From positions 1 through 64,000 of the forward strand of contig CACHEI010000008.1 in assembly GCA_902578815.1 (NCBI GenBank): 64,000 nt of DNA, given 5' to 3'. Made by a program: the position numbers and the translations under genes. The notes below the pieces were generated by a model that saw only the letters and a list, made by a program, of their open reading frames with translations, was not told the DNA's origin and ran no database searches. Below are positions 1 to 64,000 of this stretch, in pieces. The stretch is from an uncultured SAR116 cluster alpha proteobacterium. GTDB taxonomy: Bacteria; Pseudomonadota; Alphaproteobacteria; Puniceispirillales; Puniceispirillaceae. Positions within the stretch are counted from its first letter, which is position 1. Each line of letters opens with the position of its first letter.

Positions 1-1459
1 CGAGGCGGGCTATGCCTTCCTCTATTTTTTCGGATGAAATAGCGGAATACGAAATTCTAAAATAATTAAGAGGTGGTTGCTTTGGATGGAAAAAAACATC
101 GCCAGGCTCAATCAAAACACCTCTGTCCAGGGCCTTTGCCGCAAGCTTGCGAGAGTCCAACCATGTTGGTCCATTCACCCAAAAACTCGTGCCGCCAAAA
201 TGACTACCGGTCTGACTAAACAACTTGTACTTATCCATTGCTTCTTGCAAAGTAGAACGACGTGAAGCTAAGTGCCGCCGAAGCCGCCGAATTTGTACAT
301 CGTAATGGCCAAGTGCCATAAAATAGGCTAGGGTGCGTTGAGCGTGTCCGGGCGGGTGCCGCAACATTAAATGCCGAAGTGCCCGCGCTTCAGCAATAAG
401 GCTCTCAGGGGCAACTAGATAGCCAAGCCGCAGTCCTGGAAATACGGATTTGGATAGGCTGCCAACATAAATTACTCGCCCCTCGTCATCCAGTGATTTA
501 AGCGCAGGGGTAGCAGATTCTAAAAAATTCATTTCAAATTCATAATCGTCTTCAATTATCAACAAGTCATGCTGACTTGCCAGACCGAGCAGTTGGCGTC
601 TGCGTGAGGCAGGCATAGTGCGCGTTGTTGGGCATTGGTGACTAGGAGTGATAAAAACCAGATCAGACCCCTTAAGGACAGCCTCATCGAGGACAAGACC
701 GCCATCATCAACTGGCAGTTCAGCAATATTAGAGGTCCGCTTACGCAAGATGTCACGCAGGTCAGGATATGCTGGGTTTTCAATTACAACACGTTTCTCA
801 GAATCAACAATCAATTGGGCAACAAGGTAGAGTGCATTTTGTGCTCCAAGGGTCACGAGAATTTGTTCAGGGCGGGCCTTTATTCCACGGCCAGGTAAAC
901 TGCGTGAGCATATATAATTGACCAGCATGGGATCATCATTCATGCCAAAATCGCCAACCATATTTCCAAAGTTTCTCATCCCAAGGGCCTGGCGGGCGCA
1001 ATCACGCCACTCTGACATCGGAAATAATTCATTGTCTACCTGCCCATAAATAAATGGGTAGGGATACTCACGCCAATTTAATGGCTTTTGGACAGGTTGG
1101 ATATCAGTGCAAGATTGAACCAACTTACTCTCCCAATCGATCACACTATCGTTAGAACCAATCACATTGACCCGGTCTAAGGTCAGTTCGGAAACTTGTG
1201 AGACCGGCACATCATGACTGACTCTATACCCTGAGCGTTCACGTGGCTGAAGATAACCTGTGTCAACAAGGGCCTGATAAGCCAAAATGACTGTATTACG
1301 GGAAACTTTAAGTTGTTTAGCAAGGGCCCTACTTGACGGTAATTTATCTCCAGGCAAGATAGCTCGGGCAAGGATGGCCTCTACGACAGACTGTCTTATC
1401 TGTGACTGAAGACTGATACCAGAAGTGCTGTCCAATGTGATGACAATATGATCTTGCAC
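1..1459 (-). CDS. MocR/PdxR-type GntR regulator with aminotransferase domain (3' end cut by window edge)
   Basis: I translated this frame by hand; it has no stop inside the window, so the C-terminus lies beyond base 1. An N-terminal winged helix (about residues 10-75, with GDKLPSSRALAKQLKVSRNT and a YLQPRERSGYRV wing) is followed by a fold-type-I aminotransferase-like domain whose PLP lysine sits in VGSLSKSVFPGLRLGY. Such proteins sense PLP adducts of amino compounds and regulate catabolic genes. It is divergent from an omega-amino-acid aminotransferase, a layout like TauR or other MocR regulators with their targets. The start is probably the GTG at 1459, since no ATG fits before the helix-turn-helix. 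It probably controls the neighbouring aminotransferase; the ligand (beta-alanine, taurine or another omega-amine) cannot be told from sequence. Confidence 0.85.
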   Translation of the reverse strand, partial: MQDHIVITLDSTSGISLQSQIRQSVVEAILARAILPGDKLPSSRALAKQLKVSRNTVILAYQALVDTGYLQPRERSGYRVSHDVPVSQVSELTLDRVNVIGSNDSVIDWESKLVQSCTDIQPVQKPLNWREYPYPFIYGQVDNELFPMSEWRDCARQALGMRNFGNMVGDFGMNDDPMLVNYICSRSLPGRGIKARPEQILVTLGAQNALYLVAQLIVDSEKRVVIENPAYPDLRDILRKRTSNIAELPVDDGGLVLDEAVLKGSDLVFITPSHQCPTTRTMPASRRRQLLGLASQHDLLIIEDDYEFEMNFLESATPALKSLDDEGRVIYVGSLSKSVFPGLRLGYLVAPESLIAEARALRHLMLRHPPGHAQRTLAYFMALGHYDVQIRRLRRHLASRRSTLQEAMDKYKLFSQTGSHFGGTSFWVNGPTWLDSRKLAAKALDRGVLIEPGDVFFHPKQPPLNYFRISYSAISSEKIEEGIARL

Positions 1460-1512
1460 TGATTTGTCGCCATAAACTGTTCCAACAATTTGCTTAGCTC
1501 AAATTAAGCATA

Positions 1513-1542
1513 TTATCTGGCACCAGTTAAAGCCTTATCTGG
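1513..1542. promoter_or_regulatory. Candidate MocR operator: two TTATCTGG direct repeats
   Basis: The octamer TTATCTGG occurs at 1513-1520 and 1535-1542, 22 bp apart start to start (two helical turns), in the gap between the divergent mocR-like and aminotransferase genes. The first copy runs into the palindrome CTGGCACCAG (1517-1526). MocR dimers are known to bind spaced direct repeats, so the arrangement fits. Binding itself is inferred. Confidence 0.4.
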
Positions 1543-1686
1543 TTCTATTTGTTTGCCCAACTATCTAGTTACCTTTTTACGTCGTGTTATCGGATGAGTT
1601 AAAGGTCAACTTGCGATCTTTTTCTGATCTTCAAATGTTCCGCCGTAAAAACCACCCAAGCTAATTGTAAAGTGAGGATCCCAGAG

Positions 1687-3000
1687 ATGTCGTTTGATGT
1701 GAATTCACTCGAGGCCCATTGGATGCCTTTTACGGCAAACCGTGACTTCAAGAGCAACCCCCGCATGGTGGTCAAGTCTGAAGGTATGTATATGTGGGAT
1801 TACAAGGGTGGACAAATTATTGACGGTTCGTCGGCCTTGTTTTGCACGCCTGCTGGTCATGCGCGCCGCGAAATTGCCGAGGCCGTCTATAACCAAATGC
1901 TCAACAATGACTACACGCCGCATTTTCAGCTTGGTCATCCAGGGTCATTCGAGCTTGCAGAACGTGTCTGCAGATTACTTCCAGATGATTTCAATCATGT
2001 TTTCTTTACCAATTCTGGCTCCGAGTCCGTAGATACTGCAATCAAGGTCATTCTCGCCTATCACCGTGCGCGTGGCGAGGCGCAAAGAACCCGTCTAGTT
2101 AGTCGTGAAAGAGCTTATCACGGAGTCAATATGGGTGGTGTTTCGCTAGCCGGCATGATTAAGAACCGCGAGACGTTCGGACTCACTTTACCCAACATTT
2201 CGATGATTCGCCACACTTGGACCGAGCAGCAGCGCTTTGCCAAGGGGCAGCCACTAACAGGCGGTGAAATGGCGATGGACCTTGAGCGCATTGCAGAGAA
2301 CCTTGGAGGCAATACCTTAGCCGCGGTTTTCATTGAACCTGTTGCCGGATCAACTGGTACGCTGGTTCCACCAGTCGGCTATCTGGAAAAAGTCCGGGAG
2401 ATCTGTGACAACCACGGATTGTTGCTGGTGTTTGACGAGGTGATCACCGGATTCGGTAGAATGGGAACTCCTTTCGCAACTTACAAATTCAATGTTAAGC
2501 CTGACATCATTACAATGGCGAAAGCACTAACCAATGGTTCCATACCGATGGGTGGCGTTGCAGTAACTGACGAAATCTACAACACTATCAATGATGCCTC
2601 ACCAATAAATGCCATCGAATTTTTCCATGGCTACACATACTCAGCGCACCCAGCAGCGTGCGCAGCTGGAATCGCTTCACAGAAGATCTATCAAGAAGAG
2701 AGTTTGTTCGAACAGGCAGCCAGCATGGAGTCCTATTTCCTTGATGCCATCTGGAGCCTCGAGGATCATCCGATGGTTGCTGACATCCGTGGCATAGGCA
2801 TGATGGCTGGTGTCGAGGTACATCCCGGGGCAACACCCGGTGCACGCGGCATGGAAATGCAAAAAGCGATGTTCTGGAACGGGCTGCATATTAAATGGAC
2901 TGGCGACAATGCCATCATCGCACCTGCGTTTATTGCCGAACGCAAGCACATCGATGAGATAGTCAATAAATTCCGCAAAACGCTTGATCAGTTAAAATAG
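1687..3000 (+). CDS. omega-amino acid:pyruvate aminotransferase (beta-alanine/taurine-type, class III)
   Basis: This PLP-dependent class III transaminase of about 437 residues resembles the Pseudomonas omega-amino acid:pyruvate aminotransferases along its length. Visible marks are MPFTANRDFK near the N-terminus, FFTNSGSESVDTAIK for cofactor phosphate binding, VFDEVITGFGRMG with the PLP-contacting Asp, and ITMAKALTNG with the Schiff-base lysine near residue 279. It would move an amino group from beta-alanine, taurine, hypotaurine or a similar omega-amine to pyruvate, giving alanine and a semialdehyde. The ATG at 1687 is preferred over the in-frame GTG at 1672 because GAGG lies about 10 bases upstream. 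It is divergent from a MocR regulator and has its own terminator, so it is probably a single-gene unit. The exact substrate is uncertain. Confidence 0.88.
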   Translation: MSFDVNSLEAHWMPFTANRDFKSNPRMVVKSEGMYMWDYKGGQIIDGSSALFCTPAGHARREIAEAVYNQMLNNDYTPHFQLGHPGSFELAERVCRLLPDDFNHVFFTNSGSESVDTAIKVILAYHRARGEAQRTRLVSRERAYHGVNMGGVSLAGMIKNRETFGLTLPNISMIRHTWTEQQRFAKGQPLTGGEMAMDLERIAENLGGNTLAAVFIEPVAGSTGTLVPPVGYLEKVREICDNHGLLLVFDEVITGFGRMGTPFATYKFNVKPDIITMAKALTNGSIPMGGVAVTDEIYNTINDASPINAIEFFHGYTYSAHPAACAAGIASQKIYQEESLFEQAASMESYFLDAIWSLEDHPMVADIRGIGMMAGVEVHPGATPGARGMEMQKAMFWNGLHIKWTGDNAIIAPAFIAERKHIDEIVNKFRKTLDQLK

Positions 3001-3016
3001 ATATCTGTTAAAACAT

Positions 3017-3043
3017 AAAAAGGGGGACTCTGACCCCCTTTTT
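3017..3043 (+). terminator. Rho-independent terminator after the aminotransferase
   Basis: A perfect 10-bp inverted repeat (AAAAAGGGGG ... CCCCCTTTTT) with a 7-nt loop starts 16 bases after the stop codon. The A-tract and T-tract arms mean it could work in both directions. Confidence 0.85.
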
Positions 3044-3090
3044 GTATGAAATTAGTTTGACAAAGGTGCAAGCGCGCGCCGCAAAGACAC

Positions 3091-3198
3091 TTAGCCCTTT
3101 CCACGCCACGGAATGATCTTCGCAATTGCCCACCACATCACAAGATCAAAGATGAGTCCCAGCAATTATAAAAAAATAAATATAAATCCTACAATCAT
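3091..3198 (-). pseudogene. Remnant of a small or C-terminal membrane-protein segment
   Basis: The minus strand reads MIVGFIFIFL, an in-frame TAA at 3166-3168, then LLGLIFDLVMWWAIAKIIPW and a short basic end, stopping at 3091. The two halves share one frame and look like one hydrophobic hairpin with a basic tail, so this may be the end of a lost transporter gene. No ribosome-binding site is visible. The family is not recognised. Apart from this fragment and the terminator, 3001-3473 holds nothing that I can identify. Confidence 0.3.
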
Positions 3199-3473
3199 CG
3201 AATTTAGCTTAGGGGCTATCCAAACTTTGGCTGATTTCCTTAATCACTAAATCAATGTTTTTCACCTGAGTCGGTGCCCCTCAATATCTTGCTAATTCAG
3301 GAAAGCTGCCCCTCTATCTGGGATTGACACGAGATTGGAAATGATAGGTATCATTTCTTGTCTTGATCACCATATGATCAAGAGTAAAAAAAGCGCCGAC
3401 AGGCGCAATTCAAGTCCAGGTTAGCCGCTCGATAATCAGCATGGGTACCTGCCAGGAAAGAGGCACAAATATA

Positions 3474-4610
3474 ATGGACAACGAAATCGCTATCAGCGGA
3501 ACTGGTATTGCCGGGCTCGCCGCTGCCACGGCCGTCATCGCAGCAGACCGCAACTGTTTGCTCTTCGGACCATCCACACAGGTAATGAGGGGTGGGGTGC
3601 AACTTGCTCCAAATGGATGGGCCGCTCTATCGGTTTTGGGACTGGCACAGGATGTGCTTTCGCGGGCAACGCGTCTGCATGAGATCACCGTCCGCAGCCT
3701 GATAAATAGCGCGACGCTTGCAAGGCTGCCGCTCAAGGATGTCTACGCTAGTGTGGCACAGGCTGATTTGGCAAATATCTTTAAGCAGAAAATTGAGCAC
3801 TCTGACCGGTTTCGCCAGACTAACACAACTATTAAACAGACGAGCCTGATAAATGACGGTGTCAACATCATTGGCAAGGACGCAGGCCTTTATCATGTTG
3901 CTGGGCTGGTCGCCGCCGACGGCGTTGCTGGTTTTGGTCGCACATTTATTTCTGGCCAGTCTGAGGCAGAGGTAAAGGCCTCTCTGACAACAGACAAAGT
4001 GGCGTTGCGGTCAACAATACACTTATCTGATCTAACAAACTTTTTCTCTCAGGCGGTCAGCAATCTTTGGCTTGGCGACGGCGTTCATATTGTCCATTAT
4101 CCAATTGGCGATAGTTCGAACATTGTCGCTACCATGCCCAAAACACTTGCCTACAGCAAATGGCAAGAGCGGCTGTTCCAGCACAACTCACCGCTGCAAC
4201 TTCTTGCTGATCCAGCGATCGAATGGACCTCAACGCCTCTGCCCCGATCAAGCAACAGCATCTGCTGGCGACGCGGTACAGTGGTGCTTGCTGGTGATGC
4301 CGCCCATGTCATGCCTCCACATCTGGCACAAGGGGCGGGCCAAAGCCTTCAGGATGCGGCGTGTCTTATGCAGTCACTCACGCAATATGCCGATATCACA
4401 AGTGCCTTTGCGGCCTACGCCCGCCATCGATCCGGGGCAGTAGCAAAAATTACCCAGAAAGCTGACATATCAGGAAAAATTATGGCCTTTTCTGGGCTTG
4501 CCGGAAAACTGCGAAATGCGGTTATTGATCTGGGTGACAATCATCTTATTGAGGAATGGCTCGCAGAAGTATGGGCCAGCGACCCCGGGCTCCACGGTCA
4601 GGACAACTGA
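3474..4610 (+). CDS. FAD-dependent monooxygenase (UbiH/PHBH-like)
   Basis: A flavoprotein monooxygenase of about 378 residues. The N-terminal Rossmann motif ISGTGIAGLAAATAV binds the ADP part of FAD. GDAAHVMPPHLAQGAG near residue 280 is the second FAD motif typical of the UbiH/COQ6 and p-hydroxybenzoate hydroxylase families, followed by an SLQDA stretch. It would hydroxylate an aromatic or quinone-like substrate with NAD(P)H and O2. The ATG at 3474 is preferred because GAAAGAGG precedes it; an upstream ATG at 3441 is in frame but has no ribosome-binding site. It stands alone, convergent with the dioxygenase gene at 4679, so context gives no substrate. Confidence 0.82.
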   Translation: MDNEIAISGTGIAGLAAATAVIAADRNCLLFGPSTQVMRGGVQLAPNGWAALSVLGLAQDVLSRATRLHEITVRSLINSATLARLPLKDVYASVAQADLANIFKQKIEHSDRFRQTNTTIKQTSLINDGVNIIGKDAGLYHVAGLVAADGVAGFGRTFISGQSEAEVKASLTTDKVALRSTIHLSDLTNFFSQAVSNLWLGDGVHIVHYPIGDSSNIVATMPKTLAYSKWQERLFQHNSPLQLLADPAIEWTSTPLPRSSNSICWRRGTVVLAGDAAHVMPPHLAQGAGQSLQDAACLMQSLTQYADITSAFAAYARHRSGAVAKITQKADISGKIMAFSGLAGKLRNAVIDLGDNHLIEEWLAEVWASDPGLHGQDN

Positions 4611-4678
4611 TGCACACGCCGCGGGGCGTGCCAGAATAGCTTTCATCACTCAATGAATAAAACCAGCCATCCATCACG

Positions 4679-5782
4679 TCAGATAAGACCATTGACACGC
4701 ACCGCACTCTCATAATCCTCACGGTTTATGTAAGAACCGGCCATCTTACGTCGGCCACAAAAAGGACCACGACCATGCAGGACACGCCAATTGTCAAACA
4801 CTAGCATATCACCAGGTTGCAGCGTGTAACGCCATTGGAAGCGACGATCATTTGCAAGACGGTCAAACGCTCTAATACCTGCATAAAGCGCACGCATGTC
4901 ATCCCTTGGCAAAGTTATAGTATCGCGGTCGTAATTGTTGAAACTGACCTGTACCAGAATTCCGTCCCGGTCAGTCCGGAAAATGGGGCGCTGAGCCCGC
5001 AGAATCACGCCATCACCCTTATAGATGCCGGTGACATCAATGCGCGTGAGATCTGCATAGATTTCCGGAGTCAATCTCTTTAACTCGGCAGCAATGCAAA
5101 ATCCATCAACCATGATTGAGGCACCTCCCATCGCATCGTAATCCACGCAGAGCAGTATTTGCAGTCCGGGGGCGTCATGACTGTATGTGCCATCCGTATG
5201 GGGTCGAAGTTCTTTTGTTGTATAAGCAGAGTCCGACATGTTCTCATCAGCCTCGAATTCCCATAAGCCACCAAAAATAGTGTGCCTGGCGTAGCCAATA
5301 CGATCAGTTAAATCTGACACCGCAGCCATATTCCGGGGCGTTCCAGTGACCACGGCAAAGCCGTTTTTCGAAATGATGTCGAGCAACCTGCCCACACCAT
5401 TATCCGCTATCACCTCGAGGTGAGCTATTCGGATAGCATCATCTTCGAGTCTGGCAGCTTCCCAAATCGTCGGTTCAGGCATCGCCAACATGGGTGTGGG
5501 AAGAGCATAGGCTGCCAGGAAATTTCCCTCGTAACAAACTGAATCATCCATGTCTGGCCATTTAATCTGCAGCGCCATACCATTATTCACAAGCACTGCC
5601 GTAAAAGGCTTGATATTAGCATCAACCTCGCAGGTGAAGAGCTCTCGCTGATGGGATCGGCTGTCGAAGCTGATTGGATCACGCGCATTATCGCGCAACC
5701 AAAAATAATCAAAATCAGCAATACCACTACCAGAAATAATAACACTCAGACAATCGTCTTTCAGGGTCAAATCACTCAACAT
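4679..5782 (-). CDS. gamma-butyrobetaine hydroxylase-like Fe(II)/2-oxoglutarate dioxygenase
   Basis: A protein of 367 residues built like gamma-butyrobetaine and trimethyllysine dioxygenases. A small N-terminal DUF971-like domain (FWLRDNARDP, then His and Cys suited to Zn binding) precedes a TauD/TfdA jelly roll. HTDGTYSHDAPG carries the facial-triad His and Asp, and VLHGRGPF the distal His next to the 2-oxoglutarate-binding Arg. In the known family it makes carnitine from gamma-butyrobetaine. No carnitine catabolic genes lie beside it, so the substrate is open. The ATG at 5782 is chosen over a TTG at 5788 because AGGAG sits 8-9 bases upstream. Confidence 0.82.
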   Translation of the reverse strand: MLSDLTLKDDCLSVIISGSGIADFDYFWLRDNARDPISFDSRSHQRELFTCEVDANIKPFTAVLVNNGMALQIKWPDMDDSVCYEGNFLAAYALPTPMLAMPEPTIWEAARLEDDAIRIAHLEVIADNGVGRLLDIISKNGFAVVTGTPRNMAAVSDLTDRIGYARHTIFGGLWEFEADENMSDSAYTTKELRPHTDGTYSHDAPGLQILLCVDYDAMGGASIMVDGFCIAAELKRLTPEIYADLTRIDVTGIYKGDGVILRAQRPIFRTDRDGILVQVSFNNYDRDTITLPRDDMRALYAGIRAFDRLANDRRFQWRYTLQPGDMLVFDNWRVLHGRGPFCGRRKMAGSYINREDYESAVRVNGLI

Positions 5783-5985
5783 GGTCAAAGCTCCTTTGTT
5801 GTATCATTCTAGCCAATCATTAACTCCTGCGGCAAGTCCAGGCAGGCGGAAGGGGTTCTTAACCTGCCGCAGCGGCTTTATCTTCTTAAGCAGTCCTATT
5901 GGAAAACTGGAGACCGAATGCTAGTTTGCGCTAGAAATATTAGGCTACCTTTTTTCTACTATCGTAAAAGACAAAAGCTGGATCA

Positions 5986-6981
5986 ATGAATGACCACATC
6001 GCCAAAATGAAGCAGATGATGGCAAAGGTAAGACAGACCACGAATGAAGATGGATTTGTGGTTGCTGCGCTCTACAAATTTGCTGACCTGCCAGACTACA
6101 GAGAGATTCAACCAGGGGTTCAACAGTTGTGCAACGATGCTAGGGCGCTTGGCACCATTCTGATCGCCAAAGAAGGTTTGAACGGTACCATTTGCGCCCC
6201 TGAAACAGGTATGAGAACCATTCTTGAATGGCTTGCTGGCGAACCCCGTTTTGAAGAGCTCTCGCTGAAATTTTCCTTCACCACCGAACAGCCCTTTCTT
6301 CGTATGAAGGTGCGCCTGAAAAATGAAATTGTTACAATGGGTGTTCCCCAGATCAACCCTGCGCGAAAGACCGGAACCTATGTTGATGCGAATGAGTGGA
6401 ATAAACTGATTGCCGATCCCGACGTCATGGTGGTGGACACTCGTAACACCTATGAAACAGCCATTGGCATGTTTGAGGGCGCGGTCGATCCAAGGACCAC
6501 AAATTTTCGTGATTTTCCGGCCTGGGCTCAGGCGCTGGCAAAGCAGGACGACGACAGAAGACCGAAGAAGCTAGCAATGTATTGCACCGGCGGAATTCGC
6601 TGTGAAAAGGCCAGCGCCTTGCTGAAGGATCTAGGGTTTGACGAGGTCTATCACCTTAAGGGCGGCATTCTCAAATATCTTGAGGATGTGCCAGATTACG
6701 CTAGCAAATGGAGGGGTGAGTGTTTTGTTTTCGATGGCCGTGTCTCGGTCAATCATGACCTTCAACCGGGAAGATATGTCATATGTTACGCGTGCCGTAT
6801 GCCCCTGTCACAGGCAGAAATGACGCATCCGGATTTTGAGGATGGCATTAGTTGCCATCATTGCAAATCTACTCAGGACCCTGCACGTACCATACGTTTT
6901 GCCGAAAGGCAGAGACAGATCAAGCTGGCAAAGGAACGGGGCAAAGAACATCTCGGTGTCCCCCACCACAAGCAAAAATAG
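5986..6981 (+). CDS. trhO: tRNA uridine(34) hydroxylase TrhO (rhodanese domain)
   Basis: This is the UPF0176/TrhO family, which makes 5-hydroxyuridine at tRNA position 34 with O2. An N-terminal acylphosphatase-like domain is followed by a rhodanese domain with the active-site loop MYCTGGIRCEKA (Cys at about residue 200), then a Cys-rich tail (CYACRMP ... CHHC) that probably binds Zn. Its 331 residues match the usual length. It stands as a single gene, divergent from the dioxygenase at 5782. Confidence 0.93.
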   Translation: MNDHIAKMKQMMAKVRQTTNEDGFVVAALYKFADLPDYREIQPGVQQLCNDARALGTILIAKEGLNGTICAPETGMRTILEWLAGEPRFEELSLKFSFTTEQPFLRMKVRLKNEIVTMGVPQINPARKTGTYVDANEWNKLIADPDVMVVDTRNTYETAIGMFEGAVDPRTTNFRDFPAWAQALAKQDDDRRPKKLAMYCTGGIRCEKASALLKDLGFDEVYHLKGGILKYLEDVPDYASKWRGECFVFDGRVSVNHDLQPGRYVICYACRMPLSQAEMTHPDFEDGISCHHCKSTQDPARTIRFAERQRQIKLAKERGKEHLGVPHHKQK

Positions 6982-7081
6982 CTTGCATGCTGCTAGCTCT
7001 GGGCCGATATGTTGCCGTTCACAACTCAATAATGTGATTAATGCAATGTCCAGATGACATCCATTGTAATGGAGATCACCC

Positions 7082-8281
7082 ATGACACAGGCAGTTTTTA
7101 CTAAACCCTTCACCCAGCAGAAGGCCATCCCCGACACTGGTATTAAACGGGCTGTCTAAATCATCAAACGTGGCCGGCTGCACTGCTATGATCTGGCGGG
7201 CGATGAGGACAGCGAGGTCAGTTGCCTCGAGATGGAATATGCAAAATGGCAGGACGCTAACCATTGCCTCGCTTGCACCTCCGGTGGCTATGCGATCCAA
7301 TTGGCTTTGCGTGTCTGCGGCGTAAAGCAAGGCGACATGATACTTGCCAATGCCCATACGCTGGCACCCTTGCCGGTACCATTCACAATGTTGGCGCTTA
7401 TCCTATTCTGGTGGATATTGATGAGAACTACCACATCGACCTTGGGGATCTCGATGCAAAAGCAGCGGAAAGTGATGCCAAGTTTCTGTTACTCTCCCAC
7501 ATGCGGGTACATATTGCCGATATGGACAAAGTGGTCAAAATTTGCGCTACCCGTGGCATCTGTCTGATCGAGGATTGCGCACACACCATGGAAGCCAAAT
7601 GGCGGGGCATTTGGTCAGCCAATTTTTGCAAGGCCGTCACCTTCTCAACCCAGACATACAAACACATGAATTCCAGCGAGGGTGGCTTTCTGACAACGAA
7701 TGATGCGGAAATCGCCGCGCGCGCTGTTATTTCATGAGGGTCTTACATGCTGTATGGCCGACATGGTGCAATTCCAACAGAAGAGGTCTTTCAGAGGGTG
7801 CGCCTTCACTCGCCAAACTACTCTGGCAGAATGGACAAAATGTAGGCTGCGATGCTCCGGGCGCAATTGCCGATCTTTGAAGAAAACCTGAATCACTGGA
7901 ACACCCTGTACGACAGGTTGCATAATCGTTTTTCGGCAATGAATGGGGTGACTATGCCACAGAGAAAGCAGGATGAATTCTATGTTGGTTCCTCAATTCA
8001 GTTCCTTTCCAATGCTCTGCCAAAAGATCAAATCCCGTCATTTCTCGAAGCATGTGCTGCACGTGGAGTGGAGCTCAAATGTTTGGTGATGATCAATCAA
8101 AAGCCTTTACCAGCCGTTATGCCAGCTGGCAGTACATCGACAATCTGCCTGTTTTGCCCACAACATTGCGGGTTCGAAAAAGACAGTCGATATGCGGGTG
8201 CCATTGACCTTCACCATCAAGGATTGTGATCTCATCGCTGACATCATTGAAGACGAAATAACCCGTCTAACCGCTGATTGA
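7082..8281 (+). pseudogene. Decayed DegT/DnrJ/EryC1/StrS-family aminotransferase
   Basis: Joined across frames, the region reads as one sugar-aminotransferase-type protein: KPFTQQKAIPDTGIKRAV, then ACTSGGYAIQLAL, the PLP-site LIEDCAHTMEAKW, FSTQTYKHMNSSEGGFLTT with the PLP lysine, and a C-terminal SRYASWQYIDNLP. It is broken by TAA at 7157, TGA at 7735, TAG at 7843, and frameshifts near 7375, 8088 and 8175. Several lesions in different places point to genuine decay rather than a sequencing error. The original substrate is unknown, and no sugar or polysaccharide genes are adjacent. Confidence 0.88.
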
Positions 8282-8292
8282 GGGCAAGTTTT

Positions 8293-9273
8293 TCAAAGAT
8301 GGTCACGGCCATGGGGCGCGCAAAAATCCTGCTCCGGCCCAACCGGCACAATTCCAGTAGGATTAATGTTCAGATGGCTTTTATAATAATGATATTTGAT
8401 ATGCTTTATGTTCACAGTGTCTGCGATGCCAGGCATCTGATAGAGTTCACGCATGAAGCCTGAGAGTGCAGGATAATCGGCAATACGCCGGATGTTACAT
8501 TTGAAATGGCCAACATAGACGACATCAAAACGTACCAATGTTGTGAACAGACGCCAATCTGCCTCAGTCAGGGTATTGCCAAGGAGATAGCGCTTCTTAG
8601 TAAGACGCAACTCAAGTTTGTCCAGTGAAGCAAATAGCTGGCTGACTGCCTGTTCATACGCATCAGCGCGTGTTGCGAATCCTGACCGGTACACTCCATT
8701 ATTCACATTCTGATAAATGTCGGCATTGACCTCTTCAATCTCCGCCCGCAATGTCGCTGGCCAGAAGTCGAGATCATTTCCCGTTATGCCATCAAAGGCA
8801 CTGTTGAACATGCGGATAATTTCAGAGGATTCGTTTGAAACGATGGTTTTGCATTGCCGATCCCATAGAACGGGAACCGTAACGCGCCCAGTCGATTTTG
8901 GATCGCTTTGAAGATAGACCTGAGAGAGCCTTGCCATCTGCAGCACATCATCACCTGTTGCACCCTCGAAATCTGTTTCAAAGGTCCATCCCTCATCCAA
9001 CATCAAAGGATGCACAACCGAAACGGAGATATGCTCCACGAGTCCCTTCAATTGGCGAAAAATAAGCGTGCGGTGGGCCCACGGACAGGCATAGGAAACA
9101 TAAAGGTGATATCGCCCCGACGCAGCAGCAAACCCACCCTTACCACTTGGACCTGCGGAACCGTCGGCGGTCACCCAGTTCCGAAAGCGGGCGGTATCAC
9201 GAACAAAATGTCCATTGTTCTTCTTGGTATCATACCATTGAGGAGACCATTTTCCATCGATTAGCAATCCCAT
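8293..9273 (-). CDS. Glutathionyl-hydroquinone reductase (GST superfamily, YqjG-like)
   Basis: A 326-residue omega/xi-class glutathione transferase. A thioredoxin-like N-domain carries the catalytic CPWAHR motif (Cys at about residue 63), and an all-helical C-domain follows. The family reduces glutathionyl-hydroquinones, releasing GSH. The frame stays open for about 200 bases upstream into rpe, but the protein starts at the ATG at 9273, five bases after the rpe stop, so the two are probably co-transcribed. Confidence 0.9.
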   Translation of the reverse strand: MGLLIDGKWSPQWYDTKKNNGHFVRDTARFRNWVTADGSAGPSGKGGFAAASGRYHLYVSYACPWAHRTLIFRQLKGLVEHISVSVVHPLMLDEGWTFETDFEGATGDDVLQMARLSQVYLQSDPKSTGRVTVPVLWDRQCKTIVSNESSEIIRMFNSAFDGITGNDLDFWPATLRAEIEEVNADIYQNVNNGVYRSGFATRADAYEQAVSQLFASLDKLELRLTKKRYLLGNTLTEADWRLFTTLVRFDVVYVGHFKCNIRRIADYPALSGFMRELYQMPGIADTVNIKHIKYHYYKSHLNINPTGIVPVGPEQDFCAPHGRDHL

Positions 9274-9277
9274 GATT

Positions 9278-9964
9278 TTAGGCCCCCTTACTACTATGTA
9301 ATGCAGCAGTCTGACGGATGGAGTCAATGTTCTTCGCATAGGCGGCGGTGCCGTCGCCCCTGAAAATAGCGGATCCGGCAACAAGGGCAGTGGCACCAGC
9401 AGCGGCAACGACACCGGCCGTTTCCATGGTGATGCCGCCATCAACCTCAATGGTGATGTTACTCTCACCAATCATCTCTTTGACAATAGCGATCTTATCC
9501 GTCATCGTGCTGATGAAGGATTGTCCCCCAAAGCCAGGATTGACCGTCATCACAAGGACAAGGTCAATCCGGTCAAGAACATAGGCTAAACAATCCGGGG
9601 GCGTGTGAGGATTCAATGCGACACCTGCCCTGCATCCAAGCTCGTGAACACGTGACACCGTCCTGTCAAGGTGTGGACAGGCTTCAGCATGGACAGTGAT
9701 GATATCCACACCAGCTTCGGCATACTCTTCAAGAAGACGATCAGGATTAGATACCATTAAATGTGCATCAAAAATCTTGGTTGATGAAGCGCGGACCGCT
9801 TTAATAATCGGTGGGCCGAAGGTCAGATTGGGTACGAAATGACCATCCATGACATCAAGGTGAATCCAATCAGCACCAGCGTCATCAACCGCAACAATCT
9901 CTGCCGCCAATTCTCCGAAATCGGACGCAAGGACCGATGGCGCTATAATAATGTCATTTGCCAA
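9278..9964 (-). CDS. rpe: Ribulose-phosphate 3-epimerase
   Basis: A 228-residue TIM barrel that interconverts ribulose-5-phosphate and xylulose-5-phosphate. Family signatures are IAPSVLASDF, HLDVMDGHFVPNLTFGP, VMTVNPGFGGQ and IEVDGGI. The start is a TTG at 9964 preceded by AAGGGG at a good distance; the first ATG in frame would cut the conserved first strand. It lies directly upstream of the hydroquinone reductase gene. Confidence 0.95.
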   Translation of the reverse strand: MANDIIIAPSVLASDFGELAAEIVAVDDAGADWIHLDVMDGHFVPNLTFGPPIIKAVRASSTKIFDAHLMVSNPDRLLEEYAEAGVDIITVHAEACPHLDRTVSRVHELGCRAGVALNPHTPPDCLAYVLDRIDLVLVMTVNPGFGGQSFISTMTDKIAIVKEMIGESNITIEVDGGITMETAGVVAAAGATALVAGSAIFRGDGTAAYAKNIDSIRQTAALHSSKGA

Positions 9965-10197
9965 TTGTCTGCCCCTTCAAAGACCGCCAAATTAACAACC
10001 CATCGTTTTTGGAGGAGTATCACTTGATAAAGTGTGAAACGAAAGAACACAAGCTGTCCATCCGGTCAAAAGTCTCTTTCGCTAAAGTTAAAACTCTATA
10101 AGTAAAGGAAAGATCACAGCGAGGTTTTGCCGCATTACCCAATCTTTTCAGTCAGCGGAAATTCCTATATGTTGAGGCGTTTTTGAAAGGAGCACGT

Positions 10198-11382
10198 ATG
10201 TCCAAGCCCGTTTTTGACTGGAAAGATCCGTTCTTGCTCGACCAGCAACTTTCTGATGAAGAACGCATGGTCCGTGACACTGCCCGCCAATTTTCACGCG
10301 ACGTTCTTTTGCCGCGCGTGGTCGATGACTACAGGGAGGAGAGGTTCGACCCCGTGGTGATGCAGCAACTGGGAAAACTTGGCCTGTTGGGACCGACGAT
10401 CCCTGAGAAATATGGTGGTGCAGGCGTCAGTCATGTGGCCTATGGGTTGGCGGCACGTGAATTAGAGGCCATTGACTCAGGATATCGGTCTGCCATGTCA
10501 GTCCAGTCATCATTGGTAATGCACCCCATCCATAGCTTTGGAACTGAAGACCAGAAGATAAAATATTTGCCAGAATTAGCCACAGCCAAAATGGTTGGCT
10601 GCTTTGGCCTTAGCGAACCCGACCACGGTTCGGACCCGGGTGGTATGACAACTAAGGCTGTCAAAGTGGATGGTGGCTATCACCTCAGTGGGTCGAAAAT
10701 GTGGATCTCCAATGCACCAGTTGCCGATATTGCCATTGTATGGGCAAAACTGGATGGTATTATTCGCGGCTTTATTGTTGATCGGAAGACAGCCGGACCA
10801 GGGCTGACAACGCCCATCATTGAGGGTAAACTTTCGCTGCGTGCCTCAATCACTGGGTCCATACAGATGGACAATGCATTTGTGAGCGATGACAACATCT
10901 TTCCCGAGATATCTGGCCTGAAAGGGCCCTTTTCATGTCTTAACAAGGCCCGATATGGCATTGCTTGGGGCACCCTTGGCGCTGCGGAGTTTTGCTATGA
11001 TGCTGCAAGGCGATACACACTCGAACGGAAACAATTCGACAGGCCACTTGCAGCAAACCAACTAATCCAACTAAAGCTTGCAGACATGCATAGCGAGATA
11101 AGCCTAGGTTTGCAGGCATGTCTTCGTGTCGGCCGCCTACTTGACGATAGCAATTGCGCACCAGAGAATATTTCTACAATCAAGCGCAATAGCTGCGGCA
11201 AAGCGTTAAACATCGCGCGCATGTCGCGCGACATGCATGGCGGTAACGGTATTGCCGAGGAATATCATGTCATGCGTCACCTAGTGAATCTTGAGACTGT
11301 AAATACCTATGAAGGCACACATGATGTTCATGCGCTGATACTGGGACGTGCTATCACAGGGATTCAAGCCTTTAACGGCTGA
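10198..11382 (+). CDS. gcdH: Glutaryl-CoA dehydrogenase
   Basis: An acyl-CoA dehydrogenase of 394 residues. Features are [15 protein letters not shown] with FAD-binding residues, [37 protein letters not shown], and the catalytic Glu (about 372) in [10 protein letters not shown] close to the C-terminus. This pattern is that of glutaryl-CoA dehydrogenase, which makes crotonyl-CoA in lysine and tryptophan breakdown and passes electrons to ETF. The ATG at 10198 follows AAAGGAG. The stop lies 4 bases from the convergent EamA gene. A second ETF is encoded at 22.7-24.5 kb, but its partner need not be this enzyme. Confidence 0.9.
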
Positions 11383-11386
11383 CCAG

Positions 11387-12259
11387 CTATGACTTTTGCC
11401 GCCTGATGTAGGCCGATGGGTCAATAATTACAGTGCCGACCCCGACAATCACTACGGCACCACCAAGCGAGACAACTATATCCGGGCGCTCACCCAAAAA
11501 AGTGACCGCCCCTAGGATAGTTGCCACAGGTAATAGCAGCAAAACAGGCATTACCATTGGAACCGGATACCTGGCCAGAATAAAGTACCATGCAGAATAA
11601 CCAACAACTGTCATAATCAGACCCAAATAGAGTACAGTCCCCCAAGCCACCATTGGCGCTGTCAGAATCTGCATCACGAGGTCACCCTCAAAAAGCGTAG
11701 CGGCAAAAATCATCTGCGGGCCAGCCATAACGCCCATCCATGCTGTCAGTTGAAATCCTGTAATTGCGCCTTTCATTTGTCGGATCAACACTTGTCCAAG
11801 CGCGAACGCCAACGTGCCAGCGAGAATCAGAACCACACCAAAAAACTGACCTTGAAGTGAGGGTGCGCCAACTATCGTCAAAATGCCAAGACAGGAGATG
11901 GCAATGCCCAAAACCTGCTTATTTGATGGTTTTTCACCCAAAAGCAATGCCGCAATAATCACGCCAAAAATCACCTCTGCCTGCACCAACAGAACAGCTG
12001 GAGTAGCTTCCATCCGTGCAAGCCCGGAAAATGTCAGGCCATATTGTAATGTTGCTGCGATGAATGAGATGCCGCAGATCTTTCTCAGATAGCCACGTGG
12101 GACTGGAACAAACCAGACCAACACCGTCGCTGCAATAAGGAAGCGCATGCCCATAAGCAATAACGGAGAAAAATGATCCAGCCCACCCTTTGCCAGGGCA
12201 AAGCCAAACCCCCATGTTAGCGGTACCAGAAGTGCAATCAGGGTATGTCTGATCGTCAT
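11387..12259 (-). CDS. EamA/DMT-family transporter
   Basis: A 290-residue drug/metabolite transporter of about ten membrane helices in two EamA repeats, starting with LIALLVPLTWGFGFALAKGG and with the conserved LLGEKP loop after helix 4. These proteins export amino acids and other small metabolites, or sometimes import them. It is the last gene of the six-gene minus-strand run that begins with adhC, 39 bases after the ArgE-like gene. It may carry a substrate or product of that pathway. Confidence 0.85.
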   Translation of the reverse strand: MTIRHTLIALLVPLTWGFGFALAKGGLDHFSPLLLMGMRFLIAATVLVWFVPVPRGYLRKICGISFIAATLQYGLTFSGLARMEATPAVLLVQAEVIFGVIIAALLLGEKPSNKQVLGIAISCLGILTIVGAPSLQGQFFGVVLILAGTLAFALGQVLIRQMKGAITGFQLTAWMGVMAGPQMIFAATLFEGDLVMQILTAPMVAWGTVLYLGLIMTVVGYSAWYFILARYPVPMVMPVLLLLPVATILGAVTFLGERPDIVVSLGGAVVIVGVGTVIIDPSAYIRRQKS

Positions 12260-12298
12260 CGTCGTAGCATCACTTCAATTGGGTTCTGAGCCTAAATC

Positions 12299-13474
12299 TT
12301 ACTTGGCCGATTCAAGGTGATCAAGGACAAGGTCAAGAAACTGTAACCCTTGTTCCATAGCTGCTTCTTCTATATGCTCATTTGCCTGATGCATTTGTGC
12401 CATTTCACCCGGGCCGAATATAATTGTCTCCAGTCCAGCCTTCTGGAAATAGGCACCATCAGTGCCGAATGAGACAACACCCGGCTCTTCATTTGTCCAT
12501 AAGCGCGCTACAAGTTTAGCGGCCGTCGAATTTGGACGGGGCTCCATCCCGGGAACATCCGAGACAATTGTCAATTTGATATCCGCATTGTGTGAAAGTG
12601 CTCTCATTTCAGGCACAAGGACATCATTAGCAAAGGCGCGGATATTTGCCAGAATAGGAAACGGATCGTCCCCCGGAAGAGGTCGTATCTCCCAATCGAA
12701 CTGACAAAATGCCGGAATGACATTTCGCGCCTCGCCACCATTGATCAAACCTACAGAGACACTGGTGTATGGTGGATCAAACGGTGATGCAGGATCTGGC
12801 CTGCTGGCAAGATCACGAGCGGTCTGGTTGATAAATTCAATCAGTCGGGCCGCGTAGAAAATGGCATTAACTTTGCCCGCCGGCTTTGATGCGTGCCCGG
12901 GTGTTCCAGTAACTTCTGCTAACAGCTCAATGCCACCTTTGTGACCGATGAAGGGCCGCATATTTGTCGGCTCGCCAATGATGGCCATTTCGGCGGAAAT
13001 ACCATGGCGGTCCAGAAATTCCGGCATCCGAGCGGATCCAAAACAGCCGACTTCCTCATCAAAAGTAAAAGCGAGATGGACGGGTATCTTCAACCTTTTT
13101 TGCGCGGCAACAAAATCTGGCACCATTGCCAGCACAATGGCAACGAACCCCTTCATATCCACGGCACCGCGCCCATAAAGTTTTCCTTGATCACGCCTGA
13201 GAACAAAAGGGTCACTCCGCCACCCCTGCGAAGAGGCCGGCACGACGTCTGTGTGGCCTGACAAGATAATGCCACCGTCGACAGCAGGGCCAATCGTGGC
13301 AAACAGGTTCATTTGCTGACCATCATCCGTTACATCCAGCAACACATCGATATCATGCGACTCCAAATAGGTTTTTATGTAACTGATGATCGCACCATTC
13401 GGCTCGCCACTCACTGTAGGAAAGGCAACAAGATCAGCCAAAAGATCGATTGTTCTCTCAAGTCGCGTGGACAT
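12299..13474 (-). CDS. ArgE-like M20 deacetylase (acetylornithine deacetylase family)
   Basis: A 391-residue M20 metallopeptidase-fold hydrolase. GHTDVVPA has the first metal His, GRGAVDMKG the bridging Asp, and TFDEEVGCFG the catalytic Glu pair; a dimerisation domain is inserted in the middle. It most resembles bacterial acetylornithine deacetylase, which removes N-acetyl groups from amino acids. Here it lies 3 bases after an ectoine-hydrolase-like gene. Ectoine hydrolases release N-acetyl-diaminobutyrate, so a role in deacetylating that kind of product is plausible. A true ArgE role in arginine synthesis is the alternative. Confidence 0.82.
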   Translation of the reverse strand: MSTRLERTIDLLADLVAFPTVSGEPNGAIISYIKTYLESHDIDVLLDVTDDGQQMNLFATIGPAVDGGIILSGHTDVVPASSQGWRSDPFVLRRDQGKLYGRGAVDMKGFVAIVLAMVPDFVAAQKRLKIPVHLAFTFDEEVGCFGSARMPEFLDRHGISAEMAIIGEPTNMRPFIGHKGGIELLAEVTGTPGHASKPAGKVNAIFYAARLIEFINQTARDLASRPDPASPFDPPYTSVSVGLINGGEARNVIPAFCQFDWEIRPLPGDDPFPILANIRAFANDVLVPEMRALSHNADIKLTIVSDVPGMEPRPNSTAAKLVARLWTNEEPGVVSFGTDGAYFQKAGLETIIFGPGEMAQMHQANEHIEEAAMEQGLQFLDLVLDHLESAK

Positions 13475-13477
13475 CGC

Positions 13478-14647
13478 TCAGATCACATGAACATGCTGTG
13501 GAAAGTCACACAGCCGGACACAGCCCGTCTCTGTTATGTGCAGAGTCTCGCTTAGTTCCATTCCCCAATCATCCATCCACATCCCCAAAATCACATGGAC
13601 AACCGCGTTTTGACGCATAATTGTCTGGTCCTCAGGCCGTAAAGACAATGTATGTTCGCCCCAATCAGGTGCGTAAGCATTACCTATTGAATAGCCAATC
13701 CGGCTTTTTTTCTCGAGACCGTGACGATCCAGCACCCTCTGCCATGCCTGATGAACGTCACTCGCAATAGCACCAGGTTTTAGCGCCTCCATCACTGCCA
13801 TCATTCCCTCTTGAACTGCGTCCGACGTCCGCATCAGCCTGTCCGATGGATCGCCGAGGTGCGCCGTTCTGGCCAACCCGACATTGTAGCGTTTTCTGCA
13901 CCCACCTAGCTCAAACGCCACGGTTTGCCCTGCTTCAAGTGGTGCATCGTTCCACATTGGGTGCGCCGCTGTCGCCGCTTCACCCGCTAGAATCAGGGGG
14001 TGCAAGGCGGGCATGTCTCCACCAAATTCTGGCGTTCCCTTGATCATCGCGGCGGTGATTTCAGCCATCAGATCGCATTGCCGCACGCCTATTCGCGCAC
14101 CATTCCATGCCGTCTGCATCGTGACTTCGGCAATCTGACTCGCCTGCCTCATCATGGCAATTTCGGCATCACTCTTGACGAACCGCAACCAGTTCATCAG
14201 TAAATCAGCCCCTGTCCAGCTAGCATTCGGCAAGCCAGCCTGCAACGCTCCAACAGCACGTGGTGTTAAGTAATAGACATCATCCTCAAAGCCGATTCGC
14301 GCCGTGGCAAAGCCATTGCCAGCCATCCAATCTGCCAGAAACTCCATAGGATGAGTGTCGAGACGCTGCACCAGCGGCTCTGGATAGGCAAGAATTTGCG
14401 ATTCTGTCAGATAGGTAGTGAATTTTGCCGATCCCGCATCCATCGGGCGCCCTATCCAAAATGGCCCGTCCTGCAAATCGACAAGCATGATCTGAGGCGT
14501 GTAGAACGACCAAGCATCATAGCCTGTCAACCAATTGATATTGGCCGGATCGCCGATGATCAAAGCTTCCAGCCCACGCGCAACCATTTCAGCACGTACC
14601 CTGACCAGCCTATTATTATACTCAGCTCTGGAAAACGCAGGTGCCAT
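13478..14647 (-). CDS. M24 creatinase-fold protein, ectoine hydrolase (DoeA/EutD)-like
   Basis: A 389-residue pita-bread-fold protein: an N-terminal creatinase domain (INWLTGYDAWSFY, PFWIGRPMDAGSAK) and a C-terminal M24 domain. The aminopeptidase metal ligands are mostly lost: FELGGCRKRYNVGLART stands where a metallopeptidase has Asp residues, and IGYSIGNAYAPDWGEHT replaces the His loop. Those stretches and MWMDDWGMELSE are those of DoeA, which opens the ectoine ring hydrolytically. The ATG at 14647 is chosen because GGTGAG precedes it; a GTG at 14662 is possible. It sits between a ureohydrolase and an ArgE-like gene. No DoeB, DoeC or DoeD partner is visible, so ectoine is only a candidate substrate; creatine-like compounds are another. 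Confidence 0.75.
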   Translation of the reverse strand: MAPAFSRAEYNNRLVRVRAEMVARGLEALIIGDPANINWLTGYDAWSFYTPQIMLVDLQDGPFWIGRPMDAGSAKFTTYLTESQILAYPEPLVQRLDTHPMEFLADWMAGNGFATARIGFEDDVYYLTPRAVGALQAGLPNASWTGADLLMNWLRFVKSDAEIAMMRQASQIAEVTMQTAWNGARIGVRQCDLMAEITAAMIKGTPEFGGDMPALHPLILAGEAATAAHPMWNDAPLEAGQTVAFELGGCRKRYNVGLARTAHLGDPSDRLMRTSDAVQEGMMAVMEALKPGAIASDVHQAWQRVLDRHGLEKKSRIGYSIGNAYAPDWGEHTLSLRPEDQTIMRQNAVVHVILGMWMDDWGMELSETLHITETGCVRLCDFPQHVHVI

Positions 14648-14671
14648 GACCGTTTGTCTCACCTGTAATAG

Positions 14672-15634
14672 CTAGTCGCTCATCCTGTGGGCAACTCCAG
14701 GAAGCACACACAGCATCTCAAATATCAAATTGGCTGCAAGAAGCGCCGTGTTTCCCTGTAAATCATAAGGTGGAGATACTTCCACAAGATCACAGCCAAC
14801 CAGATTTAGTCCCTGACATCCACGGATAAGTTCGATCGCCTGAACTGAAGTTAGGCCACCAATTTCAGGTGTCCCAGTGCCAGGTGCATAGGCTGGGTCG
14901 AGCGAATCTATGTCAAATGTCAGATAAACCGGGCGCGTCCTCATTTTAGCGCGAATACTGTCAATCAGTGGCGTTGCTGATTTGTGCCATAATTCTTCTG
15001 CCTGAACGATCGTAAAACCTTTGTCACGCGCCCAATCAAAATCCTCAGCGGTATATCCAGTGCCGCGCAGCCCAATCTGAAATGTATGATCAGGATCGAT
15101 CAGCCCTTCCTCAAATGCCCGACGAAACGGCGTTCCATGGGCAATGGATTCACCAAACATATGTTCATTGATGTCAGCATGTGCATCAATGTGAACAAGA
15201 CCGACAGGACCATGTTTCTTGGCAAGTGATCGCAGCACTGGCAGCGTAAGTGTATGATCCCCTCCGAGCGTCATGGGAATGACCGAATTGGTGAGGACAT
15301 TGTCATAAAACATCTCTATGCGGCGCACGGCATCCTTTAAATCAAATGTATTGATTGGCACATCGCCAATATCGGCAATCCGCAGCGAGTCAAACGGCGC
15401 GGCACGGGTCCACATATTGTAAGGGCGCAGCATCACCGACTCCGCACGTATCTGTTTTGGTCCGAAGCGAGTGCCAGGCCGGTTTGAAGTGCCTACATCC
15501 AGGGGAATACCAATAAAACACGCATCCAACCCGGCGGCATTGTCTGCTGTTGGCAAACGCATCATCGTTCCAGGACCCGCAAAACGTGGCATCTCATTGC
15601 CACCAAGTGGCTGGAATAGATCATCTTCACTCAT
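14672..15634 (-). CDS. Agmatinase/guanidinobutyrase-type ureohydrolase
   Basis: A 320-residue ureohydrolase with all Mn-binding motifs: TLGGDHTLTLP, HIDAHADINE and FDIDSLDPAYAPGTGTPE. The family removes urea from guanidino compounds such as agmatine, 4-guanidinobutyrate or 3-guanidinopropionate. The ATG at 15634 follows AAAGG; a TTG two codons earlier is less likely. It is the third gene of the operon starting with adhC, 10 bases before the M24 gene at its nearest frame. No urease or agmatine deiminase genes are nearby. Substrate specificity is not decided by sequence. Confidence 0.85.
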   Translation of the reverse strand: MSEDDLFQPLGGNEMPRFAGPGTMMRLPTADNAAGLDACFIGIPLDVGTSNRPGTRFGPKQIRAESVMLRPYNMWTRAAPFDSLRIADIGDVPINTFDLKDAVRRIEMFYDNVLTNSVIPMTLGGDHTLTLPVLRSLAKKHGPVGLVHIDAHADINEHMFGESIAHGTPFRRAFEEGLIDPDHTFQIGLRGTGYTAEDFDWARDKGFTIVQAEELWHKSATPLIDSIRAKMRTRPVYLTFDIDSLDPAYAPGTGTPEIGGLTSVQAIELIRGCQGLNLVGCDLVEVSPPYDLQGNTALLAANLIFEMLCVLPGVAHRMSD

Positions 15635-15665
15635 CGCCAAAACCTTTACCGATTTTAGTCAATAG

Positions 15666-16493
15666 CTAAAGGCGTGCGGCGTGCCAGCGCAGGTGATCAT
15701 CCATGAACGTCGAGATGAAGAAATAGGAATGGTCGTAGCCAGCCTGCATCCGCAAAGTTAAATTGATATTGGCCTTCTGGCACGCCGTCTCAAGCAGCCA
15801 TGGGCGCAAACCGCTATCCAGAAAGCTGTCGGCATCACCCTGATCAACCAGAAAATCAGAGCCTTGGTGCCCGTCCTCGATCAAGGCAACAGCGTCATAT
15901 GCGCGCCAACTGGCCATGTCATCTCCCAGATATTTGCCAAAGGCAGTTGCCGACCAGTCTGCCGTCATCGGATTAACAATCGGCGCAAAGGCTGAACAGC
16001 TCTTAAATCTCTCCGGGTTCCTAAGCGCCATAATCAGCGCACCATGACCACCCATCGAATGGCCAAAGATGCCCTGACGCGACATATCAGTAGCGAAGTT
16101 TGCCGCTACCAGTTCCGACAATTCGCCCAGAATATACGAGTACATCTGGTAATGCTTAGCATAGGGGTTTGCCGTAGCATTTAGATAGAAGCCAGCTCCT
16201 GAGCCAAACTGCCAGTTGTCAGCCTCATCGGGCACTTCATCTCCACGCGGGCTGGTGTCCGGACAGACTACGGCAATGCCAAGTTTGGCAGCCATGCGTC
16301 TGTACTCGCCCTTTTCCATGACATTGGCGTGGCTGCAGGTGAGGCCTGACAGGTACCATAGAACAGGGACAGGCCCTTTGCTATCCGGCGGCATGAAGAC
16401 AGCAAATGTCATATCACAACTAGTGGTTTTTGCCTGATGCCTATAGACACCTTGAACGCCACCATAAGACAGGGCTTTTGAGACAGTTTCCAT
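15666..16493 (-). CDS. fghA: S-formylglutathione hydrolase
   Basis: A 275-residue esterase-D-family alpha/beta hydrolase. YLSGLTCSHANVMEKGEYRR is the family's oxyanion region, GHSMGGHGAL holds the nucleophilic Ser, and GYDHSYFFISTF the catalytic His. It hydrolyses S-formylglutathione to formate and glutathione, the second step of GSH-dependent formaldehyde oxidation. Its ATG overlaps the stop of adhC as ATGA, so translation is probably coupled. Confidence 0.95.
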   Translation of the reverse strand: METVSKALSYGGVQGVYRHQAKTTSCDMTFAVFMPPDSKGPVPVLWYLSGLTCSHANVMEKGEYRRMAAKLGIAVVCPDTSPRGDEVPDEADNWQFGSGAGFYLNATANPYAKHYQMYSYILGELSELVAANFATDMSRQGIFGHSMGGHGALIMALRNPERFKSCSAFAPIVNPMTADWSATAFGKYLGDDMASWRAYDAVALIEDGHQGSDFLVDQGDADSFLDSGLRPWLLETACQKANINLTLRMQAGYDHSYFFISTFMDDHLRWHAARL

Positions 16494-17602
16494 CAGAATA
16501 CAACAACCGACCGGATTGACTCACCAGCATGCATGAGATCAAAGCCCTTATTAATATCCTCAAGTGCCAGCGTATGCGTGATCATTGGATCAATATCAAT
16601 CTTTCCCTGCATGTACCAATCGACAATCTTTGGCACATCGGTCCGGCCACGCGCACCGCCAAAGGCTGTGCCACGCCAGCTGCGCCCCGTCACCAGTTGG
16701 AACGGGCGCGTTGAAATTTCCTGCCCTGCCCCGGCCACCCCGATGATGATTGATTCTCCCCATCCCTTGTGCGCACATTCAAGTGCTTGGCGCATAACAG
16801 AAGTGTTACCAATACATTCAAAGGAATAGTCAGCGCCACCACCAGTCAACTCAATAAGATGGGCAACAAGGTCACCCTCGATCTCACTTGGATTGACAAA
16901 ATGCGTCATTCCAAATTTTTCACCCCATTCCTTTTTACTATTATTTAGGTCGACGCCCACGATCATATTGGCCCCAATCATGCGAAGACCCTGAATAACA
17001 TTCAGCCCGATGCCACCGAGGCCAAACACCACCGCATTACAACCAAGCTCTGCTTTGGCGGTGTTAACCACGGCACCAATGCCCGTAGTCACGCCGCATC
17101 CAATGTAACAGATCTTGTCAAACGGCGCTGCCTTATCAACTTTGGCAACAGCTATTTCCGGCAGCACAGTAAAGTTCGAAAATGTAGAAGTTCCCATGTA
17201 GTGAAGAACCTGTTTGCCATTGATTGAGAAACGGCTGGTACCATCAGGCATCACACCTTGACCCTGCGTGGTGCGGATAGCCTGACAAAGATTCGTCTTT
17301 GGATGGAGACAATAGTCACACTCGCGGCACTCCGGAGTATAGAGCGGGATGACGTGATCACCCACCTCGACACTAGTCACGCCCGCGCCTGCCTCGCGCA
17401 CAATGCCTGCACCCTCATGCCCAAGAATCGCTGGGAACATACCCTCTGGATCGGCACCAGAGAGAGTAAACTCATCCGTATGGCAAATGCCGGTCGCCAT
17501 AATTTCTACCAGCACCTCGCCAGAGCGAGGGCCATCAAGGTCGACCTCCATGACTTCAAGTGGTTTACCTGCCTCAAAAGCAACTGCGGCTCTCGTCTTC
17601 AT
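16493..17602 (-). CDS. adhC: S-(hydroxymethyl)glutathione dehydrogenase / class III alcohol dehydrogenase
   Basis: A 369-residue Zn-dependent dehydrogenase. CHTDEFTLSG and GHEGAGIV carry catalytic Zn ligands, a CRECDYCLHPKTNLC loop binds structural Zn, and GLGGIGLNVIQG is the NAD-binding turn. It oxidises S-hydroxymethylglutathione, formed from formaldehyde, to S-formylglutathione. The ATG at 17602 is chosen because GGGGAG precedes it; an ATG six codons upstream lacks one. It heads the minus-strand operon, implying that something encoded downstream yields formaldehyde or that methylated compounds are used. Confidence 0.95.
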   Translation of the reverse strand: MKTRAAVAFEAGKPLEVMEVDLDGPRSGEVLVEIMATGICHTDEFTLSGADPEGMFPAILGHEGAGIVREAGAGVTSVEVGDHVIPLYTPECRECDYCLHPKTNLCQAIRTTQGQGVMPDGTSRFSINGKQVLHYMGTSTFSNFTVLPEIAVAKVDKAAPFDKICYIGCGVTTGIGAVVNTAKAELGCNAVVFGLGGIGLNVIQGLRMIGANMIVGVDLNNSKKEWGEKFGMTHFVNPSEIEGDLVAHLIELTGGGADYSFECIGNTSVMRQALECAHKGWGESIIIGVAGAGQEISTRPFQLVTGRSWRGTAFGGARGRTDVPKIVDWYMQGKIDIDPMITHTLALEDINKGFDLMHAGESIRSVVVF

Positions 17603-17751
17603 ATTCCCACTCCCCAACATGTAAAGTTATTATGTTATTTGGTTGAATTCACTCACTCAAGAACGATGACACGACACTCAGGCAAAATTCAAGGCAGTTT
17701 TTGTGGATTGACCGCGTCTGTCCAGCTAACTCCCTAATCTTAAATAAAGAA

Positions 17752-18636
17752 CTATGAGCCGGAAGTTCGTTGAAAGTTTGACAAAAAATTTACTAATTCT
17801 GTAGCAACTCTGCCGGTCTGCTCAATGTGCTGAAAGTGCCCACAATTTTCCAAACACACGAAATAAGAATTTTTTAAAACTTCTGCCATTTCCCAGCTTA
17901 CATTTAACGGCACCATTCGATCACAGTCAGAGGCGATTACGAGCACCGGAACCACAATTTCTCCCACACGTTTACTCAGATCAAATCTGCTACAGGCGAG
18001 AAAATCCCCAAATACAGTTTTTGAGCCCGCATCAAGCATTCTTTGCTTGGCTTTTTCCCTGAAAAACGCCGCCATCTGCGGACTGTCCGCAACAGCCCCA
18101 GTTTTTTTATGCCATGAATATCTAACGATACTGTCGACAGTTGCTTCAAAAGTGTGTTGTAAACCTTCAAGAATAGAATCGTTAACAATCATCTTACTCG
18201 CACCACCAATCGCCACAACCGAACAAATACGCCGATGGTGACTTAGTGAAGCGTTTAATGCGACTGCGGCACCCATAGAATGTCCTACTAAGCATGTGTT
18301 TTCGAGGTCCATGGCATCCAAAAATTCCATGATGTCACTCGAATATTCATCTATGCTGGTTTTATTTTTGCCTTCCGATTTTCCATGCCCAGGTAAATCA
18401 ACAGCGTAGACTGAATAATCGTCTAACCCAGCATTAAAAAGCCTGATGACACCGTGATTGCTTGGCGTTAATCCAGCTGATCTAGTTTGATCGTTGACAC
18501 AGCGCCATGCCATTGGCCAATCAATTTCTTGTCCACCCGCGCCATGAATTAGAACAATTTTCGGACTGTTGATATCTCCAATAACACCATTGAAACTGTA
18601 TGATATTTCGTGATTTTGGATAGTGACTTTGGGCAT
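17752..18636 (-). CDS. Alpha/beta hydrolase
   Basis: A 294-residue alpha/beta hydrolase. VLIHGAGG is the oxyanion loop, GHSMGAA holds the nucleophile Ser, an Asp lies in ASDCDRMVP, and His is in ENCGHFQHIEQ. VDLPGHGKSEG is the conserved strand-4 turn. The substrate is unknown; it may be an ester, lactone or C-C bond hydrolase. It is AT-rich compared with the operon to its left and marks the start of the accessory stretch. Its own promoter probably lies in 18640-18780. Confidence 0.8.
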   Translation of the reverse strand: MPKVTIQNHEISYSFNGVIGDINSPKIVLIHGAGGQEIDWPMAWRCVNDQTRSAGLTPSNHGVIRLFNAGLDDYSVYAVDLPGHGKSEGKNKTSIDEYSSDIMEFLDAMDLENTCLVGHSMGAAVALNASLSHHRRICSVVAIGGASKMIVNDSILEGLQHTFEATVDSIVRYSWHKKTGAVADSPQMAAFFREKAKQRMLDAGSKTVFGDFLACSRFDLSKRVGEIVVPVLVIASDCDRMVPLNVSWEMAEVLKNSYFVCLENCGHFQHIEQTGRVATELVNFLSNFQRTSGS

Positions 18637-18639
18637 TCA

Positions 18640-19300
18640 ATAAACCCTATGAAAAAATTGACATCCAAAAACAGGTAACTGACCAATTAATGAACACGTA
18701 AACTCGTTGCATCGTGCAATAATTTGTCTGACATATACCAAATTAAGGTAATTCAACCACTCTTTACCAAATGTGTAAAAAATCAATTAAAGATTTTCGG
18801 CTAGCTCTGCTTTCTCTAAGGAGGCAATCAACGCGGCAATAAAGTAAGTTTAAAAAAATTTGTCTACCCCGACACGGGGACTGAAAAGCCTGATTACTCG
18901 CCGAAAATAAAACTTGACGAAAACAGGCCTACCATGGTCACCCAGAACATTTATCGCGCAAATCTTGACTAAGTTGATGATAGTCCCATCACCCTAAGCG
19001 ATATACCTGCTAGTGCAAGAATAATTACAAAAATGTGGGAAGAAAATATTACATCGTTCCCAAAAATGAAGACATCCAATTTTCACACTGTTGATCACGC
19101 AACCAATCCATGAAGCTCCTAAGTTTAAAAAATTAAATTATGGTGAAGAATTAACCAGAAAGTTGATTTGTCTGGTTCACTTACCACTAATAGTCTGGCA
19201 CTAATATAATATTGATGTTGCTAGGCGACCAAGGTGGTGATGCACCTTTTGGGAGTCGTTTATTACAAGCGTGTAAGCCTCTGAATACTTGGTAAAGTTT
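18640..19300. other. AT-rich gap with possible plus-strand gene debris
   Basis: No intact gene is seen. On the plus strand, from about 18855, one frame reads KFVYPDTGTEKPDYSPK ... MVTQNIYRANLD, a TAA at about 18969, then VDDSPITLSDIPASARIITK and beyond to about 19112. Near 19217-19294 another frame reads GDQGGDAPFGSRLLQACKPL. These look like pieces of former genes, but no family was recognised and chance is possible. Confidence 0.3.
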
Positions 19301-19302
19301 CG

Positions 19303-19899
19303 TTATTCATTCGCCCCTCGAGAGAGAGAACGGATGACAAGATCACTGAACACATCCCCAATATCCCCGGGAGATTGAAGCCCATCAGGTTTTAGCCACA
19401 GGCATGAATAAAAATACATTCCTAACAAGCCTTTCACAGCGATTTTATCAACTGGCCTAAACACATCTTGCTGGACACCTTCCTCTATTGTTTCAGACCA
19501 GATTTGTTGATATTCTGCGTGCATGCACATAACGTCATGGTGTCTTGAGCCGGTCAAAGACTGTACTTCGCGGAAACAGACAATTATCTCTGCTAAACTA
19601 CTACTAATCACAGCCATTAAGTGTCGGCTCAACGCTTTCAGACGCTGGATAGGATCTGGGTGTTCCTTTGCTATTCTATGGCCAGACTGAACAAGTTCTG
19701 AAATGTACTGTGAAGCAATTTCGTGAAGAAGGTCTTCTTTGCTTTCTATGTGATGGTAGAGAGTTCCGCGACCAAACCCCGAAGCCGCCCCGATTTCAGC
19801 GACGCCAACCCCATTGTAGCCTTTTTTTGCAAACAACGAGGCCGCCACCTTAGTTATCTTCTTTGCCTGTTCTGTTTCTTTCAATTTTTTATTTTCCAC
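19303..19899 (-). CDS. TetR/AcrR-family regulator
   Basis: A 198-residue TetR-type repressor. The helix-turn-helix is at about residues 15-60 (AASLFAKKGYNGVGVAEIGA, GFGRGTLYHHIESKEDLL), followed by a helical ligand domain. Members with this layout often control acyl-CoA or aromatic catabolism and sense CoA thioesters. It is transcribed away from the maoC/Mo-enzyme/etfBA operon, about 970 bp off. Two nearly identical 27-bp sites with an ACC-GTTT-GGT core lie in front of that operon and could be its operators. That link is inferred from position and site form. Confidence 0.85.
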   Translation of the reverse strand: MENKKLKETEQAKKITKVAASLFAKKGYNGVGVAEIGAASGFGRGTLYHHIESKEDLLHEIASQYISELVQSGHRIAKEHPDPIQRLKALSRHLMAVISSSLAEIIVCFREVQSLTGSRHHDVMCMHAEYQQIWSETIEEGVQQDVFRPVDKIAVKGLLGMYFYSCLWLKPDGLQSPGDIGDVFSDLVIRSLSRGANE

Positions 19900-20088
19900 C
19901 GATTAACATTAAATTGGTAAGTCGGTTTCACCATATCCTCCAAATGTAATACTTAACACCGCGACTTTCCCGACTTTAATACCTTCCCAGACAGATAGTA
20001 GTACCTTGACTTCCTACAACGCGTAAACGTGCAATTATGAATTTGCTTCGAATTGTCTCATTTCGTAACCAAATAATTCAACTATTTC

Positions 20089-20140
20089 AGCACTTGAGCC
20101 TAACAATATTTTTTAGCACCTGAGCCTAACAATATTTGCC
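20089..20140. repeat. Two tandem copies of a 26-bp unit
   Basis: The unit AGCACTTGAGCCTAACAATA plus six further bases occurs at 20089-20114 and, with a few changes, at 20115-20140. It lies in the gap between tetR and maoC. The function is unknown; slippage duplication is the simplest reading. The rest of 19900-20640 holds only the gene fragment listed next. Confidence 0.7.
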
Positions 20141-20223
20141 AGATTAAAACTGTACTGCTAGAAAAATTTACCTTTTTGACTATCTGCTCCGGTTTTTATG
20201 AATTGCACAGGTATTTACCTACT

Positions 20224-20413
20224 TCACCTGTCCACTAAATGCCAGTAGCGCCCATCTGATACATTATTAAATTTAGAATCTCTGCCAGCGCCCTTAATTT
20301 CAACATTGTTTGGCTTTCTTGATTCGACTAGCACCCCGAATGAGCATATCCCAATTATTTCTTCGCCAAAAATTGATAGGTCAATGCCACTTTTTAGATC
20401 AGGAATTATGACG
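20224..20413 (-). pseudogene. C-terminal gene fragment of unknown family
   Basis: The minus strand has an open frame of about 60 codons, from after a TAG near 20413 to a TGA at 20224-20226. Its content is protein-like: IIPDLKSGIDLSIFGEEIIG, later VLVESRKPNN and ending SDGRYWHLVDR. It has no start codon or ribosome-binding site, so it looks like the end of a lost gene. I do not recognise the family. Confidence 0.4.
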
Positions 20414-20680
20414 CGCTAAGCTTAACTGTTGGATAGCGAGCAAGAGTTCCTTTCAACTAACCAATAGGAGCTGTTTTTTCGTTAGACTTGGAAATTTTTC
20501 TTGGATTGCTTAATGGTTATCCATGGTTATCAAGCCTCAATAGAGTTCATATTGAATGAAAAATTCTTTGTTGCTAAAGCGTTAGACTGTTTCGAACTAA
20601 CCTCCTAAAATAGCAGGGTGATATAGTTTTTTGCCCTCCCTCACAGATGGTTAAAATTATAAATGCAAAACCTTATTATC

Positions 20681-20707
20681 ACTTGCATTGTACCGTTTGG
20701 TCTGTAC
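20681..20707. promoter_or_regulatory. Candidate TetR operator, copy 1
   Basis: A 27-bp element (ACTTGCATTGTACCGTTTGG then TCTGTAC) matches copy 2 at 26 of 27 positions. Its core GTACC-GTTTGGTCT-GTAC is an imperfect inverted repeat of the kind bound by TetR dimers. It lies about 190 bp upstream of maoC. Confidence 0.6.
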
Positions 20708-20763
20708 AATAAAATCAGAACGCCGTGGAAAAATTAAAGAAAGCATTCTGCGACGTTTTTGAC

Positions 20764-20790
20764 ACTTGTATTGTACCGTTTGGTCTGTAC
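20764..20790. promoter_or_regulatory. Candidate TetR operator, copy 2
   Basis: The second copy of the 27-bp element starts 83 bp after copy 1 and ends about 83 bp before the maoC start codon, so it probably overlaps or abuts the promoter. Conservation in otherwise diverged AT-rich DNA argues for a bound site rather than chance. Confidence 0.6.
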
Positions 20791-20873
20791 CGTCTTTTGC
20801 TGGTTACCTTAAATAGATCGTGCTTATTCATTTCGGCCTTTGTGACACCTAATTAAAATTATGAAAGCGTTGT

Positions 20874-21329
20874 ATGTCTGTCGCAGAAAGAAAAAATGGC
20901 TGGGAGGGCGTTGTAAACGGCAAACCAAAAATCGGGCAATCTAGTGAACGGTCTCGTACCACTAGGTCGGAGGATATCAAAGCATTTACCGAGATGACTG
21001 GTGACAAGAATCCAGTTCACTATGACGAGGAACTTGCGAAAAAAACACCGTTTGGCAAGCTTATAGTACAAGGTGGTGTAACAACCGGTCTTCTTAACGC
21101 CTGTGTTGCTGAAGACTTGCCCGGACCTGGAACGGTGTTTTTATCCACTGAACTAAAATTTATAAAAGCTGTAGGTATCGGAGAAAAATTGACTGCTCGC
21201 GTTGAAATTGAATCTGTAAGAGACGACAAACCCATTTGCAAGCTGATAACTTCTATCACCGACAGTGCTGGTGATTTATGTGTTGGCGGCACCGCAACAA
21301 CTTACACCATGCCGCTCAAAGGCCTTTGA
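20874..21329 (+). CDS. MaoC-like hydratase (hot-dog fold)
   Basis: A 151-residue protein of the (R)-specific enoyl-CoA hydratase family. MTGDKNPVHYDEELAKKTPFG has the catalytic Asp (44) and His (49), and LIVQGG the following conserved turn. The family hydrates trans-2-enoyl-CoA or related thioesters. It is the first gene of an operon with a sulfite-oxidase-family Mo enzyme and etfBA, with a 59-bp gap before the Mo enzyme. The ATG at 20874 has only a weak ribosome-binding site. The presence of a CoA-type enzyme suggests the pathway deals with an acyl-CoA, possibly a sulfur-containing one; that is inference. Confidence 0.8.
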   Translation: MSVAERKNGWEGVVNGKPKIGQSSERSRTTRSEDIKAFTEMTGDKNPVHYDEELAKKTPFGKLIVQGGVTTGLLNACVAEDLPGPGTVFLSTELKFIKAVGIGEKLTARVEIESVRDDKPICKLITSITDSAGDLCVGGTATTYTMPLKGL

Positions 21330-21388
21330 AACGCGGAAAACTTTTCCAAAAGACTTTAATAGATATATAATAATGCGGAGTGTTAATT

Positions 21389-22651
21389 ATGTCAGAAGAG
21401 ATGGAACTTGAAGGTGAATGGGTAATGGGTTGGCCCGATCGTAAACGGGCCCGCGTAATGCCAAGCAAAGATGCAGAAGGGCGGACTATATTCGCACGCT
21501 CTCCAGTACTTGATCTTGAGGGAGTCCTGACACCAACTGACGCTTATTATGTGATAGCTCAACTTAACATGCCTGATCCGGTTCATCCAGATGACTTCTC
21601 TTTTTCAATCGGCGGAATGGTTAACAATCCAATCGAGTATGCCCTTGAAGACATTCGAAAGTTTCCAGGACGCACTGTGCGTGCCGTGACCGAATGTGCA
21701 GGCAATGACGGTGAATTTTGGGACTACATCGAAGAGGGAAAAAATACTCGGAAGCCATCGTTGCGCGTTGTTCAAGCTGAAGAGGGTGGCTGGCGCCAAT
21801 CTGGAGACGACGAAGAGTCTATGAAAATCGAGAATATCCTCGAGTCTATTCCCACAACGGGTCTAGTCAGTGGCGGTGAGTGGACTGGGGTACCGTTTAA
21901 GACTTTACTTGAGCTAGCTGGCATCCAAGATGGTGCAGTTTCTGTCGCCCTTCATGGCTGGGATGAAGGCAGACCTGACCCAGTAACACAATACATGTCA
22001 GCCGGCCGCACTGACTTCGATGTAGTTGACCCCGGCGTCATAAATTATGCAAAGGCGATGCCGATAGAAAAAGCTCTTCACGAAGACACAATTCTGGCAT
22101 GGGCTCACAATGGTGAGTACTTGACTCATGTGCACGGTGCGCCATTGCGATTAGTTGTGCCGGGTTGGGCAGGAAATTGGTGGGTGAAATGGATTGATAG
22201 GATAGAAATACTCGATCACACGCCAGATTTCTATTATCAAACCCATTATTTTGTGAGCGGTAAGTCACCGGATGATCCCAATAAAAAGCCTATGAAGGTT
22301 CTTGGGGTAAAAGCGTTAATTACGTCACCTCGAGACGAGGATGGCCCAATAAAGTGTGGTTCGCATGCTATAACTGGCCGTACTTGGAGTGGCGAGGGTG
22401 CCGTCGTTCGTGTTGAAATTAGCACGGATGGTGGTGAAAGCTGGAACGATGCAATTATAGAGGAGTCGAATGACCGTTGGCTATGGCGGCGTTTCCACTA
22501 TGTGTGGGATGTTTCCGAACCAGGACAATACAAAATAATGGCAAGGGGAACTGACGAAAAAGGCAGAGTTCAACCTACTATGGACTGGAACTTTCAGCGC
22601 AAGCACTTTGACGGTATCGTGCCTGAAAATATCATTGTAGAGAAAGGGTGA
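21389..22651 (+). CDS. Sulfite-oxidase-family molybdopterin enzyme, no signal peptide
   Basis: A 420-residue protein. A Mo-cofactor domain with the Mo-binding Cys in VTECAGN (Cys about 103) and HGAPLRLVVPGWAGNWWVKW is followed by the Mo-co dimerisation domain (STDGGESWNDA). About 40 extra residues follow the Mo-Cys before GEWTGVPFKTLL. SoxC, encoded 8 kb away, is a relative. Unlike SoxC it has no Tat or Sec signal: the N-terminus is acidic and polar (MSEEMELEGE). It should therefore be cytoplasmic. It lies 7 bases before etfB, so an ETF is a likely electron acceptor. GGAG precedes the ATG at 21389. The substrate (sulfite or an organic S- or N-compound) is unknown. Confidence 0.85.
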   Translation: MSEEMELEGEWVMGWPDRKRARVMPSKDAEGRTIFARSPVLDLEGVLTPTDAYYVIAQLNMPDPVHPDDFSFSIGGMVNNPIEYALEDIRKFPGRTVRAVTECAGNDGEFWDYIEEGKNTRKPSLRVVQAEEGGWRQSGDDEESMKIENILESIPTTGLVSGGEWTGVPFKTLLELAGIQDGAVSVALHGWDEGRPDPVTQYMSAGRTDFDVVDPGVINYAKAMPIEKALHEDTILAWAHNGEYLTHVHGAPLRLVVPGWAGNWWVKWIDRIEILDHTPDFYYQTHYFVSGKSPDDPNKKPMKVLGVKALITSPRDEDGPIKCGSHAITGRTWSGEGAVVRVEISTDGGESWNDAIIEESNDRWLWRRFHYVWDVSEPGQYKIMARGTDEKGRVQPTMDWNFQRKHFDGIVPENIIVEKG

Positions 22652-22658
22652 TCTTTTT

Positions 22659-23471
22659 ATGAAGATTGTGGTGTGTGTTAAACAGATTCAGAATCCTGAG
22701 ATCCCAGCGGCTCAATTTCGCATTGACGAAGAAGCAAAGGTATTAATCCCTGTATCTGGTTTGTCACCTGTCCTTAGCCCTTTCGATGAACAAGCAATTG
22801 AAGCTGCGTTGAGAATACGTGATAGGGCGGGGGAAAACTCAGACATAGAGATAACGGTTGTGACTATTGCTTCAAAAGGATCTCGCACGGCAATTAAAGG
22901 AGCACTCGCTTTAGGTGCCGACAATGCTGTTTTGCTGAATGAACCGACGTTTGATGGAAGTGGTGGGTATGTCACTGCTCGCAACCTAGCTGAGACAATC
23001 CGCGCAATTGGTGACGTGGACTTAATCCTAACTGGACGTCAAGCTGCCGACGGGGATGCTGGTGTTGTAGGGCTTGGGATTGCTGAAATCTTAGATATTC
23101 CGGCTATTACTTTTGCTTGTGACGTCCAGACCGATGAAGGGGTCGTTACAGTAAAACGCGTTCTTCAAGATGGCATTGAAACAGTTGAAGCAGATTTGCC
23201 AGCACTGGTAACCATCTCCAACGAATTAGGCAAAGTCCGCCATGCATCCATGCGCGAGACTATGCGCGCAGCCAAGAAACCAGTGAAGGAATGGATGCCA
23301 GAAGATATTGGTCTCGATGACAACCAGGTGAGCTCTAAAGCTATGCGTCATGAGCTACAGCGCCTCTATATCCCAGTTAACGATATAGAATGTGAATTCA
23401 TTGATGGCGATACACCAGCCGAAATAGCTGCCACCCTTGCTCAGCACATGCGCCAAGCCAACTTGATATAG
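22659..23471 (+). CDS. etfB: Electron transfer flavoprotein beta subunit
   Basis: A 270-residue EtfB with N-terminal MKIVVCVKQIQNPE, SPFDEQAIEAALRIRD, GRQAADGDAGVVG, and NELGKVRHASMRETM near the C-terminus, which matches the AMP- and partner-binding regions. With EtfA it carries electrons from flavin dehydrogenases to ETF-quinone oxidoreductase. It starts 7 bases after the Mo-enzyme stop and 10 bases before etfA, so it is part of that operon. The wording of its motifs differs from the usual housekeeping EtfB, suggesting a pathway-specific copy. Confidence 0.92.
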   Translation: MKIVVCVKQIQNPEIPAAQFRIDEEAKVLIPVSGLSPVLSPFDEQAIEAALRIRDRAGENSDIEITVVTIASKGSRTAIKGALALGADNAVLLNEPTFDGSGGYVTARNLAETIRAIGDVDLILTGRQAADGDAGVVGLGIAEILDIPAITFACDVQTDEGVVTVKRVLQDGIETVEADLPALVTISNELGKVRHASMRETMRAAKKPVKEWMPEDIGLDDNQVSSKAMRHELQRLYIPVNDIECEFIDGDTPAEIAATLAQHMRQANLI

Positions 23472-23481
23472 GATCATAAAA

Positions 23482-24477
23482 ATGACTGACAATAACAATG
23501 GTGTTCTCGTAGTTGTAGAGGTGGAGGACAACCAGCCAATCGATCTGGGTTTAGAGATGTTAGCATTGGCAAGGCGACTCACTGACAGTATGGGCGGGTC
23601 AGTCACCGCCGTCGCTTTTGGCACTGGCCTGGAAACCATTGGTGAGATGCTGATTGCCTACGGGGCAGATCGAGTTTTAATAAATGATAACCAAATATTT
23701 GCCAACTTCCACGCTGAAGCTTGGTTGCCTGATCTGGCCAAAATAGTTGCTGAGTTGGCGCCCACTATTGTACTCATTGGACACTCAGAGTCTGGTACAG
23801 ATCTAGCCCCAAGGTTAGCTTTCCGCCTCGACGTTGATGTAGCTACTGGGTGTGAGTCAATTGATATCCTAAACGGGCGACCACATATGACGCGAAGTTG
23901 CTTCGGTGGCCTTGCTCGCGAAGTTGTCACTTTTTCTAAGTCACCTGCGGTAGCCACTATTCGTTCAAAAAGCCAACAGCCTCTGAAACCAACAACAGAG
24001 CGTTCGGGAGGGGTCGAAAATGTTATCTCAGTTCTTGATGTGAATTCCATACGCACTCGTGTTGTGAGCCGCGAACAAGAAGAAGCAGTTGGTGGAGTAA
24101 AGATGGAGAACGCAAAAATTGTGATTGGTGGTGGGGTAGGTTTAGGCGGACCAGAGGGATTTAAAACACTTAATGAAATTGCAGAATTAGTCGATGGAGC
24201 TGTTGGCGCCAGTCGCGCCGCCTGTGATTTGGACTGGTGCCCACGCTCTTACCAGATCGGTTTGTCCGGGCGCACAGTGGCACCTGAACTATACCTCGCG
24301 GTTGGCATCTCTGGTGCTAGTCACCACATGGCAGGCTGTGGCAACTCTAAGACCATTGTTTCGATCAATTCTGATCCAAAAGCAGAAATTTTTAAATCAT
24401 CTCGCTTCGGTATAGTTGGTAATTCTCAGGAAATTATGCCTGCTCTGGCGGAAGAGATCAGAAAGTTAAAGGCCTAG
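23482..24477 (+). CDS. etfA: Electron transfer flavoprotein alpha subunit
   Basis: A 331-residue EtfA. The C-terminal FAD domain shows IVIGGGVGLGG, VGASRAACDLDWCPRSYQIG, LSGRTVAPELYLAVGISGAS and SINSDPKAEIF. Normally the conserved stretch reads GQTGKTVAP and SGAIQHLAG; here it is GLSGRTVAP and SGASHHMAG, so this ETF is divergent. It closes the maoC/Mo-enzyme/etfBA operon and is followed about 390 bp later by a terminator. Apart from that hairpin, 24478-24925 has no gene I can see. Confidence 0.92.
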   Translation: MTDNNNGVLVVVEVEDNQPIDLGLEMLALARRLTDSMGGSVTAVAFGTGLETIGEMLIAYGADRVLINDNQIFANFHAEAWLPDLAKIVAELAPTIVLIGHSESGTDLAPRLAFRLDVDVATGCESIDILNGRPHMTRSCFGGLAREVVTFSKSPAVATIRSKSQQPLKPTTERSGGVENVISVLDVNSIRTRVVSREQEEAVGGVKMENAKIVIGGGVGLGGPEGFKTLNEIAELVDGAVGASRAACDLDWCPRSYQIGLSGRTVAPELYLAVGISGASHHMAGCGNSKTIVSINSDPKAEIFKSSRFGIVGNSQEIMPALAEEIRKLKA

Positions 24478-24869
24478 CAGAAACCATATGGTGATTGGCT
24501 ACCCAAATTATTTTAATTAGTAAGGACTTTTTCTGACTTTAACGGCGATGCTCGTTTTAGAAAAACCATTGGGAATTTTCACAGTTTATTGGCTTTTTAC
24601 GTTTTAGAGAAAGCATCTGTGAGATAAACCTCGCCGAAGCGCCTCCTTGTCTCTTGTGAATTACTCCTCATTGTCAAAATCTTGTTCGCACTTTAATGGG
24701 TTAGTTTATGACGTTTGATGCAGGTACCCTCTTGTTTTTTCAATAAACTGTATTCATCCTAAGTATAAATGCGAACCTGTAATGTGAAAGAAGCATCAAA
24801 AACAACGGAATTCACACAACAGCTAACTAAAATACAAATTTAGATGACCGTCTGCACCGTCCTAAGCTA

Positions 24870-24906
24870 AAGGAAGGACGGTATCACCCAGTCCTCCCTT
24901 TTTTCG
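24870..24906 (+). terminator. Probable terminator after etfA
   Basis: AAGGAAGGAC and GTCCTCCCTT pair over 9 of 10 positions and are followed by six T residues. The left arm overlaps another perfect hairpin (ACCGTCCT ... AGGACGGT, 24856-24882), so two structures compete. It may also serve the convergent TPR gene. Confidence 0.55.
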
Positions 24907-24925
24907 TCAAATCGGAACTATTCTA

Positions 24926-26680
24926 TCAACAACAACTAGTTGCGAGACTGTCTTGAGCGCAGAAACAGGTTTTTGCTGGCATGATATCAGCCCGAGAACT
25001 GCGTTCATTGAACAGAGCAGTGACCTCGGCAAGCTCTTCAGGTGCATCGCCACGTGCCTCAAGACAAAGTTTTAGACCCAACAAACCCCACATGTTGTCT
25101 TTCCAAAGTTTAATATCAGCACGATAGACAGCTTCTGCCTCTTCGATCTCACCTTGTTCGAAAAGGAGTGCACCAAGGATGTGGCGCACAGGTTGCATCT
25201 GTCCCCAGGGCTCATTATAGGCAAGGTTGAGTGATAAATTGACACCACGACGCAGGTGCTCAAAAGCAGCGGTAAAATCAAAAGCTTCACCGTGAGCCTT
25301 TGCTAGGAACTGTTTACGGTACTCGATTTCACCATCCAAAACAGCAGCATTAACCAAATGAATACACGGGCCGTCGCTTGGGTCTTGGTACATCAAGTTA
25401 TTATGCAGCACACGGCCGGCAAGCGCTGGGTTTTTAAGTGCCTCATAAAAGAGAGCCTGTTCAGCTTCTGCCTCTGCGACCATGCCCTTTGACGCATAGG
25501 CTACTCCGCGAGCATAGTGTTGTGTTACAATAGTGGAGGCGAAAACTTCCTTATCAGAGAAAGTTGGCTCAGAGATTATATCATCCCACATACCGAACCT
25601 AATCATGACGTGAAATGGCAAGGCGACATAAGACTCAAGGAAAATTGCACCCATTGGTATGATACCAGCAAGCATAAATTGCACGCCTGAGTTCTCGTCA
25701 CCTGCAGGATTTGCAGCAGCCGCTTTTCTAGCATACTTCATAGCGACTTCATACTGACCTTCAAACATTGCACACCAAACTACGAAGTGGTGATTATGCA
25801 TTCTGTAAAATTTGTAAAACTGCGATTCATTGCCCGTGAGTTCGACGTATTTATCATCGGCCTCTACAGCATTGATGTTACACTCCACAGCCTCTTTCCA
25901 TTGTCCAACCCAAGCATCTATATGGGACGGCATGTGTACAAGGTGACCCATACTGGGCATGGCAGTGCGTAACACATCGGCTGCGGGTAGGGCTCGCTCT
26001 GGAAATGGGGAAAGCTCCAAACAGTGGCAATACAAATGGCATAGTGCAATGTGTTCTTTTGCGCCATCAATGTTCTCAAATGCATCTTCCATAACCTGAA
26101 CGCAGGTTAATGTGTTGTCATCCGCCGGGGTGATTTCACCAGTTTCAGTGTTTTTATCCCACAGTTGCCATGCCTTGAGGTTCATTAGGGCCTCTACATA
26201 AATCGCGGCAACATCCAAGTTACCTTTATATTTCTCGTAAATAGGAGCCATGGCAGCCGCAAACGCAGCATTGAGTTCTGGAGTGTTACCCATGTTAAGC
26301 ACTGACGGGTCAGCTGCGTCACGCGCTTCTTTAGAATGGCGCTGGGCTAGTGCGTCGATAAGATCTTGCTCTAATTCTGAACATCCAGCTTTGAGAGAGA
26401 CAGCTTTTTGAATTGGATCAAAGCCCGAGCCTAGGCCGGGCGTCCAGTTGTAATTTGAGGAAACACAATATGCAATACCCCACCATGCCATTGCGCAGGT
26501 TGCGTCCAATTCGGTAGTCTTCATGTAGCAAGCGATTGCTTGCTCATGGTTAAAATTCAGCATATGCCCAAAGGCTTCAGCAAAAGTTTTCCGCGCATCT
26601 TCATTGCCGCAAGTAATCGTTGTGGCGAATGAATAGTTTGAAGCGTTTCCAAAATCGTAATCTGCAGGTGCAAGAGACAT
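24926..26680 (-). CDS. TPR-repeat protein with Cys-rich C-terminus
   Basis: A 584-residue helical protein with scattered tetratricopeptide units (for example NHEQAIACYMKTTELDATCA, ARGVAYASKGMVAEAEAEQA, EQGEIEEAEAVYRADI). The middle holds the conserved HMPSHIDAWVGQW and HNHHFVVWCAMFEG, whose clustered His and Cys could bind a metal. The C-terminus ends KTCFCAQDSLATSCC, with five Cys in the last 14 residues. No signal peptide is seen. The ATG at 26680 is preferred because AGGAGGGG precedes it. It is convergent with etfA. TPR proteins of this type are found in bacterial genomes, but I know of no assigned role; metal or thiol chemistry is only a guess. Confidence 0.75.
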   Translation of the reverse strand: MSLAPADYDFGNASNYSFATTITCGNEDARKTFAEAFGHMLNFNHEQAIACYMKTTELDATCAMAWWGIAYCVSSNYNWTPGLGSGFDPIQKAVSLKAGCSELEQDLIDALAQRHSKEARDAADPSVLNMGNTPELNAAFAAAMAPIYEKYKGNLDVAAIYVEALMNLKAWQLWDKNTETGEITPADDNTLTCVQVMEDAFENIDGAKEHIALCHLYCHCLELSPFPERALPAADVLRTAMPSMGHLVHMPSHIDAWVGQWKEAVECNINAVEADDKYVELTGNESQFYKFYRMHNHHFVVWCAMFEGQYEVAMKYARKAAAANPAGDENSGVQFMLAGIIPMGAIFLESYVALPFHVMIRFGMWDDIISEPTFSDKEVFASTIVTQHYARGVAYASKGMVAEAEAEQALFYEALKNPALAGRVLHNNLMYQDPSDGPCIHLVNAAVLDGEIEYRKQFLAKAHGEAFDFTAAFEHLRRGVNLSLNLAYNEPWGQMQPVRHILGALLFEQGEIEEAEAVYRADIKLWKDNMWGLLGLKLCLEARGDAPEELAEVTALFNERSSRADIMPAKTCFCAQDSLATSCC

Positions 26681-26970
26681 CTGACCTTCCCCTCCTATGG
26701 AATTTTTGCAATTCTTGAAGCTAATCAATCAAGGATTTTTTAATTATAGATTCTATCGAATAATAAATTCTCCTTGTTCGACTCTATCAAGCAACAAGTG
26801 TTTGTCAATGCAACCCAAAACATAAATGAATTCATTATTTGTGTTGAATTGAAGAGCTAAGGCAAGCTCTACTAAAATTCATCCGCTTGGGCCAAAGTCG
26901 CGAGCTTAATTTAAAAGGTAAAAAAATAATGAATTGCCGCTCACTCGATACAGTTCGTGATTTTCTTTGA

Positions 26971-27762
26971 CAAAAGAAAAATCCAGCAATCCTCTTTACG
27001 ATTATCGCAATCGGCTGGATTTACAGTTTTTTTCAAGTTGCTGCGCTAAACCCTGGGGTGAATCTTTCTCGATTTGGGCCAGGTATGGATATTCTCACGT
27101 TTTTGAGCGGCCAACAGACAAATGCAATGTCGAATTTGATTTCATCTATTCCTTTGTGCCGCGGTTTTGGGCTCTCGTGGACACTAGAAAACCTTGGCGG
27201 TTCTATATCGATGTGGTTTAGTATGGTTCTAGCAATGATGGTCCCAACTTTGTTAATACCCGGGTTTTCACGCTCGGTTAACATAACCGGGTGTATTGTT
27301 TTTCTTTTTGGCTATGTTTGTATTTGGTTTGTTTTTCGTTTTTTTGCGGTGACAATCCAATGGTGTTTGCAAGCCTCCGAGGTTTTGAATGATTGGATGG
27401 TAATAATCAATCCATCGACCTCGGCAGCGGTTTTTCTATTAATTGGAAGCATTCAACTGTTTAAACCAAAATTGGTATCATTACCCAGTTGGTCCAAACT
27501 TCTAAATTCCACCCAAATAAACTCAGCATCATTCTCCGATTATTTCAGGGCCGGATTAAAAAGGGGAGGAAATTGCGTTTATAGCTGTTCTCCCGTGATG
27601 TTTGTTATGTTCGTTTTTGGCCTGATGAACCTAGTTGCGATGGCATTCTTAACTATAATCATGTATTTAATGGCCAACGCCGCGACAGTCTTTAGTGCCA
27701 GATCTACGGGATTGGTGCTAGTTGTTTTTGGAATGCTTTTACTTGGGTTACAACATACCTGA
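26971..27762 (+). CDS. DUF2182 integral membrane protein, start unclear
   Basis: A predicted metal-binding membrane protein. FSMVLAMMVPTLLI in an early helix and FRAGLKRGGNCVYSC followed by a PVMFVMFVFGLMNL helix match DUF2182, though the usual CxGCC motif is only partly kept. The first GTG in frame (27058) would remove the first helix, ILFTIIAIGWIYSFFQVAAL, which is in frame upstream to a TGA at 26968. No ATG, GTG or TTG lies in that upstream part. An indel in the A-run at 26978-26982 would join it to a TTG at 26967. So the gene is either frameshifted or starts at a rare codon. Function unknown; DUF2182 proteins often neighbour metal-related genes. Confidence 0.65.
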   Translation, partial: QKKNPAILFTIIAIGWIYSFFQVAALNPGVNLSRFGPGMDILTFLSGQQTNAMSNLISSIPLCRGFGLSWTLENLGGSISMWFSMVLAMMVPTLLIPGFSRSVNITGCIVFLFGYVCIWFVFRFFAVTIQWCLQASEVLNDWMVIINPSTSAAVFLLIGSIQLFKPKLVSLPSWSKLLNSTQINSASFSDYFRAGLKRGGNCVYSCSPVMFVMFVFGLMNLVAMAFLTIIMYLMANAATVFSARSTGLVLVVFGMLLLGLQHT

Positions 27763-28265
27763 CTTGGGTTTTGCACCTGATGTTTCAATTGCAAAAGTTC
27801 ATAAATTTTAAATTTAAATTACGTAATATTTGGCTGAAAGTCCCCAGTCTTGTAATAAATTACCGTCTCAAGATTGTTATGCAATATTTGTAGTAGCTTC
27901 AGTTTAGTGCCAGAAGATGAAAAGGAAAAATAAAACAGAAATGGAAATTGGATACAAAATCAGACACGGTTCCCTTGTTGGGAAATAAGCCTCTAATTTT
28001 TCCACCTGATCCTCCCTAGGCAGATCGTCAATTACCGCTTGTGAGGCCAATGATCTATTATTCAACGCGCGCGGGCCTTTAATTGATGAGATTTAAAAAG
28101 TTAAGAGTGCTTCAATGGATACACACCAGAAAAATTCCTACACACGTGGATTGGCGTACTGACGAGTCTTACCCGCAAACTTCTTCGAACATGAAACAAT
28201 TGAGACCAACGATTGGCTAGCAAATATATTAACTAAAATAGTAGGTTCTTAATATTGAGTTAGAT
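27763..28265. other. AT-rich gap before soxR, possible minus-strand debris
   Basis: No intact gene. On the minus strand, about 28090 to 27930, one frame reads GPRALNNRSLASQAVIDDLP, then REDQVEKLEAYFPTREPCL and a hydrophobic tail without a start codon. It may be a decayed gene end or chance. The soxR promoter should lie in 28150-28260, but no clear operator was found. Confidence 0.3.
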
Positions 28266-28634
28266 ATGGAAAATGAGCGTCCTCAGCGTTCTGACGAGAC
28301 ATTAAATAATGTGTTAGAAGTATTTCAAGCACTGTCACACCCTGTCAGGTTAGAAATTTGTCGAATATTAATGGTTCAGCCGTATTCAGTTGGAGCTTTA
28401 TGTACGTTAATGGATATGAAGCAATACGCAATATCACAGCAACTTGCGGTCCTACGGAAAGCCCAAATCGTGACTACGCGCCGAGAAGCAAGGCATGTTT
28501 TTTATGCACTTATCAACACTAAGGTCCAAAGAATTCTCACGGTCAGTATGTCTAATTTAGCAAGCGCCAACTCTCGACCGATCTCAGATTTGGATGAAGA
28601 ACAAAAGGCAGGTAAATTTGCTAAATCACTTTAA
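28266..28634 (+). CDS. soxR: ArsR-family repressor of the sox operon (SoxR type)
   Basis: A 122-residue winged-helix protein: FQALSHPVRLEICRILMVQP, then SVGALCTLMDMKQYAISQQL as recognition helix and VTTRREARHVFYAL as wing. In sulfur-oxidising alphaproteobacteria SoxR is an ArsR-type repressor of sox genes relieved by thiosulfate or sulfane persulfide. It heads the sox run and overlaps soxS by 41 bases, which supports the name. One Cys lies near residue 34 and another in GALC; their redox role is unproven. Confidence 0.85.
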   Translation: MENERPQRSDETLNNVLEVFQALSHPVRLEICRILMVQPYSVGALCTLMDMKQYAISQQLAVLRKAQIVTTRREARHVFYALINTKVQRILTVSMSNLASANSRPISDLDEEQKAGKFAKSL

Positions 28635-29019
28635 GGCAATTTGGAACATTTGGTTATACCAAAATATTAGGTTGTTTGCTTGTGTCGCAATGTTATCGGC
28701 AGCGTTGTTTCATTTGAGCCAAAATGAAGCACAAGGAGGTGATTTCCACCTGATAATGTTCACTTCAGAAGATTGCCCAGCCTGCCAAGCTTGGGAACGC
28801 GAAATTGGATCTGTTTACAAAAAGTCAGATTATCAAGTCGATTTTCCTTTAACGCGAGTGAATTTTTCGGCCGGTGCACCACCTTGGCTGGTGATTAATG
28901 AACCCTTAAGGGGGACCCCAACCTTCGTTATAATAAAGAGCGGACAGGAAATTGGCCGCATCACAGGATTTACCGATTCAGAGATGTTTTGGTGGCAATT
29001 ATCCTCTTTTAAAGAGTGA
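28594..29019 (+). CDS. soxS: Periplasmic thioredoxin-like SoxS
   Basis: A thioredoxin-fold protein with FTSEDCPACQAWEREIGSVY (CxxC) and RGTPTFVIIKSGQEIGRITG (cis-Pro region). The N-terminus has a hydrophobic segment (LFACVAMLSAALFHL) as signal or anchor. In Paracoccus SoxS keeps the Sox system, notably SoxY, reduced and active. The gene starts inside soxR at 28594; a start near 28690 would lose part of the signal. It precedes soxY by a 160-bp gap. Confidence 0.85.
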   Translation: MKNKRQVNLLNHFKAIWNIWLYQNIRLFACVAMLSAALFHLSQNEAQGGDFHLIMFTSEDCPACQAWEREIGSVYKKSDYQVDFPLTRVNFSAGAPPWLVINEPLRGTPTFVIIKSGQEIGRITGFTDSEMFWWQLSSFKE

Positions 29020-29179
29020 CGAAGTACCGCACCCCACACCCATGACTTTGTATGCAAAATTTTTCATACTTCGGTAAAGCCAATATGAAATAGCGGGCTC
29101 GGTTGGTATTTTTTGAAAGTACTTCGTCTGCGGCAAAAAATAAAATAAATTGACTTCGAAGTGCCGAAACCGGTTGCAA

Positions 29180-29662
29180 ATGAAGAGGAATGGGGTTTTG
29201 CAACAATATAGGTTGAAAAAAATATCCAGACGCCAAGCAATGCATTGGTTGGGCGCTGCGGGTTTCAGCGCAATGGTCTCAAAAATTGCGCTGGCGGGTA
29301 CCGACGAAGCTGCTGCGCGTATCAATGAAATCACTGGCGGCGCGGAAGGTGATGATGCCCTGATAATTTTGGACCTGCCAGAAATTGCTGAAAATGGAAA
29401 TGCTGTAAAAGTGGCGTTTGACATCGACAGCCCAATGACAGAAGAAAACTACGTGAAGGCGGTTCACATTTTGGCAGATGGTAACCCCGAGCCCGAAGTG
29501 GCAACTTTTAATTTCTCGCCTGCAATGGGTGCATGCTATGCAACCACCCGTATGCGTTTGTCAAAAACCCAAAAGGTTTATGTTGTCGCTGCCTTTAGTG
29601 ATGGTAGTTATGGAAGTGCATCGGCGACCGTTAAAGTCACCATTGGCGGGTGTGGTGGATAA
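29180..29662 (+). CDS. soxY: Sulfur carrier protein SoxY
   Basis: A 160-residue SoxY with twin-arginine signal (SRRQAMHWLGAAGFSAMVSK) and the C-terminal GGCGG swinging arm whose Cys carries the sulfur intermediates. The middle beta-rich part (EENYVKAVHILADGNPEPEV, SPAMGACYATTRMRLS) is family-typical. The start is uncertain: the ATG at 29180 lacks a strong ribosome-binding site and a TTG at 29150 is in frame. It is exported by Tat with SoxZ, whose ATG lies 11 bases after the stop. Confidence 0.93.
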   Translation: MKRNGVLQQYRLKKISRRQAMHWLGAAGFSAMVSKIALAGTDEAAARINEITGGAEGDDALIILDLPEIAENGNAVKVAFDIDSPMTEENYVKAVHILADGNPEPEVATFNFSPAMGACYATTRMRLSKTQKVYVVAAFSDGSYGSASATVKVTIGGCGG

Positions 29663-29673
29663 GGAGAGAAACG

Positions 29674-30000
29674 ATGGCGAAAGTAAAACCTCGCGTTAAA
29701 GTCCCAAAGACCGCTGATGCCGGTGAAATAATTGAGATCAAAACATTGATCTCGCATCCAATGCATAGTGGTCGCGCTGTAGATGGTGATGGCAACTTAG
29801 TGCCGCGTCAAATCATCCACAGCTTCCGGGCTTCCTTCAACGGTAAGCTAGTGATGTCAGTGGATCTAAAACCGTCAGTATCCGCAAATCCGTTCTTCAC
29901 TTTCCCTTTCAAGGCAACAGCCTCTGGAACGTTTGACTTTATTTGGATAGAGGATGGCGGCAAAGAATACACCAAGTCCAAAAAGATTAGCATTGGTTAA
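29674..30000 (+). CDS. soxZ: SoxZ, partner of SoxY
   Basis: A 108-residue SoxZ, with ISHPMHSGRAVDGDGNLVPR, HSFRASFNGKLVMSVDLKPSV and FIWIEDGGKEYTKSK. It forms the SoxYZ heterodimer and has no signal of its own, riding out with SoxY. GGAGAG precedes the ATG at 29674. The next gene, soxC, starts 31 bases later. Confidence 0.95.
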   Translation: MAKVKPRVKVPKTADAGEIIEIKTLISHPMHSGRAVDGDGNLVPRQIIHSFRASFNGKLVMSVDLKPSVSANPFFTFPFKATASGTFDFIWIEDGGKEYTKSKKISIG

Positions 30001-30031
30001 TCAAGACGAGTAGTTTCACGGGGAGGCAAAC

Positions 30032-31306
30032 ATGGGCGTTGACAAGGCCAAAGATGGGTCCCTTTCTAGGCGCTCATTAATCGGTGGTGCTGCGGCACTG
30101 GGCTCAGTTGGGTTGGCCAAGGCAGCCGTCAGTACTGAAGCCAATCCTGACAATCTGCCACCAAACGTATCGGAGTGGACGCCTTATCTTGGTGATGGTG
30201 TTGATGCTAATCCCTACGGTATGCCCTCGCCATATGAAGAACACGTAGTTCGGCGCAACGTCGAATGGCTGACAGCCAGCACTGAATCTTCAGTCAACTT
30301 TACACCACTACATGAACTGGAAGGCTTTGTAACACCTAATGGTTTGTGCTTTGAGCGTCACCATGGAGGCGTTCCTGAAGTCGTACCGACCGACTATCGG
30401 CTTATGATAAATGGTTTAGTAGATAGAGAAATGATCTTTAGCCTAGATGATTTAAAAAGATTTCCACAGACAAACAGATTCTACTTTTTAGAATGTGCCG
30501 CGAACGGCGGTATGGAGTGGCGGGGTGCGCAGCTAAATGGCTGCCAGTACACCTTTGGAATGGTGCACAACGTACAATATACCGGTGTGTTATTGAAAGA
30601 TTTGGCTCGTGAGGTTGGAGTTAAGCCTGAGGCGCTATGGGTTATGGCAGAAGGAGGCGACTCATCCGGGATGAACCGTTCAATTCCGCTTGAGAAGATC
30701 ATGGAAGACTGCATGATTGCTTGGGCAATGAATGGCGAGGCTTTACGTCCCGAGCAAGGTTATCCAGCTCGTCTCGTTGTTCCTGGGTGGGAAGGCAATA
30801 TGTGGGTAAAATGGATCCGCCGCCTAGAATTTGGTGATATGCCCTATATGGCGAGAGAAGAGACAGCTAAATACACTGACCTTATGGAAGACGGCAGGGC
30901 ACGTATGTTTACTTGGGTAATGGAAGCCAAATCTGTAATTACTTCACCAAGTCCCGAGAAACCAATTATTAAAAAAGGTTTGCATCAACTACGTGGTTTG
31001 GCATGGACAGGTCGTGGTAAGATTAAACGGGTCGACGTATCATTAGATGGGGGAACGAACTGGAAGACAGCGCAGCTACACGGCCCAATTCTTGACAAGT
31101 GCCTCACCCGCTTCACCATGCCATTTGAATGGCATGGTGAAGAGCTGATGTTGCAATCGAGATCGATTGATGAAACAGGTTACGTGCAACCTACCATTGA
31201 CGCTCTCCAGAAGGAGCGTGGCGTGAACTCAATATACCATAACAACGCGATCGCAACATGGCTAGTTAATGGCGATGGGAGTGTCGACAATGTTCGGCTT
31301 GGGTAA
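30032..31306 (+). CDS. soxC: Sulfane dehydrogenase molybdenum subunit SoxC
   Basis: A 424-residue sulfite-oxidase-family protein with a Tat signal (SRRSLIGGAAALGSVGLAKA), Mo-binding Cys in LECAANGGMEW, the GWEGNMWVKWIRRLE signature, and a Mo-co dimerisation domain (SLDGGTNWKTA). With SoxD it oxidises the SoxY-bound sulfane sulfur, releasing six electrons, and its presence argues for complete thiosulfate oxidation to sulfate rather than sulfur globules. The end of the gene overlaps soxD. Confidence 0.95.
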   Translation: MGVDKAKDGSLSRRSLIGGAAALGSVGLAKAAVSTEANPDNLPPNVSEWTPYLGDGVDANPYGMPSPYEEHVVRRNVEWLTASTESSVNFTPLHELEGFVTPNGLCFERHHGGVPEVVPTDYRLMINGLVDREMIFSLDDLKRFPQTNRFYFLECAANGGMEWRGAQLNGCQYTFGMVHNVQYTGVLLKDLAREVGVKPEALWVMAEGGDSSGMNRSIPLEKIMEDCMIAWAMNGEALRPEQGYPARLVVPGWEGNMWVKWIRRLEFGDMPYMAREETAKYTDLMEDGRARMFTWVMEAKSVITSPSPEKPIIKKGLHQLRGLAWTGRGKIKRVDVSLDGGTNWKTAQLHGPILDKCLTRFTMPFEWHGEELMLQSRSIDETGYVQPTIDALQKERGVNSIYHNNAIATWLVNGDGSVDNVRLG

Positions 31307-31934
31307 ACTAGCGCTATCAATCAGCCTAGCAATTTTATTTTGCGCTGGGCTCTCCGAAGCTTCCGATCGTCCTTTTAATCTAGGCAGGTTAGCAACCGTT
31401 GAGGAAGTAGCTGGCTGGGACATTGATGTCCGTCCTGATGGGCTTGGCGCCCCAGTGGGAATGGGGAACGCCATAGATGGTGAAGTGATCTACGCTGACC
31501 GATGTGCAGCCTGTCATGGTGATTTTGGTGAAGCCATTGATAGATGGCCAGCATTAGTGGGTGGTGAAGATACTCTGGACACGCATGATCCGATAAAGAC
31601 AACTGGTAGCTATTGGCCTTATGCATCCACAATGTATGACTACATTTACCGAGCAATGCCCTTTGGAGAAGCACAGTCATTGAGCTATGATGAGACATAT
31701 CAAATCGTCGCTTTCCTCCTCTACATGAATGATATAATTGACGATGACTTCGACGTCAGCCATGAGAATATAGGTAATATTGAAATGCCTAATAAAGACG
31801 GCTTTTTCGTACCAGATCCAAGGCCAGATGCACAGCCCATCAGCGGTGAGCCCTGTATGAGCAACTGTAAGGTTGCCACCAATATCATTGGACGAGCTCG
31901 CGATATTGATGTGACGCCTGAATCTGAAAGCTAG
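31290..31934 (+). CDS. soxD: SoxD cytochrome c subunit, short single-haem form
   Basis: A 214-residue protein with a signal peptide (LALSISLAILFCAGLSEA) and one haem c site, CAACH, at about residues 72-76, plus Met in YRAMPFGEAQSLSYDETYQI. The end (EPCMSNCKVATNIIG) matches the segment at the end of the first SoxD domain. Paracoccus SoxD is dihaem and about 380 residues, so the second haem domain is missing. The stop at 31932 is genuine in this sequence: no second CxxCH occurs in the 58 bases before the next gene. The ATG at 31290 is preferred because GGGAG precedes it; 31269 is possible. It overlaps soxC. Confidence 0.88.
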   Translation: MFGLGKLALSISLAILFCAGLSEASDRPFNLGRLATVEEVAGWDIDVRPDGLGAPVGMGNAIDGEVIYADRCAACHGDFGEAIDRWPALVGGEDTLDTHDPIKTTGSYWPYASTMYDYIYRAMPFGEAQSLSYDETYQIVAFLLYMNDIIDDDFDVSHENIGNIEMPNKDGFFVPDPRPDAQPISGEPCMSNCKVATNIIGRARDIDVTPESES

Positions 31935-31992
31935 AAAAATAATCAGCAAAAGAATTTCGTTAATTAGCGAATTAAAAATCAAGGATAGTTAA

Positions 31993-32409
31993 ATGAAGAC
32001 TTTCACAGTGGCCGCTATGATGTTGACATCCATCCCGGCTCTTGCTGCCGAAATTACAATAGAAATGCTAAATAAGGATGCTGATGGCAACAAGATGGTT
32101 TATAGCCAAGAAATTGCCCGCGTCGATGTTGGCGACACTATCACCTGGGTTCCAACTACTAAGGGTCACAATGTGGAAATGATTGCTTCTCCTAACAGGA
32201 TGAAGCTGAAGTCAAAAAACGGAAAAAAAATTCAGGTGACCTTTGAAGATCCAGGCATTTATTATTACTGGTGTACCCCACACAAGGGCATGGGCATGAT
32301 TGGGCTTGTGGTTGTTGGCGGTGATATGTCAAATAAAGATGAAATAGCAAAGGCTAAAGCCATGGGTAAGAGCAAAAAGAAATTAAAGAAACTACTTGCT
32401 GATTTATAA
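31993..32409 (+). CDS. Pseudoazurin (type 1 copper protein)
   Basis: A 138-residue cupredoxin with a Sec signal ending ALAAE. The copper ligands fit pseudoazurin spacing: His59 (KGHNVEM), Cys94, His97 (YYWCTPHKGM) and Met102. A Lys-rich C-terminal helix follows. It is placed between soxD and soxB, so it is the likely periplasmic electron acceptor for Sox oxidation, passing electrons to a terminal oxidase or reductase. Copper-protein acceptors of this type are known for Paracoccus Sox. Confidence 0.9.
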   Translation: MKTFTVAAMMLTSIPALAAEITIEMLNKDADGNKMVYSQEIARVDVGDTITWVPTTKGHNVEMIASPNRMKLKSKNGKKIQVTFEDPGIYYYWCTPHKGMGMIGLVVVGGDMSNKDEIAKAKAMGKSKKKLKKLLADL

Positions 32410-32437
32410 AGGTGGTAAGGGCTACAAATGATTAAGT

Positions 32438-34147
32438 ATGGAATTGTCTCTTATGCGCTCGCGCCGTGAATTCCTTCAATTTGCGGCGGTAAGCGCAGGC
32501 GTCTTTTCAACTTTCCCGAGCTTTACCGCCGCCGCGGCGCGGCAGCAAATAACCCAAGATGACCTGCTGTCTTTTGATGCCAAAGGCCAGTTAACCCTTC
32601 TGCATATCACTGATATTCACGCCCAATTGAAACCAGTCTATTTCCGTCCACCTTCAGAAAATTTTGGTGTCGGTAGTTTTGAGGGTGTTCCGCCACATCT
32701 CGTGGGCCAAGATTTCCTAAGTCATTTTGGGATCGACCCCGGCACTGCCCTCGCCTACGCGCATACCATGGTCGATTACGAAGCGCTAGCACGCGCCTAT
32801 GGTCGCCTCGGGGGGCTTGATCGCACCGCAACCTTAGTTAAAGCAATTCGTGCTGAGCGAGGTGAAAATGCAGTATTGCTGCTTGACGGCGGTGATACAT
32901 GGCAGGGGTCATACTCTTCACTAAAAACGCAGGGTGCAGACATGGTGTCAGCCATGAAGATTTTGAAGCCCGACGCTATGGTCGGCCATTGGGAATTCAC
33001 CTTTGGCCAGGACCGAGTTGAGGAGTTAACCAAAGAGATGGGCTATCCATTCCTTGGCGGCAATGTATTCGATACAGAATGGGACGAGCAGGTTTTTGAG
33101 AGTACAGCATTTTTTGAGCGTGGTGGGGTGAAAGTCGCTGTCATTGGTCAACATTTCCCCTATACGCCGATTGCCAATCCACGTCATATGGTCGAAGGCT
33201 GGTCTTTTGGTATTCGCCCTGAGCAGATCCAAGTGAATGTCGATGCTGCCCGCGAGAAGGGCGCCGAGCTAGTGGTGCTGCTGTCTCACAACGGCTTCGA
33301 TGTCGATCAGAAAATCGCTACTAAAGTCTCCGGGATAGATGTTATCTTGGTTGGCCACACGCATGATGCCATTCCACAAGCCATCAAAATTAACAATACG
33401 CTACTGCTATCCTCAGGCTCGCATGGCAAATATCTTGGGCGGATCGATCTCAAAGTCGAAAATGGGCGAGTGGTCGATGCTGCAAGCACCCTAATCCCAA
33501 TTTTTTCCGACGTGATCTCGCCCGATACCGAGATGTCAGCACATATAGACATGCTTCGCGCTCCTTATGAAGCGGAGTGTAATCGTGTCATCGGTAAGGC
33601 AGGATCACTTCTTTACCGCCGCGGTAATTTCAATGGCAGCTGGGATGATGTAATTTGTGATGCTATCCGCTTCGAGCGCGATGTAGAAATTGCACTGAGC
33701 CCGGGCTTCCGCTGGGGAACGACACTACTGCCGGGACAGGACATTACAATTGACGATATGTACGCTCAGACCAGCATGAACTACCCAGCTGTCTACCGCA
33801 TGGAATTTACTGGCAAGCAACTAAAGGACATTCTAGAAGATGTATGTGATAATCTATTTAACCCAGATCCCTTTTTCCAGCAGGGTGGCGACATGGTCCG
33901 TGTCGGCGGCATGAGCTATCGCTGCGCACCAAAGGCCCTAATGGGAAGCCGCATCAACAACATGGTGCTGACTCGAACGGGCGCGCCAATTGAGCCTGAG
34001 AAAAAATACACTGTTGGTGGCTGGGCATCTGTAAATCCAGATACAAAGGGCCCCGCTATCTATGATCTTCTTGAAAGCTACATTTCTGGCAAGGGCGTAG
34101 TTACACCCTCTGGCGATCAATCTATAATTATTGATGGAATGGCTTAA
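32438..34147 (+). CDS. soxB: Thiosulfohydrolase SoxB
   Basis: A 569-residue two-domain 5'-nucleotidase-like dimanganese hydrolase with a Tat signal (RSRREFLQFAAVSAG). Metal-binding blocks are LLHITDIHAQLKP, DGGDTWQGS, VGHWEFTFG, LLSHNG and VGHTHDA. It hydrolyses sulfate from SoxY-thiosulfonate. Start at 32438 or 32453 (MRSRREF); neither has a good ribosome-binding site, while a 13-codon leader with GGTGG-TAAGG ahead starts at 32428 and overlaps this start. It is the last sox gene before the bidirectional terminator at 34164. Confidence 0.95.
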   Translation: MELSLMRSRREFLQFAAVSAGVFSTFPSFTAAAARQQITQDDLLSFDAKGQLTLLHITDIHAQLKPVYFRPPSENFGVGSFEGVPPHLVGQDFLSHFGIDPGTALAYAHTMVDYEALARAYGRLGGLDRTATLVKAIRAERGENAVLLLDGGDTWQGSYSSLKTQGADMVSAMKILKPDAMVGHWEFTFGQDRVEELTKEMGYPFLGGNVFDTEWDEQVFESTAFFERGGVKVAVIGQHFPYTPIANPRHMVEGWSFGIRPEQIQVNVDAAREKGAELVVLLSHNGFDVDQKIATKVSGIDVILVGHTHDAIPQAIKINNTLLLSSGSHGKYLGRIDLKVENGRVVDAASTLIPIFSDVISPDTEMSAHIDMLRAPYEAECNRVIGKAGSLLYRRGNFNGSWDDVICDAIRFERDVEIALSPGFRWGTTLLPGQDITIDDMYAQTSMNYPAVYRMEFTGKQLKDILEDVCDNLFNPDPFFQQGGDMVRVGGMSYRCAPKALMGSRINNMVLTRTGAPIEPEKKYTVGGWASVNPDTKGPAIYDLLESYISGKGVVTPSGDQSIIIDGMA

Positions 34148-34163
34148 TTTCATGCGGCAAAAT

Positions 34164-34198
34164 ATGTAAAGGCGGCTCAACAAGAGCCGCCTTTACAT
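34164..34198. terminator. Strong bidirectional terminator between soxB and fccB
   Basis: A perfect 15-bp stem (ATGTAAAGGCGGCTC with its complement) closes a 5-nt loop AACAA. It sits midway between the convergent soxB and fccB stop codons and ends both units. The stem core is GC-rich with A/T flanks. Confidence 0.85.
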
Positions 34199-34219
34199 TG
34201 AACAAATTTTTGCGTCTAT

Positions 34220-35488
34220 CTATGAAAACATGTCAGTGGTAATGCCCTCATACCAGCCAATAGACTCTTGATAAGTCGCTTTTCTGACATCAGCACTCTC
34301 ATCACCTTGCGAAACGAATTTACTCACGACGTCAATTTTTTCAGGGCCAGCCGAGTAATTCGCACCAACCTTAATTCCATCATCAGTTGCAACAAGCGAC
34401 CAGCAAGTGTTTGCATACCTTGCCTCATAAACACGGCTACCAGTCAATTCACCACGAATATGATTTGCGGCAACTTTAGCTTGGCTATTAGCTGAAAAAC
34501 CAGATTTTGGCATCGATGACGCAACCGAAGCATCTCCCAAGACATAGATGTTTGGATCTGCCTTGGCTGTCATATTAGCTGGGTTTATTGGACACCAATC
34601 TCCATCAGTTACGCCCGCAGCCATTGCAATTGAACCCGCATGCTGGGCTGGTACCACAGATGCCGCATCAGCTTTAAAGGTATCAAGATCCGTCTCAATC
34701 TCCATTGAGGTGGCATTAATGGATTTGATGCCCCCATGCGTATCCGGATCAATCCAATCAATCATACCAGGGTAATGTTTTTCCCAACCAGCCATAAATA
34801 ATCCCTGTTTGGAAAACTTTGGCTTCGGATCAAGTATAATTATTTTCGCAGTTGGATTTCGCTCCTTCAACAAATGAGCAATCATAGAAACCCGCTCATA
34901 AGGACCTGGTGGGCATCGATATGGATTCGGTGGAGGCACCATAACAAAGGTTCCACCTTTTTTCATATTGAGCACTTTACTCCTCAACAATTGAACTTGA
35001 GTTCCAGAAGTCCAAGCATGCGGCATTCTGCTGTGCATCTCCGGTGAATACCCTGGCAAGCTGTCATATTTCAGAGAAATTCCAGGTGAAAGCACAAGTC
35101 GATCATATTTAACTTGGCCGCCATGCCCTAGATTAACCACTTTTGCGGCTGTATCCACCGAATTGGCCCATTCATGCACAACATTCACACCGCGGTTGAC
35201 GGAAAGTCCATAATAATTATGGCCGATAGAAGCGTATGATCTAAACCCACCCAAATACAGATTAGAATAAAAACAGGTATAATACCGTTTTGAAGCTTCG
35301 ATAAGAGTAACATCGATTGCACCTTTAGAGTCCTTCGCGATGTACTTCGCGGCTGTAGCACCACCAGCGCCGCCTCCAATAACTGCTACACGAGGCCTTG
35401 CACCAAAAGCCAGTGAGGGCATTGCCAAGGCTGTCGTGCCGGCGAGTATTCCTCCGGTAAATTGTCGTCTTGAAAACTTTGTCACCAT
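34220..35488 (-). CDS. fccB: Flavocytochrome c sulfide dehydrogenase flavoprotein subunit
   Basis: A 422-residue protein with a Tat signal (FSRRQFTGGILAGTTALAM) and a Rossmann FAD motif (VAVIGGGAGGATAAKYIA). FYSNLYLGG, MVPPPNPYRCPPGPYERVSM, a KLKF-type Cys region and YVLGDASVASSMPKSGFSANSQAK are typical of FccB/SoxF. It oxidises sulfide in the periplasm and passes electrons to the cytochrome subunit encoded by fccA, which precedes it. AGGAGG is directly before the ATG at 35488 (GTG at 35485 also possible). It is convergent with soxB. Confidence 0.92.
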   Translation of the reverse strand: MVTKFSRRQFTGGILAGTTALAMPSLAFGARPRVAVIGGGAGGATAAKYIAKDSKGAIDVTLIEASKRYYTCFYSNLYLGGFRSYASIGHNYYGLSVNRGVNVVHEWANSVDTAAKVVNLGHGGQVKYDRLVLSPGISLKYDSLPGYSPEMHSRMPHAWTSGTQVQLLRSKVLNMKKGGTFVMVPPPNPYRCPPGPYERVSMIAHLLKERNPTAKIIILDPKPKFSKQGLFMAGWEKHYPGMIDWIDPDTHGGIKSINATSMEIETDLDTFKADAASVVPAQHAGSIAMAAGVTDGDWCPINPANMTAKADPNIYVLGDASVASSMPKSGFSANSQAKVAANHIRGELTGSRVYEARYANTCWSLVATDDGIKVGANYSAGPEKIDVVSKFVSQGDESADVRKATYQESIGWYEGITTDMFS

Positions 35489-35600
35489 TTCCTCCCTCTT
35501 TACTAAAAATCCACTCATGGTTAAAAAGCGTACCGATTGGGCATGGAAAGGCCAAACTTAAGGCTAATACATATATATTTTTGCATATGACGTTTGGCCC

Positions 35601-35924
35601 TTAATTTGTACCGGGCATTGCTGCAAAATATACCGCTAGTGAAGCAATCTGCTCTGCGTCCAACCTACTAGCAACCATCATCATAACGGGATGATCCATG
35701 TCACCAGTTTTGTATGCATGCATAATTGAAGCGAATACCTCTGCATCCAAGCCATTGATTACTGGAATTCCCTTATCAACTCCATCTTTACTGTGGCAAG
35801 TCACACATTCACCTGATAAGTACTCTCCGTAGCCCAAATCAGCACCATCAAGTAAGTTATCCGCTCTTGCATGACTTAAACACAAAATAGTAGCGAAGAA
35901 AAAAACTGTCCAAAGGTTTCTCAA
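35601..35924 (-). CDS. fccA: Monohaem cytochrome c subunit of flavocytochrome c (FccA type)
   Basis: A 107-residue cytochrome c with one CVTCH (Cys40, Cys43, His44), a signal peptide (LWTVFFFATILCLSHARA) and distal Met in PVMMMVASRLDAEQIASLAVYFAAMPG. The TTG at 35924 is the start because GGAGG precedes it; the ATG-type start at 35984 upstream would give an unlikely N-terminus. It lies upstream of fccB, so it probably is its haem partner. It is smaller than the dihaem subunit of Allochromatium and like the monohaem Chlorobium form. The gap 35925-36235 holds no gene I can see. Confidence 0.82.
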   Translation of the reverse strand: MRNLWTVFFFATILCLSHARADNLLDGADLGYGEYLSGECVTCHSKDGVDKGIPVINGLDAEVFASIMHAYKTGDMDHPVMMMVASRLDAEQIASLAVYFAAMPGTN

Positions 35925-36235
35925 GGGCTTACCTCCAATTGTCACCGCTAAATAAATAATTGCGAATAGTAATGACGACGTCAATTACATGTAGTTTTTT
36001 CGCAAAATTTTGGTTTTGCGGAAGCCAAAAACTGGTCGGAGCATAATATTCAAGAGCTAAAGTCACCTGTTCGATAAGCCTACTACCTGTAATGTAGTAA
36101 CGATCCCAACCAGAAAATATTATTAGATTCTACTAACTAGTGAAGAGAGTTAGCGTATTGAGAGCTCACGTTATTAAAGCTAGCAAAAAGATAAGTTAAA
36201 TGCATTAAAACCTAGCATTCACCCTGAACATTGGC

Positions 36236-37897
36236 TCACCGTTGGCTGATTTTCCAATCTGGATGGGCGAATGGGACGTCATTGGCGCGCGCCAAAGGCT
36301 GGCGACCAAGGATGTGGTCAGCTGCCTTCTCTCCAGTCATAATCGACGGAGCATTTAAGTTGCCATTTGTAATCCGGGGAAAAATAGAGGAGTCGGCGAC
36401 GCGTAGCCCGTCCACACCAATAACACGGCATTCAGGATCAACTACCACTCCTGGATCATTCGCGGCACCCATTCGCACCGTCCCACAGGGATGATAGGCG
36501 CTCTCCGCATTTTCACGGATGAAGGCATCGACCTGCTCGTCTGATGTTTGGTCGTCACCTGGCTGAATTTCAGGTCCTCGGAAAGGATCCATAGGCGCCT
36601 GATGTAGAATATCTCTACTCAGCCTTATGCAACGACGAAATTCCTGCCAATCATCTTCATGACTCATATAATTAAATTTAATGGAAGGCGCACTCTCGGC
36701 CAAATCATCCCTTATACGTACATAGCCGCGCGACTTGGAGCGCATCGGCCCGACGTGCAACTGAAAACCATGCCCAGCAGCTGGTGCGGTGCCATCATAG
36801 CTGATCGCAACTGGCAAAAAATGATATTGAATGTCAGGATAGGTGATGCCGGCACGCGACCTTATGAAGCCTAAAGTTTCAAATTGATTCGAGGCTCCAA
36901 GGCCAGATTTAAAAAACAGCCATCGGGCGCCAATCAATGCCTTCGAGACCAGCCCAAGATGCTTGTAAAGCGTGATTGGCTGGAGACAGGCAACCTGAAA
37001 ATAGACCTCTAGATGATCCTGCAGGTTTTCACCAACAGCTCTGCGCTCAGAAATTAAGGGCACACCAGCCGCCTGCAAAACATCTCCTGGCCCTACACCT
37101 GAGCGTTGCAGAATCTGAGGAGAATTAATCGCTCCTGATGCAAGAATTACCTCAGCAGATGCGTTGGCTACACGTTGTCGGCCGTTGCTTAGATAGCTCA
37201 CACCAACGGCCCGCTTGCCCTGAAAAAGCACTTTGTCGACCAAGGCACCCTTTTGCAGCGCCACATTTCCCCTCTTAAGCGCCGGGCGCAGATAGGCATT
37301 CGCACTGGACCAACGACGCCCTTTCCATACGGTCATGTCGGCCGGGCCAAAACCTTCTTGGCGGTAGCCATTATAATCCGGGGTGTAGACATAACCTGCG
37401 GCCACAGCAGACTCAACAAATGCATCATGCAATGGATTGTCGCGGGGTCCGCGCGTCACATGTAGCGGTCCTTGGCTTCCACGCCAAGGCGCCTCTCCAC
37501 CGTGTGAATTTTCCATACGACGAAAATATGGCAACACGTCTGCATAGCTCCACCCGGTTGCACCCGCTTCTTCCCAATGTGCGTAATCACCTGCATTGCC
37601 ACGCACATAAATCATGCCATTTATTGAAGAGGATCCGCCAATGACCTTGCCTCGGGGGCAGACAAGCCGTCTGCCGCCAAGGCCCTCCTCAGGTTCAGTA
37701 ACATATCCCCAATCGTAGAGTGGCATATTCATCGGATAGGACAATGCTGCCGGCATCTGTACCAATGGACCAATGTCAGAGCCGCCAAATTCCAGAACCA
37801 AAATTCTGTGAGTTCCACCCTCACCAAGACGGTAGGCCATAGCACTGCCTGCTGATCCTGAACCAACGATAATATAATCGAAATCCTGCGTTTCCAT
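36236..37897 (-). CDS. GMC-family FAD oxidoreductase (choline/alcohol dehydrogenase-like), copy 1
   Basis: A 553-residue glucose-methanol-choline oxidoreductase. The N-terminal [18 protein letters not shown] binds [17 protein letters not shown] is the GMC signature; HPCGTVRMG near the C-terminus has the active-site His. These enzymes oxidise alcohols, including choline and aliphatic or polyethylene-glycol types, passing electrons to the respiratory chain. The ATG at 37897 fits the family's start; a TTG at 37927 lacks a ribosome-binding site. It is divergent from the amidase gene. The substrate is unknown. A second GMC gene lies at 44.0 kb. Confidence 0.88.
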
Positions 37898-37993
37898 GGC
37901 ATGACTATCTGCAGTCACGCCAGCCAAGTCAAGCTGCCTGCAAGGTGGTAAAAACGGGATGATTTTTCCCTAATGTAAGGCCATAGTGATAGC

Positions 37994-39340
37994 ATGACGT
38001 TTTATCTCAGTAAATTATCCAAAGCGCTGGCCGTAGGTGATCTTACCGCGCGTGCGCTGACCGAAACCTGCCTCGAGGCAATTACCAGCGAAGATGGCGA
38101 GCGCGCCTTTATCGAGGTCTATACGGATCGTGTGCGCGTTGAGGCCGATCAGATTGACCAAGTGCGACAGGAAGGTCGCGCGCTGCCTCCGTTCGCCGGC
38201 ATCCCACTTTCAGTAAAGGATTTGTTCGATGTAAGGGGTGAAGTGACTCGTGCTGGCTCAATTATTCTCGCAGACCATACCGCGGCCACTTCAGACGCCG
38301 TTGTTGTCAGTCGATTGAAAGCTGCCGGCTTCATTCTCATTGGACGGACCAACATGACAGAGTTTGCTTTTTCGGGCCTTGGAATGAATCCACATTACGG
38401 CGACCCCAGAAGCCCTTTTGAGCGTGATAAGGATGGCGGCCGGGTGGCAGGTGGTTCATCATCTGGCAGCGCCGTCTCAATTAGTGACGGCATGGCACCG
38501 GCAACTATTGGTTCAGACACAGGTGGCTCAACCCGAACCCCGGCAGCATTTTGTGGCATCGTCGGCCTCAAACCGAGCTCGACCCGAATGCCGGGCGACG
38601 GGGTCTATCCTCTATCAACCTCTTTTGATGCAGCAGGGCCAATGAGCAACAGCGTTGATTGCGCCGCCATCATGGACAGCATCATGACCGGTGGTGTCGG
38701 CGCGGCGGAAACATCCTTTCCCCTTGCCGGTCTGCGCCTTGGGATGCCAGTTGGCTATCTATTTGACGGGCTGGATGATGCGGTTGCTACCAGCTTTGAC
38801 GAAGCTGTCCAGAGGCTCAGTGCGGCTGGTGCAACAATTAGCGAGATCCGTCTTGACGTAATCGAGGAATTACGCCCTGCAAACAATCCCAAAAGCATTG
38901 TTGCTGCTGAGGCCTTTGCCCTACACCGAGAACGGCTACTAAGTGACGCGCAGGGAAAGTATGATCCTTTTGTGGCATCTCGCATCAAAAGTGGTGGCGA
39001 TATTCTTGCGGCAGATTATATCAATCAATTTGCGATACGTCGGCAGACAATGAGGCTGGTGCAGCAGCAGACACGTTTCTTTGACGTGTTATTGATGCCA
39101 ACATCCCCAATCATTCCCCCAAAGATTAAAGCGCTTTCCACAATTGACGCTAAACTGAAAATGAGCGGCATGGCTTTGCGCAATACTGCGTTAGCGAATT
39201 TTCTCGATAATCCAACAATTACAATTCCATGCCACAAACCCGGCACCGCACCGGTGGGATTGTCTCTTATGGGTTTACATAAACATGATAGGCGTCTGCT
39301 GGCCATCGCAGCCGGTGCTGAGGCTACAATTCGCGGCTAG
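37994..39340 (+). CDS. Amidase-signature family hydrolase
   Basis: A 448-residue amidase-signature protein with the Ser-cisSer-Lys triad: Lys in LSVKDLFDV, cis-Ser and Ser in GGSSSGSAVSISDG and SDTGGSTRTPAAFCGIVG. It hydrolyses an amide bond; GatA, indoleacetamide or biuret-type hydrolases are relatives, but a lone gene without GatB is unlikely to be GatA. Its stop codon overlaps that of the convergent RND gene in the sequence CTAG (39337-39340). Substrate unknown. Confidence 0.85.
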   Translation: MTFYLSKLSKALAVGDLTARALTETCLEAITSEDGERAFIEVYTDRVRVEADQIDQVRQEGRALPPFAGIPLSVKDLFDVRGEVTRAGSIILADHTAATSDAVVVSRLKAAGFILIGRTNMTEFAFSGLGMNPHYGDPRSPFERDKDGGRVAGGSSSGSAVSISDGMAPATIGSDTGGSTRTPAAFCGIVGLKPSSTRMPGDGVYPLSTSFDAAGPMSNSVDCAAIMDSIMTGGVGAAETSFPLAGLRLGMPVGYLFDGLDDAVATSFDEAVQRLSAAGATISEIRLDVIEELRPANNPKSIVAAEAFALHRERLLSDAQGKYDPFVASRIKSGGDILAADYINQFAIRRQTMRLVQQQTRFFDVLLMPTSPIIPPKIKALSTIDAKLKMSGMALRNTALANFLDNPTITIPCHKPGTAPVGLSLMGLHKHDRRLLAIAAGAEATIRG

Positions 39341-42300
39341 CCAGGAGATGGCGCCAGCCTTTTTGACCGCAATGACAGGACCCGTTTGATCAGACCAGAA
39401 GACGCAGGTTTTTCTCCACGTGTTAAAGCGCCGCCAATAACCAGCATAGCCGGCGTTGCAACCAAAGTCAGGATGGTCGCAAATGTAAGGCCGCCAGCAA
39501 TGGTGCTTGATAGCTGTGTCCACCATTGCGATGAAGGTGCACCAACAAGTATCTCCCGATCAAGAATCTTGATTGTCAATTGAAAAACCATCGGCATCAG
39601 ACCAAGGATGGTAGTTACAGCGGTCAAAAACACCGGCCGAAATCTTACAAGGCCAGCCCGAAATGCAGCATGTCTGGCACTGTAGCCACGGCCACGGTAT
39701 TCGTTAAACGTGTCGATCAGAACGATATTGTTGTTCACGACAATGCCGGCAAGCGCAATAACACCAAGGCCACACATCACGATACCAAAAGGCTGACCTG
39801 CAGCCCACAGACCCAGAACAACACCACCCGTAGACAGCACAATCGCCGACATCGTGACAAAAGCCTGCCAACCAGAATTGAACTGTATCATCAGGATAAT
39901 GACCATGAGAACCAGAGAGATCATGAATGACTGTCCTAAAAATGCCTGTGTTTCGGCAATGTCCTCGTCTTCACCACCAAATTTCACCTGTACGTTCTGC
40001 GCAAGTGGGCGTTCACTGAGTGAGGTCTTTATGGCTTCAAGCCGCTCACCAGCCAGCGTACCTGTCGTTACATCCGACTTGATGTACATGTACCTTTGGC
40101 CATCCTGACGCTCAATGTCACCGCGTTTGGGTTGTGGCCGCAATGTCGCAAAAACCGATAATGGCACATATTCGCCTGCGGCCGTTGGCACACGTAGCTC
40201 TTTTAGCCTGTCAAGGTTACGCTGATCGCCAAGAAACCGCATGACAACATCCAGTTCATCTTCCGAATCATCAGGGCGATAGTCTGATATGCGGACACCG
40301 CGCGTCAGCATTTTTATCATCGCACCAAGGCCAGCGATCGACACACCATGCCGACTTGCGGCGTCCCGATCAGTTACAAGCGTCCATTCCATGCCCGGCA
40401 GTGGGCGACTATCAGTGATATCAACAAACCCTCCAAGTTCCTCCATGCGAGCAACCAGGTCGTCTGTGGCGGCGGCGATGTCATCAAGATCGTCACCAAG
40501 AATATCAATGGCGATTGGTAACGCGCCACCCGGACCTTCCTGCTCCTTTGTGATGCTGATATCGGCACCAGCAAGGTCCACCAACAAGGCTCGCATCTGG
40601 TCCATCAAACTGGATGCCTTTTCCCGCTCATGCCATTCAGAAAATACTGTACGTATTGTGCCAACAGAATCTCTTGGTGCCTGATTGCCATCCCCACCCG
40701 AACGAAAGGAACGCGCATAGAAATCCTGCACTCCTTGGACGGTGCTGATATTCTGCTCTGTCTGGTGCACTAGGAGATCGCGCTCACGCGCTGAAAGATC
40801 ACCCCTTGCAAGTACCTGAACCTGTGCCTGATCAGGCTCAATATCAGGAAAAAAGGAAACGCCATGACCAGCACGACCATAACCCATAAACGCGGATAAA
40901 ATTACTGTGATTACGAGCAGCATAGTGATGGCGGGTCGCCGGACGGCAAACTTCAACAGACGCCGGTAAGATCGTGGGGCTGTAGCGGACACTGCACCCT
41001 TTGCCACGGTTTTCTTACCGATCATTCCACCTAGGACCGGAATAAAAATCAAGGCCATGAATAGTGATGACAACAATACTGCAATTACTGTCATCGGCAG
41101 GTATTTCATGAACTGGCCAACAATTCCGGGCCAAAACAGCAGGGGCATGAATACCATCAATGTTGTCACAGTCGAAGAAATAATCGGCCAGGCCATTCGC
41201 TGCGCACCCATACGAAAAGCGTTGCGGCGGCTATCACCCATGGCAATTCGGCGATCAGCGTATTCCGTTGTGACAATCACACCATCAACCAGCATACCGG
41301 CGACCAGAATAAGCGAGAAAAGAACGATAATGTTCATTGTAACGCCAATCGAATTCAACACAGTTATGCCCATGAAAAAAGAGCCGGGAATTGCCAACCC
41401 CACAAGTGACGCATTGCGAATTCCCAGTACGGCAAGAACAACCACCATCACGATGATCACCGCCGCTCCGACATTGTTGCCAAGATCGCTGAGCAGATTG
41501 CGAACATCCTTGGAGTCATCAAATAGATAGCTAACCTTGACATCATCACCAATCTTCGATGCTTCCTCATCAATAACCCCACGGGCGGCCTCAATAACAC
41601 TGATGATGTTGGAGCCAACGCGTTTGCGCACATCGAGAACGATGGCGGCCTCACCATTGACCCGGGACCAACCCTCAGCCTGGCGGAAAGCCCGGCGCAC
41701 AATGGCAACGTCGCCAAACTTGATACTTGTGCCTCCACTCGCCTTGATGGGCATATTGATAAGGTCATCTATGTTTTCGATGACACCGGGGACTTTAACT
41801 AGAAGGCGCCCACCACCATCATCGATAGCACCGGCGGTTACTAGCTGATTATTGCCGCTAACCAGCCCAGTGACCATGTTTGGATCGAGACCATAGGCTT
41901 CCATCGCCGCTGCATCGACCAGTATTTCCAGTACTTCTTCTCGGTCACCACCGATTTCAACCTCGAGTACACCTGGCAATGCCTCGAGCTTGTCTTTTAT
42001 ATCACGGGCAGCCTGCACCATGTCACGCTCAGATACGGTTCCGTACAAGGCTGCAGTCAGCACAGGAAAAAGTGAGAGGCTTACCTCAATCACCTTTGGC
42101 TCATCCGCATCTGCAGGCAAATCAGGCTTGGCGTCATCGACAGCCTTGCGGACATCTGCCAACGCCAGATCAATATCCTCACCAGCGGCAAATTCCAGCG
42201 CAACGGAACCATACCCCTCAGACGCTACAGATTTCATCACATCGAGGCCTTCAACCGTGCGGAGGTGCTTCTCCAGTGGCTTAATTAGCAATCTTTCTGC

Positions 42301-42477
42301 GTCATCTGGCGAAATGCCCTCATAGCTGATAGACACATAGGCTACCGGTATGTCGACATCCGGTCGTGCTTCTTTAGGGATCTGTATGTAAGAGATGATG
42401 CCAATGGCACACATAAGCACCAACGTCAGCAAAACTGCACTGTTCCGGGCGAATGCTGCCGCAATCAACGAATTCAT
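39337..42477 (-). CDS. RND-family efflux permease (HAE-1 like)
   Basis: A 1046-residue inner-membrane pump with 12 helices and two large periplasmic loops, starting FARNSAVLLTLVLMCAIGII and with IPKEARPDVDIP typical of RND porters. Helix 4 has GMLVDGVIVTTE, where AcrB has two Asp; here the second is Gly. It would use proton motive force to export drugs or other amphiphiles with the membrane fusion protein encoded directly upstream, whose stop overlaps this start (ATGA, 42474-42477). No outer membrane TolC gene is in the window. Confidence 0.92.
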   Translation of the reverse strand: MNSLIAAAFARNSAVLLTLVLMCAIGIISYIQIPKEARPDVDIPVAYVSISYEGISPDDAERLLIKPLEKHLRTVEGLDVMKSVASEGYGSVALEFAAGEDIDLALADVRKAVDDAKPDLPADADEPKVIEVSLSLFPVLTAALYGTVSERDMVQAARDIKDKLEALPGVLEVEIGGDREEVLEILVDAAAMEAYGLDPNMVTGLVSGNNQLVTAGAIDDGGGRLLVKVPGVIENIDDLINMPIKASGGTSIKFGDVAIVRRAFRQAEGWSRVNGEAAIVLDVRKRVGSNIISVIEAARGVIDEEASKIGDDVKVSYLFDDSKDVRNLLSDLGNNVGAAVIIVMVVVLAVLGIRNASLVGLAIPGSFFMGITVLNSIGVTMNIIVLFSLILVAGMLVDGVIVTTEYADRRIAMGDSRRNAFRMGAQRMAWPIISSTVTTLMVFMPLLFWPGIVGQFMKYLPMTVIAVLLSSLFMALIFIPVLGGMIGKKTVAKGAVSATAPRSYRRLLKFAVRRPAITMLLVITVILSAFMGYGRAGHGVSFFPDIEPDQAQVQVLARGDLSARERDLLVHQTEQNISTVQGVQDFYARSFRSGGDGNQAPRDSVGTIRTVFSEWHEREKASSLMDQMRALLVDLAGADISITKEQEGPGGALPIAIDILGDDLDDIAAATDDLVARMEELGGFVDITDSRPLPGMEWTLVTDRDAASRHGVSIAGLGAMIKMLTRGVRISDYRPDDSEDELDVVMRFLGDQRNLDRLKELRVPTAAGEYVPLSVFATLRPQPKRGDIERQDGQRYMYIKSDVTTGTLAGERLEAIKTSLSERPLAQNVQVKFGGEDEDIAETQAFLGQSFMISLVLMVIILMIQFNSGWQAFVTMSAIVLSTGGVVLGLWAAGQPFGIVMCGLGVIALAGIVVNNNIVLIDTFNEYRGRGYSARHAAFRAGLVRFRPVFLTAVTTILGLMPMVFQLTIKILDREILVGAPSSQWWTQLSSTIAGGLTFATILTLVATPAMLVIGGALTRGEKPASSGLIKRVLSLRSKRLAPSPG

Positions 42478-43940
42478 AAACCATCACCCAATGCGTAGTG
42501 TACGGCGTCACCTTCGTCTAAAAATGCCTGGCCTACGGTGAGGAGGATCATACCATTCTTCAAGCCAGACACGTAAACACGCTCAGCACCTGAACGCACC
42601 AATTCAACCGGGACCAACCGGACAGTATTTTTATGACTGATTTTCGCCATGAGCGATCCATCTCCAGCGACCGAGAGATGTGCCGGAGACATTGCAAACG
42701 CGCTCACAGACCCAATGTCAATCGCAGCTTCAACAGTTGCCCCTGCTCGCAATTTACCTTCGTCATTGGGAACAACGATCTCAACATCAAACGTCCGAGT
42801 GGCAGCACTTGTCTTAGATGCAATTTTTGCAACCTCTCCTTGATGCCTGCCAGCACCCGCAATATCAACGTCAACCATATCACCAATCGAAATCTGTGAA
42901 ACACTGGTCTGCGGCACCGCAACAACGACTGAAAGCCGGTTCATACCAAGAATAGTTGCCGCTTCCTGATCTCGCCGTAGCCGCTCACCGATATCGACAT
43001 GTATCATCTCGAGCCTGCCATCTGTTGGCGCAACAATGGTCGAGTCGTCGAGCTGGGACCGCAAAATCGACAAATTTGACCGCGCAGCTTCCAGGCGAGC
43101 AGTGTTCTGCGACACCTCAATATCCGCACGGAAATTTTGGGCCATCTGGATTTTCGCAAGCGCCATACGGCGATTTTCGTAATTTGCCTTTAGCTGCGCT
43201 TGATCAACATCAAGTTGATAATCTTTCTGCAACCTGATCTTTGCGAGTGTAGCTCGGGCGTTCTCATAATCTGCTTTTAACTGTACCTGCTCAAGGGGCG
43301 CACTGAAATTCTGTTGTGCTAGCTTTTCTGAAATTTCCATGCGCTTTTTAGCAACCATAAGATTTGCCTCGGCTGCCGCTAGCTCTTCTTCAATTGTGCT
43401 TCGAGATCGTTGCAGCGAAGCCCGGTAAGCGGTTTTCGCCGCAACAACCTCCGCTTGAGCGGCTGCCAACTCTTCCTCCAAGGTGCCGCGTGACTGTTCT
43501 CTGGCAGCGTTCAGAGCTGTTTCAGCTGCCTTGATTTCAGCGTGAGCCGCATCAATCTGAGAAGGCAACGTGTCTTTGTCCAAAACAACTAAGACATCGC
43601 CCGCCATTACATTGGCGCCTTCAATTGCTGGAACCTTAACAATGGTGCCATCAATTTTTGAGGATACAGTCACTTCAAATTCGGGCTCAATTATGCCATT
43701 TGCCCGTATCAACCTCGGGATAGGTTCATTTTTGACCTGACGAGCAGAGACGATGAAGCTGCGCTCTACTATTTCTCGCGGCACCATGCCCTTGGCATTT
43801 TCTTCACCTAAGACAATCGCTGATTGTGGCATTTCCTTATCGGCTTCAGCATCTTGGTAAAATAGATCATCTGAAACCATCCATCCGACAACGGCAAGCG
43901 CGACAAATCCAGCCCATAAGTACGAAGATCTGATTTTCAT
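42474..43940 (-). CDS. RND membrane fusion protein (periplasmic adaptor) with long coiled coil
   Basis: A 488-residue adaptor: an N-terminal membrane segment (SYLWAGFVALAVVGWMV), a lipoyl half-motif (IPRLIRANGIIEPEFEVTVSSKIDGTI), a long helical hairpin at about residues 130-310, and the second lipoyl half with TIVAPTDGRLEMIHVDIGE. The hairpin has repeats such as SRGTLEEELAAAQAEVVAAK and SRSTIEEELAAAEANLMVAK, and QLKADYENARATLAKIRLQ with QLKANYENRRMALAKIQMA. The start is uncertain: ATG at 43940, or GTG at 43985 which gives 16 more residues. It is co-transcribed with the permease. Confidence 0.85.
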   Translation of the reverse strand: MKIRSSYLWAGFVALAVVGWMVSDDLFYQDAEADKEMPQSAIVLGEENAKGMVPREIVERSFIVSARQVKNEPIPRLIRANGIIEPEFEVTVSSKIDGTIVKVPAIEGANVMAGDVLVVLDKDTLPSQIDAAHAEIKAAETALNAAREQSRGTLEEELAAAQAEVVAAKTAYRASLQRSRSTIEEELAAAEANLMVAKKRMEISEKLAQQNFSAPLEQVQLKADYENARATLAKIRLQKDYQLDVDQAQLKANYENRRMALAKIQMAQNFRADIEVSQNTARLEAARSNLSILRSQLDDSTIVAPTDGRLEMIHVDIGERLRRDQEAATILGMNRLSVVVAVPQTSVSQISIGDMVDVDIAGAGRHQGEVAKIASKTSAATRTFDVEIVVPNDEGKLRAGATVEAAIDIGSVSAFAMSPAHLSVAGDGSLMAKISHKNTVRLVPVELVRSGAERVYVSGLKNGMILLTVGQAFLDEGDAVHYALGDGL

Positions 43941-44046
43941 AGGAATTTTCAACGAGCTCCTGATGATTTTCCCTGCTCGATCCACAAAATCATATAGGCC
44001 TCAAAACCAAATTAAACAAGGACAACTGGCCAAATCTCACCGAGGG

Positions 44047-45663
44047 TCAGGCATCCGCCAAAATCATTTCAGCAGCGCGATGGGCAACCACAAGCGTTGG
44101 CGCATTCGTGTTTGCCGAGGTAATGTTTGGGAACACCGACGCATCGCAGACCCGCAAACCTTCGATGCCATGCACTTTCAATTGGCTGTTGACGGCGGAA
44201 GTCCTCGGATCTGGGCCCATTCTGGCAGTGCAACAAGGATGAAACACCGTACTACATCGTTGGCGGAAATCGTCCACAATCTCCTCATCAGTCATGGTGT
44301 CCAGCGGCGTTATTGGCGGCGCGCAAAGCGTTTCACGGATTGCGGGCGTCTGCTGCATCCGCAAGATCAAGCGAGACATGCGGATAACATCGTCAACATC
44401 CTCTTGTGCCGACAAATAATTCGGCGTGATTGCCGGTGCCATCGTCGGATCAGACGAGCGTATTCGCACATGTCCTTCACTAACCGGGCGACAACTGTTG
44501 AAGCTCATAATGAAGCCAGAGAATTTGTCGGGTTTGGTCAGTGCCCGCCGACCTTTGTAAAAGGATTGGTAGCTGAGCGGGTTCAGATAAAGCTGAGTAT
44601 CAGGGAAGGGCCGATCGGGTGACGATTTAACTAGCCCACCAAACTGATTAACGCTGAGAGAAAGTGGTCCTGTTCTACGCATAAGATATTCAATTCCAGC
44701 AAAAATGCGGCCTGACCATTGCCCAAGGATATCGTTTAGCGTCGGTCTGTTGGCTTTATAAATATAGTTAACTCCTAAATGATCCTGCATGTGGCTGCCA
44801 ACGTTTGGCTGATCTAAAACAACCTCAAGCCCTGCGTCGCGAATGACATCCTGTGGACCAACCCCTGACAATTGTAACAACTGTGGCGAATTGATCGCCC
44901 CTGCCGCCAACAATACTTCACGGCCTGCGTTAAAGGTGGTCTCACGACCGTGATAAAGGCAAACCACATTGGTTGCACGTCGGCCTTTGAAACCTATGCG
45001 ATGTGCGGTGATATTGGTCAAAACGGTAAGGTTCGGACGGTTTGTTGCGGGATGTAGAAACGCCACTGCGCTTGAGCAGCGTGTACCATGACGCGTATTG
45101 ATAAAGTAGGGTCCTGCACTGTGCCCCTCCATAACTGGACTGCGCGAGACCGGCACCTGAATCTGCTCACACATATCGGCGAATTTATCTGTCAGGGGAT
45201 GGTAGCTGGCAGTCGCATCTGTAACCGATAAATACGAGCAAGTTGGCAGAACTCTGTCTTTGGCACCGACCTTGCTCACCTTTTCAAAGCTGTCATAGAT
45301 TTTTGCAACAGACTTATAATCCCACCCCGGATTACCAGCGGTTGCCCAGTCATCATAATCATTGGCCTGGCCACGGTGGTAAATGAGCGCATTAATGGAA
45401 CTTGAGCCACCAACGACCTTGCCCCTTGGAAAATACATTTTGCGCCCGTTGATGCCGGGATCAGGTTCACTTTGATATTTCCAGTTCACTTGTGCGTCAT
45501 GGTAGGAAATGCCGTAGCCGATAGGGACTCTCACCCAGAATCGCCTGTCAGAGGGCCCTGCCTCTAACAACAGAACTTGATGTTGCCCAGATGCGCTAAG
45601 TTTATCTGCGAGAACGCAGCCAGCCGACCCAGCACCAACGATAATGTAGTCAAAATCCTGCAT
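44047..45663 (-). CDS. GMC-family FAD oxidoreductase, copy 2
   Basis: A 538-residue GMC flavoprotein: DYIIVGAGSAGCVLADKLS, GGSSSINALIYHRG, GAINSPQLLQLSGVGP as the second GMC signature, and FHPCCTARMGPD at the active-site His region (Cys replaces the usual Gly after Pro-Cys). It is related to copy 1 but clearly diverged. Alcohol or choline-like substrates are expected. The ATG at 45663 fits the FAD motif. It lies between the efflux pair and the sat operon; no partner is obvious. Confidence 0.88.
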   Translation of the reverse strand: MQDFDYIIVGAGSAGCVLADKLSASGQHQVLLLEAGPSDRRFWVRVPIGYGISYHDAQVNWKYQSEPDPGINGRKMYFPRGKVVGGSSSINALIYHRGQANDYDDWATAGNPGWDYKSVAKIYDSFEKVSKVGAKDRVLPTCSYLSVTDATASYHPLTDKFADMCEQIQVPVSRSPVMEGHSAGPYFINTRHGTRCSSAVAFLHPATNRPNLTVLTNITAHRIGFKGRRATNVVCLYHGRETTFNAGREVLLAAGAINSPQLLQLSGVGPQDVIRDAGLEVVLDQPNVGSHMQDHLGVNYIYKANRPTLNDILGQWSGRIFAGIEYLMRRTGPLSLSVNQFGGLVKSSPDRPFPDTQLYLNPLSYQSFYKGRRALTKPDKFSGFIMSFNSCRPVSEGHVRIRSSDPTMAPAITPNYLSAQEDVDDVIRMSRLILRMQQTPAIRETLCAPPITPLDTMTDEEIVDDFRQRCSTVFHPCCTARMGPDPRTSAVNSQLKVHGIEGLRVCDASVFPNITSANTNAPTLVVAHRAAEMILADA

Positions 45664-46049
45664 CTGACACGTCCACATACTGCAGCAGAGATGGGGGCCA
45701 ACAGTGTAGGCGAAAAATTTGTCAGCTGGAACAGTATTCCATTCATTCAGTTACAGAGTCGTCAGACTACAAGCTTGACGCAAAAGTTTCTTATCCTTGG
45801 CACGCAAGCCATCTTTTGTGGGAAAAAAATCTTGCTAAGGTCTACTAAATAACACAAAAAATCGATCGATATAATTTAGAAAATTTATATTTTTATCAGT
45901 TGATAGGATTAGCCTATTTTATTTTATTGCAGTTGCTATTCAAGGTTTTTATTAGTTTTGACTTGATAGCTGACAATCGAACACAGCACCAATTTGGTAC
46001 TGTTCAGAGACCACCGTGTCCGTGTGTAAAACGTGAGAGAAGATTTGGA
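45664..46049. other. Non-coding gap upstream of sat
   Basis: This 386-bp AT-rich stretch separates the divergent GMC and sat genes and should hold the promoters of both. The sat reading frame stays open upstream to 45900, but that extension reads as hydrophobic low-quality sequence without family match, so it is not coding. No clear operator or riboswitch was found. Confidence 0.5.
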
Positions 46050-47195
46050 ATGTTAGTACGACCCCACGGTTCAGATAAATTGAAGCCGTTATTGGCTTCT
46101 CCAACCCAGACGAGTTTTACTAAACAAATTCCGATGGCGAGTCGCGAACTTTCCGATCTACTAATGCTTGGGATGGGCGCTTACACTCCACTGGATGGAT
46201 TTATGGGCAAAGCAGACTGGAGTAGAGTTTGCAAGGATATGCGGTTGGCTGACGGCCTGTTTTGGCCTATCCCAATCACGTTGTCGGCCACCAAAGAGAA
46301 GGCTGAAACATTAATAATAGGAGAAGAAGTCGCCCTGGTGGACGAGAAGGGCCGTATTTACGGCAGCATTACAGTCGATGATATCTATGAAATAAATAAA
46401 GATGTTGAGTGCATGGCGGTGTTTGGAACGGAAGACCCAGATCACCCCGGTGTTGCAAAGGTAATTGACCAGGGGCCTGTGAACATAGCCGGGCCAGTTA
46501 AGGTCTTCGACGAGGGTGATTATCCACAAAAATACGCTGGCCTCTACATGCGACCTGCGGAAACACGTTCTCTATTTGAACAAAAAGGCTGGTCTTCCGT
46601 CGCCGCTTTCCAAACGCGTAATCCAATGCATCGCAGTCATGAACATTTGGCCAAAATTGCTATTGAGATATGTGATGGGTTGCTGATCCACCAAGTGCTT
46701 GGTGCGCTTAAACCTGGAGATATTCCAGCGAATGTTAGGGTTGATGCTATCGATGCTTTGGTAAAAAATTACTTTGTGCCAGGTACGGCAATACAGGCTG
46801 GATATCCAATTGAGATGCGATATGCTGGACCTAGGGAAGCTTTACTACATGCTTTGTTCAGGCAGAATTTTGGTTGCTCGCACCTAGTTGTTGGGCGTGA
46901 TCACGCGGGTGTAGGAAATTATTATGGGCCATTTGATGCTCACAAAATTTTTGATGAGATACCCAAGGACAGCTTAGAGACCCAGCCATTGAAAATAGAT
47001 ATAGCGTTTTACAGCTACAAGTGTGGCGGAATGGCAACAGGCAGGACATGTCCTTCTGATGATAGTGAGAGGCTAAATATATCCGGCACGAGGCTCCGAG
47101 AGATGTTCTCGAATCGAGAAGAAGTACCCGCTGAGTTTAGCCGACCTGAGGTCGTTGCCGTACTTCAAAAATACTACGACAGTTTGTCTCATTGA
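46050..47195 (+). CDS. sat: Sulfate adenylyltransferase (dissimilatory type)
   Basis: A 381-residue ATP sulfurylase with [12 protein letters not shown] and [16 protein letters not shown] (HxxH-like and GRD motifs), and a Cys-rich turn [14 protein letters not shown]. In the oxidising direction it turns APS and pyrophosphate into sulfate and ATP. It lies 89 bases before aprM and uses the same strand, so it belongs with aprMBA. The ATG at 46050 is supported by GAGAAG upstream; an upstream in-frame extension is not protein-like. A kinase domain is absent, which fits energy metabolism rather than PAPS synthesis. Confidence 0.93.
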
Positions 47196-47209
47196 ACAAA
47201 TGTTCAATG
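47190..47209. promoter_or_regulatory. 20-bp inverted repeat at the sat-aprM junction
   Basis: CATTGAACA-AA-TGTTCAATG is a perfect inverted repeat with a 2-nt centre. The sat stop codon TGA lies in its left arm. A 2-nt loop is too short for a terminator hairpin, so a dimeric regulator site is more likely. It lies 75 bases upstream of aprM. Confidence 0.4.
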
Positions 47210-47284
47210 CAGTTTTATCGTGTTCAGTAAGTAACAAGTTTTTTTAAGGACTAAAACAAAATAACGAAGCATTGAGGGGGAAAG

Positions 47285-48070
47285 ATGTTCGACGTAAATC
47301 CATTTGCAGAGCTCTCACAATCCATAAACCCAGCAATCATGCAAGGTTTTGTGATTTTGATGGGTGTATGTGTAGCAGGCGGCACCTTATTCGATATTAT
47401 TCATAAAGGAAGTGCTAAATACTTTTTCAGTTTGGTGAAAAAAGGTGCCGAAAGACGATCCCGCAACGTGCCTTTTGGTGAAAAGGTCTCCGTGGCGGTC
47501 AGTACCACGGCACATGACGTGCTGGCATCGGGTGAATTTTGCAACGTCAAGAGGCGGCTCGCGCACCTAATGACGATGTATGGTTTTTTGGTATATGTAA
47601 TTTCGACAGCCGTTATGGTGTTCGCCTATCCAACACCAGCTACGGCAGCGCCAACAATTTTGGTGAACTTATGGTGGCTAGGCGTTGTCGTGCTAGCTCT
47701 TGGTTGCTACTGGTTTTGGTTTTTTATCCGTGTTGATGTCGCTGCAGAAGGGAATTCACCTTTCCGCATGGTTCGCGCAGACCTTTTTGTCGTTGCGTTG
47801 ATGGTTAGTGCAACGCTGGGAATAATTTGGGCATACCTGCAGGTTACCGGTAATTTTTGGTCAACATTCGCTCTCGGGTTGTACCTGCTATCTACAGCGG
47901 TACTATTTGGTTCAGTTCCGTGGTCAAAGTTTTCTCATATGTTTTTCAAACCTGCCGCTGCTTATCAGAAAAACATGTCAGTTGCTAATGGTGGCAGGCG
48001 AAACCTTCCTGCGCCGTCGGAGAAGCCGTCAATTTATGGTAAAGCCCAGCGGCATTCTCATAACTATTAA
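47285..48070 (+). CDS. aprM: AprM, membrane anchor of APS reductase
   Basis: A 261-residue membrane protein with five or six helices (QGFVILMGVCVAGGTLFDII, LMTMYGFLVYVISTAVMVFAY, ILVNLWWLGVVVLALGCYWFWFFI and others). It is of the AprM/QmoC-related type placed upstream of aprBA in many sulfur oxidisers, where it probably links APS reductase to the quinone pool. GAGGGGGAAAG precedes the ATG. Called mainly from its place and topology. Confidence 0.85.
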   Translation: MFDVNPFAELSQSINPAIMQGFVILMGVCVAGGTLFDIIHKGSAKYFFSLVKKGAERRSRNVPFGEKVSVAVSTTAHDVLASGEFCNVKRRLAHLMTMYGFLVYVISTAVMVFAYPTPATAAPTILVNLWWLGVVVLALGCYWFWFFIRVDVAAEGNSPFRMVRADLFVVALMVSATLGIIWAYLQVTGNFWSTFALGLYLLSTAVLFGSVPWSKFSHMFFKPAAAYQKNMSVANGGRRNLPAPSEKPSIYGKAQRHSHNY

Positions 48071-48098
48071 ATAAAACAAGGTATATTGGAGGAAAACC

Positions 48099-48620
48099 AT
48101 GCCTACTTTTGTATATATGACAAGCTGTGATGGATGTGGTCACTGTGTTGATATTTGCCCATCTGACATTATGCATATTGATCCAGTAACTCGACGCGCC
48201 GTGAATATTGAGCCTAACTTTTGCTGGGAATGCTACTCTTGTGTAAAAGCCTGTCCACAAAACGCCATTGACGCTCGTGGCTATGCGGACTTTGCTCCGA
48301 TGGGGCATAGTGTGCGTGTTCTAAGAGAAGAAGACAAAGGGACGATTTCCTGGCGCTTGAAATTTAGAGATGGGCGAGAGAAAAATTTTGAGTCCCCAAT
48401 AAGGACGACGGCTTGGGGTTCGATTAAATGTGCTTCGGAATATGATGCGCCGTTATCTGATGCCATTAACTCCCAAGAACTCGCTCACGAGCCTGAATTT
48501 TTGAAAGTTGATCAGGGCTTGCCTAGCGTGACTGTGGATCAGTTTGTGAAATATGAACTTGCCTCAGAAACTAAAAGTAAAAAGAGTTCGAAAAAACTAG
48601 CTGCTCATGCAGCGGAATAA
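48099..48620 (+). CDS. aprB: Adenylylsulfate reductase beta subunit
   Basis: A 173-residue ferredoxin-like protein with two 4Fe-4S motifs, CDGCGHCVDICP and CWECYSCVKACPQ, and the AprB-specific middle (SVRVLREEDKGTISWRLKFRDG). It takes electrons from the FAD of AprA. The C-terminus is Lys/Ser-rich. TTGGAGG precedes the ATG. Confidence 0.96.
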   Translation: MPTFVYMTSCDGCGHCVDICPSDIMHIDPVTRRAVNIEPNFCWECYSCVKACPQNAIDARGYADFAPMGHSVRVLREEDKGTISWRLKFRDGREKNFESPIRTTAWGSIKCASEYDAPLSDAINSQELAHEPEFLKVDQGLPSVTVDQFVKYELASETKSKKSSKKLAAHAAE

Positions 48621-48641
48621 ATTAACGGGGGGAATTCGGCG

Positions 48642-50498
48642 ATGGCTGGTAAGAAAACAATATTTGTAGACTCTGATATTCTAGTTATCGGGGGTGGTTT
48701 TGGTGGTTGCGGTGCTGCCTACGAGTCTAGGTACTGGGGACGAGATAAAAAAGTAGTTGTCGTCGAGAAGGCCAACATTGAGCGAAGCGGCGCGGTTGCT
48801 CAAGGCCTCTATGCAATCAATTGCTACATGGGTATGCGTTGGGGTGAAAATGAGCCTGAAGACTATGTCCGCTATCAACGAAACGATCTTATGGGTTTGG
48901 TGCGTGAGGACCTCGGCTATGACATTGGTCGGCACGTAGATTCTACTGTTCATAAATTCGAAGAGTGGGGCCTCCCAATAATGACCAACCCTGAAACTGG
49001 TCGTTATCAGCGTGAGGGGAAGTGGCAAATAATGATCCATGGTGAAAGCTACAAACCGATTGTAGCTGAAGCGGCGCGTAAAGCTGCAACCGAGGTCTAT
49101 AACCGCATCATGGTAACTCACCTTTTGATGGATAAAAAACAGCTTAATAGGGTTGCTGGTGCGGTCGGATTTAATGTTAGAACCGGCGATTACTATGTAT
49201 TTCAGTCAAAAGCCGTAATTGTAGCGGCCGGAGGAGCCTCACACATTTTCAAACCACATTCTGCCGGAGAAGGGATGGGAAGAACGTGGTATGCGCCGTG
49301 GAGTAGCGCTTCAGCTTATGCGTTGCCAATCCGAGTTGGGGCAAAGATGACTCAAATGGAGAATAGAATTGTTCTGACCAGGTTTAAGGACGGTTATGGA
49401 CCAGTTGGAGCCTATTTTCTCCATTTAAAAACCTACACCGAAAATGGTTATGGCGAGCAATATGAGCCAACATGGAGAAAGTCAATCGAGGACATGGTCG
49501 GTGATTATGTGAACCATGAGCCTGTGCCAACATGTCTTAGAAATCACGCATTCTTGAAGGAAGTGGAAGCCGGGAGGGGGCCCATTAGAATGGTCACCAA
49601 GGAAGCCTTTAAAGATCCACACAAAGAAGTCGTTGGGTGGGAAAATTTCCTTGGTATGACAATTGGCCAGGCCGTTGTTTGGGCTGCTAACAACATTGAC
49701 CCTAAAGAAATAAATCCTGAATTGGTAATGTCCGAGCCATATGTAATGGGGTCTCACGCAACCTGCTCTGGTGCTTGGGCCAGTGGACCGGAAGACTACG
49801 CACCAGATGAGTATCAATGGGGCTACAACCGCATGATGACTGTGGACGGCCTTTTTGGTGCCGGTGATACCCTAGGTGGAACTCCTCACAAATTCTCGTC
49901 TGGATCCTTTACGGAAGGGCGCTTAGCTGGAAAGGCCGCAAACAAGTATGTTGATGACCTTGGATCCAATCCCCCAGAAGTAAGTGAGGAGGAATACCTT
50001 AGTCTCAAGGAAGCAATATATCAGCCCCTTGAAAATTACCGCGTTGGTCGCAATGAAATAACTGCTGGTACGGTATCACCAAGTTACATTCTTCCTTTAG
50101 CAGGTCTTCAACGACTTGAAAAAATTATGGATGAATATTGTGGGGGTGTTGGACAGCGTTACATGGTTAATGAGCCGCTGATGAAGAGAGGTGTCGAGTT
50201 GCTGAAAATGTTGAAAGAAGATCTCAACAATCTCGGTGCAGACGGGCTGCATCAGCTTCAACGTGCTTGGGAATTACATCACAGAGTATTAGCTTCAGAG
50301 TGTGTAACAGCCCACACCATGTTCAGGGAAGAAACACGCTGGCCTGGATACTATTACAGAGGAGATCACCCCAAGCTAGATGACAAAAATTGGCACTGTT
50401 TTACTTTGTCTCAATATGATGAGCGAACCGGTGAGTTTGAAATGGAAAAGGCCCCGGTTTACCACCTGGTTGATGATGTAAAGCAAGCGGCGGAGTGA
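48642..50498 (+). CDS. aprA: Adenylylsulfate reductase alpha subunit
   Basis: A 618-residue flavoprotein with DILVIGGGFGGCGAAYESRYWG for FAD, ARGx-like catalytic regions, GVGQRYMVNEPLMKRG and ETRWPGYYYRGDHP near the C-terminus. It interconverts APS and sulfite plus AMP. With sat downstream in function, sox and fcc nearby and aprM present, the oxidative direction is most likely: sulfite to APS to sulfate with ATP made. Coding starts 21 bases after aprB. Confidence 0.97.
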   Translation: MAGKKTIFVDSDILVIGGGFGGCGAAYESRYWGRDKKVVVVEKANIERSGAVAQGLYAINCYMGMRWGENEPEDYVRYQRNDLMGLVREDLGYDIGRHVDSTVHKFEEWGLPIMTNPETGRYQREGKWQIMIHGESYKPIVAEAARKAATEVYNRIMVTHLLMDKKQLNRVAGAVGFNVRTGDYYVFQSKAVIVAAGGASHIFKPHSAGEGMGRTWYAPWSSASAYALPIRVGAKMTQMENRIVLTRFKDGYGPVGAYFLHLKTYTENGYGEQYEPTWRKSIEDMVGDYVNHEPVPTCLRNHAFLKEVEAGRGPIRMVTKEAFKDPHKEVVGWENFLGMTIGQAVVWAANNIDPKEINPELVMSEPYVMGSHATCSGAWASGPEDYAPDEYQWGYNRMMTVDGLFGAGDTLGGTPHKFSSGSFTEGRLAGKAANKYVDDLGSNPPEVSEEEYLSLKEAIYQPLENYRVGRNEITAGTVSPSYILPLAGLQRLEKIMDEYCGGVGQRYMVNEPLMKRGVELLKMLKEDLNNLGADGLHQLQRAWELHHRVLASECVTAHTMFREETRWPGYYYRGDHPKLDDKNWHCFTLSQYDERTGEFEMEKAPVYHLVDDVKQAAE

Positions 50499-50512
50499 TA
50501 TGGCTTTTAGTT

Positions 50513-51283
50513 ATGCTGCTAGCGCAAATATCAGATACGCACATCACCGTTCCAGGTGCATCAGGAAAAAATAGTGAGATCAAGCTGAGGGCTCTGGAAA
50601 ACTGTGTGGAGAATATAAATTCTCTCAATCCATTGCCTGACGCGGTAATACACACCGGAGATTTATCTCATAATGGAACTCTTGACGAGCTTGAACTCGT
50701 CAAGAGTTACCTTAAGAAGCTCAAAGCTCCTTATTTCGTAACGCCCGGGAATAGAGACTGCAATAGCACAATGCTCAATGTTTTCGCTGATTGCATTGGC
50801 AATAAAAATGTGAAAAAAAATATAACTTACGCGGTTAAAAAATTCCCAATTAACCTAGTATCCTTCGACACAACCTCTCCAGATGACAATTTAGGCGTAC
50901 TAAGTTTTGAAAAAATTTCGATGCTAGATAATATTCTATCTGAAAATCAAAAAACTCCCACAATATTGTTTTCGCATCATCCACTGTTCCTTCTGCCGGA
51001 TACATTTAATCCAAGCGTCGAATGCCGCAGCGAGAAATCGATTAAGCTTTTTAAGGAAATTATCTACAGACATCCACAAATAGTGGCGTTTTTCTGCGGT
51101 CATTCACACAAACCATTGAGACAGCGTCTTGGTTTTTTTGATGCCAATATTGCGCCTCCTCTTTGTGATCTACTGAATAACAACAGTTGCGACAGTGGAC
51201 GGACTCTCTTGGGAAGCTATCAACTGCATCTGTTCGATGATGCCTATCAGTTTATCACTGAAGAAAAAATTTTGGACGATTAG
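50513..51283 (+). CDS. Calcineurin-like phosphoesterase (CpdA type)
   Basis: A 256-residue metallophosphoesterase with all metal blocks: LAQISDTHI, HTGDLSHNG, TPGNRDC, FSHHPLF and FCGHSHKP. This spacing is that of class III cyclic-nucleotide phosphodiesterases (CpdA). It starts 14 bases after the aprA stop, so it is probably in the same transcript. Possible roles are cAMP breakdown or removal of nucleotides made by Apr/Sat; neither is shown. The GTG at 50495 would overlap aprA and add six residues. Confidence 0.82.
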   Translation: MLLAQISDTHITVPGASGKNSEIKLRALENCVENINSLNPLPDAVIHTGDLSHNGTLDELELVKSYLKKLKAPYFVTPGNRDCNSTMLNVFADCIGNKNVKKNITYAVKKFPINLVSFDTTSPDDNLGVLSFEKISMLDNILSENQKTPTILFSHHPLFLLPDTFNPSVECRSEKSIKLFKEIIYRHPQIVAFFCGHSHKPLRQRLGFFDANIAPPLCDLLNNNSCDSGRTLLGSYQLHLFDDAYQFITEEKILDD

Positions 51284-51286
51284 ATT

Positions 51287-51326
51287 TTTAGCTTTTTGGA
51301 ACGACCCTTTAGCTTTTTGGAACGAC
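51287..51326. repeat. Two 19-bp direct repeats with a 2-bp spacer
   Basis: TTTAGCTTTTTGGAACGAC occurs at 51287-51305 and 51308-51326 without mismatch, just after the phosphoesterase stop and just before the next start codon. It may be a recent duplication; a role in translation of the following gene is possible. Confidence 0.75.
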
Positions 51327-51332
51327 AAAGAT

Positions 51333-51689
51333 ATGATAGAAAAAGAAAAAGTAGTGTTTGAGAAATATGTCGATGATCAAGGCTCCTTTCTCACTCGCTG
51401 CAGCTTAGAGGACAACCCAGAGGTTATAATCGCAGTTATGGGAGAAAACCTAAGCGAAGACTACGCAAACCCTCAGGGCTTTGAAAAAAAAATGTCAGTC
51501 TCTATGCCACCCGAAGTTGCGGGCGTCGCAACAGAGGTGAATATTTGGTTTTCAGAACGGACTGAGGACCCAATATTAGCCCATGTCATCCAGGCGTTTT
51601 TTGACTCGCGATTTCCTGACTTTGCCATGAATGAAAACACTACTATGGGCATTTCAGAACCTGGTAAGATTGCAGTTCGATCAGGTTAG
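51333..51689 (+). CDS. Hypothetical protein, 118 aa
   Basis: A small acidic protein (VFEKYVDDQGSFLTRCSLED, PPEVAGVATEVNIWFSERTE, FFDSRFPDFAMN). No signal peptide, membrane helix or known motif is visible. The frame stays open upstream into the phosphoesterase gene, but the ATG at 51333 is the sensible start. It lies 49 bases after the phosphoesterase and 38 before the Sel1 gene, so it could be in one transcript with them. I do not recognise it. Confidence 0.6.
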   Translation: MIEKEKVVFEKYVDDQGSFLTRCSLEDNPEVIIAVMGENLSEDYANPQGFEKKMSVSMPPEVAGVATEVNIWFSERTEDPILAHVIQAFFDSRFPDFAMNENTTMGISEPGKIAVRSG

Positions 51690-51727
51690 ACGCATGCTGA
51701 AAGATATCCACCTTAGGAATTAGGAAA

Positions 51728-52696
51728 ATGGCCACTTCGATCCAGGAAAAAAACCTTAAATCCAAGGCTACCTCTATTGATTGGCTCGTTAATAACAATG
51801 ACAACGTGTGGGATGCAGACTACCAATACAAAGACGGTGTCAGGTTTGACAACGGTGACAGTTATCTTCAAACGAATTGGGCTAATTTAGCACGTAGTGA
51901 TTTAGAAAAGTCTGCCGAGCGCGGTTCGACATTAGCGCAGACAAGTCTAAGTCACATGTATCAAGAGGGAATTGGGGTTAGGCGCGATCCTGAAAAGGCT
52001 TTCAAGTGGTGTTCCATAGCAGCACGGAAAGAAGGCCAAGCAGACGCGATGTATGAACTCGCTCTTATGTACCTGAATGGTATTGGAGTGGCTAAGTGTG
52101 CGCCTTCTGCTTACAAGCTTTTTAAAAGTGCTGGTGACTATAACCACGCAGAGGCACTGTTTAGTTTAGCAGAAATGCAAATTGATAATTCTTATGGTGA
52201 AGTTGATACAAAATTGGCATTTGAAACTTGCCTTAAAGCCGCGAAGTTAAACTTGCCTAAGGCGCAATTTAACGTTGGCGTGATGTTTGAGGAGGGTATT
52301 GGTACAAAGCAGAGTTTTCAAGACTCCATTTTTTGGTACGAAAAAGCGGCCTGCGGCGGCAATAGGCATGCCGCAAATAATCTTGGAAACATGCACTTCA
52401 ATGGAAGAGGAGTTCCCAAAAACACAGACATAGCTGAACGTTTTTTTTGTACCGCCGCCGATCAAGGCAGTGATTTAGCGAATTTTAATTTGGCTGTAAT
52501 TTATGGCCAACGCCAGAATGACGATGCTTCATTTCTACGATCATTAAAATATTTTTTTATGGCTGCGTTAAAAGGCGTCAACGAAGCGAACGATAAATTA
52601 AAGCGACTAAAAAAAATGGTTCCCTTGACTATGTATTTAGATGCTAATGCCAAAGCATGTGCCGAATTGTCCAAAAAGTATACATACAAAAGGTAG
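51728..52696 (+). CDS. Sel1-repeat (TPR-like) protein
   Basis: A 322-residue protein with at least five Sel1 repeats: ISxMYQEGIGVRRDPEKAFKW, ALMYLNGIGVAKCAPSAYKLF, FNVGVMFEEGIGTKQSFQDS, NLGNMHFNGRGVPKNTDIAER and FNLAVIYGQRQNDDASF. No signal peptide is visible, so it is likely cytoplasmic. Such proteins are scaffolds for protein complexes; the partner is unknown. AGGAA precedes the ATG. It ends the plus-strand run from sat. Confidence 0.85.
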   Translation: MATSIQEKNLKSKATSIDWLVNNNDNVWDADYQYKDGVRFDNGDSYLQTNWANLARSDLEKSAERGSTLAQTSLSHMYQEGIGVRRDPEKAFKWCSIAARKEGQADAMYELALMYLNGIGVAKCAPSAYKLFKSAGDYNHAEALFSLAEMQIDNSYGEVDTKLAFETCLKAAKLNLPKAQFNVGVMFEEGIGTKQSFQDSIFWYEKAACGGNRHAANNLGNMHFNGRGVPKNTDIAERFFCTAADQGSDLANFNLAVIYGQRQNDDASFLRSLKYFFMAALKGVNEANDKLKRLKKMVPLTMYLDANAKACAELSKKYTYKR

Positions 52697-52722
52697 TATG
52701 TATCTCTTTATCAACCTAGATT

Positions 52723-53403
52723 TTATATGCCGCCGTTTGCTTGAGACCACCCACGAGGCTCAAATAAAAAATCCTCAACGTTGCTGAGCGTTGTGTCGTT
52801 AAATTTATTTGTTTGTTTGCATTCAGCTAAAACGTCCCACCATGTAACAAGGTAATGCAGTTCAATACCATTCACCCCAAGCTTTTCAGGAGTGTCACGA
52901 AAAATATCATAATAAAAAATAACAAACGAATGCTCTACCTTAGCACCAGCCTCTCTTAACGCACTTACGAAATCTATCTTACTCCCACCGTCCGTTGCCA
53001 AATCTTCAACGAGCAACACACGCTGGCCTTCGGTGATCGAACCCTCAATCCGAGCATCAAGCCCAAAACCCTTTGGTTTTTTGCGTACATATTGCATTGG
53101 CAACCCAGTGCGCTCAGCGAGCCATGCAGCAAAAGGGATGCCAGCCGTTTCACCACCGGCAAGTGCATCGAGGCTTTCATGGCCAATATCGTGAGTGATG
53201 ACAGTTGCGCCATAATCCATCATTGCGGCACGCATCCTTGGGAAGGAAATTATCTTCCGGCAATCAATATAGACGGGACTCATCATGCCAGAGGTAAGCT
53301 TAAACGGATCATCGACACTAAAAAGCACAGCATTGATCTCCAGCAGCATCCTAGCAACGGATCGAGCTATAGCATTTTTGTCATAAGTATAAGTTTTTGT
53401 CAT
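52723..53403 (-). CDS. pyrE: Orotate phosphoribosyltransferase
   Basis: A 226-residue phosphoribosyltransferase with the PRPP loop [28 protein letters not shown] and [15 protein letters not shown]. It makes OMP from orotate and PRPP in pyrimidine synthesis. It is single on the minus strand, convergent with the Sel1 gene. The C-terminal 60 residues ([20 protein letters not shown] and beyond) extend past the compact bacterial form, as in other alphaproteobacterial PyrE. Confidence 0.95.
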
Positions 53404-53508
53404 TGTACTGACTCCGGCAGGTCAATTAATTTTCGTCAGCCATATAATAATCTTGACGGACTATATTACGCGACGTGCGCCCTGTCATCTCGAACTAAAG
53501 CTAGCTAG

Positions 53509-55329
53509 TCAGGAAGAGCGTGCAGCACGTTTGCGTTCACGCGGGTTGAGCAGCATCTTCCGAAGACGCATGCTTTTGGGGGTTACTTCAACAAGTTCAT
53601 CTTCGTTAATATATGCCATCATCTGCTCAAGCGACATTTTCTTGGCAGGCACAAGTTTGACCGCCTCGTCGCTACCAGACGCTCTTACATTTGTTAGCTG
53701 CTTACCTTTCAGCACATTGATTTCAAGATCATTATGGCGGTTGTGTTCGCCGACAATCATTCCTTGATAGACCGGTGTCTGTGGATTTATAAACATCAGC
53801 CCACGGTCTTGCAGGTTGAAAAGCGCATAGGCAACAGCGATACCTGAATCAGTTGAGATCAAAACACCATTACGGCGTCCCTCGACATCCCCCCTGTACG
53901 ATGCATAGGAGTGAAAAATACGGTTAAGCACACCTGTGCCTTTTGTCTGGGTCAGAAATCGACTCTGATATCCGATTAACCCGCGTGAGGGCACACGGAA
54001 CACCATCCGGGTTTTGCCTGCTCCTGCCGCTCGCATGTCAAGCATCTCACCCTTACGCCGGTTCATGCTATCGATGACAGCGCTAGAGAACGCGTCATCC
54101 AGGTCAAAGGTGACTTCTTCTATCGGCTCGATCTGATTGCCAACCTCATCAGTCTTAAATAATACCCGTGGGCGCGACACCGTCAATTCATACCCCTCTC
54201 TCCGCATCTGCTCGATCAGGACGCCAAGCTGTAATTCACCACGACCACCAATCTCAAAGGCGTCCTTTGAGGCACTCTCAGCAAACGTGATGGCTACATT
54301 TGTTTCAGCCTCTGCAAGTAAACGTTCTCGGATCAACGTCGAAGTTACCTTCTCACCCTCGCAACCAGCTAATGGCGAGTCGTTCACGGTAATCGTCACA
54401 GACATTGTCGGCGGATCAATAGGTGTAGACGACAAGGGTTGGGTGATGTTCGGAGTGCCAATAGTGTCTGAAACCGAAGCCTTAGTTAAACCCGCAATAC
54501 AAATAATATCGCCAGCGATGACTTGATTGACTGAAACACGCTGGGTGCCCTCAAAACGGAGTAGCTTTGTCAGACGGCCAGTTTCAACCGTTTCACCATC
54601 CAAATTAATGGCCCTTACCGAAGCATTAACAGTAGTCGTTCCTTGGATTACACGCCCAATCAGACAGCGGCCAAGATAGGGATCAGAATCCAAAAGCGTC
54701 GCTAGCATTGCAAACGGTTTCTGCAAATCAACATCAGGGCTATTAACATGCGCTAGGATTTTATTGAGAAGGGGATGAAGATTAGCCCGCTCATCCCCGG
54801 GTTCCTCCACGCACCAACCATCCCGACCCGACGCATACAGAATAGGAAAATCCAACTGATCTTCATTGGCATCAAGAGCCACAAACAGATCAAAAACTTC
54901 ATCCAAAACCTCTTCAGCTCGACTGTCAGTTCGGTCGATTTTGTTGATGATGACAATTGGCCTCAAGCCCTGTTTGAGCGCCTTACCCAATACAAACTTT
55001 GTCTGGGGCATTGGTCCCTCGGCTGCATCAGTCAGCAGAATCACGCCATCTGCCATATCGAGAACGCGCTCAACTTCACCACCAAAATCTGCATGACCCG
55101 GCGTATCAATGATATTGATCCGCACACCTTTCCATTGTACTGAGGTTGGTTTTGCTAGAATGGTAATCCCGCGTTCTTTTTCAAGATCACCTGAGTCCAT
55201 GACACGTTCATCGACATACTGGTTGTTACGAAAAGCACCAGATTGTTTCATGATGCTGTCGATCAATGTGGTTTTTCCATGGTCAACGTGGGCAATGATC
55301 GCAATATTACGCAATTCCTGGGTCATCAT
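53509..55329 (-). CDS. typA: Translational GTPase TypA/BipA
   Basis: A 606-residue translation GTPase: P-loop AHVDHGKTTLID, switch region GITILAKPTS, DTPGHADFGGE, NKIDR, then EF-G-like domains and the BipA-specific C-terminus (RGLIGYQSRFLTQTKGTG). It acts on ribosome assembly and growth under stress such as cold. Two ATGs in tandem mark the start; either may be used. Confidence 0.96.
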   Translation of the reverse strand: MMTQELRNIAIIAHVDHGKTTLIDSIMKQSGAFRNNQYVDERVMDSGDLEKERGITILAKPTSVQWKGVRINIIDTPGHADFGGEVERVLDMADGVILLTDAAEGPMPQTKFVLGKALKQGLRPIVIINKIDRTDSRAEEVLDEVFDLFVALDANEDQLDFPILYASGRDGWCVEEPGDERANLHPLLNKILAHVNSPDVDLQKPFAMLATLLDSDPYLGRCLIGRVIQGTTTVNASVRAINLDGETVETGRLTKLLRFEGTQRVSVNQVIAGDIICIAGLTKASVSDTIGTPNITQPLSSTPIDPPTMSVTITVNDSPLAGCEGEKVTSTLIRERLLAEAETNVAITFAESASKDAFEIGGRGELQLGVLIEQMRREGYELTVSRPRVLFKTDEVGNQIEPIEEVTFDLDDAFSSAVIDSMNRRKGEMLDMRAAGAGKTRMVFRVPSRGLIGYQSRFLTQTKGTGVLNRIFHSYASYRGDVEGRRNGVLISTDSGIAVAYALFNLQDRGLMFINPQTPVYQGMIVGEHNRHNDLEINVLKGKQLTNVRASGSDEAVKLVPAKKMSLEQMMAYINEDELVEVTPKSMRLRKMLLNPRERKRAARSS

Positions 55330-55416
55330 AATTTCTCTTTGGGTAAGTGCGTTTTGCTATTCGCGCCGCATTCCTAATTGCAAACTGGCGCAAGTGAAAG
55401 CATTAATTTGCACAAA

Positions 55417-56634
55417 TTATTCCACTATGGCTGGTTTGCGCACTAGAAACAGACTGATGACAGCCAGTACTGCGCAAATATTCATCACGATAATCAAAGT
55501 GAATGAGTTGTATAATTGGAAATGGCCCACCAGCCAAGTGACAATGGCACCGCATCCAATTTGTAGAAATCCTGAAAGTCCAGATGCTGCGCCAGACAGT
55601 TTTGGCACAACACCCATGATCATCGTCGCTGCGTTGGGCATAACCAGCCCATTTGCAATAGCAACACCAAACATCGGCAAAAAAACAACCAGTGGATGGT
55701 CGATGCCTACCAGGAACCATTGCGTCATTACTGAGAAAATTGCTAATCCGGCACCACACTGAATAAATCTAAAAAGCTCGAACTTACTTGAGAGACGCGC
55801 TGACATCAAATTACCGAACATAAAACAGATGCTTGCAATAATGAAGTAAGCTCCATATTCAATTTCAGATTTACCCATTTCTTCAATGACTAAAAACGCG
55901 GCTCCGGCGAGAAATGAAAAATATATGGCCGAGGTAAAAACCCATACTCCGCACAATGATAGAAAAACACGATTTTTTAGCAAGGGCAGGCCATCAAAAA
56001 CCCTTTGCGGCTTTTTAAACTGACCAGCTCCAATCCACCTTGTTTCTGGGAGGGATTTCAGTAACCAAAAAAACAAAATCAGACCAACAATGAGAAGAAT
56101 TAAAAAAACGTCCTGCCACCCAATCGTTGTCGCAAAAAAACCAGCAAATATAGGAGCAATCATTGGCCCAAACACCATGGCGATCGTCATGTATCCAATC
56201 AGGCTAGCTGTTCTCTTTTTACCGTATACATCAAAGAGCAACACACGTGTCAAAACTTGACCAGCAGCTGCGCCCAAAGCTTGGAAACACCTACCTAATA
56301 GCAAAGGTCCTAGGTCCATCGCCTGCCAACACACCAGACTTCCAATCACATAACTTGCTAAACCGACAACAAGAACGGGCTTTCGGCCAAATCGATCTGA
56401 TAATGGTCCGAGCGTTAGTTGTGCAAATGCAAAAACTATAAAGTAAACACTGAGTACCAATTGTGCTGAGCCATACTCTTTTCCAAAGCTCTCAGAAATT
56501 GCAGGTATCAAAGGAACAACAACAAGAATCGAGAATGGGCCAAGGCCAGAGAGAATTACTAGCAGTGGGATTGGCAATCTGACCTTTGGTCTAACAAACT
56601 GCACATCATCGTCGGCAGGATTTTCTTTGAACAT
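55417..56634 (-). CDS. MFS transporter, Bcr/CflA drug-resistance type
   Basis: A 405-residue protein with 12 predicted helices. LGPLSDRFGRKPVLVVGL is the MFS loop 2-3 motif and QVLTRVLLFDVYGKKRTASLIG the Bcr/CflA signature. It exports drugs or metabolites by proton antiport. The ATG at 56634 fits the start of helix 1 better than upstream codons. It follows the decayed aquaporin and arsC genes by 38 bases on the same strand, so it may once have been part of an arsenic or efflux operon and has survived. Confidence 0.87.
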   Translation of the reverse strand: MFKENPADDDVQFVRPKVRLPIPLLVILSGLGPFSILVVVPLIPAISESFGKEYGSAQLVLSVYFIVFAFAQLTLGPLSDRFGRKPVLVVGLASYVIGSLVCWQAMDLGPLLLGRCFQALGAAAGQVLTRVLLFDVYGKKRTASLIGYMTIAMVFGPMIAPIFAGFFATTIGWQDVFLILLIVGLILFFWLLKSLPETRWIGAGQFKKPQRVFDGLPLLKNRVFLSLCGVWVFTSAIYFSFLAGAAFLVIEEMGKSEIEYGAYFIIASICFMFGNLMSARLSSKFELFRFIQCGAGLAIFSVMTQWFLVGIDHPLVVFLPMFGVAIANGLVMPNAATMIMGVVPKLSGAASGLSGFLQIGCGAIVTWLVGHFQLYNSFTLIIVMNICAVLAVISLFLVRKPAIVE

Positions 56635-56672
56635 GGAAAAGCGCCACAAAACAGTACAAAATGGAACAGTCT

Positions 56673-57334
56673 TTAACGTGTCGGTGAGAACAACCACCGC
56701 AGAGCATAGGCACCGATCACGGCAGCTGCAAGCTGGGCAACTATGAAGCCGAGCGCATGTTCCAGAAAAATGCCTGAAAAGGTGTTTGTGAAGGAACGCG
56801 CAACGGTTACCGCTGGATTAGCAGAGCTGGTCGATGCGGTAAACCAGTAAGCGGCAGTGATATCGAGGCCTACCATCATTGGCACAGCCTTTGCCTGCTA
56901 CCGCAATGTGCCAAAAATCGTTGCAGCAGACCAAAGGTTGCCACAAACTCCGACCCCCATTGTGCCATGCCAGTCTGCAGCTTTGCCGACTCCTGGATTA
57001 GTGGAAGCTCAAACATGAAATGCGCAAGGATGGCCCCACAAACCGCACCCCCAACCTGAACCCCGACATAGGCAAGAGCCAGCCTTGGCTGGATCTCGCC
57101 CCTCAGCAAAAAGGCAACGGTTACCGCGGGATTGAGATGAGCCCCAGAAATCGAACCGAGTATGATAATCAGAACGACGAGAATGGCACCCGTTGGAATT
57201 GTATTGCCAAGCAGGGCAATGGCCATGTTTCTTGCCGCCAGATTTTCGGCCGTGACCCCCGAACCGATGACAGTAGCCAGCAAGAACATTGTGCCGAGCC
57301 ATTCGCTGACAACGGCCCGGTAAAAATTATTCAT
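56673..57334 (-). pseudogene. Broken MIP-family aquaglyceroporin (AqpS-like)
   Basis: Two frames carry one channel: SEWLGTMFLLATVIGSG, GAHLNPAVTVAF (first NPA) and helices to FGLL, then in another frame TIFGTLR, TAG at 56898-56900, QAKAVPMMVGLDITAAYWFT and SANPAVTVARSF (second NPA). A frameshift near 56920-56925 and the TAG disrupt it. Both pore motifs survive, so the decay is recent. Next to a decayed arsC it resembles aqpS-arsC arsenic-detoxification operons, where the channel exports arsenite. Confidence 0.85.
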
Positions 57335-57372
57335 GATCAATGCATATCACCGATTTCAGCAAGTGCAGCTTG

Positions 57373-57827
57373 TTACGAAGTCTCATTCAAATCACTCAGG
57401 GCCAACAAGCTTTCAATTCGGCGGCACATCTAAGGATAGGTCACTTCAAAGGCGGCGGCAATTTTTTCGTTAGAGCCGGTAACACGGGCCGGTTTGGCAA
57501 TGCCCCAATGAGCCAATACCGACATGCCCAGCCAAATCGGACAGGTTTCGCCCGCAGAATTGTCACAGGCCGTGATGACGATGTGCATCATCCGTACCTG
57601 TGGCCCAGCAAATTCATTCTAGCTCTTCAACCGCGCAAAGCTGGCCTCGTTTCCATGTCTCTCCACCACCCGCAATGCAGAAGGACTTGATTTTCCATTT
57701 GGCATTGACCCTGTGGAAAAGCCGCAATGGCGGCCCACACCCCAATGCCTTAGGATACCCTTAGCAACCGCCGATCATGCAGCATTTCCATTATATAAAA
57801 AAGAACATTTTTAGCTGGAATCATCAT
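57373..57827 (-). pseudogene. Decayed arsenate reductase (LMW-phosphatase-type ArsC)
   Basis: Read on the minus strand: MMIPAKNVLF, then after a frameshift NGNAA and a TGA where the P-loop Arg belongs, then GILRHWGVGRHCGFSTGSMP, SALRVVERHGNEASFARLKS, TAG where Trp is expected, NEFAGPQVRMMHIVITACDN, ETCPIWLGMSVLAHWGIAKP, TAA after TYP, and MCRRIESLLALSDLNETS. That is the thioredoxin-coupled ArsC fold, but the catalytic P-loop Cys is gone. It would have reduced arsenate. Together with the broken aquaporin it marks a lost arsenic locus. Confidence 0.85.
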
Positions 57828-57873
57828 CCGTCTAGCTCTTGGAATTGTTAAGTGTAGGCGATAGCCTTGCTAA

Positions 57874-58038
57874 ATGGCAAAAATGTTAAAAAAGAAGAAT
57901 TTACCATCAAAAGTCTGTCCAACATGTTCGCGTCCCTTTTTCTGGAGAAAAAAATGGGAGCGCGAATGGGAAAACGTGCGCTATTGCTCTAAGGCCTGTG
58001 CTGGACGCTGGAAAAAGCGAGCATCTAAGCGTGATTAG
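57874..58038 (+). CDS. DUF2256 small zinc-finger-like protein
   Basis: A 54-residue basic protein, [20 protein letters not shown] then [20 protein letters not shown] and a Cys before a Lys/Arg tail. Two CxxC-type pairs (CPTC, CSKAC) suggest zinc binding. The pattern matches the DUF2256 family, of unknown function, often near genes for photolyase-like or deaminase proteins in other genomes. Its end overlaps the convergent YaiI gene by 14 bases. Confidence 0.85.
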
Positions 58039-58492
58039 CCTTGCGGATCAAGGCCTCTAGACGCTCCAAAAACCGTGATCTGTCCTGTTTTGAAAATACC
58101 CGTCCCCCCTGCTTGCCAGCCCCGGTCATCAAAGGATCCGCAGCCCGCAGATCAGCCATTAGATTGCGGGTTGCAAGCTGTGAGCCAATATTCTCGGTGC
58201 TGAAGACATCACCGTTGTGACGTAATGCGGTCGCCCCACTGGCAACCACCTGGGCTGCCAGCGGAATATCTGCAGTCACCACAACATCCCCATCAGTGGC
58301 ACGATCAGCAATCCATTTATCGGCAACATCAGGACCGTCAGGAACAATAACATTTTGCACGAGTGGGTCCTGGTGCGGACGAATTCCTCCGTTCGAAACA
58401 ATGTAAACGCGAAGGCCATGCCGGCGGGCAACCTGCACCGCCTCATCCTTGACTGGGCAGGCATCAGCATCGATGTAGATCACCCTCGACAT
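58025..58492 (-). CDS. YaiI/UPF0178 family protein
   Basis: A 155-residue protein starting [20 protein letters not shown], with [20 protein letters not shown] and the end [12 protein letters not shown]. These are conserved Asp-rich stretches of UPF0178, a PIN-like nuclease fold whose role is not known. The ATG at 58492 is family-typical; the frame stays open far upstream, but that part does not match. It follows the unknown gene at 58506 by 13 bases. Confidence 0.9.
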
Positions 58493-58505
58493 GGCATCAT
58501 ACCGT

Positions 58506-58925
58506 CTAGCACGCGGCCAGCGCGGTGACAGCCTGCTCCACTGCCGCCTTGTCGATAACCTCGCCAACAAGGCCATTCTGTAGATTTTCTCCAGCCCCAA
58601 TTTCGTCAATTGCAATGCCAAAATCCTCACTCCCAAAAAGATGCGCAGGCACCCACGCAAAAAGACAGTCATGATCATGCGGGCATTGGCGCTGGGCCTC
58701 ATCGACAAGTGCTTCGGGTGTCTCAAAATCAAATGTAACGCCGACGGCAACAAAAAAAGGCTGTTTCCTCTTGCCCGCAATATCAATCCTCACCTGCAAG
58801 GTAATGACGATATTGCGCGCCTTATGTTCCTGCATGTAGTCAAGAAGTCGACCGGCATGCTGATTCATAATCGCGGAGAGCGGCACAAAATGGGCTTGGC
58901 TGTTTTGTATATTGCTGTCAGGCAT
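58506..58925 (-). CDS. Hypothetical protein, 139 aa
   Basis: A small acidic protein with AHFVPLSAIMNQHAGRLLDY, IVITLQVRIDIAGKRKQPF, FVAVGVTFDFETPEALVDEA and CPHDHDCLFAWVPAHLFG. No signal or membrane segment; the C-terminal third is Ala/Glu-rich helix. The CPHDHDC cluster could bind a metal. It lies 13 bases before the YaiI gene on the same strand, suggesting co-transcription. Family not recognised. Confidence 0.6.
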   Translation of the reverse strand: MPDSNIQNSQAHFVPLSAIMNQHAGRLLDYMQEHKARNIVITLQVRIDIAGKRKQPFFVAVGVTFDFETPEALVDEAQRQCPHDHDCLFAWVPAHLFGSEDFGIAIDEIGAGENLQNGLVGEVIDKAAVEQAVTALAAC

Positions 58926-59050
58926 TTGAGGTCTCTCAGTCTGGAAGATCGATTTTCTCTCTTATCGCACGCAACACAGGGCAATGCCATCCTCAATGAC
59001 ATTGTGAGGGTCATCCCAAATCGTCGTATATATTTATATGACCCAGCAAG

Positions 59051-59770
59051 CTAGCGAACGTCTGCCGGCGCGCGGAGCGCATAGCCACTCCCCCGTACAG
59101 TGCGGATCAAGTTGGCAACCTGCCCACCATCCTTAAACGGTTTGTTAATCGCCTTGCGCAGGCGACTCATATGTACATCGACCGTGCGCTCCTCTACATA
59201 CACACCATGGCCCCACACTAGATCAAGCAATTGCGCCCGACTAAACACACGTCCCGGCCGTTCCATCAGGATCGATAGCAGGCGGCATTCCTTTGGCCCC
59301 AGCTTAACGGCCTGCCCACCACGACTTATTTCCATCGTTGCCTGATTGAAAATCAGATCATGATATTCCAGAACATCATCCAGCAATGCGGGCCGTGAGC
59401 GTCGCAAAAGCGCCCTTACCCGGCTAATCAATTCGCGGGGTGAGAAGGGCTTTAATATGTAATCGTCGGCGCCAACATCCAGACCAAGCGTTTTGTCGCC
59501 CTCCTCACCGCGTGCACTCAGCAGAATGACTGGCAACAATTTGGTTTCGGAGCGACACCGCAAGGTGCGGCAAACATCAATACCAGACATTTTGGGCATC
59601 ATCCAGTCGAGGATCACAAGATCGGGACGATGATCCTCGATCATCTCAAGAGCCTGTTGACCGTTATTGGCTCGGATCACCTCAAATTCAACTTGGCTCA
59701 GATTGTATGACAGCAACTCAAGCTGGTTAGGTTCGTCGTCAGCGATAAGAACCCGAATAGCTATGCTCAT
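59051..59770 (-). CDS. phoB: Phosphate-regulon response regulator PhoB
   Basis: A 239-residue OmpR-type regulator: receiver domain with VLIADDEPNQ, phosphoacceptor Asp in LVILDWMMPKMSG and Lys in ILKPFSPRELISR, then a winged helix (LGPKECRLLSILMERPGRVF, YVEERTVDVHMSRLRKAINK). It activates phosphate-starvation genes when phosphorylated by PhoR, encoded 63 bases upstream. The last gene of the ppk-ppx-phoR-phoB run. Confidence 0.93.
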   Translation of the reverse strand: MSIAIRVLIADDEPNQLELLSYNLSQVEFEVIRANNGQQALEMIEDHRPDLVILDWMMPKMSGIDVCRTLRCRSETKLLPVILLSARGEEGDKTLGLDVGADDYILKPFSPRELISRVRALLRRSRPALLDDVLEYHDLIFNQATMEISRGGQAVKLGPKECRLLSILMERPGRVFSRAQLLDLVWGHGVYVEERTVDVHMSRLRKAINKPFKDGGQVANLIRTVRGSGYALRAPADVR

Positions 59771-59833
59771 ATCTCCCTATTTGCGCCCCTGTTGATAATA
59801 ACCACCTATGTATGCCGGTGTATTGTTACATTT

Positions 59834-60937
59834 TTATGAAGAAACATTCCGTCTTTTTGATGCGTTTTTTCTTTCTGATCCGTTGATGATTGGTAATTCA
59901 ACAGTGAAAGTGGTTTTACCCTCAGACAGGCTTTTAACAGACAATAAACCGCGGTGGCGGTTGACTATGTGCTTGACAATGGCAAGACCTAGGCCAGTCC
60001 CCCCAATTTGCCGCGAGCGCGCTTTGTCCACACGGTAAAAGCGCTCGGTTAGACGCGAAAGGTGTTTCTCGGCAATTTGGTCACCAAAATTGCTCACGGA
60101 GATGATCACGTGATCATCCTGCTGCGCGTTGACATGGACGATGATCGATGTTTTCTCAAATCCGTATTTGATTGCGTTATCGATAAGATTGTGAAAAACC
60201 TCATTTATCTCATCAGCATAGCCATACATGTAAAGGTTCGCTGAACTTGTTGGGCGGTTATCCAAAAAATCAATGCGCATGTTGCGACGCTTTGCTCGAT
60301 CTTCCAAGGAGTGAATGACCGAGCGGATAACCTCCAAAAGAGGCACTATCTCTGACGGCACAATATGCTCATCCACTTCAACACGTGACAGCGAAAGAAG
60401 ATCATCTATAAGGCGCGCCATGCGCTTCGCCTCTTCGTCCATGATTTTAAGGAATCGAATCAATGTTTCGTGATCCTGAATTTCATTATTCAGAATCGTT
60501 TCGATAAACCCTGCAAGACTGGTAAGAGGTGAACGCAATTCATGACTCACATTCGCCACAAAATCGCGCCGCACTTTTTCAAGATTACGTTGCAGCGTCA
60601 TGTCCATCACCAGCACCAGGACCAAACCGTTCTCTAGCTGTTTGATGCGCACCTTGAACTCACGCCGCACAGTCGATTTGGGTTGAAATAAGAATTCTTT
60701 ATCAATGCCGTTATTTGCTAATCTTTTTTGTTTTTCAATCGCCTCATCATACTCAACAACTTCGGCGAGGTTTTTGCCTACAACCGACTCACCGAGTAGT
60801 CTGACAGCCGCAGTGTTGACTGCCAAGATTGTCCCGCCGCTATTTGCCAAAAGTAAACCATCATCCAGCAACCCGCCAACCTCACTGGCATATTCCAATG
60901 TTGGCGCACCTCCGATCTGCCCATCACTTCCTATCAT
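59834..60937 (-). CDS. phoR: PhoR-type sensor histidine kinase lacking membrane helices
   Basis: A 367-residue kinase: a PAS-like domain (DDGLLLANSGGTILAVNTAAVR), HisKA with FVANVSHELRSPLTSLAGFI, and HATPase with NLIDNAIKYG, SNFGDQ and GGTGLGLAIVKHIV. Its place beside phoB supports the name. No hydrophobic helix is present, and the start overlaps the ppx stop (ATGA), so upstream extension into a membrane domain is excluded. It should be cytoplasmic, unlike most PhoR. Its signal may come through another protein or the PAS domain. It is translated from the ppx overlap. Confidence 0.88.
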   Translation of the reverse strand: MIGSDGQIGGAPTLEYASEVGGLLDDGLLLANSGGTILAVNTAAVRLLGESVVGKNLAEVVEYDEAIEKQKRLANNGIDKEFLFQPKSTVRREFKVRIKQLENGLVLVLVMDMTLQRNLEKVRRDFVANVSHELRSPLTSLAGFIETILNNEIQDHETLIRFLKIMDEEAKRMARLIDDLLSLSRVEVDEHIVPSEIVPLLEVIRSVIHSLEDRAKRRNMRIDFLDNRPTSSANLYMYGYADEINEVFHNLIDNAIKYGFEKTSIIVHVNAQQDDHVIISVSNFGDQIAEKHLSRLTERFYRVDKARSRQIGGTGLGLAIVKHIVNRHRGLLSVKSLSEGKTTFTVELPIINGSERKNASKRRNVSS

Positions 60938-62463
60938 CCGCTTTCCTGCTCAATCTCGGGAATGAGTGACGCACTCTGCGCCAATTGTGCAAACCGCCTG
61001 CGGGTATGTTTATCTATCAGGGTTCGGCCCTGCTCCTTAACATGCAGGGTCAAAACCCCTGCCTCATTGGTCAGGCTGAGATAATTGACGCAGTTCGGGA
61101 TTCCACCGGAAAATATCAGGGCAAATCTCAGTCCAAGACCAATGGTGGTGGCTTCTAACCGCCGCTCGCACCCAAGAATGGCTCTAAGTTCTGGTGGTCG
61201 TGATTTGTTTGTTTTGTAACCAACATACCGATGATAGATCGCGATCGCCAACCAGATCCGTTCCTTATGTGACAAGCAATTCACGGGCAGTCCAAGAACG
61301 CGTCTTACGCCTATTTCACCGCGTATGTCCTCATGTTCTTTCCAGCACAAATCTGATATTTGGCAAGCGGTCCGCAAAAGACGTTCAAATTTCTGTTTCC
61401 TGGATTTATCGTTTTTATCAGCCATGTCAGCCAAATAGCCGCCAAGAGGACGCAGAAATGTGAAAAGACTATCTGGTACGTCAGCAAATCGATGACTCAC
61501 CTTTGAAATTTCGCCACAGACAGACTGCAGAAAATCAGCGCGTTCTTCGTAATCCAGTCCCTTCTCTGCCAGGACACCGTCGCGAATGCTTGTCCCGCTT
61601 GTAAAGATTTCCTTGGCTCCACAATGATCCAACAGGCAATGAATAATTTTTGCTGCTACCGGCATGGTTTTTTGCCGTCCAAGTGGCACACCATCTAGTT
61701 TGGTTGATTTACTGGCAAATGCCGCCAGCAGTCCCTGTGCAGCTTGTGTTGGAATAGTCAGGCCATGCAACACAGGCAATGGATATCCCGACTGTTTTAT
61801 ATAAGCTGATGCAAGTGCGCGGAACGATCCGCCAACGCCATAGAGCCGTTTTGATGACTTGGCAGAAATCCAGTCCGTAGCTCTAAAGACATCATTGATC
61901 TGGGAGCGTTTGACTTTGGACAAGTGGCCAAAATCAAAACTTGTCGACTCTTTTATCTGACCATTCTTCAGCTTGATGATCTCTATGCTGCAACCACCCA
62001 GATCGGCGACAAGACCGGTTGCACGTGGCAAATTGAGTGTCAGCCCGCGGGCGACATAATAGGCCTCTGCTTGCTGTGACAGAACTGAAATTTCATTATT
62101 GAGCAAGGCGGCAGCTGGGCTGATGAACTGTTTAGCATTTTTTGCTCGCCTGACCGCCGCCGTAGCGAACGCGTGGACTTTTGATATTCCCATATTGCTG
62201 AGAATCTTGGCAAATCTGGCGAGCGTTGCTAGCGCGATCTTAATCTGCTCCTCGCGTAACATGCCATCATAATCCATCCCCTCACCAAGCCGGCAGTTTG
62301 CACGCTCATTGAACATAGGAAATGGATATCTACCCTGCGATGCGTAGATGACGAGGCGGATAGAGTTTGACCCAATATCGATAATAGCCATCGGCGCAGT
62401 TTGATGGAGATGTGATTTTTCAATCTGCCGCGGATCCAAAAAAGGTGCCACCAAAGATTTCAT
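60934..62463 (-). CDS. ppx: Exopolyphosphatase / Ppx-GppA phosphatase
   Basis: A 509-residue Ppx/GppA protein of the ASKHA fold: AIIDIGSNSIRLVIY, AFATAAVRRAKN, GLVADLGGCSIEIIKL and YGVGGSFRALA are the nucleotide and phosphate loops. A long C-terminal helical part with HD-like features follows. It hydrolyses polyphosphate or pppGpp. It overlaps ppk upstream (ATGA) and phoR downstream (ATGA), so the four genes are probably translated together. Confidence 0.93.
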   Translation of the reverse strand: MKSLVAPFLDPRQIEKSHLHQTAPMAIIDIGSNSIRLVIYASQGRYPFPMFNERANCRLGEGMDYDGMLREEQIKIALATLARFAKILSNMGISKVHAFATAAVRRAKNAKQFISPAAALLNNEISVLSQQAEAYYVARGLTLNLPRATGLVADLGGCSIEIIKLKNGQIKESTSFDFGHLSKVKRSQINDVFRATDWISAKSSKRLYGVGGSFRALASAYIKQSGYPLPVLHGLTIPTQAAQGLLAAFASKSTKLDGVPLGRQKTMPVAAKIIHCLLDHCGAKEIFTSGTSIRDGVLAEKGLDYEERADFLQSVCGEISKVSHRFADVPDSLFTFLRPLGGYLADMADKNDKSRKQKFERLLRTACQISDLCWKEHEDIRGEIGVRRVLGLPVNCLSHKERIWLAIAIYHRYVGYKTNKSRPPELRAILGCERRLEATTIGLGLRFALIFSGGIPNCVNYLSLTNEAGVLTLHVKEQGRTLIDKHTRRRFAQLAQSASLIPEIEQESG

Positions 62464-64000
62464 TTGGTCTCTTTCGCAAGGCTGCCGGCGCCAGACAGGC
62501 TTGGGTTAGCAATAAAATAATCATGTGCAGAAAAACTATCAGGAGCTGTCTCGGAATGTCTATAACTACCGTCATCCATTAGAAACCAACTATTTCTTTC
62601 ATCCTGCAACAGTGCTGTCAGAATTTGATTGATGACCTGCTTGCGCACCGTTGGATTTTCCAGCTGAACGAACATTTCCACCCGACGAAGCAAATTACGC
62701 GGCATCAAATCAGCTGATGACATGAATACCGTGTTCTTAGGCGACCCAAACTTGCCACCACTGGCAAACGCATAGACGCGCCCGTGTTCAAGATAACGGC
62801 CGACGATTGACCGAACAGTTATGTTTTCTGACAGACCATCAACTCCTGGACGAAGGCAACATATGCCCCGCGCAATGATCTCAATCTTCACTCCAGCGCA
62901 CGAGGCTTCATAGAGTTTATCAATCAGATTTTTATCGACAATTGCGTTGCATTTGATCCAAATACCGGAAGGTCTGCCTTGCGCCGCTGCCACAATTTCT
63001 GCGTCAATTAGGCTGATTAGCCGTGGCATTGACTGGTGCGGAGAAATGAAACTTTTCTTTAGCTTTTCAGGATGAACGTGGCTGGTCAGATATTTGAACA
63101 CCTCATAGACATCACGACCCACATCTTTGTCACAGGTGAAATATGACAGATCGGTATAAACCTTTGCAGTAATGGGATGATAATTGCCAGTTCCCAGATG
63201 TGTGTATGTGACGAGCCGCCCAGATTCCTGCCGGACGACGGCCGACATTTTAGCATGAATTTTCAGATCCGTTAGCCCGTAAGTAATATGCACACCGGCC
63301 CGCTCCAAATCGCGGGCCAGCAGAATATTGTTCTTTTCATCAAACCGAGCCTTCAATTCAATGACGGCAGTGACGGATTTACCACTTTCAGCCGCCTCAA
63401 TTAATGTACGGACAATCGGCGAGTCCGGTGTGGTGCGATATAACGTCTGGCGAATGGCCAGCACATCCGGGTCCCGCGCAGACTGCTGCAGAAATCGAAC
63501 GACAACCTCAAAACTTTCATAAGGATGATGCACGATAATATCCTTGTTACGGATGGCAGCAAAGCAATCCCCATCAAAGTCACGGATCCGTTGGGGAAAA
63601 CGGGGATTGAATGTTGGATAAAGCAGATGCTTTGGCATATAGCTGATAAGCTCGGCAAAATTGTTGAGCGACACCGGTCCATCCGCACCAAAACATCTGT
63701 CTTTTCCGATCGCCATCGCCTGGCAAAGAAGGTTAAGCGTTGAGACAGACGCATCAGAGTTCAGGGTCAGAAGAACAACGCTGCCGCGTTTTCGCGCGCG
63801 AATGGCTGTTTCGAATTCATTGATAAGGTCATTTGCCTCATCATCAATTTCAATTTCCGAGTCACGTATGATGCTGAAAACTGTAGACGATTTTAGCACA
63901 TGCTTTGGGTAAATTTTGCAGATGCAGGCTTTGATCACCGCTTCCACAAGAACAAATCGCAGATTGTCGCCCGGCAATTTAACAAAGCGGGCGAGATTTT
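62460..64000 (-). CDS. ppk: Polyphosphate kinase (5' part beyond window edge)
   Basis: The frame is open to the right edge; at least 513 codons are present and the N-terminal part (about 200 residues in the family) is missing. TLYRTTPDSPIVRTLIEAAE, the autophosphorylated His in DLKIHAKMSAVVR, THLGTGNYHPITAKVYTD and RNLLRRVEMFVQ are Ppk1 marks. It makes polyphosphate from ATP. It precedes ppx with overlap; having synthesis and breakdown enzymes in one operon with PhoR and PhoB suggests joint phosphate control. Confidence 0.95.
   Translation of the reverse strand, partial: NLARFVKLPGDNLRFVLVEAVIKACICKIYPKHVLKSSTVFSIIRDSEIEIDDEANDLINEFETAIRARKRGSVVLLTLNSDASVSTLNLLCQAMAIGKDRCFGADGPVSLNNFAELISYMPKHLLYPTFNPRFPQRIRDFDGDCFAAIRNKDIIVHHPYESFEVVVRFLQQSARDPDVLAIRQTLYRTTPDSPIVRTLIEAAESGKSVTAVIELKARFDEKNNILLARDLERAGVHITYGLTDLKIHAKMSAVVRQESGRLVTYTHLGTGNYHPITAKVYTDLSYFTCDKDVGRDVYEVFKYLTSHVHPEKLKKSFISPHQSMPRLISLIDAEIVAAAQGRPSGIWIKCNAIVDKNLIDKLYEASCAGVKIEIIARGICCLRPGVDGLSENITVRSIVGRYLEHGRVYAFASGGKFGSPKNTVFMSSADLMPRNLLRRVEMFVQLENPTVRKQVINQILTALLQDERNSWFLMDDGSYRHSETAPDSFSAHDYFIANPSLSGAGSLAKETK

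Follow-up and report, generated by a model that had tools for sequence, protein, structure and literature searches.

Here we describe a molybdenum (Mo) enzyme of the sulfite-oxidase family which, in an uncultured SAR116 alpha proteobacterium, is encoded immediately upstream of a dedicated ETF, and which forms with it an inseparable, co-diverging pair. From this gene partnership we infer an exchange of electrons between the two proteins, its direction, its quinone outlet and the class of the substrate. The best explanation, which we are a little more inclined to accept than to doubt, is that of a cytoplasmic Mo dehydrogenase that would oxidise a substrate, probably organic and other than sulfite, and pass the electrons through its own EtfAB to ubiquinone. 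The DNA analysed, referred to as the window, comprises positions 1-64,000 (64,000 nucleotides) of contig CACHEI010000008.1 in assembly GCA_902578815.1.

The operon and its molybdenum enzyme

Four open reading frames follow one another on the + strand, separated by 59, 7 and 10 bp: maoC (20874..21329), the Mo enzyme gene (21389..22651, ATG start), etfB (22659..23471) and etfA (23482..24477). An earlier note on this DNA had described four genes on one strand with gaps below 60 bp, and both the reading frames and their Pfam matches show these genes to be real. The first encodes an accessory MaoC-type enoyl-CoA hydratase, its activity being predicted from the MaoC domain (PF01575, 68.8 bits) and the Asp/His motif GDKNPVH, both present. 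In all 14 orthologues of the Mo enzyme that were found, etfB lies immediately downstream, followed by etfA, and the Mo gene is under strong purifying selection (dN/dS 0.03-0.06), which together argue that the operon is not a chance arrangement.

The Mo enzyme (420 aa) matches Oxidored_molyb (PF00174, 136.8 bits) and Mo-co_dimer (PF03404, 49.4 bits), above the Pfam cut-offs in both cases. Its C103, within the motif ECAGN, is the expected Mo ligand; it is invariant and aligns with C104 of SorA, so that the Mo cysteine and the dimerisation domain are indeed kept, as had been noted. This two-domain fold and the ligand cysteine are shared with SorA, SorT and SoxC, at ~30-38% identity. Unlike them, the enzyme carries extra segments at ~109-155, after the Mo cysteine, and at ~195-220, has neither an export signal nor a cytochrome partner, and always stands beside etfBA.

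To our knowledge, the characterised members of the sulfite-oxidase family exchange electrons with haem proteins, NAD(P)H-linked domains or O2. The claim that this one lacks a Sec or Tat signal is borne out by the absence of a hydrophobic N-terminal stretch: the maximal Kyte-Doolittle mean (13 residues, within the first 50) is 0.83, versus 1.78 for the SoxC of the same window (30032-31306), which does have a Tat-like leader and matches the SoxC model with 622 bits. Furthermore, the reading frame is closed by a stop codon 5 codons before the Mo start in the window, and 1 codon before it in each of the loci L037 and L043; a signal peptide is therefore impossible in these three, none having been missed upstream, and no orthologue shows one.

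Loss of two sulfite-binding arginines

The residues R55, H57, R109 and Y236 of SorA, of the type that holds sulfite in known enzymes (PMC5856855), correspond in the Mo enzyme to I56, Q58, G108 and W238. The position of R55 (chicken R138), whose counterpart relays electrons to haem in SorT/SorU (PMC4760952), is occupied by I or V in all orthologues. That of R109 (chicken R190) is an invariant glycine, SoxC likewise having no arginine there, and that of Y236 (chicken Y322) an invariant tryptophan, which is also found in the SoxC of the window. As to the third arginine (chicken R450), the C-terminal region is not reliably alignable. The loss at R55 is not unique, for another SAR116 family member (L019) has HYLLTH and keeps GNGR. 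An AlphaFold2 model built from 13 sequences reached a mean pLDDT of 57, too low for a fold search or for pocket analysis.

The absence of two sulfite-binding arginines further separates the enzyme from SorA, SorT and SoxC, and since both are gone the idea of sulfite as the likely substrate loses its support. A cytoplasmic sulfite dehydrogenase with ETF as acceptor, detoxifying sulfonate-derived sulfite or gaining energy from it, would agree with the family fold and Mo ligand, with the formation of sulfite from sulfonates by SAR116 (PMC12262181) and with the Sox genes near the cassette in the genus of the window; yet beyond that genus the cassette has no Sox genes nearby, the equivalents of R55 and R109 are missing throughout, and the curated models give 205 bits for SoxC (cut-off 420), 175 for SorA (600) and 136 for SorT (570), which leaves this explanation very improbable.

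A dedicated ETF

Both ETF subunits contain the domain PF01012 (111 bits in EtfB and 112.8 in EtfA), and EtfA also has the FAD domain PF00766 (ETF_alpha, 102 bits). They had been called divergent, and they are, sharing only 29% (EtfB) and 33% (EtfA) identity with the genome's own housekeeping ETF. In the EtfB tree the beta subunit belongs to a lineage of its own, separate from housekeeping EtfB with support 100/99 and placed nearer to the FixA/bifurcating (CarD) side; the nearest solved structures are CarD (6fah) for EtfB and 7koe for EtfA.

FixA and bifurcating ETFs often take electrons from NADH. This affinity, which counts against the best explanation, would suit a flow in the reverse sense, from NAD(P)H or another dehydrogenase through EtfAB to a Mo enzyme working as a cytoplasmic reductase, for example of S-oxides or N-oxides, the more so as MsrP, of the same superfamily, is a reductase. 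However, the beta-site loop DGDTAQVG of bifurcating ETFs is here altered to DGDAGVVG or DWDAGVVG, the cassette includes no partner reductase or ferredoxin gene, and in L042, a freshwater betaproteobacterial MAG, an ETF:quinone oxidoreductase (ETF-QO) gene adjoins the Mo-etfB-etfA trio. We consider reverse flow unlikely. The best explanation is favoured by that same ETF-QO neighbour, by the missing signal peptide and by the lack of any cytochrome gene within the cassette. ETF-QO is present, moreover, in 19 of the 20 genomes searched.

The draft genome of L042 (G138) holds one EtfA and one ETF-QO, the ETF of the trio being the only one found. We do not claim that it is exclusive to the Mo enzyme: three acyl-CoA-dehydrogenase-like matches occur in the same genome, so other enzymes may share this single ETF with the Mo enzyme.

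Among known systems, trimethylamine dehydrogenase is a substrate-specific enzyme with its own dedicated ETF. The Mo enzyme resembles it (PDB 1o94) in this respect, here by gene partnership, but that enzyme is an FMN/4Fe-4S protein and its EtfB falls in a different group of the tree. CarCDE, LctBCD and other EtfAB-dehydrogenase complexes likewise have EtfAB encoded with a dedicated partner; their partners, however, are flavin dehydrogenases or reductases and not Mo enzymes, and bifurcation by the cassette ETF is not established.

Distribution: a core trio and an added MaoC

The order maoC-Mo-etfB-etfA exists in the draft genome of the window, in 8 of 60 other genomes from the same family, and also in three MAGs of gammaproteobacteria (12 maoC cassettes found). 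In turn, L042 and L043 (gamma/beta MAGs) have Mo-etfB-etfA only, with no maoC beside the trio. The Mo and EtfB trees show the same branching order (L042, L043, marine), which, together with the constant etfB-etfA linkage, indicates that the trio has been inherited as a unit. The two loci that keep only this trio identify it as the core and MaoC as an add-on, and the ETF as a companion of the Mo enzyme and not of the CoA gene. Relatives sought on viral contigs were not found. The neighbourhood is conserved across two proteobacterial classes, and the cassette is patchily distributed among some ocean bacteria.

A different explanation would have the ETF work, in a CoA pathway that includes MaoC, for an acyl-CoA dehydrogenase whose gene lies elsewhere, the Mo enzyme being merely co-regulated and using O2, as plant sulfite oxidase does, or some other acceptor. 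The CoA hydratase of the marine cassettes and the several acyl-CoA dehydrogenases of the host genomes would fit it; nevertheless, loci without MaoC still have etfBA after the Mo gene, no acyl-CoA dehydrogenase is encoded within the cassette, and a housekeeping ETF is also found in nearly all SAR116 carriers, all of which makes it quite improbable. For its part, the CoA-linked sulfur pathway that the earlier note had envisaged is not established, MaoC being dispensable, as its absence beside the trio in L042 and L043 shows. The other proposal made there, a Mo enzyme of the cytoplasm that has an ETF as its partner, remains the best reading on account of the conserved neighbourhood, the absence of a missed signal and the inseparable, co-diverging pair.

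Regulation and genomic context

Divergent from the operon lies a TetR-family regulator gene (19303..19899, - strand; PF00440 51.9 bits, TetR_C_24 77.7 bits), which neighbours the operon in 10 of the 12 maoC cassettes. A motif search recovered two operators: the first, TTGTACCGTTTGGTCTGTACAA (20688..20709), is an imperfect palindrome and the presumed TetR site; the second (20771..20792) has the same motif, apart from 2 mismatches, and lies 103 bp ahead of maoC. A 22-bp operator ~105 bp upstream of maoC is kept in position in every maoC cassette (12/12). Past TetR, the next gene encodes an accessory alpha/beta hydrolase (17752..18636, - strand), which has the same place in 7 SAR116 loci and does not occur in the gammaproteobacterial ones. 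Beyond etfA, a TPR protein (24926..26680, - strand) shows a conserved C-terminal TCFCAQDS...C; the operator stands near the start of its gene in L033, L036, L037 and L038, and not in the window. An MFS transporter is often present in the sister cassettes. The earlier description did not mention the regulator and its operators, nor that sister genomes carry this operator at the TPR gene and sister cassettes include an MFS gene, nor the ETF-QO gene beside the trio of L042. The operator search revealed no distant regulon members, and the regulator and its presumed 22-bp site would define a closed, jointly regulated local regulon.

In marine bacteria the module would travel as a cassette under TetR control, together with a MaoC hydratase and, in many cases, the MFS transporter and the TPR protein; judging from this composition, the inducer or substrate may be an organic acid that the cell imports, or the CoA ester of that acid. 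The closest plasmid-borne homologues of MaoC (62-74%) and MFS (48-50%) adjoin each other in an acyl-CoA ligase/thiolase/OB-fold/MaoC/MFS operon on plasmids of Sulfitobacter, Rhizobium, Shinella and Mesorhizobium, which, unlike the cassette, has neither Mo enzyme nor ETF. Homologues of the TPR protein on plasmids give no function, their neighbours being varied. Genes for formaldehyde metabolism (frmA/frmB), Sox and flavocytochrome c are found near some SAR116 cassettes; since the flanks differ between genomes, a link to methanethiol or formaldehyde was dropped.

A possible route into the quinone pool

The core could be seen as a three-gene electron-transfer module, in which the cytoplasmic Mo enzyme would oxidise an organic substrate at the Mo-pterin held by C103, the electrons would go to the EtfAB encoded by the next two genes, and EtfAB would deliver them through the ETF:ubiquinone oxidoreductase of the cell to the quinone pool, and not to a periplasmic cytochrome c. 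The literature searched, which covered a minority of the subscription journals, contained no description of such a Mo enzyme-ETF pairing, and these genes point to a previously undescribed entry of electrons into respiration. With a confidence just short of even, we propose that this may be the first molybdopterin enzyme whose own ETF connects it to ETF-QO; it would represent a branch of the sulfite-oxidase family that works in the cytoplasm on something other than sulfite, carries electrons from an organic substrate to the quinone pool and has spread by horizontal gene transfer among surface-ocean bacteria.

The cassette occurs in abundant marine groups, namely SAR116 and a lineage labelled Oceanospirillaceae ASP10-02a, whose genome took up to 11% of the reads in a Southern Ocean study (PMC4620155); the dissolved matter of the surface ocean therefore probably does contain its substrate. 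If the enzyme is indeed wired to its ETF, it would open a new path for electrons from molybdenum enzymes into respiration and would extend the family, which takes its name from sulfite, to a new substrate.

Gene set and genomic context

The four genes listed in the earlier note are present as described, separated by 59, 7 and 10 bp, and encode a MaoC protein, a sulfite-oxidase-type Mo enzyme with both domains (21389..22651, forward strand), EtfB and EtfA. The window comes from contig 8 of a 2.07-Mb genome, 70% complete, whose nearest named relatives are SAR116 and Candidatus Puniceispirillum. In the window's genus, genes for an exporter, acetylornithine-deacetylase-like and ectoine-hydrolase-like proteins, agmatinase, S-formylglutathione hydrolase and class III alcohol dehydrogenase (11390-17620) lie upstream of this cassette; frmA/frmB homologues are also near the cassette at locus L036, on the opposite side. 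Only in this genus does the cassette adjoin a block (30032-32409) in which SoxC, carrying a Tat-like leader and scoring 622 bits on the SoxC model, is followed by a cytochrome-like protein and a copper-protein-like gene.

A predicted cytoplasmic enzyme apart from the sulfite dehydrogenases

A stop precedes the Mo enzyme start by 5, 1 and 1 codons in the window, L037 and L043, respectively, and none of the orthologues has a hydrophobic N-terminus. The claimed lack of an export signal is thus borne out against a missed upstream signal peptide, and the enzyme is predicted to be cytoplasmic. It scores far under the cut-offs for SoxC, SorA and SorT, and in an alignment with SorA structures R55 is replaced by I/V, H57 by Q, R109 by G and Y236 by W. 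The first of these arginines is kept by the other full-length relatives compared, except L019 (G014:C1:333979-337572), a second SAR116 protein of the sulfite-oxidase family that has lost only this sulfite-binding arginine (HYLLTHF) and keeps GNGR; SoxC proteins keep the first arginine and miss the second. In sulfite oxidase these residues build the hydrogen-bond network around sulfite (PMC5856855). In SorT, the principal route for electron tunnelling to the SorU haem runs through Arg78 (PMC4760952), which corresponds to SorA R55, judging from its spacing of 49 residues from the Mo cysteine. The losses are compatible with a change of substrate as well as with a change of electron partner. The protein belongs to the sulfite-oxidase fold family; judged by score, active-site residues, export and cytochrome partner, it is not a sulfite dehydrogenase. 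That it truly oxidizes sulfite is improbable. dN/dS is lower for its gene (0.03-0.06) than for the other three, which indicates strong constraint. Sulfite oxidases that likewise lack a signal, but whose sulfite-binding arginines are intact, occur in aromatic or CoA catabolic surroundings (L048:3920-5023, L049:4007-5116), the Deinococcus one within a 4-hydroxyphenylacetate operon.

Distribution and transfer

Orthologues at 91-100% identity exist in 9 of 61 family genomes, the window's own included, below which matches fall to 38% and are mostly SoxC. The gene order maoC-Mo-etfB-etfA, whose conservation the earlier note proposed to check, is maintained in all nine carriers. Scanning about 85,000 species genomes brought in three gammaproteobacterial MAGs (L039, L041 and L044, 90-92%), a GC-rich gammaproteobacterium (L043, 84%) and a freshwater betaproteobacterium (L042, 59%). 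At strict thresholds, no further carriers appeared in samples of the phylum, of the L044 genome's order and of the L042 genome's class, and the best plasmid match reached 35%. The cassette is rare and its distribution patchy. At synonymous sites, the window's Mo gene has diverged less from that of L044 (0.67) than from two SAR116 copies of its own genus, L034 (1.15) and L035 (0.95), which points to movement of the cassette between classes. A single contig may be mis-binned, but the cassette is found in three separate gammaproteobacterial MAGs.

Core trio, accessory genes and local regulon

L042 and L043 retain Mo-etfB-etfA with MaoC not adjacent, so this electron-transfer trio constitutes the core. 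The wider marine set comprises an alpha/beta hydrolase (seven SAR116 loci), TetR (10 loci), the four cassette genes, an MFS transporter (seven loci) and a TPR protein (nine loci). The MFS gene, which matches organic-anion transporter models at scores far below cut-off, is missing from the window, L032, L036 and L037 cassettes; in L034, of the window's genus, it follows etfA broken into two ORFs (13754-14723), as if it were being lost. The closest plasmid MaoC and MFS genes adjoin each other in Sulfitobacter and Rhizobiales, within an operon that runs acyl-CoA ligase / thiolase / OB-fold / MaoC / MFS; this is a hint that the inducer or substrate may be an organic acid or CoA ester. The C-terminus of the TPR protein (window 24926-26680) is conserved and Cys-rich (TCFCAQDS...C); many plasmids carry homologues at 34-38% among varied neighbours, once (L083) immediately 5' of a molybdopterin oxidoreductase.

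The imperfect palindrome TTGTACCGTTTGGTCTGTACAA occurs twice 5' of maoC in the window, and a copy lies 102-108 bp upstream of maoC in 12 of 12 maoC-bearing cassettes. From its position and form, it would be bound by the divergently encoded TetR. Copies also lie near the TPR gene start in four loci, and in genome G017 an extra one is found on the contig where its etfA continues. Genome-wide, the motif is confined to the cassette locus, the leftover two-mismatch hits (G010, G139) being as rare as reversed-pattern controls; two cassette-free SAR116 genomes contained zero copies. The regulon is therefore local, consisting of the operon plus, in several genomes, the TPR gene.

A probably dedicated ETF

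The ETF is indeed divergent, as earlier noted: EtfB shares 29% identity, and EtfA 33%, with its housekeeping counterpart in the same genome. Support for the EtfB clade is full (100/99), and its branching order is that of the Mo enzyme. In L042, an ETF-QO gene adjoins the trio, with a 144-aa ORF lacking a Pfam match between it and the Mo gene (7240-7671). That draft genome shows a single EtfA and a single ETF-QO in total, together with three acyl-CoA-dehydrogenase-like hits, so its ETF need not serve the Mo enzyme alone. An ETF unlinked to the Mo enzyme is improbable. In the tree, cassette EtfB falls with FixA, CarD and further ETFs that are mostly of the bifurcating type, separate from the ETFs of housekeeping and of trimethylamine dehydrogenase; the beta-site loop DGDTAQVG of bifurcating ETFs is altered in it. 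Electron flow in the reductive direction is rather unlikely. ETF-QO is widespread in SAR116, whether the cassette is present or absent, and the most economical reading, which we favour by a little, is that electrons would pass from the Mo enzyme through ETF and ETF-QO to ubiquinone.

No description of this pairing was found in the literature searched, which took in few subscription journals, nor is it mentioned in the passages found of two SAR116 sulfur surveys. The strongest statement that the data allow is that of a physical and evolutionary partnership between a cytoplasmic, non-canonical enzyme of the sulfite-oxidase family and an ETF of its own.
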